From the NCBI GenBank assembly GCA_026874595.1, contig CM049316.1, positions 15,441,839-15,505,838 of the forward strand: DNA of 64,000 nt, read 5' to 3'. Position 1 is the stretch's first letter. Each line of letters begins with the position of its first letter. This document shows, one piece after another, positions 1-64,000 of this stretch. The stretch is from Sipunculus nudus. Taxonomy: Eukaryota > Annelida > Sipuncula > Golfingiida > Sipunculidae. The notes under the pieces were generated by a model. It had not been told where the DNA came from, ran no database searches, and saw nothing but the letters and a program-made list of their open reading frames with translations. The position numbers and the translations under genes were made by a program.

Positions 1-37
1 TGAATTTCCAATCCCACTGGATTTTAATCTCCACTGT

Positions 38-152
<115 letters not shown>

Positions 153-241
153 CTGTGTGACACATTTCAAATATATTACATTTGAGTGTAAGGTTTTAAA
201 AATTAAGGTGTAATGTTTCATGTATAGGTCACTTCTTTTAC

Positions 242-400
242 TTGCCCTTTTATCTGGATCTCCCTTTTCTATCTAGATCATCCTCTTCATCTAAATCCCT
301 CTATCTGGATTTGCCCCTTTATCTGAATCTGTCCTTTTATCTGGATCTTCACCTTTATCTGGAACTGCCTCTTTATTTGGTAAGTCATTTGTCATATCCC
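242..400 (+). repeat. degenerate ~18-bp minisatellite
   Basis: The theme CTTTATCTGGATCT recurs about eight times with a spacing near 18 bp, with drift such as ATCTAGATC, ATCTAAATC and ATCTGAATC. Because 18 is a multiple of three, one frame stays open and reads as a repeated Tyr-Leu-Asp-Leu-Pro peptide. The frame lacks other coding signs, so I treat it as a minisatellite. A GTAAGT follows directly at about 380. Confidence 0.75.
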
Positions 401-450
401 ACCACCTCCTTAAACTTTCACATAAATCAGTTCAGCAATCTATTGTAATC

Positions 451-1661
451 CTGCAATAGGCCAACAAACAAAAAGAAAATGGTTAAAAGATAACTTTTTT
501 TGTAGAGGTACATGGAACAGGTGAAAACAGAAACATAACTGCATGATCATTGATTTATTATAACCCTTAACCTGTGAGAGACAAGCCAAAAATTCTACCT
601 CTTCTTAATGTCTACAGCTTCACTAACAAGGCCATCAGGAACACTTTAGTATGCACACTGCAAAGTTACATATGTATTTATATGTAGGCCTATCAGACAC
701 ATGGAAAGGCCAACAGTTCTAGGGTTAGATATCTTTTTATACAGGTGTGATAAACCAAATGCTGAACAGATGAGAAACAGGAACACAGAAAAAAACTTGA
801 TAATAATTTTCCCCCATTCCAAACTGGATGTTTACTTGTGTCCTAGTTTTGTAACAGTCAAACCCTTCTCCACTATGAGGTGATTCATTGTATCATATTG
901 TCTTGTTTATTATGAAGCAAGTCTGGATGACTACAATGAAAAGCAGGCATCCAATAATTATTCTCAACAAACTAAACCTGGGGACTAATATAAACATGGT
1001 GTAAAGGGGTCATGTTATGTGAACCTGTGCTGTGGCCTCAAGTGTTTTGAGTGCTACCTGAGAAATAACAATAACAACAAGTAACAATTAGTGCCACATT
1101 CAATATGTGCCTGGTGATAACATAATGTCTGCAGGTGACACAAACTAGCAGCACTCTGTCTGTGTTGATTATATCAGCCATTCAGAACTAAATCCTTATA
1201 ATGAAGATATATCTATGTTCAAGATCTATATATAGCTGATAATAAAAGAAATGTTTGATATGCTTTATAAACCTGGCTTCTCAGCAATTACTTTTTTTAG
1301 GTGGGGAATGAAAAACTCAAAAAGCTATGTATAATAGCCAATCATGATCTTTTGATTGACTGTTATGACAGAAGTCAAAATATAACAATCTTGATATCTG
1401 TCTGATCTGAGGAATTTTTCTTTTAAATTCCCTGACTTTTCCAAGACAGAAAAAATGGTTGGGAACTCTGTAAAGCCACCCCTCACAGAACACTTTTTTT
1501 TATATATTCATAACCAATTAATGCAAATGAACCAATATTGCTTTTTATTGCTCTGACATAAATGAATACCTTACAGAAACATGTAAAACTTTGAATTTGA
1601 CCTAAATAACCTCATTTTATGGTTAGTCTGTGTTCAACACATAAGAAATTTCTTTTAATTT
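451..1661. other. AT-rich non-coding stretch
   Basis: I see no gene here. At 1405-1480 there is a short relic (AAATTCCCTGACTTTTCC) related to the element at 19.3 kb. The rest is unique AT-rich sequence. Confidence 0.6.
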
Positions 1662-2224
1662 TATCCCCAGACAAAGTCAGGATACTATGGTTTCAAGGTG
1701 GTCCCGCCGCCGGCGCAGTAAAATCTTGTGAGGAGGATAACTCAAAAAATATTTCACTGATCTTTTTCAAACTTTATATTTGTATAGATATAGGTAAGAG
1801 GACGAAGCCTATTAAAATGGGGTCATGACCTTTGCTAGGAGAGTGAACCTGACCTTGAATAGGTCCATTTTTTCTGAAAATAACACAAATTCTTAAATAT
1901 CTCAAGAAGGCTTGAATGGACTGGCCCAAAAATCAAGGTGACCGAAGATCTTGGATAGCCTTGTGATATGCTGGGTACTAGTGGCACCACCTATTACCCT
2001 TTTCTTGTTTTTACGCCTTTTAATACCCCCATAATTGCCACTTGACAATACTGTGAGCATTATAAGTCAAAAACTAATTGACAGATTTCTTTCATATTAT
2101 GAACATGTAGAGAGATGGGTTATGGGATGAGGTTTACCTTTACCATGAGAGTGGCCTTGACCTTTAATATTTCTATATTTGGCGAAAATCACACACCTCT
2201 TATGATGTCTCCAGTGTTGATAGC

Positions 2225-4515
2225 CATATGGATTTCAAACATGACTTATGTATGGCCCACCACTAAAGTAAGAACCCTATTGGTTCTAGGGTCATGAGGT
2301 CAAAGGTCAAGGTCACTGGACTCACATCTTTAAAGATATTGTGGATGCATTTTAAGTCAAACTTTTCATTCCAGGTCTTCCATCCATGTCAATTTTGGGG
2401 TCACAAGGTCAAAGGTCAAGGCCACAGGAGCTATCTGTCAAAAAATTAGTTTCCAGATGATAATTCCAGTTTTTCTTATGTTTGAATTTCAAACTTTTCT
2501 TATATGTGTCCCATTAAAAAAGCAAGATCCCAATTGATTTTGGGGTCAAGAGGTCAAAGGTCAAGGTCACAGAACACATCTTTAAAAGATTGTGGATGCA
2601 TTTTCAGCCAAACTTTTCATCTCAGACCTTTTATCTTGCAAATATAGTTCACCAGACAATAGAGGAAAACCCCTGTCCATTTGAGGGTTCAAGGTCAAAG
2701 GTGAAGGTTAAAGGAGCCCTCTGTCCAAAAATTAGGTTCCTGGATGATAATTCCAGCTTTGACTGATATATAGATTTCAAACTTGACTTATATATGGCCC
2801 ATCAATAAAGCAAGACCTCTACTGAATTTGAGGTCATGATGTAAGAGGTCAAGGTCACAGGACACACATCTTTGCAAAGATTGTGGATGCATTTTCAGCC
2901 AAACTTTTCATCTTAGACCTTTTATCTTGCACATATAGTTCACCAGCCAATAGAGGAAGATCCCTGTCCATTTTGAGGGCACAAGGTCAAAGGTGAAGGT
3001 CACAGGAGCCATCTGTCCATAAATTAGGTTCCAGCATGATAATTCCAGCTTGGACTGATATATGGATTTCAAACTGTGACTTATATATGGCCCATTAATA
3101 AAACAAGACCTCTATTGATTTCGAGGTCATGATGTCAAAGGTCAAGGTCACAGGCCGCACATCTGTAAAAGGTTGTGGATGCATTTTCAGCCACACTTTT
3201 CATTTCTGACATTTTATCTTGAACATATAGTTCACCTGCCAATAGAGGAAGACCCCTATCAATTTTTAGGTCACTAGGTCAAAGGTGAAGGTCACAGGAG
3301 TAATATGTCCAAAAATTTCCTGATGATTACTCCAGCTTGGAATGATATATGGGTATCAAACTTGACTTATATATGGCCCATCAACAAAGCAAGATTCCTA
3401 TTGATTCTGAGGTCATGAGGGCAAATGTCAAGATCACAGGACACACATCTTTGAAGAGATTGTGGATGCATTTCAGCCAAACTTTTCATTTCAGCCCTTT
3501 TATCTTGAAATATAGTTCACCTGCCAATAGAGAAAGACCCACTCTCCAATTTAAGGTCACCAGGTCAAAGGTGAAGGTCACAGGAGTTATCTGTCCAAAA
3601 ATTAGGTTCTGGGATGAATATTCCAGCTTGGACTGATACATGGATTTCAAACTTGACTTATATATGGCCCATCAATAAAACAAGACCTCTACTGATTTTG
3701 AGGTCATGAGGGCTAAGGTCAAGGTCACAGGACACACATCTTTGAAAAGATTGTGGATGCATTTTCAGCCAAACTTTTCATTTCAGACCTTTTATCTTGA
3801 AATATAGATCACCTGCCAATAGAGGAAGACCCACTCTCCAATTTAAGGTCACCAGGTCAAAGGTGAAGGTCACAGGAGTTATCTGTCCAAAAATTAGGTT
3901 CCGGGATGAATATTCCAGCTTGGACTGATACATGGATTTCAAACTTGACTTATATATGGCCCATCATAAAACAAGACCTCTACTGATTTTGAGGTCATGA
4001 GGGCTAAGGTCAAGGTCACAGGACACACATCTTTGAAAAGATTGTGGATGCATTTTCAGCCAAACTTTTCATTTCAGACCTTTTATCTTGAAATATAGAT
4101 CACCTGCCAATAGAGGAAGACCCACTCTCCAATTTAAGGTCACCAGGTCAAAGGTGAAGGTCACAGGAGTTATCTGTCCAAATATTAGGTTCCGGGATGA
4201 ATATTCCAGCTTGGACTGATACATGGATTTCAAACTTGACCTATATATGGCCCATCAATAAAGCAAGACATCTTTCGATTTTGAGGTCATGAGGGCAAAG
4301 GTCAAGGTCACAGTACAAACATCTTTGAAAAGATTGTGGATACATTTTCAGCAAAACTTTTCATCTCAGACCTTTTATCTTGCACATATAGTTCACCTGC
4401 CAAAAGAGGAAGACCCCTATCCATTTTTAGGTCTCAAGGTCAAAGGTGAAGGTCACAGGAGCCACCTGTCCAAAAATTCATTTCCTGTTGATAACTCCAG
4501 CTTGGACTGATATAT
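2225..4515 (+). repeat. ~291-bp tandem repeat with AGGTCA clusters
   Basis: About eight tandem copies, recognisable from TATGGATTTCAAACTTGAC near 2228, 2765, 3061, 3640, 3932 and 4223, with weaker copies between. Each copy has two clusters of AGGTCA-type half-sites, giving about 16 clusters roughly 145 bp apart (near 2289, 2399, 2542, 2687, 2831, 2978, 3123, 3267, 3410, 3555, 3701, 3847, 3991, 4137, 4283, 4430). Within a cluster the half-sites form DR1 (AGGTCAAAGGTCA), DR0 and extended TCAAGGTCA arrangements, which are the classic recognition forms of nuclear receptors. The copies at 3630-4200 are closest to each other. Confidence 0.85.
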
Positions 4516-4542
4516 GGGTTTCAAATTTGACTTATGTATTGT

Positions 4543-4935
4543 CCATCCATCTTGGAAAGTTTTTTCATAAACCATACAGGTGGTGCCACCTACCTTCCCA
4601 TTTTTGTAGAATAAATTAATACCCTTTTCTGAGGAGTGATTTGCTCTATTGGCCTAAAAATGGGCATATCCATAAATCTTGGACTCCTACATTTTGTACT
4701 CAAGACTGGTGGTACCATCTGCAAACGTTTTAGCGTGGCGTCCATCTGTACATATGCTTTTGGTGAAAAATGCTCATATCTCAGGATTTGTTCAAGGTAT
4801 TGGTCTGAAATTTGGCATGTCCATCCATCTTGGAAAGTTTTCACGTAAACCACACAGCTGGTGCCACCTACCTAACAGTTTCTGTAAAATAAATTAATGC
4901 TCTTTCCTCAAAAGAGATTCAACATATTGGCCTCC
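4543..4935 (+). repeat. 139/278-bp degenerate tandem repeat
   Basis: The block CCATCCATCTTGGAAAG followed by a GGTGCCACCTACC stretch occurs at 4543 and again at 4821, 278 bp apart. A half-period copy with CCATAAATCTTGGACTCC and GGTGGTACCATC lies near 4670-4720. The short open frames on both strands are by-products of the repeat. Confidence 0.7.
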
Positions 4936-5197
4936 ATATTTGGTGAAAAATATTGTTTTTCACATTGATAGATGGAAGAAACCATGGTCGCTTGCTAAGT
5001 GTCAGTATATGCTGATGAAGATGGGGTGGCCTATTCTTAAAGGGAGGGGGCATTTATTGTCTGGGGATACTATGGTACCTGTGGTGCCAAGAAATATCTA
5101 GTTAAATCTGCATATACTCCAGAACCTGAAATAACTTTGGACTGGTTGAATGCTGGATCTTAAAGCAAGGGAAGCAATACCAGTACCTTAAATAATT

Positions 5198-5335
5198 AGC
5201 TATGGTGACCATAGCTATCACAAAATTCCTTGAATTTTTTTGATATTCCTTAAAAATCACAGAATCCTATAAATCTTGAGGCATGCCAAGATTTTTCACT
5301 GACCAAAATGAAATAATTTTTCTTCTGACCACTGG
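5198..5335. mobile_element. relic of the TTCCCTGAC repeat family
   Basis: The right end (TTCTGACCACTGGCAACC) and the TTCCTTGAATTTTTTTGATATTCC interior resemble the better copy at 19,309-19,810. A near-perfect palindrome, TAGCTATGG-TGA-CCATAGCTA, sits at 5197-5217. Confidence 0.5.
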
Positions 5336-5700
5336 CAACCAATGCCCCTGGCATGTTTCTCATTTTCATATTACATGAGACCAGTTTCAAAATGGTTTGT
5401 AGTTGCTCTCAGACAGGTCATGTATTACTCTCCTTTCATTATTTATTGCCTCCTCAAGGAGGGTATGCATTCAGTCCCATTTGTGTGTTTGTTCAGAATA
5501 TTACTTGCACAATCATGAATGGAATCCCATGGAATTTCCAGGGCATCTTGGAAATGGGCCAGAGAAGACTCAATTAAATTTTGGTGTGGGTGCAGCTCAT
5601 GATTGAGATCCTGGAAGAACTTCCAGGAATATTTACAATTGTGCAGTCACATATGCCCAACTGAACATGGGAATACTGGCCGAATACATGATACAAAAAC
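5336..5700. other. unique sequence, no gene recognised
   Basis: Non-repetitive sequence between two mobile-element relics. Short overlapping frames exist in two phases, but neither has splice signals or recognisable protein content. Confidence 0.5.
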
Positions 5701-6330
5701 ACTATAGTCCGTTCCAGCACCCCTGTCCACCTGTTTTTTCGCGATTATCTCTACATAAGACAAACTTGCAAAATAATATTTGCACCAATGGCATGAAGAG
5801 GCAAAAGCGTAATTTTTGGTACCTTACCTACTAAAAATATAAATATTATTCACTTTAAGGCCTGGCTGACATATCTCATATATATCCGTGGTTCATGGCG
5901 TCCCTAATAAGTGGCCATTGTTTATCCTCCTTGGATATGGATATTAAGTAATGTGACATAACAGTGAAGCGCGTGCATGCGGAGAATACAAGTCACGCTG
6001 TAAACAGGGGTCGGGAGCTCTTGATTATTGGTCCCATGAATATGGGCACCTCTTTAGTAAGTCACGTCTATTATGATGTCATCACTAATCCCTGATATGC
6101 CCATTTCACAGATTAGTGGCACGATGTCGCTACAGAATAGACTTGTTACTCATAAAATGCTTTTAAATTGTTTATAGGAAAATGATATAAGGTACGCTAT
6201 TATTTCCATAACAGTTAATTACGCTTTTTCCTCTTTCTGCCCTAAGATCAAAAAGTTTGGACGTTCTTTGATTATCAAAAAAATAATCACGAAAAATCAG
6301 GTGGACAGGGGTGCTGGAACGGACTATAGT
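5701..6330. mobile_element. 630-bp MITE with 48-bp terminal inverted repeats
   Basis: The left end (5701-5748) and the right end (6283-6330) are inverted copies matching at 46 of 48 positions. Both begin ACTATAGTCCGTTCCAGCAC reading inward. If the element proper begins at TAGTCC, a TA duplication flanks it, as in the Tc1/mariner superfamily, but the palindromic CTATAG makes the boundary ambiguous. The interior has no transposase; a 66-codon minus-strand frame overlaps the right end only. It is a non-autonomous MITE. Confidence 0.85.
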
Positions 6331-8040
6331 TGGGGCAACATATGCATCAATGAACTTTGGAATATGGGCCATAAAGTTAATGAAAACTTAGCGTGCAGAA
6401 TACACCATTTTAAGGACTGCCCACATGATGGAGGACTGCATTCCTGAGAATGCATATTTCTTGTTTACATATATTAAATCCTGATTACAGGATTCAGTTT
6501 ACTCCTGAGAGGTGTAGAATCTGTTTACTGAATATTAAAATAAGCTCTCTTCAAAGCATCTTCCTGTAATTAATACAATATTGTTAAATGTTAAGTTGTA
6601 CAGTAATAAACCAAGTACTATCAGATAACTGTTCATAAGGAGACTTAATTTAGTGACAATCGTTAAAATGACAGAATTTGATCTTTGACCAAATTTAAGG
6701 CCAGTTCTAGCCATGCTAGAGTATTCTTTACCACACAGCTGTCAGCAATAGGCAGCACAGCCTCAGCTGCTGCAGAGAGATAAGGAAACAATAGTTCTTT
6801 TGATGCAATTCCCTAAAGATTCAATAAAATTTACTATGATATCATTTCATTCAGAAAAGTGCTTACATACAGAATATGTACTTTATAAACCCCTGTCTTG
6901 AAACCAAACAGAATCACAGTGAAAGATACCTTTCAACTAGATTACATAAAGATGAAGAAATTTTACATGTTTCCAACAAATATTACTTGAATGCACTTAG
7001 TGACTCCAAAAGCAGTAAAGCTTAATTTGAATCTGTATGCTGACAGGCCTCTATTATAAAATAAAGTTTTTGCAAGCTTTGAGCAGCTTCAACTGGGAAT
7101 AAGAATGGAGCAAACAGTCACAGGGTTCCAGCTGCTGTTCAAGATAACCTCTTGACATCCTCATGGTCAGCTCATCATTAATAATCTGCATCTGGGCTTC
7201 CCCATCTCCTAATCTTGAGCTTCTACATTAAATGTAAGTCCACAGTCTACTGAAAGGATCAACAACTGACACAGGCATCTAGGTATGACATCTGACTAAT
7301 AATAGGGTGTTAGTAGAAGGTCAGAAACATTTCAACGATGAATTCCCTCAAGTTTCTCTGAGAAATTTGACAAAAAGTTCCCAAAGAAACCAATCATGCC
7401 TCCTCACACTCCCAGCACGAGCATGTCATATATGTCAATTACTGCTACCATTAAGTTATACATCCGAGATATTCAAAACCAAATTGTGGCTTCCCAAAAA
7501 GTCCATTTGGTTTCAATACTTGTATATCTTTACAGTACCACCTACTGCATAAAGCTGTTCCTTCTTGGTCATTTATAATGCTCTGTATTTTCCAGATATT
7601 TAATTAATAGTCCAATATCAACAGCTTGCACCATGGAAAACTGATTCTCATCTTCATGCTATCACTCATCTCACGATTGTTCAATAAGGATCAAATCTTA
7701 TTATCTTATACAAATCATACTCCCCTTCTGCACCTATTTTCTTTATTCTACATCCACATGGCCAGGGGTGGTTATTTAATATAAGCTGCTTAATCTATGG
7801 CTGCTAATCTTGAAGCCTGAGGTGTTGCTGCTGGATCCTGAAGCTCTGATACCTGTAGGTTTTTTTCCTGATACAGACCTACAGAGACAGCTGTTTTAAC
7901 CATCCCACATCCTGTTCTCTCCTTTGATAGCCTGGAGATTACTAACACCTGGCAGGCCAGGATGCTGCCCTTGTTTTCTTATTGCATCATGTGAATATTA
8001 CATAATAAATAAAAAGGAGACAACTAGTATAGCACTCAGT
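6331..8040. other. unique non-coding stretch with two higher-GC islands
   Basis: I see no gene. Islands at about 6715-6790 and 7785-7990 are richer in GC and lack repeats, so they are candidates for conserved non-coding sequence. Around 7170-7200 there is a homeodomain-like CATTAATAAT in a similar block. Confidence 0.5.
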
Positions 8041-8580
8041 ATAGATAGAGCCTGGGGGAAACTATCCCACTGGATTGATCCATTCATCTGAACCTCCACG
8101 TCATTCCACAAAATTTTGGGGGGATTGGTTCAGTAATTTATACATAATCGTGCTAACAGACATACAATCATGGCTGAAAACAAACCCTCCATTGTGGAGG
8201 TAAATGTATTAGATAAACAATTAATATCAAGCAAATTTGTGGAATTTTCTATCCCCTGCTTCCGCCTCTTATTGTCCCCTGCTTGCCTTTTCAATAAGTT
8301 TAGTTTTATTTTTTCCCTGAAGATGTCTCCACATGTAATAAGATTTGTTGTGAATTAGGATTTTTTTTTGGAGCTGGTGATAATAAATTTTCAGACAGAC
8401 ACTCCAAAACCAATCCCAACCTAGGATGCATGAGAGCAATCACTGACCCAAATTTGAATGAAATTGGATAATATTATTTAGGAAAGTTATCACACAGAAA
8501 TGAAAACCTGACGGACAGACAAACCAAATTCAATGTTCCCTGTTTCGCGGAAGCGGGGGACAAAAAGTTGGAGGTCTATG
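8041..8580. mobile_element. diffuse relic of an interspersed repeat
   Basis: Two related halves can be seen: GATTGGTTCAGTAATTTATA followed by GTGCTAACAGACATAC, and CAATCACTGACCCAAATTTG followed by GACGGACAGACAAACC. The first ends near a CCTCCATTGTGGAGG hairpin. This style (GACAGACA-rich tail, short hairpin) is common in mollusc repeats. No open frame or clear ends are left. Confidence 0.35.
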
Positions 8581-8661
8581 TGCATGAATCAAGGCCTCTG
8601 ATCTGATCCCAGTTCAATAGCAAACACATTCAACAAGGACATCTGTTGGGCAGGCCAGGTG

Positions 8662-8690
8662 AACCATAGTTTTGCAAATGTCATTTTGCA
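8662..8690 (+). repeat. 29-bp block shared with 36,835-36,863
   Basis: It begins AACCATAGTTTTGCAAA and ends ATTTTGCA, matching the distant copy at 27 of 29 positions in the same orientation while the flanks differ. It contains TTTGCAAA and ATTTTGCA, which look like POU/octamer half-sites. It could equally be a small repeat remnant. Confidence 0.5.
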
Positions 8691-8716
8691 ACAGTTTCCA
8701 TTAAATTTCTGCTTAT

Positions 8717-10298
8717 ATATGGGTATTTCTACAAAAAATGTCGCATTTCATGTCCCGAAACTATATTTGTTACTGAGAAATTAGCAAATGCTAAAAATGA
8801 TATGAATAACTATTCAGATTGTTGCTAAAGATATAACCATTATTATGAGATAAAAATAATTTAAATCAGGGCAGAAATACATAAAGAAAAAAAGCTGCAA
8901 ATGTTACAATACCCTTAAATTTCCGTTGTCCCTTTCTCTCGGATCTTAAATTCAAAACAGCGTTTTTCTGTAACCACTGTTCCATTTATATAGATTTTGT
9001 TTTCCACGTTGTAACAGCGATGAATGTTTATTAAGATGATATTTTTGCTTGATTTTTCCTGACCGTTTTGTTTTTAATACAAAAATTTGGATATAAAAAG
9101 TAAATATTCTCGGCACCGTTACCTGACCTTTTGACCTTGGAGCGCGTGAACAGAAATCACTTTGCTGATGCAGGGAGCAGCGTTTATTAGAGTTCAGGAA
9201 ATTTTGTACACATAATCCACAATTAAATTTAGTAACTGTCATATCAGTGTTCTCTGTTAATCATTAAAGGGTTAAAAAAATCACTGTATGTTTATTTGGA
9301 CTCGACACCGTTACACCTGCGAAAAATAAACTGTCACATATAACACTTCGAAAATGGCTACCTCTTGTTGTTCTAGTAGTGATAACTTGTGCTGCCCTCT
9401 TAGGCACGGTATGGAAGTAATTTTTGTCCTGCATTTAATGTATAGATGAAAAAAACTCAGCACCGTTACCACTCGAAACCGTTACCTGCATGAAAAATAA
9501 CGGTGTTGAGAGCAAGGTAACGGTGTCGAGAACTTGGTATTAAAACAAATTATTGAAATAGAATTTGAAACATATTTTGGGCTAAATATTTTAAACATTT
9601 GCGTTTCTTCTATTCAAACAGGCATTTGCTTGTTTTATTACATAATACTGGTATTCAAGTAGTCACTACGGTTATTTTTACTTCAGAAGCTTGACTCCGT
9701 TACCTATGCTCAACACCGTTATCTATGCTCAACACCGTTACCCAGAGGATTTAAAACCATGTTTAAATTTTATTTTTTGTGGATTCAAAAAAATTATCAA
9801 GGTATTTCGACTTAAATTCTGAAGGTAGATGTACCAAAGTACTTTGTCCAGTAAATCCCTGCAAATGCACCCCTCTGGAAGCAAAAATAGGAATAGAGAC
9901 AATTTTTGTTTTCAAAAGTTAATTAAAAAGAAGAAAATATGTTCTTTTTTACACACTTTTTTTTGTTAAATTCATAGCTGAAATTTATTTTTTTATTTTA
10001 TCAAAGGCTATTAATTTTAATTTTATCGAAAATCACAAAAAAACCTAGTCAAAACAATGTCTGAAATGTGCAAGTGAGATTTTACTGCGTGTCACGGTGT
10101 CGAGAAAAAGGTTCATATTTTCCCCTTACCTGGACTATTTAAAAAAAAAAGGAAACTGAAAAGTGCACTACTTGCATTATTTTACAATTCTAACGATATT
10201 TTTCTACAAATTAAGTATTGTTATATTTAAATCAAGATTAAAAAAAAATCACCAAGAGAACCCTTGAAATGCGACGTTTTCTGTAGAAATACCCATAT
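8717..10298. mobile_element. 1.58-kb terminal-inverted-repeat element with internal ACCGTTACC motifs
   Basis: Terminal inverted repeats of 34 bp (8717-8750 and 10265-10298) match at 32 of 34 positions and read ATATGGGTATTTCTACA inward. The outermost ATAT may be part of the repeat or a 4-bp (or TA) target duplication. The interior is AT-rich, without a recognisable transposase; the longest frame is 96 codons on the minus strand (8952-9242) and matches nothing I know. About ten copies of a 13-15-bp motif, CTCGACACCGTTACC, are scattered in both orientations. I cannot assign a superfamily. Confidence 0.85.
9109..10104. repeat. dispersed CTCGACACCGTTACC motif cluster
   Basis: Forward copies are near 9109, 9301, 9456, 9472, 9692, 9709 and 9728. 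Inverted copies (GGTAACGGTGTCGAG) are near 9498, 9516 and 10092. The core ACCGTTACC/GGTAACGGT is strikingly GC-rich against an AT-rich interior. The pair at 9472-9530 forms an inverted arrangement that could fold. Multiple scattered copies inside one element would suit a DNA-binding protein, possibly the element's transposase. Confidence 0.8.
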
Positions 10299-13200
10299 GC
10301 AACCAACCACCTTATGTTATGTGGTTTTTCTGTTGCAATCAGGGCTGTGTTTACAAATAGCTTGTTGATAAACAAGTCCACAGTTCCATCACAGAAGTGT
10401 GATAAGAATTTATCCTAAACGTAATCACCAATAGATCATTAACATGTAAGCTGAGCAATCACACACGAAAAAAAAGGTAAATGTGGCAGCCTGTTCATTC
10501 TTGTAGCTTGTCTCTGCTTCCTGGGAGCAACAACCAAGCAGCCACACAAGGCGCTAGAAGGGTATTTGATCTGTATTTGCCTACTGCCCATGGCATGACC
10601 AGTATCACACAAATTCTATAGAAAAGGCATGTGAACAGCTGGCTATAAACATCACAGGGACCACAAAGCTGCCACTAATGACATGACACATACACAGAGG
10701 TTCACTGATTATGCCTGTAAGCAGTTGTTGTGTTGTGTCTTGAGGTTTAGACACAACTGATTAAGTACACATACCTTATATAAATTGGTTAGAAACAGGT
10801 GTACAGGCCTAGTATGTAACCACATAAACAGAAATAAACATCTTAAGGTGCATGCAGGCCTTAATTATTAGTGCACAACCCTAAACTTCAATCTCAGGAC
10901 TCAACTAATGCATGAGAACTAAAAAGCCTCCAGAAATCTGGTACCTGGTAATGGTATCCTTTAATAATATACTCAGGATATTTCAATTATGACAAATGAC
11001 CAGTGCACCTTCAATTACTGGGCAAATAACATGTTGTTAATATTATACAAAGACATGGAGAATAAACAATGTTTCTAATTATATGTCAGGCATAAACATA
11101 TTATACAACAGAAACAAAGAGTTTAAGGCAAAATCACCTTTACTGCCCTTGTCTTTGCTATATACAGAATGTGATTAAATTCATGATGACTGTATATGTT
11201 TATAGTTATATACAAACCTTTTACACAAATTTACAACAGCTCACACAGGTTACACAAATCAGAATCAGAAATTCATTATTTCTGATACCTTGATATCCCT
11301 AATTTACAAATTTTATGGTGTACTTTATTCAATTTACATAATTTTTGCATTAGACCATATGATTATCCTTTAAGGAAAAAAAAAACCAATTGGTGATTGG
11401 ATTTAGTTATATAGCTGTACATGAAAATAAGAAATTCATTATTTTTCCAGTAATTGTATCTCTAACATTTTGCTAGTTTACTTTTTTTTTAAATTTTATA
11501 TATTGGTGGCAATTAACAGATGAATTAGGTCATTCAATTATAACATCAAACAGTATTAATTAGGCTTAAAATCTACATGCTCCAGGTGCACCTTTGAAAT
11601 AAAACCTACATGCACCTAAAGATTTCAACATGCACCTTGTAAGACTAGTGAGAAAATTTGCTTGTTATGGAGTTTATGTTGCTCAAAGAATAGAAATGCT
11701 AATTTATGATTGTGATGTTTGTGAATAGTGAAAAAATAAGATACTGCACCAACATTTTTTTCATTGGTTATAAAATGTGAGCATGGTGCACCCTCCGTAT
11801 GATTTCTACCTGCAAAAAAAGAAAATGTACTTGCAAATGTGTACATGTTTATCCTCTATTTTGCATACTGTTAAAATGAAATCAGGAATATTCTTTTTTC
11901 AGATACATTGCATCCTGCAAGCAGCTTTCAGCTTACAGTTATCTGAATTCTTTAATTAACATGAATGCATTGGTGCGCTAAGAGTTTGGTCAATGTTTAA
12001 TAAGAACAATAAAGCCATATGACTAAAGTTTAAATTGCTGAATGATCCTTCCTTGATTTATATTTTAGTTATATTTCAATAATAGTCATGGCTGACATCT
12101 TTAAAAATCATATTTAAATATAGATTAGATATATCATTATGCTTCAGATATTGTCATTATCATTAATATTTATTGTGATATACTAACAGTTTTTTAGTTT
12201 TTTAATTTCTTGAAAACATAATGTCAATAAAGTTTTTCCGAATGTGTTGCAACACTGATTTTTTTACTTCTATATTAAGAGAGAGAGAGAGGATGACTTC
12301 ATTAATTAAGATGCCTGACATAAAATAGCATCTGATGTACTTGGCCTCTAGCAGCCATAGTGCATTCTCCCGAAATAATCCTTATAAGAACTGAAATTTC
12401 CTTGACAGGTATTATTTGTTTCTATTTTTATGTACCACATGATATCAGGTCCAATCTTCCTGAAAAGACTTTAACTACAGTCAGTCAAGCTGGATGTTTT
12501 TATGAGTGTGTCCGAAATTTCTGTAAAACGCCATGCACTCAAACTTCGCAGTGAACAATGATAGCAGTCATTTGTTAAGATTAACCAGCTTTATAAAAAC
12601 CTTGATCAGAAATGTCAAACGTACACAGCAGGCTAACCATCAGGCATGTGGTCCCCACCCACTCTCACTTTCAGGGGCCCTCAGGGTACCCAGCAGAACG
12701 ACAATGCAGCAGCCCACAAAAGCGGAGACCTCTGGCAGAGTGTACTAATGTGGCATAATACCAGTGCCCTCTGGATGTCTGCTAATTGACTTCAAAGGGA
12801 CTGTGTCCTGTTGACGTTATGCTTATTGCAAAATTTCATTATCTGCTTGAAAATTATTTCTTAATTAGTTATTTTCCTGTTCAAAATTACCACCAACCCC
12901 TTATTTTACAAGTTATTAATTAGACTTGATGATCCTGATTTGCACCATATTTTTAACATAATAATCATACAGGATTTGACATTACCCCAACCCATGGAGA
13001 CAACGCCTTTGCATTTTGTTGTAACAGACCTACCTTATGATTCAATGTGTGATGTTCTAGGTAACTTATGTTTGTAATGGTGTATTTAGGCTTCTTATAT
13101 TGGAATTCATGGTGTCTCTTAGTGTAATAATGATGTGTTTTTTTGCATGAACATTCAGCCATTAATCTATGGCACTTATTTATGTGAAAATTAGTGGTTA

Positions 13201-13367
13201 GGTTAATGGCAGCTGGACTGAGAACAGATAATTAAAGCTTCTACATGTTAGATTTTGGAGTCATAGAGCTTTGTACATTTAATTAAATAAGTTATGAAAT
13301 ACATTTGAAAAAATGCTTAACTAATGTCAGAGAATACCTATTAAAATCGCTATTCCTTGGTTTTCAG
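10299..13367. other. long non-coding stretch with two candidate conserved islands
   Basis: Mostly AT-rich and unique. A higher-GC island lies at 10,490-10,720, and another at 12,620-12,760 with CAGGGGCCCTCAGGGTACC. There is a short GA run near 12,280-12,291. Frames of 60-73 codons around 11.6-12.7 kb have no recognisable content. Confidence 0.5.
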
Positions 13368-13508
13368 GAAGAATTAGAAGGTGAAGAAATAATCAGCACA
13401 GAAGCACTACAAACATCTTCTTAAGCTTGACACGTGGAAAATTGAAGGACATGTCTAAACTGCTGGGAAACAAAGTTCAAGTGAATTACATAAGCTTGTA
13501 GAGTCAAG
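13368..13508 (+). other. candidate spliced exon (non-coding or terminal)
   Basis: A 141-bp segment is preceded by a good acceptor (CCTTGGTTTTCAG) and followed by a near-consensus donor (CAAG then GTGAGT). Frame 0 reads 18 residues, EELEGEEIISTEALQTSS, then TAA; the other two frames stop within a few codons. A stop inside an internal exon fits a long non-coding RNA, a UTR exon or a poison exon. I do not know what gene it would belong to. Transcript data are needed to accept it. Confidence 0.35.
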
Positions 13509-13689
13509 GTGAGTTTAACATTTTGGTCATGTTAGTCTAGTACACTGAGTGCTTATTTCAAGATTTTAATTGAATTTGCCTGTTTTCAAAGCTAAAAAAA
13601 GATGCATCTTTCATTTGGCCAGTCTCCAGGAATGACGTATCAAAGAAATGATTTTCTGCATCAAAATAAATAGATCATATTTCGACCCC

Positions 13690-13958
13690 TTCCTCATTTA
13701 GACATTAAGATTTGATTAAGTTTTTTTTAGTTTCTTAATTTTTAAATTAATAAAGAACTATTATCAACCTCAATGAAGATTTCATTAAATTTTGGAGTTC
13801 ACAACTTACATGTATTTTCAGCATCATTTAAGATTTGATTAAATTTTGGAATTATCTCTATTGTCAGTATCAATGAAGATTTGATTAAATTTTGGAGTTC
13901 ACTATTTTCAATATCAATAAAGATTTCATTTGATTTTGAAATTCATTCCAATTCAAAC
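13690..13958 (+). repeat. degenerate ~60-bp minisatellite, left part
   Basis: The theme AAGATTTGATTAAATTTTGG then AGTTCA, followed by a TATTTTCAnnATCAATG spacer, recurs about four times. The array continues at 16,791 after the inserted element, so the two parts were once joined. Confidence 0.75.
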
Positions 13959-16790
13959 AAGGCCTACAGGCCTAATGCGAATCTGTGCAAATTTTGGGAG
14001 TATGAATGGAGGTTCATTTTTAAAATTTATTTTTGATCCTAATGTCCTGCATATATCTACCTTAGTCATTATGATTTCAGCAAAATGGATGTTTTGGACC
14101 TGCAAGTTTTGGACTAGGACATTTTAAAACTAGAATATAGGTAGTCGAAAAGCGACTATGTGTATCCACCAAAAAACAGAGTGGGATGGGTGAAGTGAGG
14201 CATGGATTGAGTGGCAAGGGGAAATAGAGTGAGGTGTGTTGCATATTAGCATGGATGTCTGCAGCCAAATTGTGTATGTAGGTTGCCCACCTACCACAAA
14301 ATCCAGAAAGCTGTCCAAGCTGTATAAAAATGCAAAATTTCAGGCAGATCAGTCAAACCACTACTTGCATATGAGTAAACTTATCCCACAGCAGAAAACA
14401 GAAGGACGCTGTGCAAAAATGGTGGCACCACCAATCTTGTGTATGATTAAGAGCTTTGTGAGATCTATACACATGCCACATTTCAAAGGGGATATGTTAA
14501 ACCAGCCCTGAGATATAAGCCGGAATGTGTGCGGCGTAAACATAAATGTAGTTGGCCCCACCTGCCCCAAAATCCAGAAAGCTATCCAAGATGTATAAAC
14601 CTGCAAAATTTTAGGCAGATAAGTCAAACCACTGCCGAGATATGAGTGATTTTATCCCATGGCAGACAAACAGATGGACACTGTGCACAAATGGTTGCAG
14701 AAGGCGCCACCAGTTTTGCATATGATAAAGAGCAATGTGAGATCTATACACATGCAAAATTTTGGCCCAATCGGTCAAACGATTCTTAAGATATGAGCTT
14801 GGATGTCTGCAGTGTAAACGTGAATGTAGGTGGCCCCACCTGTCGTAAAATCAAGAAAGCTGTCAAGGATGCATAAACCTGCAGAATTTCAGGTGGATAA
14901 GTCAAACCATTGCCGATATATTTGTGATTTTATCCCAAGGCAGATGAACAGATGGATGATGTTGCAAAAATGGTTGCAGATGGCACCACCAGTTTTACAT
15001 ATGATGAAAACCTATGTGAAATCTATACACATCCTAAAGTTTGGCCCAATTGGTCAGATGGCTCCCGAGATATGAGCTTGGATTTCTGCAGTGTTAACGT
15101 GAATGTAGGTGGCAACTACTGTAATAAAATCAAGAAAGTTATCCAGGATGTATACACATGCAAACTTTCAGGTTGATAAGTTCAACCAATGCACAAATAT
15201 AAGTGATTTTATTCCAAGGCAGGTGAACAGTTGGATGCTGTGCAAAATGGTTACAGGTGGCGCCACCATTTTTAGAGTATGTTATAAAGCTATCTAAGGG
15301 CTACATTTGTGCAAAATTTATAGCCTGATCGGTCAAAAGGTTCCCAAGGTATGTGGGTTTATGTGTGGAAACAGACGCACAAATGGACACTGGGCAGAGA
15401 GGAAAGGTCAGAGGACAACCAAAAATGAGGGCGCAGCAGTTCACATGTGACCTGATCATAATCCTAAATTTAAAAAAAATCTGCCCAGTGGTTATGAAGG
15501 AGTTCTCAAACCTATGCAGCGGCAGCAGCATCCGACTGAAAACATACTATCCGCAAAACTCTGTTTTGGCGGATACAACTAGGATGTATCAGTCAGGGTG
15601 GATTATTTGGACAGATGAACGGACAATTTGGCAGCATGGTTTCAGAGAAGGACATTTTTGAATGTTTTAACTACTTTCCTATAAAATCTAAGAAAATGCA
15701 GTTAGCCAAGAAATAAGCAAAATCCCATAGAATTTTTAGATGACAAATTTTTAGCAAAAAATTTGGTGATGTTAGCTCCTACCCTTTTTGAGATAGCTAT
15801 GACGCACGACAGAGGATGGAAGACAGACAACGCCACACCAGTGCATAAGGTCACAGATTCGCTAAAATGGCAAACCCAGTTTTTTCAAACAGTTGAAAGA
15901 TATTGTTCTAATAGTTCCAATCTGGGCATTCTGCGTATGTCCATACGCTGTGTCAAGATGTCCAAACACCTTGTCTAGACACCAGACAGAGCCAGGTCAG
16001 TTGCCATGATGATGTCTAAATCCCATCTGGTTGTACTGAGCAATCTCTTGACTTGGCTGCTGAAACTGGGCATGTTGTCAAATCTGTTCTCAAACACAGA
16101 AAGCGTTTTTTCGATTGGCTACACTGCTTTTTTAAAGCTGCATTTACCCAATCTTTTCTTATAAAACTGGCAGAACCCTACCATAGCATAACTCTTGTAA
16201 AGTTTGAACTGATCAGCTTAACGGTTTCATCATAAAAACAGTGTATAAGCTAGAAGAGTCTAAAATTAAATTTTCGCTTGTAAAAAACAGGTCAATGTAG
16301 GTGGTGCCACCAACACCTCAATTTCATATATGACTTATATTACAAACATTGGCATAATATTTGGGGATGATAGCTCCAGCCATTTATGAGATTTTAATTT
16401 TAGTGTGCTTTTTTGGACAGATGACTAAGTTCAACCTCCTGTAACAAAAATCACTGAACTGGAACCATTTGAACAAACTTGAGAGATATTGTTCCAGGGA
16501 ACATTTCTGTGAAATATGGGACAATTTGGCTGGACAGTTTCGGAGAATAAGGTTTTTAAAGGTTTTTTAGCTTTTTCTCTATAAAATCTAATTTAATGCA
16601 GATACCCAATAATAAGCTCTAAGGCACCAATTTTCACATGTGACTAATTCTTACATGTAATTTTGTGCTGCTAGCTCTGACACTTTCTGACTTACAGCCA
16701 TGGACAGCAGACAGAAAAGCCCTGGACGGCAGACAGCAGACGGCGAACAGAAGACGCCGCGCCATCGCATAAGCTCACAAGTTCGCTAAC
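13959..16790 (+). mobile_element. pearl/Helentron-like element, family 2 (long copy)
   Basis: It starts with AAGGCCTACAGGCCT, a small hairpin, and ends CATAAGCTCACAAGTTCGCTAA after a GGAC/GACGGC-rich stretch (16,703-16,755). Tandem cores of about 270-279 bp occupy 14,250-15,360, marked by GTAGGTGGCCCCACCTG-like blocks at 14,278, 14,548, 14,826 and 15,105. A second repeated block, with CAATTTGGCnGGACAGTTTC and a TCCTATAAAATCTAA-like stretch, occurs at about 15,590-15,870 and 16,300-16,790. A shorter relative sits at 28,993-29,929. The frames in it follow the repeats and are not genes. Confidence 0.75.
14250..15360 (+). repeat. ~278-bp core tandem repeats
   Basis: Four copies, each with a CCAGAAAGCTGTCCAAG-type block, AGGCAGATAAGTCAAACCA, and a GGTGGCACCACCA hairpin-like stretch half-way. 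Copies are about 75-85% similar by eye, so this is an old array. Confidence 0.8.
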
Positions 16791-17400
16791 AATGGTAGAA
16801 GAGTATTTTCAGCATCAAGGGAGCTTAGGTAATAAAAGTTTGCAGATCTTTCTAATTTAGGAATAAAAGATCATATTCAGCATAAAATAAGACCTGGTTA
16901 AAAAAATTTGGAGTTCACTCTACTTAAAACTTTAAATAAAGTCTTTAATCAGCCTCACTGAAGATTTGATTAGATTTTGGGATTCATTCTAATTCAAACA
17001 TTGGTGGAAGACGATTTTTAGATTCAAAGATTTGGTTATTAAATATTTGAAGATCATTTTGATTCAAACATTGACAGAAGACTATTTTTAACATCAAAGA
17101 AGATCTAATCAAATTTTAGTAAAGTTGTGTTCTAAACTTTTTTCAACATCAATGAAGATTTAATTAAATTTAAGGAACTCATTCAAATTCAAACACTGAC
17201 AGAAGACTATTTCCTTATTATTAATAACAACTGGAGACCATTCTATTTCAAACACTGAAAGAAGACTATTATTTTCACCATCAATGAAGATTTATTACAT
17301 TGAACAAGGGCAATTTTTAACATAAAACACCTTAAGTCATATATTGATAGAGGACTTTTTTCAAGATCTCAGGAGATTTTATTGAATTTCAGAGCTCATC
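16791..17400 (+). repeat. degenerate minisatellite, right part
   Basis: It continues the array left at 13,958. Units contain GAAGATTTGATTAGATTTTG, TTCATTCTAATTCAAACATT and a GACAGAAGACTATTTT spacer. Unit length drifts between about 50 and 90 bp. Confidence 0.7.
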
Positions 17401-19308
17401 CTGATTCAGACATGGAAATATAGAGGTTTCCAAACTCCCGTTTTTAATGCATACAAACCAATCAGAATTGGCAGCAAGTACATCATTTTTAAAAGCTCCT
17501 CAATGGGATGCATCAACTAAATTGGTGCATTAAACACTCCCAAATGCCAGTAGTTCCCCTGGAAGGGCGAGCCATACTAATTACAGGCTGCTGTCTCTAG
17601 TCCACCAGTTACACGACAAACAAGTGTTCAAGATTATGCCTGGAAGAAGCTTGGTACCAGAGAAACGACCTGCACACTTTTGTGACATCAGACCCCACAC
17701 CTGGATTGTGCTGCAGCTTTGTTCATGGATCCACTGACTTCACACCCACTTGACTGGTCAAGGACACTCTTTTACTTTTTTTATCTATTTTCTCAAATTT
17801 ACAAAGACCATTGTGGAATAAAGCAGCAAAATGTTTAGCCCATGCAGGATGTTTACATGTGATGGTTGCATGCACATGGAACCTCTGTTAATTGTTATGT
17901 GACCAAGGTGAAATGCGTTATTTCTATAATGACGGGTCATACCAATGGAGAGTAATCGATAAACTGAATATTGTCATAAAACAATTAAATAAATCTTGCC
18001 TAACAGTGGTGTGACCTCCAATGGAACCATACTAATATATAACAATATAACATACATTTTACTTTATGATGAAGTACAAAATAAAAAACAAATTCATAAA
18101 AGACCACTTTCAATTATAAAATGAAATTAACAATTAGTACAGTGCTTCCTCCTATAAATTTTGTTACAGTATTGTTACTAGGGGATTATGGGAAATCAAT
18201 CAGACAGAAAGGCTTTGATTATATTTGTTGTGTCTATACTCTGAACGATACTGTAAATATTTTAGTATGTAATACAACCTCAACTGAATGACAGTAAAAG
18301 ATTTCCCAAGATAGGCAATTCATACTGTCTGACATGAACCAGACAGGATCAGTTGGTTGTAAATTTATAAAGTTACAAGTTTTGCTGATGATCTGTCATT
18401 AGCATCAGTATAGCAGTAACACTGTCCCTCCCATGATAATTATTACAGACATCAACTGGATTTCCTCAAGCATCTGCAACCTGTTCTGTGTATAATATGT
18501 TACCCACTGGTAATGGTAATGTCCTTAATTTCTCAGGACATTTACTGAAGTCTGGATCTGAGGTTTCAAAATGGTTTCTGTAAAAAAGTCCTGTAAACAC
18601 CTCAAGTTTGAATACCCTAAGTGTTATAGTTCAAATATTACACTGTTAATAATGAAATGGGTGCTGGATGCCATGTTAAGCTGTGATGACAGAACATGAA
18701 CAACTGATGGGCAATGTCCTGTTAATTCCTGCAACATTGACAACTCTTTGTCAAATGAGCTGCACACACTACCTCAACTGTCTTATAGATCTTAGGATGG
18801 CAGTATCTGTCAGTAACAAGGTTAACACATTAAGAACATGGAGAGAATTACTCATTTATCCCAAGTACATTACTTTATTGTTTTATAAATATTTTATGAA
18901 CATCAATCCATAAACACAGGGATTATCAGAGAAAACTAGGATTATTAATCCATAATACAGGGATTATCAAAGAAAACTAGCTAACCAGTGTCCACTGCTG
19001 ATACATGCATATTGTAATTAATTTATCATAAGGCATACAACTACCACTCAGTAGCAAAGAATAATGGAACAAAAAAGATATTTACATGTAAGGATATAAA
19101 TCTGACAAATATCAATCATATCATTTATGAAAACAGTCTTAATCCCATAGATATAGCAAAATCTCTACCCAGCTTAGCTCACTCAGGTCTATAACAAAAA
19201 TTAATGAATACAAGAATGATTAGGTCTAGTGGAAGGACGCACAAAAAAAGAAAATATTTTCCATCAAGATAAACGCTAAATAGGCATGTGAAATGAGCCT
19301 GGGATCAG
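17401..19308. other. unique non-coding stretch
   Basis: The segment 17,430-17,760 is unique and richer in GC and may be conserved non-coding DNA. The rest is AT-rich. A 42-bp direct duplication (AATCCATAA, CAGGGATTATCA, GAAAACTAG) lies at 18,905-18,981. No gene recognised. Confidence 0.5.
18905..18981 (+). repeat. 42-bp tandem duplication
   Basis: Two copies beginning AATCCATAA at 18,905 and 18,947, both holding CAGGGATTATCA and GAAAACTAG, with a few substitutions. Confidence 0.8.
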
Positions 19309-19810
19309 GGTTGCCAGCAGCAAACTCTGAAAATGTTCCCTGACCTCTCCCTGTGTATTTCCCTGACTTTCAGTTGGTTTTCAAGGATAAATCATTGCAT
19401 ATTTTTTTAAATTTGATCTCAAGAATGTCATTTTACAGCCAACACAGGTCAAACCTTCACTGGAAAAGTGTATGGAACATTTGAAATATACATCAGATCC
19501 TGCTTTTTTATGTAAATGCTCAGTAACAGAACTGGTCCATCATAAATTGTTGGTGTAAAATCATCAACCTTGGATTTTTATACAAGAATTAATAGAAAAC
19601 AAGATTAGATCTGCAAACCTACTACAATTTTATAAGAGAAGCCAAACTTTATCAACCTGATTTCTAACTGCGATCGCCATAGCCATTAAAATTCCCTGAA
19701 TATTCCCTGACTTCCCAAAATATCAAAGAATTTCTTGATTTTTTATTAAATTCTCTGACTTTTCCCTGACCTTGAAAAAGTAATTTTTTCCCAGACCATT
19801 GGCGACCTTG
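19309..19810. mobile_element. TTCCCTGAC-family element
   Basis: The ends are GGTTGCCAGC at the left and, inverted, GGTCGCCAAT at the right (8 of 10 matching). The subterminal parts are full of TTCCCTGACTTTTCCCTGAC. Relics at 1405-1480 and 5198-5335 share the same interior. The interior is AT-rich without a gene. It is probably a MITE; target duplications were not clear. Confidence 0.5.
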
Positions 19811-19915
19811 GGGAAATACAAACTCCCGTCATCTGGGACCAGGCCTACTCTCTGAATTTAACCTAATGTATTCCTTACACTAATATCATACATTATTATT
19901 ATTAAATAAAAAAAC

Positions 19916-19936
19916 AATAATAATAATAATAATAAA
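19916..19936 (+). repeat. (AAT)n microsatellite
   Basis: Seven uninterrupted AAT triplets, following an A/T-rich run. Confidence 0.9.
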
Positions 19937-20033
19937 AGTTTACCATTATTATAAATTAATCAGTTTATGTAAAGTTACTCCACGATCATGACCATTCACT
20001 AGATTCTAGTAATGTATTCACATCAACAGATTG

Positions 20034-20119
20034 GTCAGGTCCAGTCAGGGGGGTCAAGTCTGGACAGTAGGGTCAGGTCCAGTCAGCAGGGTCAGGTCAG
20101 GTCAGCAAGGTCAGATCTG
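20034..20119 (+). repeat. GGTCAGGTC minisatellite
   Basis: Irregular repeats of GGTCAGGTCCAGTCAG with indels over about 85 bp. It resembles the GGTCA theme at 2.3-4.5 kb only in its short core, so I treat it as independent. Confidence 0.75.
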
Positions 20120-20478
20120 TCATCAGTCTAGACACTGGTGCAACTAGGGGCTACATCTGGCTGTTGTGTGATATCATATTGCAAAACATTTTGACTAATA
20201 CACAATTTACATGGCAAGACACCAAACCTTATGTGTAGAAATATTGACATCAATTGTTCATTCTACATAAAATGATTATTATTGATGATTATGTCATTAA
20301 TTATATCAGGGTTCATACATTTCAGATAAAATTTTCATCACTTTTTGAGGATTTTTCTGGTGGTCCTTAAAAAACTCCAGAGCTTATTACATACTTGTTT
20401 ATACATTAATAGAGCCCTACACTAAAGCTTTTTGATATTTAAATTATTTAGACAAAAAGTCCATTCAATTAGTGATTA

Positions 20479-20764
20479 GGCCAAAGAAAAAAAAGGTATG
20501 GTTCTCAGGCACCACCCGCGTCAGTTTTAACCCCCCGCATCAAAACATTTTATTTTGTTTTTATCTTTAAAGAAGAAAAATGAAACAATTTATGTAGTTC
20601 TTTTACCTGTTTAGCAATTTATTATCTATTTTCATGATTTTCCTTGATTATATGACATTTTAATTGAAACATTAAATAAAAGGTCAAAAATAAAATACTG
20701 CCCGCCCGCACTGATTTCTGGAGACACTGAGTGCTTGAGAACCATACCTAATTTTTTTTTGGCC
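20479..20764. mobile_element. 286-bp Harbinger-like MITE
   Basis: Inverted ends of about 30 bp begin GGCCAAA, run through A-rich tracts of different length, and continue GGTATGGTTCTC then GCAC. The trinucleotide TTA sits on both sides (20,476-20,478 and 20,765-20,767), matching the TWA target duplication typical of the PIF/Harbinger superfamily. There are C-rich subterminal blocks (CACCACCCGCG, CCGCCCGCAC) and no open frame. Confidence 0.7.
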
Positions 20765-20767
20765 TTA

Positions 20768-22559
20768 TTAATAAATTTTGTTAAATGTATACTGCTTCAT
20801 ACATTTTAACTATATGTAAGTGATAAAAAATAAATTTTATCTAATTAAGTACTGTAAAAATATATGGCCATTCCATGGTGGCCATAATAAATATACGGGT
20901 CAAATGGCCAAATAAAAATTTTTTCACTCTTCAAAGCCACCATTTTCCCTAAACTGGCACCAACCAGTGCACATGTACCATTTATTATTTATTAAGAACC
21001 TGTAGATAAATCAACTCATGTATCCATCAGATACATGTCAGGGCCTAATAAGAACTTTTCCCATCAGGAATGTCCTTCAGTTCATTTATATGTGTGTAGA
21101 AATCACATACCTTCTACAGATATGGCATATATCAATCACCCAATGATGTAATATCTATATACATGTATGAGATTTAACAGACCCAGGATCTATGTCCTCA
21201 GTGTTCCAGGGAGACAGCAGTGTATCTTTGCTGAAAATAAGTGCCAGGAGATACATTTGAAATTTGCCAGATAGCTTTTCCCTTTGATCACAGCTGGACT
21301 TTGTTTGATGTATTCCTGTTTATAAATTACTGCATCACTTTTAGAGTACCTATAAGAAATGTACCTTGTCACATTTAAATAACCTTGGACAGTGCATGCA
21401 GTCAGAGGGTTTTATATTTACAGTTTCCTTTATTTTGCCATCTTATATGTGCCACTCACACAGAGTTATAGTCACGTTTAAATGTGTGAAGCTGATTACA
21501 AAAACACCAAACTAAACTTTTCCAAGATGAAAATGCATGGTAAATTTAATAGGAATCCATGCCATAACTATTAAGTATAAAATCTGACTCTCACAATAGT
21601 TAGACCAGTTGCAGGAAACCAACAAATTTAAGTAACATTACTGAAGCACTAGATGGGCCTATTAGATTTTTTTCCTTAAATGTAGCATGCAGACAAGGAC
21701 TTATGTATGAATGAAGTTTTCTTCAGCAACTATTATCAATAAAACAGTCCTGATTTTCATGGTGATCAAAAGCATATTTTTTCCTGTATTTCCATGGAGA
21801 ATTCATCAGGAATATCTGTTTCTTATGCAAGAATATTAAGGCCAAAGGTTTCCATTAGTGCCCTGCTTATTTGGAACAAACATCTAATCAAAGGACAATT
21901 GAAAGACAAAATCCTGGTGCTATACTTCATTATAACAGAGTTCAAGCTGAGCTAAAACTAGGCATTGACCCTGGATTCGTACACATAAAGACATTAAAAA
22001 TAGCTTACTTAAATATGCTCTGTTTTCTCAATAAAAGAAGGAACATTCCAGAGAAACATGTTGGCTGCCTCCCAGGCAATGAGGATAGGTTGATCATTTC
22101 TATGGTATCAGAAATGCAGTCATCATGCAGGTTTCTTAATAACATAACTGATATCCTATGGTTTCCTGATATCTAGACATTAAGAAGAATGTCTGCATCA
22201 TAGAATCTGAGTGAGACACACACCACTCTCATCTGTTAATGAAAGTTCATGTTTTCTAACAAATATATAACAAGTCCCATATGAAAGTAATCTTATTCTT
22301 ATATAGCTGAAGGTAATGTTCAAATTTTTACTCATATAAGCTGGTTTACTCTGTAATGATTTTGCTTGTCAGTATCTTTGTTTGTTGTTCATTTTACTGC
22401 AAGTAAACTGATCAAATCTGATGAAATAGCTACATAGTGATGGCAGTGTACAACAGTTTTATATGGAAATACTGTGCCACCTTATGCCACTTGACTTGAT
22501 TTCCATAAAATGTAAAAGGACATGATTTTAAAACCCAATATGCAGCAGCAGATAACAGC
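20768..22559. other. unique non-coding stretch
   Basis: No gene recognised. A TTG-started frame of 101 codons at 21,871-22,176 has varied composition but no ATG near its start, no splice context and no known family. Near 20,862-20,895 there is a local palindromic block around TGGCCATTCCATGGTGGCCA. Confidence 0.45.
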
Positions 22560-22768
22560 CAATGCACAATGTCATAGGACATAATTTTCACAGAATTTGT
22601 AAGGACTAAAGATCATAATGCTAAAAGACAAATTGATATAGGGTATGTATTGTTATGTACAGTACTTACATAAAGTTCACAAATGCAAAGACAAAGTGCT
22701 ACAGGACAAAATGCCCGCAGACCAAATGCTACTTGACATAATGCCCACAGACAAAGTGTTAGAGTAAA
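22560..22768 (+). repeat. ATGCC minisatellite, left part
   Basis: Irregular units near 22-30 bp carry ACAAAATGCC, CCACAGACAAAGTG or similar. The same theme resumes at 24,157 after the inserted element, and again at 52,370 and 56,025. Confidence 0.7.
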
Positions 22769-24156
22769 ACTAGATGTGTCGGAACGACACAAATGCCCCC
22801 GCCTGGGGCAAATTAGAAACATTTGTTAAATTTTGTAAATTTTTTTAAGTTCAGGAGATGTCGTATGGTCAAAAGTAGGTCAACAAGGGCAAAATGCAAA
22901 CTCGATTTGTAAAGGGTCATTATCAAGCAACACACCAAAATCAGGCCATTATCTGCAGGCATTGTGAAAAAAGTCCATACATGTGCATTTTACATAAAAA
23001 TTTCTGTCTTTCATGAAATTTTCTATGTTCAGGATCTGTCATATGGTCAAAAATAGGAGCCGTAAAATGGTCAAAAGTAGGTCAACTGGGAAGAAACGCC
23101 AACTCGATCTGTAACTGGTCATTATCTGCCCACACACCAAAAATCAGGCCAATATCTGCAGGCATTGCGAAAAAAAATCCGTACATGTGTATTTGTCATG
23201 AAAATTTCTATTTTTTCATGAAATTTTCTAAGTTTAGGAGCCGTAAAACAGTCAAAAGTAGATCAACTGGGACAAAACGCAAACTTGATCTGTAACTGGT
23301 CATTATCTGTCAACACACCAAAAATCAGGCCAATATCTGCAGGCATTGCGAAAAAAAGACTGTACATGTGTATTTGTAATGAAAATTTCTATTTTTCATG
23401 AAATTTTCTAAGTTTAGGAGCTGTAAAACAGTTAAAAGTAGGTCAACTGCCACGAAACGCTAACTCAATCTGTAACTGGTCATTATCTGCCCACACACCA
23501 AAAATCAGGCCAATATCTGCAGGCATTGCGAAAAAAAAGTCCTTACATGTGTATTTGTCATGAAAATTTCTGTTTTTCATGAAATTTTCTAAGTTAAGGA
23601 GCCGTAAAACGGTCAAAAGTAGGTCAACTGCCACGAAACGCGAACTCGATCTGTATCTGGTCTTTATCTGCCCACACACCAAAAATCAGGCCAATATCTG
23701 CAGGCATTGCGAAAAAAAAGTCCTTACATGTGTATTTGTCATGAAAATTTCTGTTTTTCATGAAATTTTCTAAGTTAAGGAGCTGTAAAACGGTCAAAAG
23801 TAGGTCAACTGCCACGAAACGCAAACTTGATCTGTAACTAGTCATTATCTGCCATCACACCAAAAATCAGGCCAATATCTGCAGGCATTGCGATAAAAAG
23901 TCCGTACATGTGTATTTGTCATGAAAATTTCTATTTTTCATAAAATTTTCTAAGTTTAGGAGCCGTAAAACGGTCAAAAGTAGGTCAACTGCAACGAAAC
24001 GCGAACTCAATCTGTAACTGGTCATTATCTGTCCACACACCAAATATCTGCAGGCATTGCGAAGAAAAGTCCGTACAACTGTTTGATTTCGGAATGACGG
24101 AAGGACGGACATGGGTAAAACTATATGCCCCGGCCACTTTGTGGCGGGGGCATAAA
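22769..24156 (+). mobile_element. pearl/Helentron-like element, family 3
   Basis: The 5' end is ACTAGATGTGTCGGAACGAC and holds a perfect 7-bp stem (TGTGTCG, loop GAA, CGACACA; 22,775-22,791). Then ATGCCCCCGCC follows, the inverse of GGCGGGGGCAT at the 3' end. Six to seven core repeats of about 181 bp follow, marked by AGGAGCCGTAAAA at 23,056, 23,237, 23,417, 23,598, 23,779 and 23,959. Near 24,090 there is a GACGGAAGGACGGACA stretch, then a 14-bp hairpin with one mismatch (24,124-24,154) and an A-rich end. Frames of 65-136 codons on the minus strand are products of the core repeats. Confidence 0.8.
22860..24075 (+). repeat. ~181-bp core tandem repeats
   Basis: Units contain GGTCAACTG, ACTCGATCTGTAACTGGTCA, a CACACCAAAAATCAGGCC stretch, and GCAGGCATTGCGAAAAAA. 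The period is constant (180-181 bp), near one nucleosome repeat. The units at 23,420-23,860 are the most alike. Confidence 0.85.
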
Positions 24157-24790
24157 AATGCCCAAAGACACAGGAGATAAATTCCACAGTCAAATTAAGT
24201 GTAATAACTGGGATATAATGTCCACAAGAAAAATGTAAAATTTCATGTAATAAAATATGCCTTTCCAGAGTGAACATGGTCCTTTGACATTAAGTCCATG
24301 AACATTGTCCTGTGGCATTTTGTTCATTATAATTGACCTGTGGCAATGTGTCCATGATCATCCTGTGGCAATGTGTCCATATGTGAACATTGTCAAGTGG
24401 TACTTTGTCCATGAACATTGTCCTGTGACACTGTTCATAAACATTGTCCTGTGGCATTATGTCTATAAATTGACAAGTGGCATTGTGTTCATGAAAACTG
24501 TCCCTTTCTCTCAATGAATACAGTCCTGTGGCACAGTGCCCAAGAAACTTTGTCCTGTTGCATTTTGTCCATGATTATTGTCCTGTGTCAATGTGTCCAT
24601 GAACATTGTCCTGTACCAATGTGTCCATGATCATTATCCTGTGGCAATGTGTCCATGACCATCCTGTGGAAATGTGTCCATATGTGAACACTGTCATGTG
24701 CATGGCATTCTGCCCATGAACATTGTCCTGTACTGGCACTCTTTTCATGATGAGGTTCTTGCAGCATTGTGAATACCAGAATGTGAGCTT
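24157..24790. repeat. ATGCC minisatellite, right part and inverted block
   Basis: 24,157-24,245 continues the plus-orientation units (AATGCCCAAAGACACAGG). From about 24,260 the orientation flips: units read CATTGTCCTGTGGCA then TGTCCATGAA. A larger repeat of about 300 bp can be seen because GGCAATGTGTCCATATGTGA-like blocks occur near 24,360 and 24,668. Confidence 0.75.
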
Positions 24791-25576
24791 GGAAGGCAAT
24801 TTTGTTTTAAGAAAGCTGTACCAAAGCTAGAGCAAAATAACAGTGTGGGGTCAGTCATTACAGAAAGGCAGAACCTTGGCTAATCAGTATTTAGTACTAG
24901 TTTCATCAGGACAGGTGTTCACCAAGTGATGAAATGGCAAGGGTCAGCACAGACTGGCCTCCCCCGTGGGCATCTTTATTATAAGAGCTGTATCAACGCC
25001 AATTGGCAGGTTGCTAGGGTTGGGGCTGAGGGCAGTTCACTGGAGTACATCAGGATGATACCTTGGGCTTAATTAAACCTGGACAGGTGGTCATTTTATG
25101 GGTCTGATGATACAAGAACTTTCACAGCTTCATCCAAAGATTAATCTTAAATTGGTAATTAAGCCTTAATGACGCAAGACTGCACTGATGCCTTACAGCC
25201 TACTATACCAATATCAGTCATTCAGAACTAAAAGTGAAAATATAGCTTCATCTAATAAAAGTTTATAATAATTTTACTGAGATAATTTGAAATAAATTCC
25301 CAGCATAGTACCTGGTGGTTAGATACTTAGACACATTTTGTTTAAGAGTTTGTGTGCCTACTGCTGGTATGGCAGAACTCAAGTATTAAATTGTGTATAA
25401 GTGACAATGCAATGTTTTACGAAACTGAGGCTTCTCTCTGTGATTTGTTGAAAACAGGAAAATTGAGATGTGATAAAGAAAACTGTCTGATACTAAGAAT
25501 GGGCAAGATAGGGATAACAGAACCAAGGGTATTTTACTTTTGTTTCTGTCACCTTTGATTTAAAATGACTGTTAAA
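24791..25576. other. unique stretch with candidate regulatory island
   Basis: The part 24,940-25,190 is GC-richer, unique and dense in homeodomain-type cores: GGCTTAATTAAACC, AAGATTAATCTT (palindromic) and GGTAATTAAGCC within about 110 bp. This would suit a conserved enhancer. No gene was recognised. Confidence 0.35.
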
Positions 25577-28192
25577 ACAAGGGACCCATGGGTCACGGTG
25601 CTCAGCTGTTAAATATGATAAAAAATATGATTTGGAAATGAGGCACATGCTGGTTTTGTGTGGTAATAAATAAAAGCTTTATAATGAGTTGTTGGTGTTT
25701 AGCTTATGTATGATTTTGATAGTATCTTTAGAGACAGGGAAGAGGATTGATTTCATTTATTTTATTGACAAATGGAGTGCTATTGTCACACAGATTTTGA
25801 CTTGGCCATATAACTTATAAGCAGCACATATAATATAAGAGCTTAACTATTTATTAAAATTTAATAACAAATATTGTGCCAAATATAATTTTTATCAATA
25901 ATCATAAGAAAATCATGATTTTTTAAAATAAAATATAACTGAAATGATTATTAAAATGATATAATAGAATATATTCATGAATGCATTCATGAATACATTT
26001 TGAAAGTATTTGCACTGGTATTCAAATACTTTCATTTTTACCTGAATTCCCATTCTTATGCAAGAAATTTTATAATGATTCATATTCGTATTCAAATACA
26101 TTTGCAAAGTATTTGCACCATGTCTGGTATTTAATCAGTTTTAGCCAAACAATGATGTTGAGAATCCAGAATATACAAATTTCACAAATTTAAATGATGA
26201 TCATAAGTATCTGGTTTTATGGCTTTTATTTATATATAAAAAAAAAATAAATGTAATATATTCACTTTGGACAACTTTCACATCAATCTACACACTAGAC
26301 ACAGCAGGAATCTAGATTAATATTATCAACTGCATCTTTGTCTGTCATTAATTTCCTTCATATGATCCCTAATGATTGGTAATGAATAATATGATTTATT
26401 TTTGTTATCATTAAAAAAACTGAACTGAAAAATACCATAGGTGACTGCATGGTGTTATTTGGAATACTTTACATTCTATCCATCCATACAAGATTCTTAC
26501 ATCATCAGTAACTGCAAGTTAATTTCCTGTTACTCATCAACTAACATATTCCTTTTCTATTAATTTTTCTTAAATTTGTTATTAAAAACCAATAAAAATT
26601 TATTAATTTATAGTTTCTTGTTATGTTGTTGGTCAAAACAACTACTAGATAAGTTGGGTGGACACCTGGATTCAACTGTGGCTGGCCATAAGCTGCCTGG
26701 CTGCCCCAGTGTATGCCTCCCTCAAGCGTGCATAATTTGTTGAAAGGTTAATAAGGTCAATATACAGGTGACTGAAGAGTGGCTTGGGAGAGCCTGGTTC
26801 TGACATGGTCTCATAAAAACATTAATAAACGCTACAATTTTTGGCCATTTTCTTTCAGCTTTCTAAACTAAAAAGCTGAAATCCTTATGTATGCATGATA
26901 TGAAAATTATATCAACAGTGCGCACAGGAAACAAACGTGCATTGCATGGTCAAATTTGGGAAAAAATTTAAGGTACTAATTTTATATTTATACTAATAAC
27001 TTATAAAATTCAGAACTATTTTTGGGTATTCAATTGAATCTTGATTAAATAATGTTACATCCCTGACAAAAAGTCTCCAGCTTCAGCAATCCTCTTGTAA
27101 AGGGAGTAAATATATTTCTTGATTTTTTACAAAGTGCATTATGTTTGGGCCCATAACTTAAAACAATTACGCAATACTGACAACATTTCTGGCATGTGCA
27201 TAGCGAATGTATAGGAAAATATGTATATTATATATGATCAAAGTTAGATCAGCGGTTTTGATATTAGGCAGTCTTAAAGTGTAATAATGGGTTTTTAATA
27301 GAAAAATGAAGTTAATATCTAAAAGGAATTAAGTTCCAGTGACCAAAATCTTGGCATGGTGGGGGATTATGGAGAAATCTAACTGTATCTAAATTTTAGG
27401 AAGTGAGAGCTGAAGCTGGGGAGCTGAGCTCTAGCAAACTGCATAACACTAGCTTGATGTAAATAATATGTGACATGGTGCTTGAAAACTTGAATAAAAT
27501 CTACAGTTTTTGATCAACTGGTTTCAAATTTTTGGTGTTAACTGATGAAATACTAACAAAAACATGCTGTGAAAATTAAATCTACAGCAGTTATAGGAAA
27601 AAAATGTGCCATGGTCAAAGTTGGGCAAAATTTAAGGTACCAATTTTTTATTTTTGCTAATATTTTAAAAAATTTAAAAGATTTTGATCTAATTTTGGGT
27701 ATACAATTTAATTCTTATTAATTAAAGTTATATTACTGGAAAAAAAGTCCTTAGCCTTAACATGTTTTGTGTAAAGTGATCAAATATCTTTCCTGATTTT
27801 TTTTACAAAATGCATTATGTTTGGGCACATAACTTTTTCAAATTATATAATACAGACCTAATGTCTGGCATGTACATAGGAACTATATTGAGGAATATTT
27901 ATGGTAAATATGAGGAAAAACAGATTAGTGGTTTTGATATTAGGCGTGTAGTGTGAAAATAGGTTTTTAATACAAAATTGAGGTTTTTCCTAAATTTCTC
28001 AAAGGATCTAAGTCGCAAAGACCCAGTTTTCAGCTTGGTAGGAGATCTTGGGGACATCTAACATTACGCCGAATTTTGGATTCCTAGGTCTTACGGTTTC
28101 AAAACGTTCCAGTTTAACGGACGGACGGACAGCTGACGGACAAAGGACCACGACTATAGCTCAGATGACTTATAGTCAGCTGAGCTAAAAAA
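25577..28192 (+). mobile_element. pearl/Helentron-like element, family 1, copy A
   Basis: The 5' end ACAAGGGACCCATGGGTCAC holds the perfect 12-bp palindrome GACCCATGGGTC, followed by GCTCAGCTG. The 3' end holds a GGACGGACGGACAG run and a hairpin with a 13-14-bp stem and one mismatch (28,157-28,187), then AAAAAA. Two core copies of about 662 bp lie at about 26,820-28,140, each with a GGTCAAAnTTnGG stretch and an AAGGTACnAATTTTnTATTT block (26,970 and 27,632). The segment 25,620-26,800 differs from the other copies, so the left end could belong to a separate insertion. Confidence 0.65.
25972..26033. repeat. 24-bp perfect palindrome plus adjacent 11-bp hairpin
   Basis: The bases 25,972-25,995 form a perfect palindrome (TATTCATGAATG and its inverse). 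Six bases on, GAAAGTATTTG (26,002-26,012) pairs perfectly with CAAATACTTTC (26,023-26,033) around a 10-base loop. The surrounding ATTCAAATAC-rich sequence looks like an older MITE relic. Confidence 0.85.
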
Positions 28193-28992
28193 CAGGAATG
28201 CTGCTAGCTTTTATTTTTATTTAACTGTAGATGATTGCATAAATGTAAGGTAAAATCGAAGCAAGACCATTTTTGGATCACTCAAAGTGTCACATGAGTA
28301 TGTGTAACCTCTTCAGTTTGTTCATAACTGCTGATAAAGAAAACTGTAGTCATGTGACCGGAAAATTTTTGAGGTCAGAGGCCACACTCGCAAAGTTTTC
28401 AGCGAGCATGGTATCTTAGTTACGTGCAAGGTTTTTATTTGAAACTGTAATTTGTAATTTCATAGGTATATATGTTGGTTCAGACTAGGTAAATGATAAG
28501 CTTTGTGGATTGTGTGTATCTAAGAGGCTAAGGCCTGACAATAAAAATTTCAAAAGTCAATGTGACATAAGTTTGTTAAAACTTTTTTTATAATGTTTTA
28601 GCTTGTTAGTGTTCCATGATTTCTTAGCGGCCATTATAAATATTAAAGGTCATGTTACTGTGAATCATGTGACTAGTCTTGTGACAATATAAACCGAACT
28701 AAGCCTGCCTTGAAGGTATGAAACATGACTGATCATCTAAGTATTGCTCATCAACTAAGTATTGAGCAAATAACTAAATATTGACCAATTCACCTAAATA
28801 CTGCCTGAGTCTGCCAATGCATAAATCTGTAGTGTTTATTTGACACAAAGATGTGGTTTTTTTTTACCTGGACTGAAACCAATTTCACTTTTATGATTTT
28901 ATCTATTATATTAATCATTATTTTTATATTATCATTATCATATTAGATAAAATTTTTGTTTCAAAAATAAAAATTAATGCAGTTAAAAATGA
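28193..28992. other. unique AT-rich sequence between two elements
   Basis: No gene and no repeat recognised, apart from short AT-rich runs and a loose AACTAAGTATTGA repeat near 28,735-28,800. Confidence 0.5.
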
Positions 28993-29929
28993 ACAAGGCC
29001 TTCAGGCTTAATGCAAAAGTGTGCAATGGGATATAAATCAAGCATAATGCTTCCATGGTAACATGCTTGACCATTATTGGAAAAGTACTTGACTACTTTT
29101 CAAGTACATGTGTGACATGTACATGTACAAAACAAGTACTAAACATTTTGAATCCACAATTTCAGGCTGATAAATCAAATCCCTCATGATATAAGCAGGG
29201 ACATACACTGTGCAACAATCACTGTAGGAAGTGACACCAGTCTTGTGTACAAGAAAGCCATCAAATATGCATGGACATGCTAAAATTTCAGGCCAATACA
29301 TCAAACTTGTCTTGAGTTGGGTCCACTCAGTTGACCAAGCTCAGCTGATGAAGGCAGTTGACCCCTAAGCCAACTATGGTTTAGTGCTAGGTGTAGCTCT
29401 ATACGGAGTGAACTCTTGACCTGTACCTGGGTGGGCTGACTGAACTCTTTACCTGTTGCCTTATCTGATACAGTTGGCAGTCTGACAAAGCTATAAATAA
29501 ATATGGACTGAAACTTGGCCTGTTGCCAAATCTGAAATAGCTGGCTGTCTGCCAAGCTATTTATAAATACAGAAAAGGAACAAAAGACTAAGTTCAGCTT
29601 CCTGTTACTCAGCCAAAAATCACCAGACTGGGACAATTCGAACAAACTTGAGAGATTGTTTCTGGGATTATTTCTGTAAATATACTGAACAATTTGGCTG
29701 GACATTTTAGAAGAAGAAGATTAAATTTTTTTTTAGCTTTTTCCATATTAAATCTACGCCAATGAAGATAGCAAAACAATGAGCTCAATCTGATAAATTT
29801 TGACATGTGACTGACTCTTCCATAATATTTGGAGCTGCTAGCTCTAACTCTGGTGGTTATTGAGATAGCATGGTTTAACGTAGAGTGGACGGACGACATG
29901 CCATCACATAAGCTCACAGCTTCACTAAA
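28993..29929 (+). mobile_element. pearl/Helentron-like element, family 2 (short copy)
   Basis: It begins ACAAGGCCTTCAGGCTTAAT, like the start at 13,959, and ends CATAAGCTCACAGCTTCACT after GGACGGACGAC. The interior matches parts of the long copy: GGCTGATAAATCAAATCC near 29,165 and GAACAAACTTGAGAGATTG near 29,640. It is about a third of the long copy, with only one to two degraded core units. The minus-strand frames of 134 and 102 codons lie fully in the repeat. Confidence 0.7.
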
Positions 29930-30597
29930 AAAATTTGAAATTATTAGGAAAATTCTGGTAGTCAGTTACTTTATTAGGAGGTTCAATGTTTAGAATATAT
30001 AAAGCAATGCTTTATTTGGTTAACTGAAATCAACCCTTTTGTCATTAAAACCCCCCTGAATGTGATTGAAATTAAAACATTCATTTTTCTCTTTTAAAAA
30101 AATGAAATTAAAAAAGAAAACAATATAGATCTGTTGAAAAGTTCAATACGGGCTTAATGGTACCCTATACGGAATGACAGCTAAATGGAGTATTTTCAAC
30201 CAACATGTACCAAGTTACCCAGGTAAATCACTTCATAGGGACCCTAATTCCTTCATGACAGTGCCTCATTACCAACAGAGATCAAATGCATTTCTACATA
30301 TTCCAGCTATAATGGCCAGTCAGTAGGTATGAATGATTACACATGCTGACTATAATGTACAGAAACGTCTGCTCTCTCTGAATTTGGTAATTACTGATTT
30401 CAGTGGTCTTATGTGAATCAAGGTATGTTACTCAGCCTGAATCCCAGCAAATAAGACCACTGCATGCAGACCTGAATTCTGCATGTTTAAACTTGTATCA
30501 TACATGATATTTATTAAATGGAACGAGAGAGTTTAAAATATTTAATAATTTTTAACTTAAGGTCCAAAATCTGTCTGTGACAATGTTAAAAAAATTA
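29930..30597. other. unique AT-rich sequence
   Basis: No gene, repeat or island recognised. Confidence 0.5.
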
Positions 30598-30851
30598 AGA
30601 GGAGGTGGCATAATGGTTAAGGTGCTAGACTTGGGGGACCCCAAGGTTGTGTGTTCGAGTCAGGACTGTTCTGTCTACCTTCTGTGCTAAGACCCCTGGC
30701 CAAAGTCTTTACCACAAGGGTGCATCCTTTCCACCCAGGAGTGAAAGGGTACTTGCAATGCAGACAAGGTACAGAATGAAGAACCCTGTGGCACCTTTTT
30801 TTTGTGGAAAAGCTTCAAGATTTGACAGGCCCTAAGACCGGGAAGAAGAAG
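30598..30851 (+). mobile_element. tRNA-derived SINE
   Basis: The head has a perfect RNA polymerase III A box, TGGCATAATGG (30,606-30,616), and a B-box-like TGTTCGAGTC (30,652-30,661) at tRNA spacing. A body of about 180 bp follows, ending with a short GAAGAAGAAG tail. Body blocks such as CCAGGAGTGAAAGGGTAC resemble those of animal core SINEs, but I cannot name the family. Clear target duplications were not found. Short frames on both strands are incidental. Confidence 0.75.
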
Positions 30852-32750
30852 GTAAATGAGACATTGTGGAGATATCAACGATTATACACTGTACACCCAA
30901 CCTTTATTTATTTTTTAGATTTTCTTCTAATATATAATGACAGATAGATACTGCATTGGTAACATTACTTTAAGATTTCATAAAGGTATATCAGGCAAAA
31001 TTAATGCAACTGAAATATGTAGCTGTTAAGTCTAATAATTTAGTTCTCTGCAGACTTGAAGTCCATATATATGTTGTATAATTATAAAAAGAAAAGAACA
31101 TGGAAAAAAATATTACAAATGCTGTAAATTTTTCATATGAATACACATGTAAAATCATTTGTAATAGAATAAGTTATTATATGGAGCAGAGATTTATATT
31201 TGTGGGGGTCTGTGTGTTTAACATGTTGTGTTTTTAGACAGGTGAACATGTGAAAAGGAACTCCACATCAAATGAAAGGGTCGTCATGCACCAATGTATG
31301 CCCCTGAATGATACTGCCAAGGAACCCTGAGGGACAAGTCAGGGTGGCTAAGGAGAAGTAGTCAACAAAAGATATGTATAATGGGAGAAAAAAAAGTGAC
31401 AGGTCTGCTAAAAGAGTATGAGTCACGTGAAGCCTCAAATAAGATTTAAAGACCACATAAATACACTGCCATAGAATTGCCAAGTGGGGCTATAATAATA
31501 TTTGTCGTAACAATAAAGTAGGGAAGACATGGTATCTCTGTATCACCGGTGGATATGTTTTTTTCCCAGGACATGGGTCTCCTTGGGGAAGTCTCTGTAC
31601 TTCAATTTACTTTAAGATGTTAAAAAATTATTGTTATTGTGTCCTGCTTGACTTTACAATTGGAGCTTCAATTTGACAAAATTATGGGAAAATTTCTATT
31701 GAATGAACTTGGAATCAAGATACTAATATCTCATAAGATTATTTAAACTCTTTTTATTATTTATACCAAGATAAAATATGTTTATAAGTTCAGGCATATC
31801 CATTTCATCATGGAGCCAGTAATGTTATCTTCCAATGGAAATTGTATGCAAATGGTGTGAGTAATGCTCTTTGGATCTGGTGGATTGACTTAAAGGTCAA
31901 TATGTTACTCAATAAAAATCTGTTGGTTCAATTTAAAAGACAGAGTCTAAGGGTATGTTTGTATGTATATTTGTATCCCCTCAAAAGACCACCTCAGGTT
32001 TTCAACCACCTCATAATAAGATCCACTTTTTCATGATCCCAATTATCAACATGATGTCATAACAGTGAATACAGGGCACCTGTATTTTCCTATTTTATGG
32101 GGCACTGTTTTGGTCAAAACAGTCGACGTGAACATTCATCATGTGCCTGCCAAGTACTCATTTTACACTTACTTTCAATGATGGGTGCAAACCAATATAT
32201 TAATTGTAACACCAATAAGGGCACCATATCAAACACTTATGAGGATTGCCATTAATTATAAACATGGCAACATAAATCCCTAGATTTTTTTAACTTACAT
32301 TTATTGATTATTTTTCAATATTGCTATTTATTCCTTGATATTTAATAAATCCTTGCCAGTCAGTCAAACTGCTCATAGCCACTGTTTTACTGTATATACA
32401 AGTAAAAGCTTCCTTTCCACTTTGATGTAGGTAAAAACCATTCTATACTGAAAAAAAAAACCATAAAAATTTTTACATAGTATAAATCCTGCGTTTCTTT
32501 ATGAAAAGAAATAGAGAGATGATAAAACAGGAGTACTGATATAATACTGAATGACAGGTAGCACTAAAATCTACATCAGTAAAAACATACTTGGATGACA
32601 CAAACATCAGACACAAGTTATATGTAGCTAATGCTGTGTTTTTTCTGACACAGGCAGGCTATTTGCAGCCCTGTCATATGTCCTATGAATGTTTTCCCAT
32701 CACCCTTTTCCATTACTATCAGCCATGGCCTGAGCTAACCTGTCACTTAC
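30852..32750. other. unique non-coding stretch
   Basis: AT-rich with no repeat family recognised. A block at 31,255-31,450 is slightly GC-richer and holds a 71-codon minus-strand frame without known content. Confidence 0.45.
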
Positions 32751-32798
32751 CAGATCGATCTGACATCTTTCAGTGTATGTGTGCCCTCTTGTTGCTTG
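32751..32798 (-). other. candidate 48-bp internal exon
   Basis: On the minus strand the segment is preceded by CCTAATTTTGATTTCAG and followed by a perfect donor, CTG then GTAAGTG. Its length is 16 codons exactly. Two of the three frames are open; frame 0 reads QATRGHTYTERCQIDL. The surrounding 32,620-32,800 block is unique and richer in GC. A phase-neutral mini-exon of a minus-strand gene is plausible, but splice-site pairs this close do occur by chance in 64 kb. Confidence 0.3.
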
Positions 32799-33108
32799 CT
32801 GAAATCAAAATTAGGCAAGCATATTGATCAGTTCCATATGTCTGTTTGTTATTTTGTACTGAAAATTTTACTGAAAGTATATATAGTAAAAATTCAGTCT
32901 ATTTTATTCCCTGAAATTGTTAAAAGATCAAAGTCATAAAAAAATCTAATATTATTTTAACAGAGTGATTTTATCAAATGTTCATAAAGTTGGACAATGA
33001 CTTGGCTAAAGGTCAAGGTCAGCGAAATCCATAATGGCAAGTACTTGGCCTCTTGTCTTCTAGTATGGTCTTGTATTTTTGTTGGGGCAATCTTAGCTGC
33101 TTTAAAAA
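32799..33108. other. unique sequence with short GGTCA stretch
   Basis: No gene. A GGTCAAGGTCAGCG block near 33,012 resembles the GGTCA repeats but stands alone. Confidence 0.4.
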
Positions 33109-34740
33109 AACAAGAGCACCGCAATTGGTGCATAATATGCCCGTTGCATTAATATGTGTGAATCTGCGGAGAAAGTAATTCAGATGAGAAACTGTATTGA
33201 TTATTAATCATCATGATACATAAGTAACATTATATTAACATCCATAAGATTTTTGGTAAGTCAGGGTGGTAAGTATGGTGATCCCTGACCTCATTTGATA
33301 TGCATAGATTATTTGAAGGAAATAAAACCTAGGTGTATGAGATATTATATTGAATAATATTTCTATTGAGTTTTTTAACAAGTGACCCATGGGTCATGAA
33401 GCTCAGCTGACAGGGAAGAGATTCGCAAAAGGAAATTTTATCATCCGAATGGTAGTATATACCCATTCAACTGAAGCATCAAACAGATTAACCAACAGGC
33501 CAAGATTGTGTCTGTATTAATATATCTCAAAAATAGAGAAAAAATGTGTAAACTTAAAAAAATACAGATAGCTCCATAAGTCTGCAGAAACTAATAAAAA
33601 CACTTAATGGTCAATGTCCATGCAAAGAATCATGGTGATCTCTGCATTAGTTGTTCAGATACTTCAGCTTTTGCATCAAATTTTCCATTATTCTAAGGTA
33701 TACTTGGGAGTCCTATAGCTTAGAGGATATGGGTAACAGGGACCTAATTTCAGGTTTCCACAGACACTTTTCATGGGCCTCCTTGCATGACAAGAATGAA
33801 GATTCTGGGTCCAGTTGTTACAATTTGTGCCATGTTAACAGATGACAGCATCCTTACAGGTCTCAAAAATAGAGAAAAAAATTTGAAAAACTGAATAAAA
33901 TAAAGGTGGCACCACCAGTCTGCAGAAACTGATGAAACACTCCATAATCAATATCCATGCAAAGAATTATGGTGATCTCTGCATTGGTTGATCAGATACT
34001 TCAGCTTTTGTATCAAATTGTCCATTATTCTGAGAGATACTTCGGAGTCCTATAGCTTGAAGGATATGGTAAACAGAGACCTAATTTCAGGTTTCCACAG
34101 ACACTTTTCATGGGCCTCCTTGCATGACAAGAATGAAAATTCTATGTACAGATGTTACAATTTATATCCTGTTGACAGATAACCACATTTTAAAAGGTTT
34201 AAAAATAGAGAAAAAAATTCGTAAAAAATCTAAAAATACAGATGGTGCCACCAGTCTGCAGGGACTGATGGTACATCTCATGATCATTTTGTATGCCAAA
34301 AATCATGACCATCAGTGATGTAGTTAATAAGATATTGAAGTTTTTGTATGAAATTTTTTACTATTCTTGGGGGTATTTTGGGGCCCCATAGCTCAAAGGA
34401 TATGGGTAACAGAGACCTAATTTCTGGTTTCCAAGGAGATATTTCATGGACCTCTCAGAATGTCAATTTACAAGTTTCTAGGTCCAAGGGTTACGACTTG
34501 TGCCAGGTTAACAGACGGATGGACAGACAGACAGACGACAGACAAAGGGTGATCGCTATAGATCAGATGACTTACAGTCAGCTGAGCTAAAAATCCATTA
34601 TATTCCTTGTACATGCATTACCTGGGCACCACAAATTGGTCTCTACAAAACAGCCTGGTGACCTCTGACCTCATTAAATATGCATGAATTTTGCTGAATA
34701 TTTAATTGAGGAGTAAGTAATCAAGGCGACACTAAAAAAA
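33109..34740 (+). mobile_element. family 4 element, interrupted by family 1 copy B
   Basis: The left end ACAAGAGCACCGCAATTGGT carries a GCACC/GGTGC hairpin (33,116-33,131). Left of the insert, a CCCTGACCTCATTTGATATG block lies near 33,281. Right of it, CTCTGACCTCATTAAATATG lies near 34,663. The two blocks look like two core units of one outer element into which copy B jumped. The right end is uncertain (about 34,740). Confidence 0.45.
33378..34592 (+). mobile_element. pearl/Helentron-like element, family 1, copy B
   Basis: The 5' end is ACAAGTGACCCATGGGTCAT with GCTCAGCTGA. The 3' end has GGACAGACAGACAGACGAC and then GATGACTTACAGTCAGCTGA with the A-rich end, as in copies A and C. Its core is different: three units of about 336 bp (near 33,637, 33,973 and 34,308) holding CAGATACTTCAGCTTTTG, AGGATATGGGTAACAG and GGTTTCCACAGACAC. 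Confidence 0.75.
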
Positions 34741-34793
34741 TTAAGTTAAAAGATGGAAGACGGTGGGTATACCATAATGTGCTGTCATAAACG

Positions 34794-34973
34794 GTCGTAT
34801 AAAAATTAAGAGCTCAAGATATCCTATTTGTGTGATATTCTGACTGCCTATAAAAGCAGTTTATGGAGATATTCTACATGCATGTCGTATAAAAATTAAG
34901 AGCTCAAGATATCCTATTTGTGTGATATTCTGACTGCCTATAAAAGCAGTTTATGGAGATATTCTACATGCAT
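34794..34973 (+). repeat. exact 90-bp tandem duplication
   Basis: Two copies (34,794-34,883 and 34,884-34,973), starting GTCGTATAAAAATTAAGAGC and ending TTCTACATGCAT, are identical at every position I compared. It is either a very recent duplication or an assembly artefact. Confidence 0.95.
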
Positions 34974-37017
34974 CTGATCTTAAGTTAAAGGCTGATATCA
35001 TTCAATACATTTTTATCATCCCATTTAAACATCTGTTAATTTATAGTTTTCTTGCAATATTTTAACTAAAACAGTAGTTTATTCAGTGCATATTTTTAAA
35101 ATCTAGATAAATATTATGTTAAATTAGTCCTGCCTCTTTACACATGCTTTTAGCTGTTTCTTCAATTGGCAATTTCTTGGTTTATTTTTATAGTCTTTAT
35201 GGCAGATTTCGCACTATTAAACTTCAAACACACTGGCTGAATATTATCATATATGAAAGGATATCATGCATACTATGGGTTGTTAATGCTGAATTATAAG
35301 TATATGTGGTAAAATGGTATGAAGCATTTTTCACTAATAGCAATTTAGCCAGAAGAGACCAGATACAAACAGTGGCAATTCCTACAGCTCAGCTGACTCA
35401 CAAAGAGGTAATTAAGCTATGAAACTCTGGGAGTTCATCGGACCACACCCATATCTACCTTGTGTACCCACCATCTCAGTGTATTACAAGCATTGTAGTA
35501 AAGGGAGCTGCATGGTGTACTTGTCACAGTGTGAACCAAGGTCTCCATGATAAATATGGCCACCTGAAAAAATAACTGCTCAATAAATATGAAACTGTGA
35601 CTCCCTATTCTTTACAGATTTTTTTTTAAGATAACTTGATTAAACGTTACTTACTGTGGCTCTTGGGTTGATTAATTCAAAGACATATTTACTTGTTTTA
35701 ATTAAGAATGCAAAATATTAATTCCATCAAGATAAAATTGAAAACTTTGATTTGTTCAAGAATATGCATTTTTTCAGGAAAATTTGTACTTTTTTTTAAT
35801 TGTTCCTACTATTTGGGGCAAAAAATGAGATATTTTGTCTTGACCACTAAAATTTGCCTGCTCTCAGGTCCTAGAGTCTGCAGAATAATCTATAATTTTT
35901 CTTTACCTGGCCTTACTGTTTCTAATGGCAGACATTTCACAATTGCTTGCTGTACAAAAAGGTAATCATAAACAGTGGTACAAATGCCCTGAAAGTACCA
36001 AGTCTGCAGCTTTGAAGTCACCATTAAATCTCCAAGTATGCATCAGTCCACCGACCAAGAAACTGAACACCTAGCTGGAAACCCTAGAAACGTGTGCGAG
36101 TTCCATAAGCCCACTGAAGGGGGGCCTCGCATCTTTGGAGGCGTGATGAACTCTTACATTGACTGATCATTCTGATTCTCGCACAAAGAATGTACGAGCA
36201 CCAAAGGATTAGATACTCATAGACAGCTAAGAGTATTGTCTCATAGTCCTATCATGGTATTCTAATCAGGTCCCTGCTGACAATTTGCTGAACATAACAT
36301 TTTCAATAAGCTTACAACAGTTACTGACCATTCTCCTATTCCTGATAATAAGCCCTCAATCCTGTTCCCCAGCATGTTACTTTAACACTGTTATCCTATT
36401 CTGCACTTGAATTTTATCCTGGCAACTATTGTTTATCTCACCATTTTTTTTATTATTTTATGCAATAACACTACTGTATAAGAGATTTTTTTAGCAATGT
36501 TTCAGTCAAGATCATGATGATCAAATTCTTATTATGCTATATTAAGTTGAAACTGGAAGTAAAAGTGAAAAGTGAATAGGACAGCACTCAGTTTAGAGTA
36601 AATACCTCAGCTATAGAAGAACATTCAGAAAAGAATAAAAGAGGAAGTACATTATTTTAAAGTTGCCTATTCTGATATATGTGACATCTATTAACTAAAG
36701 ACAATCCCTTTAACCTTTCTCAAAGATAGGCCAGGCTCTTGATTTATTTATAACCCATTGTTTATAACAGGTTGGGCCCCCCCAAAAATAATCCAAACAT
36801 GCACAACAAGAATATCAGGCAATAAGTAAAGACAAACCATAGTTTTGCAAAGGGCATTTTGCATCATGTGACCTTTCTACTTCCACATATTATCAACCAT
36901 ACACCTTAGGTTACAAGATTTTCCCCTTTGTCAACACTGTTGTGTATAATAACCCATTGTAGAAAAACAAGCTCAAACCACCATTACAGAGGCTTTATCA
37001 GAACTTTCTTTACATGT
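34974..37017. other. unique stretch with two candidate islands
   Basis: The block 35,340-35,570 is unique and GC-richer. The block 36,010-36,240 holds a 50-codon open frame ending at 36,166 (stop TGA), containing CEFHKPTEGGPRIFGG; it follows an AAGTCTGCAG acceptor-like site. Neither is assignable. The copy of the 29-bp block from 8.66 kb lies at 36,835-36,863. Confidence 0.4.
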
Positions 37018-37096
37018 ATTACCTGTAAAGATTCAGTAATATGTATTAATATTACCTGTAAAGATTCAGTAATAAGTATTAATATTACCTGTAAAA
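37018..37096 (+). repeat. 33-bp tandem repeat
   Basis: ATTACCTGTAAAGATTCAGT and its trailing ATTAAT unit occur at 37,018 and 37,051, with a partial third from 37,084. Confidence 0.85.
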
Positions 37097-37634
37097 AATA
37101 ATTAATCTGTATTCAGAGTGAGCCAGAAATTACATAAATTCAATAGAAAAAGTATATGAAAAGCTTTCTTTAAACAATCCATCAAGCTGTGTGGGAACAT
37201 GAACTTTAATCTTACTGTCTGCTGGCCTATCTGCACAAAACAGCAAAAAAACTTACAAAAGAGCCATCAGATTTTAAGAACTCTATAATCTGAGTGCTTT
37301 TGAGGTGACAGTAATAGGAAAGAGAAAAGTGATATGCTAAGGTAAATAAATACTGCATCTACATTTTGTTAAACTTTATACTTAAACTTAAATGACGATT
37401 TAAATTTTGAATTCCTAATACTAGTACCAGAAACGTAAGACCAAGTTTCTTGAAACATCCGATAATACTTAGTCATGCTGATGACAAGGAAAGCAAATTA
37501 TTAAAATAAAATGGGTTATACCCTCCATGGTGAATGCAAAACATCTGGTTTTATATAAACATATCATGTCACCTGAGCAAAATAACATGTAAATTTCAGA
37601 ACCATATTCCACTTGGTCAACAGAAAGATGGGTT

Positions 37635-37985
37635 CATTTTAATCTTACAGCTTACTTGAACCTTTTTTTTTTATCTTACAGCTTACTTTAACTTTTTTTT
37701 ATCTTACAGCTTACTTTAACCTTTTTTTAATCTTACATCTTACTTTTACCTTTTTTTAATCTAACATCTTACTTTACCTTCATTTATCTTACAGCTTACT
37801 TTAACTTTTTTTTAATCCTTCAGCTTAATTTTACCTTTTTTATCTTACATCCTACTTTTACCTTTTTTAATCTCACACCTTTTAACTCTTTTTAATCTTA
37901 CAGCTTACATTTACCTTTTTCATTCACACAGCTTATACTTTTACCTTTTTAAAGCTGTAATCGTAGAGCTCACTTTTACCTTTTG
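37635..37985 (+). repeat. minisatellite of polypyrimidine-CAG monomers
   Basis: About twelve units of 25-30 bp, each an oligo-T run followed by ATCTTACAG, then CTTACTTTAACC. Every unit therefore resembles a 3' splice site (pyrimidine tract plus CAG). Read on the minus strand each gives GTAAGC and GTAAGA, which are donor-like. The T-run length varies from 4 to 10. The last units degrade into the open segment at 37,990. Confidence 0.85.
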
Positions 37986-37989
37986 TTAG

Positions 37990-38173
37990 CTGCTTTATCT
38001 GAGAGCAAAACCTATGGAAAAATACAGATATTTTATGATGGTAATAAGAGAGAATGGATACAGATGATTAACTGCCAGGATAACCTGGAATGTTGTCACA
38101 GTGATGAACTGGCGGGTCATATTTTGAAGGGATCAGCAAGTAAATGGAAAGCAGATGACCTGTGCATTTGACA
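37990..38173 (+). other. possible exon beside the splice-like array
   Basis: After TTTTACCTTTTGTTAG an open frame runs 61 codons to TGA at 38,171. The middle reads KTYGKIQIFYDGNKREW and has mixed, protein-like composition with several charged residues. A donor-like CAA-GTAAAT occurs at 38,140. No family was recognised. It could be an exon, a gene relic or chance. Confidence 0.25.
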
Positions 38174-40559
38174 TTTACATCAAATTCCAGCAGGACTCAG
38201 GGATGACCTCCCAGAATCCCTTACCTCAGATCACGTGGGTCATATCTTTCTGACAATTATCAGACACCTGTGACATTCAGAGCCACATTTTGTCTCTGCC
38301 TAGGAAAGCTAAATGTCATCTGAAGAAGTAATGCAAAGGAAAACCATGGCCTGTCTGCCCCTGTAAATGTCTCAAAAGTTGGCAGAGTAGCTGCCCTATT
38401 ATACATCAGATTCAGAGAAAAATATGTCATGCAATACTTTATTCACTACTTGATCCCCCTTAAAATACCTGCTGTCTATGATGCCCCCCCCCCCAAAAAA
38501 AAAAAAAAAAAATTTTCATCTCAATAATTCATCATTGTGGCCAGGGCCAATAGTTGAAACAGATTTTAACTGTTGTGTGATATATACTGATGGAAGGTGC
38601 TGTTTGACAAAACTTATGACTACTTAACGTGGCCATGACAATGGCAGGGAAGGCAATGAATATACACTTTCCACAGCAGCAGAACAAATACCAATTAAAG
38701 AAATGGGGATTTTAAAGGCTCAGTAATCTCCTGAAAAAATGACAGAAAAAAATGTTGTTAGATACTGGGGGATTTCTAGCAATTGCTGTTCGTATGAATA
38801 AATTCCTCACTTGAATTTTTTATCTTTCTAAAGACATAAAATTTGGCATGGATTACAAATACAAAGTGTAAATTAAAAACATAAACAGAAAATTCAATTC
38901 GGAATTCAAACTTACATACTGTTTAAGAAAATTTATGATTTGCTATTATGAAGTTGTTAAATTTATTTGCACAAGGTACTTATATTGTTTCTATCATTTC
39001 CTGTAAAACACTCCCATTGGGTTAATGTCTAATCATCAAACACTATCAACCAGTACTTAAATATTTTCATGTTTTCCTGTCATGCATATAACTAAAAATT
39101 TAATTTTAGGTTTTAAAAAGCATGAAAGCTCATAAAAGCCTATCCATGAAGAAACAGACTTCTTCTGTCCCCTACATTAACATCCATTATATCTTGAAGT
39201 CCTTTTTTCATTTTAATTCTTGTGGTATTTTGTCCATTACAACCCATGCCAATTATTACCTTAATATGTTGAGTCTTGTAATGTTTTATCTGGCTCATAT
39301 TTTATGACAAAACAAATGTCCTGATCCATTATGTGAGCATATGTGTGCATATGTACAGAGAAGTCTAATAATACCTGGAAGCTTCAATGCAATTGCTGTA
39401 TGGAGGCATTCTCATACTGCCATCCTAATTGAAAATTGTGTGATGCATTTTACAGAGTGACATACATGAGAGCTCTGTATGGCTCTACTGTCCAATCAAA
39501 TATCATTGTATATTGAGACATGATTCCCTTAAAAGCAGACACAACAATCATCACTAAATTGAAGCACGGCCTTTTGTTTTATTCAGGTCAGTTCATGCCT
39601 AGTCTTGCAAACCATTGTGGTCATCACTGGGATGATTGCTTTTTTTAATTACCCCCAAAAATGCAATATATTCATTTTTGTCTGACATCCCATGGAGAAG
39701 AAAAGGATTTGCAACATATCATAATTAGAAAATTATGAAAAGCAGATAAAACCTTAATTATAATTTAAACTTTTAAATAATATTAAAAAAATATTTCCAT
39801 AGTAAAAAGGTTTATACACATCTCACAAATATTAAGGATTTACTAATAAACTTTCAATATAGTGATTTCTTATTCTGGAAATGGGGAACTAGTGTCATCT
39901 GTTATCATTTGATCCTTATTTATAACATAAAACAAACTGCCTTTCCCAGTTAATATTATATATTTACTGGAAATATTTATATAATAGATAATATTATCTG
40001 GGAATAGATATATAAGTATATTTCATAGTATGTAATATTCATATGCTGTTAGATTTTATCTGAATTTTTCTGCATAATTTAAATTTAGGTATAACTTTTG
40101 AAAATTAGGGAATTAGTTGGAGTAAATTTAATCTATGAATGTTTATTATATGTATATATTTAAGTAACACTTGAATATATAAAGAAAATAAAAATAATGA
40201 AATTTACAACATCACAATAAAAAATAAATAAAAAAGTAATTACTTTTATAATTATGATGATATTATCATTTTTATCTAACAGTTTACATAAGTTTCTAAA
40301 TGACAGAAGCATGAGAATAAACAGGAAGAAAAGGTCATATATTTGTTACTGTTATGGCTGATGTAACATATTATGCAGCAACATCTTTCAAGGTCCATGA
40401 AAAAGTATAGTCCAAGTTGACTGTGAATGTTCAACTATTGATCCTTGAAACCAGTTAAGTGGATGCAGTCTTTAAAGTGCAGTGCCTGGTTTATCAAAAA
40501 CAAGTGCTGAGAGGCAACAAGCTCCATAAAGATTAATGTAACACAGCTAGGCTAGGATG
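38174..40559. other. AT-rich non-coding stretch
   Basis: No gene. There is an 11-C then 18-A homopolymer run at 38,484-38,512. The part from about 39,710 to 40,270 is extremely AT-rich. Confidence 0.5.
38484..38512 (+). repeat. C11-A18 homopolymer pair
   Basis: Eleven C followed by eighteen A. Lengths are likely unreliable in sequencing. Confidence 0.9.
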
Positions 40560-40950
40560 CTGCAAGGGCCAGTCACCCAAGTAATCCCCAGTAAAGGTGT
40601 GGTCTTATAAAAAAAGTACTGTAGAGAACTTACCAAGAGATCGAGACTGGCCAGGTATCCAGGCTGCTAGCCACAGCCCTGTGTCTGAGTAACAACACCA
40701 GCAAGTCAACAGTTCAGCAGGGACAGGTAGCCACACACCTAGTCAAGCTGGTTATAGCATTACTGTCAGTCTGTTGCTGATAAGGGTAGTGAGCCTGAGA
40801 CCTAACTGACAAGGCTAGCAGTACTGAGAGAGCGCTAATATCCCTACTGGCTGCCTCAGCCTCCTCAAGTGCCTACCTTACTGATAGATGCTGCCAGTCT
40901 TAGACCCCGCAGTGCTGCAGCCTGTCACACTACTTCTGTGGTTAATGCTG
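40560..40950 (-). other. GC-richer unique island with a minus-strand donor site
   Basis: About 390 bp of unique, GC-richer sequence in an AT-rich setting. On the minus strand a strong donor reads CTTG then GTAAGTTC, placing an exon edge at 40,634. An acceptor-like CTACCCTTATCAG lies about 150 bp upstream on that strand. The bracketed segment has stops in all frames, so it would be non-coding or 5' UTR. It might alternatively be a conserved regulatory element. Confidence 0.3.
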
Positions 40951-41533
40951 TTTTATTTGATATATATACATACAATATGACAGCTGCTTTTTTGATGGGG
41001 TCACTCTATGAGAAGAAACCTCTCATTATAGACTCCTACAGCTTGTACTTAATGCTGTTCATAATGTTAAAGGTCTGATCTGGGGCTTGTAAAAGCACCT
41101 GTCTGTACCAGGGGTCATGTCTAATTACAGTTTGTTAAGGAATGTATGCTATTTAAAAACTGGCCTTCAAATCAGATACAATATAATTTAAAGAATCATT
41201 AAAGCCCTCATGACATTGAGTGAACCTGCTCTTCCTAATAGTATCTTGGTGGTTCAGTAGTCATGTTACAGGCTGCAGCAGAGGCAAAGGGTTAGCCCTA
41301 GGGACAACAAATTGTCATCACAGGGTAACAAGAACCCTGGCTGATAGACTAGTGTGGTATATTGACCTTCACTATGAAGGATATGTTTTACACCTGTCTA
41401 TATGTTTGCCTGTTGGTTTGTTGGCAGGATTACATAACAACTTTTGAACTGATTTCAAACAAATGCTGAAAACTGGATCTAAAGTATACATAAGGCAACC
41501 TTAAAGTGATTACCATGTATCTTCACCTTGAGC
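40951..41533. other. unique flank of the satellite array
   Basis: No gene recognised. The sequence directly before 41,534 (CACCTTGAGC) is the unique left edge of the array. Confidence 0.5.
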
Positions 41534-41593
41534 ATATACATTTGCCAGCATTGAATCTGCACTGCGAGTCAGTACATGAATGTCAACCTGACT

Positions 41594-41665
41594 GGTCTCT
41601 GTGGTCTACAGGTAAAAGTGCAGGTCTTAAAGCCAGGAAATCTTGAGTTGGAATCCCAGCCAAGA
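41594..41665 (+). mobile_element. tRNA-derived SINE head captured in each unit
   Basis: A perfect A box, TGGTCTACAGG (41,602-41,612), and a one-mismatch B box, AGTTGGAATCC (41,646-41,656), sit at tRNA spacing. An anticodon-arm-like CAGGTCTTAAAGCCAGG lies between them, followed by CCAGCC. The same head recurs at every unit (offsets of 1663 bp, then 2035 bp to the sixth). The decayed B box suggests weak or no polymerase III activity. Confidence 0.75.
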
Positions 41666-42954
41666 AGAAGTGAGATATTCTAAGTTATCCCCCACCCAGG
41701 ATGAATGGCCTGCTGGCTTAATGACAACATTGTGCCTGACAATCAGGTTTCACACAAATATGAGTAAACCTCTCAGGGGTTCCTTGGTGTTAAATAAGTA
41801 CACCTTTCATGGGTCCCTTGGTGTTAAACAAATACATCTTTCATGGGTTCCTTGGAGTTAAACAAGAACATCTTTCATGGGTTCCTTGGTGTTAAACAAG
41901 AACACCTTTCATAGGTTCCTTGGTGTTAAACAAGTGCACCTTTCATGGGTTCCTTGGTGTTAAACAAGTACACCTTTCATGGGTTCCTTGGTGTTAAACA
42001 AGTACATCTTTCATGGGTTCCTTGGAGTTAAACAAGTGCACCTTTCATGGGTTCCTTGGTGTTAAACAAGTACACCTTTCATGGGTTCCTTGCAGTTAAA
42101 CAAGAGCACCTTTCATGGGTTCCTTGGTGTTAAACAAGTACACCTTTCATGGGTTCCTTGATGTTAAACAAGTACACCTTTCATGGGTTCCTTGGTGTTA
42201 AACGTGTGCACCTTTCCGGAGTTCCTTGGTGTTAAACAAGTACACCTTTCATGGGTTCCTTGGAGTTAAACAAGTTCACCTTTCATGGGATCTTTGAAGT
42301 TAAACAAGTGCACCTTTCATGGGTTCCTTGGTGTTAAACAAGTACACCTTTAATGGGTTCCTTGGTGTTAAACAAGTACATCTTTCATGGGTTCTTTGAA
42401 GTTAAACAAGTACACCTTTCATGGGTTCCTTGCAGTTAAACAAGAGCACCTTTCATGGGTTCCTTGGTGTTAAACAAGTACACCTTTCATGGGTTCCTTG
42501 ATGTTAAACAAGTACACCTTTCATGGGTTCCTTGGTGTTAAACGTGTGCACCTTTCCGGAGTTCCTTGGTGTTAAACAAGTACACCTTTCATGGGTTCCT
42601 TGGAGTTAAACAAGTTCACCTTTCATGGGATCTTTGAAGTTAAACAAGTGCACCTTTCATGGGTTCCTTGGTGTTAAACAAGTACACCTTTAATGGGTTC
42701 CTTGGTGTTAAACAAGTACACCTTTTATGGGTTCCTTGGTGTTAAACAAATCCCCTGGAGTTAAACGAGTGCACCTTTCGTGGGTTCCTTGGAGATAAAC
42801 GAGTGCACCTTTCATGGGTTCCTTGGAGTTAAACGAGTGGGTTCCTTGGTGTTAAACAAGTGCACCATTCATGGGTTCTTTGGTGTTAAACAAGTACACC
42901 TTTCATGGATTCCTTGGTTTTAAAGAGTGCACCTTTCATGGGTGTCTTAGTGTT

Positions 42955-43040
42955 ATGACCCAGCAAATGTGGCAGATTACACGTACAGTCCCACATGTGT
43001 GAAAAGTTTGGTTGACATCAGCTGGGTAAACAATGTGTCA
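42955..43040 (+). repeat. 86-bp spacer inside the unit
   Basis: A monomer-free insert starting ATGACCCAGCAAATGTGGC and ending GCTGGGTAAACAATGTGTCA. Its ends GACCCAGC and GCTGGGT are inverted to each other. It recurs in each unit at the same place, and a diverged version lies at 52,154-52,250, outside the monomers. Confidence 0.85.
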
Positions 43041-43196
43041 CCATGGATTCCTTAGTGTTAAACGAGTGCACCTTTCATGGGTTCCTTGGTGTTAAATGAT
43101 TGCCTTCTCATGGGTTCCTTGGTGTAAAACAAGTGCACCTTTCATGGGATCCTTGGTGTTAAATGAGTGCACCTTTCATGGGTTCCTGTGTGTTAA

Positions 43197-44859
43197 ATAT
43201 ACATTTGCCAGCATTGAATCTGCACTGCGAGTCAGTACATGAATGTCAACCTGACTGGTCTCTGTGGTCTACAGGTAAAAGTGCAGGTCTTAAAGCCAGG
43301 AAATCTTGAGTTGGAATCCCAGCCAAGAAGAAGTGAGATATTCTAAGTTATCCCCCACCCAGGATGAATGGCCTGCTGGCTTAATGACAACATTGTGCCT
43401 GACAATCAGGTTTCACACAAATATGAGTAAACCTCTCAGGGGTTCCTTGGTGTTAAATAAGTACACCTTTCATGGGTCCCTTGGTGTTAAACAAATACAT
43501 CTTTCATGGGTTCCTTGGAGTTAAACAAGAACATCTTTCATGGGTTCCTTGGTGTTAAACAAGAACACCTTTCATAGGTTCCTTGGTGTTAAACAAGTGC
43601 ACCTTTCATGGGTTCCTTGGTGTTAAACAAGTACACCTTTCATGGGTTCCTTGGTGTTAAACAAGTACATCTTTCATGGGTTCCTTGGAGTTAAACAAGT
43701 GCACCTTTCATGGGTTCCTTGGTGTTAAACAAGTACACCTTTCATGGGTTCCTTGCAGTTAAACAAGAGCACCTTTCATGGGTTCCTTGGTGTTAAACAA
43801 GTACACCTTTCATGGGTTCCTTGATGTTAAACAAGTACACCTTTCATGGGTTCCTTGGTGTTAAACGTGTGCACCTTTCCGGAGTTCCTTGGTGTTAAAC
43901 AAGTACACCTTTCATGGGTTCCTTGGAGTTAAACAAGTTCACCTTTCATGGGATCTTTGAAGTTAAACAAGTGCACCTTTCATGGGTTCCTTGGTGTTAA
44001 ACAAGTACACCTTTAATGGGTTCCTTGGTGTTAAACAAGTACATCTTTCATGGGTTCTTTGAAGTTAAACAAGTACACCTTTCATGGGTTCCTTGCAGTT
44101 AAACAAGAGCACCTTTCATGGGTTCCTTGGTGTTAAACAAGTACACCTTTCATGGGTTCCTTGATGTTAAACAAGTACACCTTTCATGGGTTCCTTGGTG
44201 TTAAACGTGTGCACCTTTCCGGAGTTCCTTGGTGTTAAACAAGTACACCTTTCATGGGTTCCTTGGAGTTAAACAAGTTCACCTTTCATGGGATCTTTGA
44301 AGTTAAACAAGTGCACCTTTCATGGGTTCCTTGGTGTTAAACAAGTACACCTTTAATGGGTTCCTTGGTGTTAAACAAGTACACCTTTTATGGGTTCCTT
44401 GGTGTTAAACAAATCCCCTGGAGTTAAACGAGTGCACCTTTCGTGGGTTCCTTGGAGATAAACGAGTGCACCTTTCATGGGTTCCTTGGAGTTAAACGAG
44501 TGGGTTCCTTGGTGTTAAACAAGTGCACCATTCATGGGTTCTTTGGTGTTAAACAAGTACACCTTTCATGGATTCCTTGGTTTTAAAGAGTGCACCTTTC
44601 ATGGGTGTCTTAGTGTTATGACCCAGCAAATGTGGCAGATTACACGTACAGTCCCACATGTGTGAAAAATTTGGTTGACATCAGCTGGGTAAACAATGTG
44701 TCACCATGGATTCCTTAGTGTTAAACGAGTGCACCTTTCATGGGTTCCTTGGTGTTAAATGATTGCCTTCTCATGGGTTCCTTGGTGTAAAACAAGTGCA
44801 CCTTTCATGGGATCCTTGGTGTTAAATGAGTGCACCTTTCATGGGTTCCTGTGTGTTAA
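43197..44859 (+). repeat. satellite unit 2
   Basis: Shares the early-block variant of unit 1. Private change: GAAAAATTTGG in the spacer where other units have GAAAAGTTTGG. Confidence 0.95.
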
Positions 44860-46522
44860 ATATACATTTGCCAGCATTGAATCTGCACTGCGAGTCAGTA
44901 CATGAATGTCAACCTGACTGGTCTCTGTGGTCTACAGGTAAAAGTGCAGGTCTTAAAGCCAGGAAATCTTGAGTTGGAATCCCAGCCAAGAAGAAGTGAG
45001 ATATTCTAAGTTATCCCCCACCCAGGATGAATGGCCTGCTGGCTTAATGACAACATTGTGCCTGACAATCAGGTTTCACACAAATATGAGTAAACCTCTC
45101 AGGGGTTCCTTGGTGTTAAATAAGTACACCTTTCATGGGTCCCTTGGTGTTAAACAAATACATCTTTCATGGGTTCCTTGGAGTTAAACAAGAACATCTT
45201 TCATGGGTTCCTTGGTGTTAAACAAGAACACCTTTCATAGGTTCCTTGGTGTTAAACAAGTGCACCTTTCATGGGTTCCTTGGTGTTAAACAAGTACACC
45301 TTTCATGGGTTCCTTGGTGTTAAACAAGTACATCTTTCATGGGTTCCTTGGAGTTAAACAAGTGCATCTTTCATGGGTTCTTTGAAGTTAAACAAGTACA
45401 CCTTTCATGGGTTCCTTGCAGTTAAACAAGAGCACCTTTCATGGGTTCCTTGGTGTTAAACAAGTACACCTTTCATGGGTTCCTTGATGTTAAACAAGTA
45501 CACCTTTCATGGGTTCCTTGGTGTTAAACGTGTGCACCTTTCCGGAGTTCCTTGGTGTTAAACAAGTACACCTTTCATGGGTTCCTTGGAGTTAAACAAG
45601 TTCACCTTTCATGGGATCTTTGAAGTTAAACAAGTGCACCTTTCATGGGTTCCTTGGTGTTAAACAAGTACACCTTTAATGGGTTCCTTGGTGTTAAACA
45701 AGTACATCTTTCATGGGTTCTTTGAAGTTAAACAAGTACACCTTTCATGGGTTCCTTGCAGTTAAACAAGAGCACCTTTCATGGGTTCCTTGGTGTTAAA
45801 CAAGTACACCTTTCATGGGTTCCTTGATGTTAAACAAGTACACCTTTCATGGGTTCCTTGGTGTTAAACGTGTGCACCTTTCCGGAGTTCCTTGGTGTAA
45901 AACAAGTACACCTTTCATGGGTTCCTTGGAGTTAAACAAGTTCACCTTTCATGGGATCTTTGAAGTTAAACAAGTGCACCTTTCATGGGTTCCTTGGTGT
46001 TAAACAAGTACACCTTTAATGGGTTCCTTGGTGTTAAACAAGTACACCTTTTATGGGTTCCTTGGTGTTAAACAAATCCCCTGGAGTTAAACGAGTGCAC
46101 CTTTCGTGGGTTCCTTGGAGATAAACGAGTGCACCTTTCATGGGTTCCTTGGAGTTAAACGAGTGGGTTCCTTGGTGTTAAACAAGTGCACCATTCATGG
46201 GTTCTTTGGTGTTAAACAAGTACACCTTTCATGGATTCCTTGGTTTTAAAGAGTGCACCTTTCATGGGTGTCTTAGTGTTATGACCCAGCAAATGTGGCA
46301 GATTACACGTACAGTCCCACATGTGTGAAAAGTTTGGTTGACATCAGCTGGGTAAACAATGTGTCACCATGGATTCCTTAGTGTTAAACGAGTGCACCTT
46401 TCATGGGTTCCTTGGTGTTAAATGATTGCCTTCTCATGGGTTCCTTGGTGTAAAACAAGTGCACCTTTCATGGGATCCTTGGTGTTAAATGAGTGCACCT
46501 TTCATGGGTTCCTGTGTGTTAA
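44860..46522 (+). repeat. satellite unit 3
   Basis: First unit with the GTGCATCTTTCATGGGTTCT then TTGAAG variant before the first GCAG monomer, shared with units 4-6. Private change: GGTGTAAAACAAG near 45,894. Confidence 0.95.
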
Positions 46523-48185
46523 ATATACATTTGCCAGCATTGAATCTGCACTGCGAGTCAGTACATGAATGTCAACCTGACTGGTCTCTGTGGTCTACAG
46601 GTAAAAGTGCAGGTCTTAAAGCCAGGAAATCTTGAGTTGGAATCCCAGCCAAGAAGAAGTGAGATATTCTAAGTTATCCCCCACCCAGGATGAATGGCCT
46701 GCTGGCTTAATGACAACATTGTGCCTGACAATCAGGTTTCACACAAATATGAGTAAACCTCTCAGGGGTTCCTTGGTGTTAAATAAGTACACCTTTCATG
46801 GGTCCCTTGGTGTTAAAAAAATACATCTTTCATGGGTTCCTTGGAGTTAAACAAGAACATCTTTCATGGGTTCCTTGGTGTTAAACAAGAACACCTTTCA
46901 TAGGTTCCTTGGTGTTAAACAAGTGCACCTTTCATGGGTTCCTTGGTGTTAAACAAGTACACCTTTCATGGGTTCCTTGGTGTTAAACAAGTACATCTTT
47001 CATGGGTTCCTTGGAGTTAAACAAGTGCATCTTTCATGGGTTCTTTGAAGTTAAACAAGTACACCTTTCATGGGTTCCTTGCAGTTAAACAAGAGCACCT
47101 TTCATGGGTTCCTTGGTGTTAAACAAGTACACCTTTCATGGGTTCCTTGATGTTAAACAAGTACACCTTTCATGGGTTCCTTGGTGTTAAACGTGTGCAC
47201 CTTTCCGGAGTTCCTTGGTGTTAAACAAGTACACCTTTCATGGGTTCCTTGGAGTTAAACAAGTTCACCTTTCATGGGTTCTTTGAAGTTAAACAAGTGC
47301 ACCTTTCATGGGTTCCTTGGTGTTAAACAAGTACACCTTTAATGGGTTCCTTGGTGTTAAACAAGTACATCTTTCATGGGTTCTTTGAAGTTAAACAAGT
47401 ACACCTTTCATGGGTTCCTTGCAGTTAAACAAGAGCACCTTTCATGGGTTCCTTGGTGTTAAACAAGTACACCTTTCATGGGTTCCTTGATGTTAAACAA
47501 GTACACCTTTCATGGGTTCCTTGGTGTTAAACGTGTGCACCTTTCCGGAGTTCCTTGGTGTTAAACAAGTACACCTTTCATGGGTTCCTTGGAGTTAAAC
47601 AAGTTCACCTTTCATGGGATCTTTGAAGTTAAACAAGTGCACCTTTCATGGGTTCCTTGGTGTTAAACAAGTACACCTTTAATGGGTTCCTTGGTGTTAA
47701 ACAAGTACACCTTTTATGGGTTCCTTGGTGTTAAACAAATCCCCTGGAGTTAAACGAGTGCACCTTTCGTGGGTTCCTTGGAGATAAACGAGTGCACCTT
47801 TCATGGGTTCCTTGGAGTTAAACGAGTGGGTTCCTTGGTGTTAAACAAGTGCACCATTCATGGGTTCTTTGGTGTTAAACAAGTACACCTTTCATGGATT
47901 CCTTGGTTTTAAAGAGTGCACCTTTCATGGGTGTCTTAGTGTTATGACCCAGCAAATGTGGCAGATTACACGTACAGTCCCACATGTGTGAAAAGTTTGG
48001 TTGACATCAGCTGGGTAAACAATGTGTCACCATGGATTCCTTAGTGTTAAACGAGTGCACCTTTCATGGGTTCCTTGGTGTTAAATGATTGCCTTCTCAT
48101 GAGTTCCTTGGTGTAAAACAAGTGCACCTTTCATGGGATCCTTGGTGTTAAATGAGTGCACCTTTCATGGGTTCCTGTGTGTTAA
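46523..48185 (+). repeat. satellite unit 4
   Basis: Private changes: GTTAAAAAAATACATC near 46,813 and GGGTTCTTTGAAG near 47,276. Its closing block has CTCATGAGTTCC (near 48,098) where other units have CTCATGGGTTCC; this variant reappears in the junction of unit 5. Confidence 0.95.
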
Positions 48186-50220
48186 ATATACATTTGCCAG
48201 CATTGAATCTGCACTGCGAGTCAGTACATGAATGTCAACCTGACTGGTCTCTGTGGTCTACAGGTAAAAGTGCAGGTCTTAAAGCCAGGAAATCTTGAGT
48301 TGGAATCCCAGCCAAGAAGAAGTGAGATATTCTAAGTTATCCCCCACCCAGGATGAATGGCCTGCTGGCTTAATGACAACATTGTGCCTGACAATCTGGT
48401 TTCACACAAATATGAGTAAACCTCTCAGGGGTTCCTTGGTGTTAAATAAGTACACCTTTCATGGGTCCCTTGGTGTTAAACAAATACATCTTTCATGGGT
48501 TCCTTGGAGTTAAACAAGAACATCTTTCATGGGTTCCTTGGTGTTAAACAAGAACACCTTTCATAGGTTCCTTGGTGTTAAACAAGTGCACCTTTCATGG
48601 GTTCCTTGGTGTTAAACAAGTACACCTTTCATGGGTTCCTTGGTGTTAAACAAGTACATCTTTCATGGGTTCCTTGGAGTTAAACAAGTGCATCTTTCAT
48701 GGGTTCTTTGAAGTTAAACAAGTACACCTTTCATGGGTTCCTTGCAGTTAAACAAGAGCACCTTTCATGGGTTCCTTGGTGTTAAACAAGTACACCTTTC
48801 ATGGGTTCCTTGATGTTAAACAAGTACACCTTTCATGGGTTCCTTGGTGTTAAACGTGTGCACCTTTCCGGAGTTCCTTGGTGTTAAACAAGTACACCTT
48901 TCATGGGTTCCTTGGAGTTAAACAAGTTCACCTTTCATGGGATCTTTGAAGTTAAACAAGTGCACCTTTCATGGGTTCCTTGGTGTTAAACAAGTACACC
49001 TTTAATGGGTTCCTTGGTGTTAAACAAGTACATCTTTCATGGGTTCTTTGAAGTTAAACAAGTACACCTTTCATGGGTTCCTTGCAGTTAAACAAGAGCA
49101 CCTTTCATGGGTTCCTTGGTGTTAAACAAGTACACCTTTCATGGGTTCCTTGATGTTAAACAAGTACACCTTTCATGGGTTCCTTGGTGTTAAACGTGTG
49201 CACCTTTCCGGAGTTCCTTGGTGTTAAACAAGTACACCTTTCATGGGTTCCTTGGAGTTAAACAAGTTCACCTTTCATGGGATCTTTGAAGTTAAACAAG
49301 TGCACCTTTCATGGGTTCCTTGGTGTTAAACAAGTACACCTTTAATGGGTTCCTTGGTGTTAAACAAGTACACCTTTTATGGGTTCCTTGGTGTTAAACA
49401 AATCCCCTGGAGTTAAACGAGTGCACCTTTCGTGGGTTCCTTGGAGATAAACGAGTGCACCTTTCATGGGTTCCTTGGAGTTAAACGAGTGGGTTCCTTG
49501 GTGTTAAACAAGTGCACCATTCATGGGTTCTTTGGTGTTAAACAAGTGCACCTTTCATGGATTCCTTGGTTTTAAAGAGTGCACCTTTCATGGGTGTCTT
49601 AGTGTTATGACCCAGCAAATGTGGCAGATTACACGTACAGTCCCACATGTGTGAAAAGTTTGGTTGACATCAGCTGGGTAAACAATGTGTCACCATGGAT
49701 TCCTTAGTGTTAAACGAGTGCACCTTTCATGGGTTCCTTGGTGTTAAATGATTGCCTTCTCATGGGTTCCTTGGTGTAAAACAAGTGCACCTTTCATGGG
49801 ATCCTTGGTGTTAAATGAGTGCACCTTTCATGGGTTCCTGTGTGTTAAATGAGTGCATCTTTCATTGGTTCCTAAGTGTTAAACAAGTACACCTTTCATA
49901 GGTTCCTTTGTGTAAAACAAGTACACCTTTCATGGGTTTCCTGGTGTTAATTAAGTACACCTTTAATGGGTTCCTTGGTGTTAAACAAGTACACCTTTCA
50001 TGGATTCCTTGGTGTTAAATGAGTGCACCTTTCATGGGTTCCTGTGTGTTAAATGAGTGCACCTTTCATGGGTTCCTTGGTGTTAAACAAGTACACCTTC
50101 CATGGGTGTCTTGGTGTTATGACCCAGCTTCTCATGAGTTCCTTGGTGTAAAACAAGTGCACCTTTCATGGGATCCTTGGTGTTAAATGAGTGCACCTTT
50201 CATGGGTTCCTGTGTGTTAA
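48186..50220 (+). repeat. satellite unit 5, extended to 2035 bp
   Basis: After the normal 1663 bp the unit continues 372 bp (49,849-50,220). The first 279 bp copy the array's right-hand end (as at 51,884-52,162), up to GACCCAG at 50,127. The sequence then jumps to CTTCTCATGAGTTCC and finishes as a normal unit end. It shares an AAGTGCACCTTTCATGGATT variant (about 49,543) with unit 6. Confidence 0.95.
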
Positions 50221-52162
50221 ATATACATTTGCCAGCATTGAATCTGCACTGCGAGTCAGTACATGAATGTCAACCTGACTGGTCTCTGTGGTCTACAGGT
50301 AAAAGTGCAGGTCTTAAAGCCAGGAAATCTTGAGTTGGAATCCCAGCCAAGAAGAAGTGAGATATTCTAAGTTATCCCCCACCCAGGATGAATGGCCTGC
50401 TGGCTTAATGACAACATTGTGCCTGACAATCAGGTTTCACACAAATATGAGTAAACCTCTCAGGGGTTCCTTGGTGTTAAATAAGTACACCTTTCATGGG
50501 TCCCTTGGTGTTAAACAAATACATCTTTCATGGGTTCCTTGGAGTTAAACAAGAACATCTTTCATGGGTTCCTTGGTGTTAAACAAGAACACCTTTCATA
50601 GGTTCCTTGGTGTTAAACAAGTGCACCTTTCATGGGTTCCTTGGTGTTAAACAAGTACACCTTTCATGGGTTCCTTGGTGTTAAACAAGTACATCTTTCA
50701 TGGGTTCCTTGGAGTTAAACAAGTGCATCTTTCATGGGTTCTTTGAAGTTAAACAAGTACACCTTTCATGGGTTCCTTGCAGTTAAACAAGAGCACCTTT
50801 CATGGGTTCCTTGGTGTTAAACAAGTACACCTTTCATGGGTTCCTTGATGTTAAACAAGTACACCTTTCATGGGTTCCTTGGTGTTAAACGTGTGCACCT
50901 TTCCGGAGTTCCTTGGTGTTAAACAAGTACACCTTTCATGGGTTCCTTGGAGTTAAACAAGTTCACCTTTCATGGGATCTTTGAAGTTAAACAAGTGCAC
51001 CTTTCATGGGTTCCTTGGTGTTAAACAAGTACACCTTTAATGGGTTCCTTGGTGTTAAACAAGTACATCTTTCATGGGTTCTTTGAAGTTAAACAAGTAC
51101 ACCTTTCATGGGTTCCTTGCAGTTAAACAAGAGCACCTTTCATGGGTTCCTTGGTGTTAAACAAGTACACCTTTCATGGGTTCCTTGATGTTAAACAAGT
51201 ACACCTTTCATGGGTTCCTTGGTGTTAAACGTGTGCACCTTTCCGGAGTTCCTTGGTGTTAAACAAGTACACCTTTCATGGGTTCCTTGGAGTTAAACAA
51301 GTTCACCTTTCATGGGATCTTTGAAGTTAAACAAGTGCACCTTTCATGGGTTCCTTGGTGTTAAACAAGTACACCTTTAATGGGTTCCTTGGTGTTAAAC
51401 AAGTACACCTTTTATGGGTTCCTTGGTGTTAAACAAATCCCCTGGAGTTAAACGAGTGCACCTTTCGTGGGTTCCTTGGAGATAAACGAGTGCACCTTTC
51501 ATGGGTTCCTTGGAGTTAAACGAGTGGGTTCCTTGGTGTTAAACAAGTGCACCATTCATGGGTTCTTTGGTGTTAAACAAGTGCACCTTTCATGGATTCC
51601 TTGGTTTTAAAGAGTGCACCTTTCATGGGTGTCTTAGTGTTATGACCCAGCAAATGTGGCAGATTACACGTACAGTCCCACATGTGTGAAAAGTTTGGTT
51701 GACATCAGCTGGGTAAACAATGTGTCACCATGGATTCCTTAGTGTTAAACGAGTGCACCTTTCATGGGTTCCTTGGTGTTAAATGATTGCCTTCTCATGG
51801 GTTCCTTGGTGTAAAACAAGTGCACCTTTCATGGGATCCTTGGTGTTAAATGAGTGCACCTTTCATGGGTTCCTGTGTGTTAAATGAGTGCATCTTTCAT
51901 TGGTTCCTAAGTGTTAAACAAGTACACCTTTCATAGGTTCCTTTGTGTAAAACAAGTACACCTTTCATGGGTTTCCTGGTGTTAATTAAGTACACCTTTA
52001 ATGGGTTCCTTGGTGTTAAACAAGTACACCTTTCATGGATTCCTTGGTGTTAAATGAGTGCACCTTTCATGGGTTCCTGTGTGTTAAATGAGTGCACCTT
52101 TCATGGGTTCCTTGGTGTTAAACAAGTACACCTTCCATGGGTGTCTTGGTGTTATGACCCAG
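50221..52162 (+). repeat. satellite unit 6 and right edge
   Basis: A normal unit to 51,883, then 279 bp of older, more varied monomers (GTTTCCTGGTGTTAATTAAG, CCTTTGTGTAAAACAAG) that appear to be the original array end, leading into the diverged spacer and unique DNA. Confidence 0.95.
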
Positions 52163-52250
52163 CAAATGTGGCATATTACACATACAGGTCCCAAAGGTGT
52201 GATACAAAAAGTTTGGATGACATCAGCTGGGTTAACCATGTGTCACTGCA
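52154..52250 (+). repeat. diverged spacer at the array's right edge
   Basis: ATGACCCAGCAAATGTGGC is followed by a sequence about 80-85% like the internal spacer (GATGACATCAGCTGGGTTAA against GTTGACATCAGCTGGGTAAA). It is probably the ancestral or outlying copy that escaped homogenisation. Confidence 0.8.
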
Positions 52251-52369
52251 CTGTCAAATTAGTCCAACTGAAAATCAAATGGAATGGAAACCCAAGACAA
52301 TATGCTGATCTAAATATAAGGACTGTGATAACTTTGACTACAGTACCAGTAATGAGTGAATGATTACAA

Positions 52370-52815
52370 TCCAGGTCATCATGAGGGCAACAAAATGTAA
52401 TATATACAAGCAAAATGCTACAAAACATAACATCCAAAGATTAAATGGCAACAGACTGTAATAACTACAGCAAAATGCCACAAAACATACCAGTAGTGGC
52501 AAAAGATCAAATGCCCCTGCAATAATAATCACTGAGAAAATGCCACAATATACATTATACCCAAAGATAAAATGGCAGCAGAATATAATATCCATACAGA
52601 CAAAATGTCACAAAACATAATGGCAAAAGACAAAATGCCACTGACTGTAATAGGTATACTCACTGACAAAATGCCAGGGTATACATTATGCCCAGAGATA
52701 AAATGGCAGCTGAATATAGTATCTATACAGACAAAAAATGCCACAAAATATAATGGCAAAAGACAACTGACTGTAATACCCACAAGGTGCCATAGTAAGT
52801 AATAACCACAAAGAA
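52370..52815 (+). repeat. ATGCC minisatellite, second locus, left part
   Basis: Units such as ACAAAATGCCACAAAACATA and GGCAAAAGACAAAATGCC repeat for about 440 bp, with a larger repeat near 130 bp (ATACCCAAAGATAAAATGGC near 52,558 and its relative near 52,690). The long minus-strand frames are by-products of the repeat. Confidence 0.8.
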
Positions 52816-53810
52816 ACAAGGGACCCATGGGTCACGGCGCTCAGCTGATCATGATTGGACTATACATGTTTCTCCACTGTGATACTATATCAAGTCGATA
52901 AGCTCATGAATATCATGGACATGTTGGGCTATTATAAAGGAATGTAATGTAATATGTGAGTAAATGATAAATGAAATTACCTGACTGATGGATTAATAGA
53001 GTAAAATATAGTGGTTTATGTTTTACTTATTAAGGAGGGGTTGAAAATTGTGATATATTTGAGCAAATATGAATGCATTGACAGCAGAAATAAGCAGTAG
53101 TAGAATGATGAGAAGGCTATTTGTTGAAGGATCTAAAGTGTATGGTAGTCTGCAAGCTTTCAATTTGACAGATATGATGTTATGATTAATTATGCTGATG
53201 AAGTGATTTATGAATTTGCGACTGTATGACACAATATCTCTTTAGTCTTGACAAGGTACATTATTGTGATGCCCACTATGTCTACATATTACACAATATT
53301 GACATAATTTCTGGCATGTACATAGGTACCTATGGACGAATAGTTATACAAAATATTAAAGTATGAATATATCTGATTCATCTTGTTCTTGCTTACTGAG
53401 GCTGACTTTGGGATGGGGTTCCGAGAAGGGAAAAGTGAAGGCAGCACGAAGGTGGATGTAGAAATATTCTATTGTAATGTTATTCATTTATATAAGAATA
53501 TGAAAAGCTGAGAGGAAAGGGGCCCTCCTACTTGGTAATAGTAAAGTTCTAAATATATGATTGCAAACTAATACTCTGACAAGACTGTCATGAAGAAAAA
53601 CAGTAAAATTTTGAGATACTGTGATGCATATGAAAATTTACAGATGGACAGGCAAGTGGACAGAATGGACTAATACCTTTATTTCACTTTCAAGGGAATA
53701 ATGCATTTAAGTTTATATATGAGCCTATTTTTTTAGCATATCCACTTTTTCCATTAAGAAGTTTTTATCTGAACCATTTTTTTTATTTACAGGTTTTATA
53801 AATTTTTAAT

Positions 53811-53950
53811 AAAAAAAACTGAAACTATAAGTTAAAATATTAGAATTGTTGCAAAAATTGCAATCATTATATATACAGAGTAAAAAAACTGAAACTATAA
53901 GTGAAAATATTAGAATTGTTGCAAAAGTTGCAATCATTATATATCCAGAG
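53811..53950 (+). repeat. 70-bp tandem duplication
   Basis: AAAAAACTGAAACTATAAGT followed by TAGAATTGTTGCAAAA and ATCATTATATAT occurs twice, at 53,811 and 53,881, with about three substitutions. Confidence 0.9.
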
Positions 53951-54502
53951 TGTAGCTCATATTGGGTCATATTATGCATACACATATATTTTATTATTTT
54001 TAAATCATAAATGTTTAATCTGAATTTAAAAGAAAATAATGCCACAACATGGCATCCACAAGAATATTCCTTGAATCACTAATAAAAAGTTTTGCACCTG
54101 AGATTTCAGTACATGCTTAATTTTATTCACCAAAATAAAATAAGAGATTCAGTAAATTTGATAAAAAAAAACATTTTTTCAAATAAAGTATACACACTGT
54201 CAGTTGAATGGGGGACAAACAATATCATTGTGCTAATAACTATTCCAGTTTTAATTTATTACTGGAATTAATAGTCAATTTCACACCTGGTGAAGTTTTT
54301 ACTCTTCTGAAGTAAGGAATTGCTTATCTGATGAACATCCACACTTTCATAGCAATACACCACCTTGTGGACACAATTAAATGTACACTTTAATCATTGT
54401 AACCCTGGTGGTACAATACAAAATCTAAAATGTAGCATAGCCTAGAATAAGAATGAATCATATACAGAAAATAATAACATTCTACTAGTTTATGCACCAT
54501 CT

Positions 54503-54517
54503 GGGGGGGGGGGGGGG
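54503..54517 (+). repeat. G15 run
   Basis: Fifteen consecutive G residues, followed by a G-rich GAGTGCAGGGCAGAGGGG. It could form a quadruplex and its length is likely unreliable. Confidence 0.9.
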
Positions 54518-56024
54518 AGTGCAGGGCAGAGGGGATTAGCCTGCTAGTAGTGGCCAAGCTGGGGTGGGTTACATAATGCAAGTGAAGGCTACACTACTAG
54601 GTGGGCTAGATGTAAACAACACTTGACAGGGTGTATGAAAACTTGAATAAAAGCTATTCTTTCCAATTTCTTTGAAATTTCAGATTTTAAAAGATTAAAT
54701 CCTTATGTATATATGCTGTGAAAATTAAATTAACAGTGCTTACAGGGAAAAAATGTGTCATTGCCAAAGTTGCACAAAATTTAAGGTATTGATTTTTTAT
54801 TTATGCTAATAACTTGAAAAATTTACAAAATTCAGATCTAATTTTGGCTAAACAATTGAATCTTGATTAAATAAAGTTATATTCCTGAAAAAAGTCTCTA
54901 GGTTCAGCAATTCTCATGTTAGGTGAGTAATTATATTTCCTGATTTTTTAAAAATTGCATTATATTTTGGCCCATAACTTCAAAATAATACCTAATACTG
55001 ACCTAATTTTTGGTATGTTCATAGAAAATGTATTAAAGAATGTGAATACTAAATATGATCAAAAACAGATCAGTGGTTTTGATATTAAGCAGCCTTGAAG
55101 TGTAACAATGGCTTTTTTTATGGAAAACTGAGGTTTATCCTTAATATCTCGAAGGAACAAAGTCCTAATGCCCCAATTTTCGGTATGGTAGGAGATTTTG
55201 GGGACATCTAACATTATGCCAACAGCCTGGGGAGCATAGAGATGTGCAATGAATGACCTACAGTCATCAAAGTGGACTGCTTGACAATGTAAGGGAATAC
55301 AACAAGAGCCTCCAAAAAATTCAATAACTAGCCTAATTTTGCAGCTTTTATTTTCAAATTTCAGATTTTAACAGATTATATCCTTATGTGTACATGCTGT
55401 GAAAATTAAATCCACAGTACTAACAGGAAAAAAACGTGCCGTGGCCAAAGTTGGGCAAAATTTAAGGTACCAATTTGATATTTTTGCCAATATTTAAAAA
55501 ACTTTAACAGATTTTGATCTAATTTTTGGTAGCTACAATTAAATTTTGATTAAATAAAGTTGTATAACTGAAAAAAAGTCCCGAACTTTAACACTTTTGG
55601 TCTTAAGTGACCAAATATCTTTCCTGATTTTTTTACAAAGTCCATCATGTTTGGGCCCATAACTTTTTTAAATTAAATAATACTGACTTAATTTCTGGCA
55701 TGTACATAGGAACTATATAGAGGAATATTTAGGGTAAATATGAAGAAAACCAGGTGAGTGGTTTTAATATTAGGCAGTCCTGAAGTGTAAAAATAGATTT
55801 CTAATAAAAAATCTCGAAGGAACAAAGTCCTATTGACCCAATTTTTGGCATGGTAGGAGATTTTGGGGACATCTAACTGTATGCCGAATTTCAGATTCGT
55901 AGGTCCAATGGTGTCAAAATGTGCCAATCTTACGGACGGACATCCGGACAGACGGACGGACAGACAGACGGACGGACAATGAACCACGACTATAGCTCAG
56001 ATGACATAGTCAGCTGAGCTAAAA

Positions 56025-56290
56025 ATGCAACAGAATGTAATATCCGTAGACAAAATGCCACATGCATGTCCAAAGATAAAAATGCCACTGTATATAATAT
56101 CTACAGACAAAATGCCACATGCATGCTCAAAGGGGCCCAATTACCTATAAAGCATGTTGAATTAACACAAAAAATAGCTTCTTCCCTTTAAAATAAATTT
56201 GTACCTGCCAAAATATGCCACCAGATGTAATATTCACAGACAAAATGTCACAATTAAGACACTATGTTCATAGATAAAATACCAGAAGAA
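56025..56290 (+). repeat. ATGCC minisatellite, second locus, right part
   Basis: Units CAGACAAAATGCCACATGC and AAAGATAAAAATGCCACTG resume directly after copy C, so copy C lies inside this array. A unique piece (56,130-56,215) interrupts it. Confidence 0.75.
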
Positions 56291-57480
56291 AAATATGGAA
56301 AAAGTTGGCACATGTAAAGTAGTGCAGAATATAAAGAATATAAAGTGGTGCACTGTGAAATAAAAATTGGCCCTAATTAATACAGAGGGTGCAAAAATTC
56401 TGGAAAAAAAACAGTCAAGTAATTGTTCAGAAAAGCTGCTAAGTTGCACAGCATGACGGTGAGATGATAAGGCACAGATATAATAGCAGATTGTTCAGTT
56501 GAAAATACATAACTATTTGGCAAGATAATACATTATTCTATATAGCTGATAACACTGATGGGCACAACTTTTCCAATGTAACTAATAAGCTATACTGATA
56601 CAGAAAGAAGTGGTTACATACAGGATGCCAAAACCCCATTTAACCTAAAATTATACAAATTGCTTTTGTGATCTTTTCCTTTCTTCTTACTAGTACATTT
56701 GCTAACTAAAGATTCTGAGTGAAAATATGTGCAGATATGATGTAAAAGTATAAATAACTCTGTTCTACCCTGAACATATAAAACTTGGGTGTTTCAATTT
56801 AGATGGTGAAGCTTTTGGATGTGAATGCAAGATTGAACAAAATCAACCTGTCTGTCTCTCTCTCTGTTTATATTTCTGCCTCTCTCTCTCTCATTATTTC
56901 TGTTTGTCTCTTTCTCTATCTTGTATCATGCATGTTCAACCCATATTGATATAAACCTATATCCAATATATTGTTACAATATTTAACATTTCCAAGCATT
57001 TAATTCTCACCTTGGACATTCAGTATGTATCATTTGCAAACTATTTTCAATTTTAATCAAACAGAAGTTCACAAACTGATTAAATGAAAACAATCAGGTT
57101 TAGTTTTTCTACAATACAAATAAGAACATTCTGAAACAACAAACCTTAATTATATTTATTTCATTAATGGATAAGAAGTAAACATTGGATGAAGTCTCTA
57201 CATATTTATTTCAGCAAAGATGCCCCCAGAAAATACATTTGATATTTACAAGTGGCCTATCAAACATTTCAAAAGTGATAATTTAAAGTATAAATACAAA
57301 GAAAAATGCACAAGATATAGCAGAATAAATCATTTAGTAAACCAATTCTAATGAAAGCTTCACTGAAAAATGTCTTCAGTTTAGATTTGGAAACTAGCAA
57401 ATTTTTACTTGATCTCAAAAAGGGAATTCTCCATTAGCTCCAAGTTAAACTTATAAAATTTGTAGTCATGTTAGCCATGG
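56291..57480. other. non-coding stretch with CT-rich tract
   Basis: No gene recognised. The CT-rich microsatellite-like tract is at 56,851-56,920; the rest is AT-rich and unique. Confidence 0.5.
56851..56920 (+). repeat. CT-rich microsatellite tract
   Basis: Interrupted CTCTCTCTCT runs with TGTCT and ATTT breaks over about 70 bp. Confidence 0.85.
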
Positions 57481-57960
57481 TGGTCCTCTTGCTGGAGTGG
57501 TTGTAATGCAGGACATAACCGAGTGGGTAGTGCACTGTTATTTTCTTGTATATTTAATCTTGTTCATTCTTACACTTGAGTCTAGCACATCTAGGTCTAG
57601 TAACAGGATGAGAGCATTGTTAGATCAGCCCTCCACAGGAGAGTGAAATTACTGATATTACACCCACTAAAATTGCACCTGAGCAGAGCTGTGGTGGTCT
57701 GTACCTTACACAGAATGCTCAGACAGGAAGTCCCATGGTTGAGTCTGATTTTCAACGGAGACCAGGTGATACTTTTAACCCGAGACGTTTCCGATCATAA
57801 GATATCATGAGCTGCTGTCTAGACGTGGCACTTTCACAGAACACTATCTCTCTTTAAGCAGCTTGCCTTATCATGAGAAAATTTGACGGGAGTGTCATTA
57901 CACACCCCTATCATGGAGATTTCACTGATTTCTGAGCTCTGTAAGTGAATTTAGATGAAC
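57481..57960. other. GC-richer unique island
   Basis: Unique sequence with short restriction-like palindromes and a donor-like CTCT-GTAAGTG at 57,940-57,952. A GGTTGAGTC block resembles a decayed B box, but no A box stands at the right distance. It could be a conserved non-coding element. Confidence 0.3.
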
Positions 57961-59592
57961 CTAATACAGCAAACAATTAGTAACACAGCTGCTGACTGCA
58001 AGCTGGCATATGTATGCGACTGCTTGCAGAAAGATGAGAAAAATACTGCATAATCTGGTTAGTCCTGTTTACCGATACTTCCAAATAAAGTTTCAGCCGA
58101 TTCTTTGGAACATTTTAACAGATTTCTGCATTTGTATGCAATATAATGTTCCAGGATTATTGTTAGTTTTACCCATGTTTTCTGCAATGAAGAGAAGTGT
58201 AAATTTTAACTTTTTTAGATTATTTTTGCACTTTAGGCAATACTAGTTCCAGGGACTTTTGACTTTTTATAAGGCCTTTAGAAAGCATATACCATGCAGC
58301 ACTTTCAGGTGTCTTCTAGGATTTTTCATTTGGTTTAAGCTTCTCTTGGTGGTAAAAATTTCAGATATTTCCATGATATCTGTGGATTTGTATTTTGATT
58401 ATTTGTATATTTTTGAGGACCAGAGGGATGTATTATAGAAAGGTCATGATCATTAGGAGTTATTTAGCAGAAACCAGAACTAAGCTAGGGGTCAATACAC
58501 ATTTATGCTAGAAGCCCTATTTATCATTGTGTGCAATATGTTGCTGATCTAAGGGTAAAGCATGGTTTCATCATATTACTTTAAAATTTGAATAACAGAA
58601 AATAGCAAGGAGACATAAAAAGAGAGAAAAAAAGTTACCAATTAGAACTTGAGTCCAAGCCTATAGAGAATTTAACCATCATGTGGGTACACAATGCCAA
58701 GCTTCAGTGACAGATTCTCCTGGTGAATGGCAGAGCAAAGCACTGGCCCTTATTCCTATCAATGGGTGGCTTGAACTTGGGGACAAGGGAATCACCCTGT
58801 CTCACAATGGGAAAGAAATCTTTGAATGAAAAACATATGACGGTGATCAACCCAAAAATTTATTGGATTGTTCCTTGTGTGTTATCCTAATTTTCAAAAT
58901 GTGCTTTTTGCATTAAATTGCCTACAGCAAATCAATAACATATTAGCCATGATAAAAACGCTCAGATTGAAGGTATAATGATTAACAGTGACCATGATAT
59001 TCTGCTTCAACTATACACCAATTGATTAAGAAATTTACATCAGCGAATAGAATATAATGCAGAGAAACACTAATAAGGAACTAATTTGTCATGATCAGTT
59101 GAATATAGAAAAAGGTTGACTTATAATTCTACACCCATCTATGCTCAGGGAGACTGGCACTGATGAAAGAAATTATATCTAGACAAGGAGTGTGAATCCT
59201 TTCATTTATCATTTCTTCTCCTTGTCTCAGGGAAACCTGTCTAGAAAGCCATTTTCTTTTCCCAAGATCTTCATCTAAGGGATTACTACTTTATTTTCTC
59301 AGTGTTTATTCTATCAGCTCTCAAGGAAGCATGTATAAATACCACACCTAAGTGTTAGGAAAGGATGAGAATTATTTTCTGTACATATTTCTGTTTATAA
59401 AACCAAGGGAAAAGTTTGATGAGCAAGTGCCATGCATGTTTGGCAAAACTGATATTTTGTTTTGGTGAAAATGATATTTTGAAGTCAAGTCTGAGAAACA
59501 TTACATGGTCACTATAATATGGCACTAACAGCAAGAGTGTTGCAGCTTTTTAAGAGCAGAGGTCATATGTTAGAAAATAAAATAAGGATGAG
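57961..59592. other. unique non-coding stretch
   Basis: No gene or repeat recognised. A 78-codon plus-strand frame at 58,010-58,246 has no known content. Confidence 0.45.
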
Positions 59593-59781
59593 TCAAATAA
59601 ATTGAAACTGTTTATTTAACAGTTTTGATGGTAGGAGACAGGACTTGCCCACCCAGCAGCACATGATTTTATGTTGTATGGTTTCACAAGTTGGATTATC
59701 AACTCTGACATTTGAGGTAGGCTGGAGGCCCTCAAGACCATTAAAATTACATCTGATCACTGCCAGTGAAGTTTTTGTCAT
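59593..59781 (-). other. 62-codon open frame, possibly a gene relic
   Basis: It starts at a true ATG and has varied, protein-like composition with five cysteines (including HKIMCCWVGKSC). No family was recognised, and no acceptor or donor stands out around it. An AATAAA lies within its last codons. It could be a short exon, a decayed gene or chance. Confidence 0.2.
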
Positions 59782-60930
59782 ACCTTAGATATATCCTCAG
59801 GTGTTTTACATTATGGCCTATACCTGTTGGCAAACAAGACATGCTTGTATCGGTTCTGGTTCAGGTTTTAAATGAGTATTGCAGACACTGATGCCCTGGA
59901 AGGTATAGTCCTGCAGTATATACTTTCACCTGACTAACTGCTTTGTTAAAAACAGCCCAGAATATAAAATATTACAAATTTTGTAGACATTTAATAGAAA
60001 GTTATATACTCCAGGCATCTCATATGACTGAACATTTAAGAAACAATATAGTTTGCCTAATAAACAGAAAATAATCAAGTGCATCTTTGATGTGAAATGA
60101 TATAACAATGACCAGCTTCAAATATCTGTGACAGTCTGGATATTACATTTTGTCTAACTGCATACTGTATAGTGACAAATGTCACTGACGTGACCTACAA
60201 AAGACCAATGGAAACTTGAAAGATTTTCCCAATCTACCATGAAAAAAGAGGAGAAAGTTAATTGCTATCTTTTTATCATCAACTCAACACACTAAGGCAG
60301 TCACATACATAAAGCCCACACTGACCTCCAGGGAGATCCTTATAAATTGATAAGTTTAGATGTTTCCTTGCACTATGTACAGGAAGATGTTCCACCTATT
60401 GCTTCAAAGTGTCCCATGATGGGGGATATTAGAAAGTCTTAATTGGTTTCTTTAACTGAAAATAACCTTTTCTTAACTATATATTTACTGAAAATGGCAA
60501 AGTATATTAACAGAAAGATTATTTCCTCAAAAAATTTCAATTAACTTAAAGACAATATAGCAGGTACAGTTTCAATATTTTAAAATGAAATGCATTTGAT
60601 ATATGCAAATCATGCTAGCATATCGTAATTTGACAATTACGTGTCCCCTTACACTTCACTGTTTTTGGTTTTATCCTTAACTAAGCATGATATCTGCGGA
60701 GAAATCAATCCCCTCATGTTAATGTAAACTACCTATTTCAGTGATTAAGGCATGAACCACTTTTCTGTAAAGCTGCAATTCCTGACTCCAAATAGCTTTG
60801 TCCCGGCTAAGATCCAAAATGCATAAAACATAAAATCTGTTTTACCAATGGTTGTAAAAGAACCACTTTGCCATGCACTTGTAACAGGAATTGCCTTACA
60901 ACTGTCTCAGGCAGCAACTGATGACAGGAG
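59782..60930. other. AT-rich non-coding stretch
   Basis: No gene or repeat recognised. Confidence 0.5.
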
Positions 60931-60939
60931 ATGATGAAT

Positions 60940-61150
60940 AGATAGCCATGCGGCAGGCCGTTACTTTCTGGCGGCGGCAGGACTTCATGCTGACAATTAC
61001 CTGCCGGTAGGGGATGGCTTTATCTGGTGGGGGCTTGATTTACCATCCATCTCTCTCCCGGGACCGGCCTGAGGAGAGATCACGTCCCTTTGATCATGAT
61101 TTACCTAAACCAATGGACAAAACCTTTGTCAGGCAAAATCTGCTGCTGGT
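60940..61150 (+). other. GC-rich unique island with 94-codon open frame start
   Basis: This is the most GC-rich non-repeat block in the window (GCGGCAGGCCG, GGCGGCGGCAGG, CCCGGGACCGGCC). An ATG at 61,014 opens a 94-codon frame to 61,298 whose first third (MALSGGGLIYHPSLSRDRPE) is hydrophilic and whose rest is low-complexity hydrophobic. I favour a conserved non-coding element or promoter-like island over a gene. Confidence 0.3.
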
Positions 61151-61298
61151 ATTACTTGAAGGAAGCTCTTGTTTTCCATCTCTATCCATAATCCTCCATC
61201 ATTTGCTCTTAGTGTTTACTACTTTTCTCTGTTGCGTAGTATGTGACGGGAATTCCCTTCTTTTTTATTACATTTATGATCACCACTTAATTACTTGA

Positions 61299-62007
61299 GT
61301 AATATTTGATCTGACTGACTATCATTTAATGAATTATTGGAAATAAGAGGAAACTGAATATATATATGACAGACCAATGACAAGCACTAAATAAACAAGG
61401 CTGTATAAAAATTATAAGTGAAACAGTTCACATCATCAAGACCTTTACTAAGTACTGAAAGAGAGACTGTCAATTAATCATGTTTAATTATAAGACAAGA
61501 CTGGCACTAAACTGGGAGAGATCAAATAATATATTTAAAACAGGACTGATACTAAAAGTATCAGAGAAAGTGCCATTTAAGATTGGGACAAATTTTACTT
61601 GAGATCTGTCTATTTTATCAATTAACTGGAATGAAAACAAAAATATACCGAGTAAACTATGTTAGTAATTCAATAAAAGCAATATTTGAGATAACAGTCT
61701 CCATTTCACATTTCCTACCCACTAGGGAAGGTCAAGGTGACTGGTCACATGCTAATACAACTACATTTATAAGCTGACTGGTTGTTTAGTGTCATAAATA
61801 ATTAAATATTTTAGTGAAAAATTTAACTACCAAATAGAGGCTGGCACCTCATGGAAGATGCCATATTTCATTTTTAACAAGATCCAGCACCAGAAGGTAA
61901 AATATAAAGGTTGTTTTAATTCATGAGATTTTTTGTCTCGTAACAGCTAGGCCTTCAGGCCCTAATCAAATTTTAGCGTCAAGTTGAGTGATCATATTTA
62001 AGTTTAA
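61299..62007. other. AT-rich non-coding stretch
   Basis: No gene recognised. GGCCTTCAGGCCCTAATC at 61,951-61,968 resembles the 5' end of the family 2 elements but has no companion 3' end. Confidence 0.5.
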
Positions 62008-62008
62008 T

Positions 62009-62191
62009 TTAACAAATTTTAATCAGAGGCCACTGATGGAACAGACTATAGACATGTTCTGGTGGGTAATGACCAGTTCTCTGGAAGGCTTCAGCCAGCG
62101 GACTGTAAGGGGAGAACTGATGGGGATGCTGAAAGGATATTACGGTCTGCTCCAATAATAGTTGTTGTCCAGCTTGGCTTTGTGTGACCAT
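62009..62191 (-). other. 60-codon open frame downstream of the 88-codon frame
   Basis: Starts at an ATG, ends TAA. Mixed composition (SFQHPHQFSPYSPLAEAFQR). It lies in a different frame from the open frame just upstream on the same strand, so it could be a second exon or a frameshifted relic. No known family. Confidence 0.2.
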
Positions 62192-62243
62192 CAGCAGTAT
62201 TCATATACTGGTCTGCTGCAGTGAAAGCTCTGAAGTACAGCCA

Positions 62244-62510
62244 TCAAGTACAAGACCTGTCCCTCAAGGTAACAGGGAAATATTTCAGTCTTGGTTGCGT
62301 CACATGTATTCTGATCATGTCCTCTGGCTCAGCTGGATAGCACCAATCTTGTTGAGATGCTAATGGCTCCAATTTCCAGTGTGTAACAGATCCATGCATT
62401 TCCTGTCCAGATGTTCTAACGGCCTGCTTTACATGATCCCAGAGTTTGTTCAGGACACTCTCCCTAAATGTGTGTGTTGCCAGAACAAAAAGACAGGAGA
62501 TACCCTTCAT
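62244..62510 (-). CDS. possible small secreted protein or exon, 88 codons
   Basis: On the minus strand an ATG at 62,510 opens 88 codons ending TGA. The first residues, MKGISCLFVLATHTF, have a short hydrophobic run after a lysine, as in a signal peptide, though it is short. The rest is mixed and hydrophilic, with tryptophans and three cysteines in all. The DNA is unique and GC-richer than its surroundings. Upstream, TTGTAATTTATATTAG looks like an acceptor just before the ATG, so this may be an internal exon instead. I recognise no family. Confidence 0.25.
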   Translation of the reverse strand: MKGISCLFVLATHTFRESVLNKLWDHVKQAVRTSGQEMHGSVTHWKLEPLASQQDWCYPAEPEDMIRIHVTQPRLKYFPVTLRDRSCT

Positions 62511-62539
62511 CCTAATATAAATTACAAATGTCAACACAC

Positions 62540-63353
62540 TGCATGTTGATAGCAGTTAATGACCACTGTAAATAAAGCTCTCAATTAAGCAAAGAGGAAA
62601 CTATTTTAACTTGATGGATTAAAACAAATGTGTGGTTTTCCTGTGTAGGTGGAAGCTGACATGTATTTGCAATTAATCTTAGATGATTAAATTGATTCTG
62701 AAGTGTTTTGTTGTTGTTTCAGGGGAAACAGGTCCTTATAATGTTGTAAAAAATCAACAATTCTTAATTAGCTCAGCCTAGGTCATAAACAACAGTCCCT
62801 TTAAGATATGCAGTGTTCTTTTGACCAAATTTCCTTCTGGTCATGGACTTGCCATGAGTATTCATGAGAAAGGTCATGAAGCCATGATGATGATGTAAAG
62901 CAGTCAATGGACTGGTTACTTCTGATTGGCCGTAGACAATTTTCTCATCTGTTTTATAAAAGCTCAGTTAACTATGTTTAGCATAATATCTCATAAAATG
63001 GACATTGATTATTACTGGTATGTGGAAAATAAAAAAAAAACAAACTAAAAATGGTTTACAAATATGAGTGGTCATAAAAAGGTTTGTTTTTTACCTGTTG
63101 GTACCTTATTTAAATACTCAAAGGTATTGGGAAAAAACAACTTGTGAATAAAATGAGAATTTAAAGGGTATTTTCATCTTAATATATATTGTGACTTTCT
63201 TCCCTCTTGTGCTTAGTTTCCTGTGACTTTTCCCCTGTGGAATTAGAAACACTCAATTTCATACCCATATTTGTGACTTTTCCTACCCAAATTTGTGACT
63301 TTTGCATTGTATTTTTTCTCTCACTAAATTCTTTTATAGATACATCTTTTCAG
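62540..63353. other. unique stretch with one candidate island
   Basis: The block 62,825-62,960, with repeated CATGA elements (GGTCATGGACTTGCCATGAG, GGTCATGAAGCCATGATGATG), may be conserved non-coding sequence. The rest is AT-rich. Near 63,226-63,302 TTGTGACTTTTCCTACCC-like blocks repeat loosely. Confidence 0.4.
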
Positions 63354-63496
63354 GAGGGTACACCCTGCAAGAACATGAACCCAAGGAGTTACCATGGGCC
63401 AGCCAACCCTGGTCTTCACACTTAGATACAACTGGCTCCTTCCAGAGAGATCAGCCTTGTCTATCACACAACCTATCATCTCAAGTGTCCAAGTAA
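63354..63496 (+). other. candidate terminal coding exon
   Basis: Preceded by TTTTATAGATACATCTTTTC and then AG, a fair acceptor. One frame is open for 47 codons to TAA at 63,494 and has protein-like composition (GYTLQEHEPKELPWASQPW). GC content rises exactly over this block. No family was recognised and no poly(A) signal is obvious nearby. A non-coding conserved block is the alternative. Confidence 0.3.
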
Positions 63497-64000
63497 CACA
63501 ACAGACCATATGCCAAACTACGGTAAAATTCCAAACATAAGTCGCATCCTTATTACCAGTCACACCCTAACATTATAAATCCACCAGGAGAACAGTCATA
63601 CAAGTTAACATTATCACAGTTCTCTCTCATAATATCCTCATTTAATTGTGAAGACTGGGTTAAAAGTAGTCAGTGATATTTTTTATATATCAGTATACAA
63701 CGATACAGGAATCTGCAGATTATGTATCACCATACTGTTTTCCAATATTACAATTTTATATATTATGTGAAAGGTAACAAGCTGATTTATACAGTAATAA
63801 AACTTGACCATTTTGGTTACTACTGTGTCTACAAATACACCTGATGATGTAGAGTAGAATATGTTGAAGTAGGCTTGATGACCTCATGGTCAATGGTGGC
63901 AAAGGCTGTCAGTCTATTTAAAATAATAATATATTAATAACATATTAAGCTACCATATATCACAATACTGTAATTATAATAATGCTTCTGATAACCTATG
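63497..64000. other. AT-rich end of window
   Basis: No gene or repeat recognised. Confidence 0.5.

Follow-up and report, generated by a model that had tools for sequence, protein, structure and literature searches.

A 64,000-nucleotide stretch of Sipunculus nudus DNA (hereafter the window) contains, at 8721-10294 on the plus strand, a 1,574-bp non-autonomous DNA transposon with terminal inverted repeats (TIRs), which we defined from its TIRs, its target-site duplications and the reading of multiple copies. Within it lies an array of ten GGTAACGGTGTYGAG-type motifs, seven on the minus strand and three on the plus strand, at uneven spacing. This is a well-defined, real element of a known kind, bearing an unusual internal array. 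On balance we lean towards a reading in which the element is moved in trans by a Sola2-like DDE-type transposase and the motifs are putative sites for one protein, most likely the transposase itself or an accessory protein. The boundaries of the element are:

8717..8720, no strand: left target-site duplication ATAT (4-bp direct duplication, perfect in 20 of 21 copies)
8721..10294, plus strand: non-autonomous TIR DNA transposon, 1,574 bp
8721..8750, plus strand: left TIR, 30 bp (351 genome matches at ≤3 mismatches, control 0)
10265..10294, minus strand: right TIR, 30 bp (inverted-arm search, copy comparison)
10295..10298, no strand: right target-site duplication ATAT (copy comparison)

An earlier, sequence-only reading of this DNA had described terminal repeats of 34 bp. 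Inverted arms are indeed present (detected at 8710-8750 and 10265-10305, with 32 of 34 positions identical across 8717-8750 and 10265-10298), but the 34 bp resolve into a 30-bp TIR and a 4-bp ATAT duplication. Comparison with other copies identified the outer four bases at each end as the target-site duplication, and the element is therefore 8721-10294 with a TIR of 30 bp, identical at 28 of 30 positions. Its ends have the form GGG...CCC and carry GGGTATTTCTACA. The AT-rich body noted in the same reading is reflected in a G+C content of 31.5% over the element interval, against 36.0% for the window.

Target-site duplications were determined from 21 copies read with their flanks, namely the window copy and 20 others ranging in length from 1,569 to 1,588 bp. 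A perfect 4-bp duplication lies directly outside GGG...CCC in 20 of the 21, the exception being L097, with flanks CATG/CAGT. The duplications are 92.5% A or T; 13 of the 20 have the form A..T and seven do not (p = 5e-9 for 13 of 20, assuming independent bases and A = T = 0.32), and ATAT alone accounts for six. Consistently, T directly precedes GGG in 75 of the 100 exact TIR matches listed (of 351 at ≤3 mismatches), with a base other than T in 25. The sequence-only reading had called this a mobile element and proposed that its target duplication be determined from many copies; the recurrence of perfect 4-bp duplications around many dispersed copies bears out the first point and supplies the second.

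Genome-wide, copies were sought in the 1.43-Gb assembly (153 contigs). Querying with the element gave 344 candidates, of which 40 were scored; 38 of these, the window copy and 37 further ones with identities of 94-97%, are near full length, and the remaining two are partial or split. A search for the TIR, also proposed in the earlier reading, returned 351 matches at ≤3 mismatches and none for the reversed control. The ends are thus not confined to this site, and since each copy has at most two ends, the matches represent at least 176 copies or fragments. The 21 copies read differ from their majority sequence by 0.4-2.7% and are therefore young, while older relatives at 70-89% identity indicate that the family was mobile long ago as well. 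Three family copies (L117, L176 and L179) have internal deletions, L117 joining approximately position 135 to 853, so that shorter derivatives also exist. A MITE in the narrow sense (mostly <500 bp) is excluded by the copy length of 1,569-1,588 bp, and the earlier remark that the element is unlike ordinary MITEs was a fair one for a 1.6-kb element with an internal motif array.

The motif copies in the window element, obtained by mismatch search and, for copies 5, 7 and 10, also by comparison among family copies, are:

9109..9123, minus strand: motif copy 1, GGTAACGGTGCCGAG
9301..9315, minus strand: motif copy 2, TGTAACGGTGTCGAG
9456..9470, minus strand: motif copy 3, GGTAACGGTGCTGAG
9472..9486, minus strand: motif copy 4, GGTAACGGTTTCGAG
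9496..9510, plus strand: motif copy 5, AATAACGGTGTTGAG (family majority AATAACGGTGTCGAG)
9516..9530, plus strand: motif copy 6, exact GGTAACGGTGTCGAG
9690..9704, minus strand: motif copy 7, GGTAACGGAGTCAAG (family majority GGTAACGGAGTCGAG), first of three at 19-bp spacing
9709..9723, minus strand: motif copy 8, GATAACGGTGTTGAG
9728..9742, minus strand: motif copy 9, GGTAACGGTGTTGAG
10090..10104, plus strand: motif copy 10, TGTCACGGTGTCGAG (family majority TGTAACGGTGTCGAG)

The count of about ten, the two orientations and the uneven spacing were all as first described. At ≤3 mismatches GGTAACGGTGTCGAG occurs ten times in 8717-10298 (nine times at ≤2) and not at all in the 62.4 kb outside that interval, where a single match appears at 4 mismatches; in 100 first-order Markov sequences of the element it was absent at ≤3 mismatches and averaged 0.09 occurrences at ≤4. 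The array occupies the centre of the element, its first site lying 388 bp from the left end and its last 190 bp from the right end, and the motif is absent from the TIR. Information per column is high over the 15 positions and drops at both edges, the flanks being mostly unrelated, which argues that the motif copies are not remnants of a longer unit, with the exception of two local tandem sets at 19-bp (9690-9742) and 20-bp (9496-9530) spacing. In the family majority every one of the ten sites keeps TAACGG and GAG unchanged and variation is confined to positions 1-2 and 9-12, the pattern expected for a bipartite binding site. Single-strand DNA folding of 9440-9560 exceeds that of shuffled sequences (z -4.2), a consequence of the inverted motif pairs and hence not separate evidence; folding of 9095-9760 as RNA is weaker (z -2.0).

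The sequence-only reading had offered either an array of binding sites for a transposase or host factor, or decayed coding repeats. No Pfam family was found in six frames of the window copy up to an E-value of 5, and the longest ATG-started frame per copy is 52-96 aa among the 21 copies. A minus-strand frame of 73 aa spans motif copy 1 and recurs in 14 of the 21 copies at one position (element positions ~314-532). In L098 it is 71 aa long, the window copy has a version of 96 aa whose tail differs, and at ≥60 aa the frame is absent from L091, L096, L103, L104 and L107. It has no Pfam match, and its recurrence is expected from copies that are ~99% alike; we take it as a chance frame in near-identical copies, though a small peptide is possible. 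Together with the short tandem stretch at 9697-9742, this frame is what would speak for decayed coding repeats or for a minisatellite unrelated to the transposon. We regard both as highly improbable: besides the Pfam results for the six frames and the 73-aa frame, conservation stops at the edges of the 15 bp, the motif lies on both strands with mostly unrelated flanks, and in the full-length copies read the motifs occur alongside TIRs. From its sequence features, the array appears to fit protein binding better than coding debris or a minisatellite, so that the first of the two original suggestions is favoured, although the bound protein was not found.

The motif itself was also searched across the genome, as had been suggested, and the result ties it to the family. 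Exact matches to GGTAACGGTGTYGAG number 289, where the reversed control gives 4. Of the 100 listed, 98 lie in or beside family members, being either ≤1.7 kb from a listed family TIR or part of a fetched stretch alignable to the family, and the remaining two show a spacing of ~214 bp, that of the family. Sixteen loci were fetched around motif matches that had no listed exact TIR nearby, and every one could be aligned to the family, with identities of 70-97%. Exact motifs in a non-family context number 18, against 4 for the control, and 14 of the 18 lie in family copies by coordinates. Among the matches listed, the motif thus belongs to the family. Neither of the two outcomes named in the sequence-only reading as counting against it was obtained, the ends being dispersed and the motif being no local minisatellite separate from them.

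This distribution bears on whether the array instead recruits a host transcription factor, of Myb type or another, and serves as an enhancer, promoter or insulator while the transposase sees the TIRs alone. Repeated sites for a host protein are how the gypsy insulator works, and enhancers and insulators tolerate sites in both orientations, as found here; the central position of the array away from the ends, a TIR without the motif and a TAACGG core that presumably resembles Myb sites all suit such a role. With 98 of the 100 listed matches in or beside the family, however, host use of the full 15 bp elsewhere is not seen, and we consider recruitment of a host factor unlikely, if the most serious alternative to a protein that belongs to the transposition system.

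Older copies allow the age of the array, and any constraint on it, to be judged. L157, which was chosen for one exact motif site, aligns to the young family over 1,317 bp at 77.7% identity. Nine of its sites can be aligned there, each departing from those of the young family at 0-4 positions, and the tenth is gapped. Judged by this alignment, the arrangement of the array is evidently old. Single sites are gapped in the older copies L148, L156 and L157 and two in L164, and several are missing or badly decayed in some older copies, such as L171 and L147. Constraint was measured as non-CpG changes in the motif sites compared with the rest of the element. In the young copies (n = 21) the counts are 21/2436 in the motif and 368/28648 in the rest (p 0.07); in six older copies, with L121 left out of the sum as the same copy as L120, they are 25/483 and 452/5778 (p 0.04). 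A hand-picked set of ten TIR-selected copies of lower similarity gives 41/774 and 891/9981, a motif count as low being reached in one of 2,000 window permutations. For 14 motif-selected older copies (14 of 18 motif-fetched loci, the four nearest the young family being left out and three possible recruiting sites dropped) the values are 71/804 and 1053/10089, which is not significant (permutation 0.23). Some copies belong to more than one set: the ten include four of the six older copies, and the 14 include two. The direction is the same in all sets and the strength is mixed; since most changes in a dead copy arise after insertion, strong constraint is not expected.

A further possibility is that the motifs have no present function, having multiplied within a single ancestor of the family through local duplication, inversion or conversion and been passively inherited since. 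The two local tandem sets are plainly duplications, and the sites gapped in L148, L156, L157 and L164 and the mixed constraint would be natural for passengers of this kind. The similarity among the dispersed motif copies, however, ends sharply at 15 bp and takes in little flank, TAACGG and GAG are kept at the ten majority sites where other columns vary, and the TIR-selected older copies show fewer motif changes; we find a purely passive array doubtful, and continue with the reading of the motifs as protein-binding sites.

No autonomous partner or transposase for the family was found in TIR-based searches, which covered mainly the first 100 listed of the 351 matches, and the longer relative with a transposase that the sequence-only reading had hoped for was not among the TIR ends examined. 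Three long-spaced TIR pairs occur among the 100 exact matches listed, and all are family copies split by later insertions. L138 is split by a Bel/Pao-type retrotransposon (Pfam Peptidase_A17) at 1129-8003 with an open frame of 1,902 codons, whose nesting shows that the element has been struck by later insertions; L139 is split by a 4.16-kb repeat without a frame >100 codons, and the copy in L140-L142 is split at least twice. The last includes a ~16-kb insert (L140:1118-10000 and L141:1-6942) whose inverted ends are CATAGACATAG. A stop-to-stop frame of 395 codons within it matches PF21787 (TNP-like RNase H); judging by these features, the insert is apparently a large P/THAP-type element. A further long TIR pair, C15:26857294 and C15:26874756, is 17.4 kb apart. 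The start of the TIR followed by a non-family base gave 35 matches (control 2), and all ten fetched carry family sequence, L165 just the last 48 bp; the first 13 bp with a different continuation gave 26 matches against 20 for the control, which is attributable to chance. Nine further TIR ends comprise three full copies (L175, L177 and L180) and six that are truncated, deleted or interrupted. For one of these six (L172, L181), ~7 kb past the break contained no frame of ≥100 codons and no second end, and in L143 the right 463 bp, at 82%, are followed by 7.4 kb without family sequence. Outside the animal genome, the exact motif was found at 78 loci in viral contigs, with one match each; with ≤3 mismatches allowed, none of these loci had more than four sites, and the TIR was absent from the 12 best. 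The sole viral match to a tandem motif pair (L079) reads as a coding repeat in a phage-like contig and was judged a coincidence. The TIR pattern had no match in viral contigs or in prokaryote genome contigs, and the motif pair had none in prokaryote genomes.

Other repeats are present in the window, and in general aspect they may resemble molluscan ones. Positions 41763-52154 are occupied by ~10.4 kb of a 34-bp minisatellite comprising ~300 units organised in a higher-order repeat. Frames of 76 aa, identical or nearly so, recur at intervals of 1,663 bp at 41631, 43294, 44957, 46620 and 48283, and there is another at 50318. Tandem arrays of medium length lie at 2392-4547, 14243-15273, 23054-24048 and 33525-34454, with periods of ~292, 279, 181 and 337 bp respectively, and a translated stretch at 34339-34587, in and just past the last of these, closely resembles one in the 4.16-kb repeat of L139. 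Ten longer window frames outside the element had no Pfam match above the cut-off, and no RNA family reached its gathering score in the window.

With regard to classification, the sequence-only reading could not place the element in a superfamily. Its duplication, 4 bp long, A/T-rich and mostly A..T in form, is best fitted by Sola2; membership in that group is plausible, though no transposase was found in the TIR-based searches. Sola1 and Academ also have 4-bp or 3-4-bp duplications. Duplications of 4 bp, A/T-rich and of AWWT type (ATAT, AAAT, ATTT), are described for Sola2 in the portion of PMC3627910 available to us, which also reports short TIRs and derivatives without most of the transposase, all of which our element resembles. 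It differs in its TIR, of 30 bp against 12-21 bp in the examples given there, in that no Sola transposase was found in the TIR-based searches, and in its motif array, which that portion does not mention for Sola2. According to the part of PMC4455052 available, membership of a Sola2 family rests on terminal bases (positions 1-11) common to a classified family.

Several other groups were excluded on ends or duplication: Kolobok and piggyBac by the occurrence of a TTAA duplication in none of 21 copies; Tc1/mariner and ISL2EU (2-bp TA or AT duplication) by a 4-bp duplication in 20 of 21; PIF/Harbinger (3-bp TAA/TTA) and MULE and hAT (7-12 bp or 8 bp) likewise by the 4-bp duplication; and Ginger and IS481EU (TG..CA or TNT..AYA ends) by the GGG...CCC ends. 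CACTA/EnSpm, which needs CACTA/CACTG ends and a 3-bp duplication, is excluded by GGG...CCC and 4 bp. It nevertheless offers a likeness in its TNPA-type short motif repeats, direct and inverted and in part GC-rich, which are taken as sites for an element protein in the part of PMC4219821 consulted; those motifs are subterminal, whereas ours are central in an element without CACTA ends and the 3-bp duplication. In Aedes MULEs, as far as the available part of PMC5225508 describes them, Muta1 has nine copies of a 12-bp repeat, related families have repeats of 9-15 bp, and there are hundreds of non-autonomous derivatives; their duplications, however, are 8-9 bp and their repeats are tandem and inside long TIRs. 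The KolobokP solo LTDRs of PMC9587614 are similar, in the section available, in their RR...YY ends, 3-5-bp duplications, abundance in molluscs and want of coding capacity, but measure ~450 or 660 bp with TIRs of 11-18 bp, against 1,574 bp and 30 bp here. A KolobokP solo repeat is accordingly excluded by the copy length of 1,569-1,588 bp and the 30-bp TIR, and no flanking KolobokP body was seen in the stretches read. In the available descriptions of the elements compared, a dedicated array well inside the ends has no counterpart. A full-text literature search for the letters of the motif or TIR found no paper (Repbase being outside that search), and in a word search for a similar layout the element was not recognised in any of the papers listed.

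Having no transposase gene, the element would be moved in trans. A DDE-type transposase from elsewhere would cut at the GGG...CCC ends, and the cut ends would be joined to staggered 4-bp targets that are A/T-rich and mostly A..T, a Sola2-like specificity. The ten motifs would be sites of one sequence-specific protein making two contacts, TAACGG and then GAG four bases on, and that protein would most likely be the trans-acting transposase or its accessory DNA-binding protein, as suits a motif found in the family alone among the matches listed. The placement of the motif, 190-390 bp from the ends and absent from the TIR, suits a regulatory or accessory role over end recognition. Loading on the array may build or favour the transposition complex, or may silence the element. 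The TAACGG half matches what we take to be the Myb-type core YAACKG, which makes a Myb/SANT-type domain the best guess for the protein, as a lead only. A role of this kind is proposed for the repeated subterminal motifs of CACTA elements. A more speculative proposal, which we rate as improbable, is that the ten-site bipartite (TAACGG-N4-GAG) array, so far met in this family alone and kept throughout its long history, acts apart from TIR recognition, as an internal transposition enhancer or as an array that captures a host Myb-type protein and so times mobilisation.

What was an anonymous repeat is now a defined family with known ends, a target rule and a minimum copy number. Each copy of this young and numerous non-autonomous element offers ten internal replicates from which the likely protein-binding sites can be read. 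Should the transposase prove to be what binds the motif, the motif would point the way to the autonomous partner; should a host factor bind it, ready-made regulatory arrays would be spread over the genome by the element.
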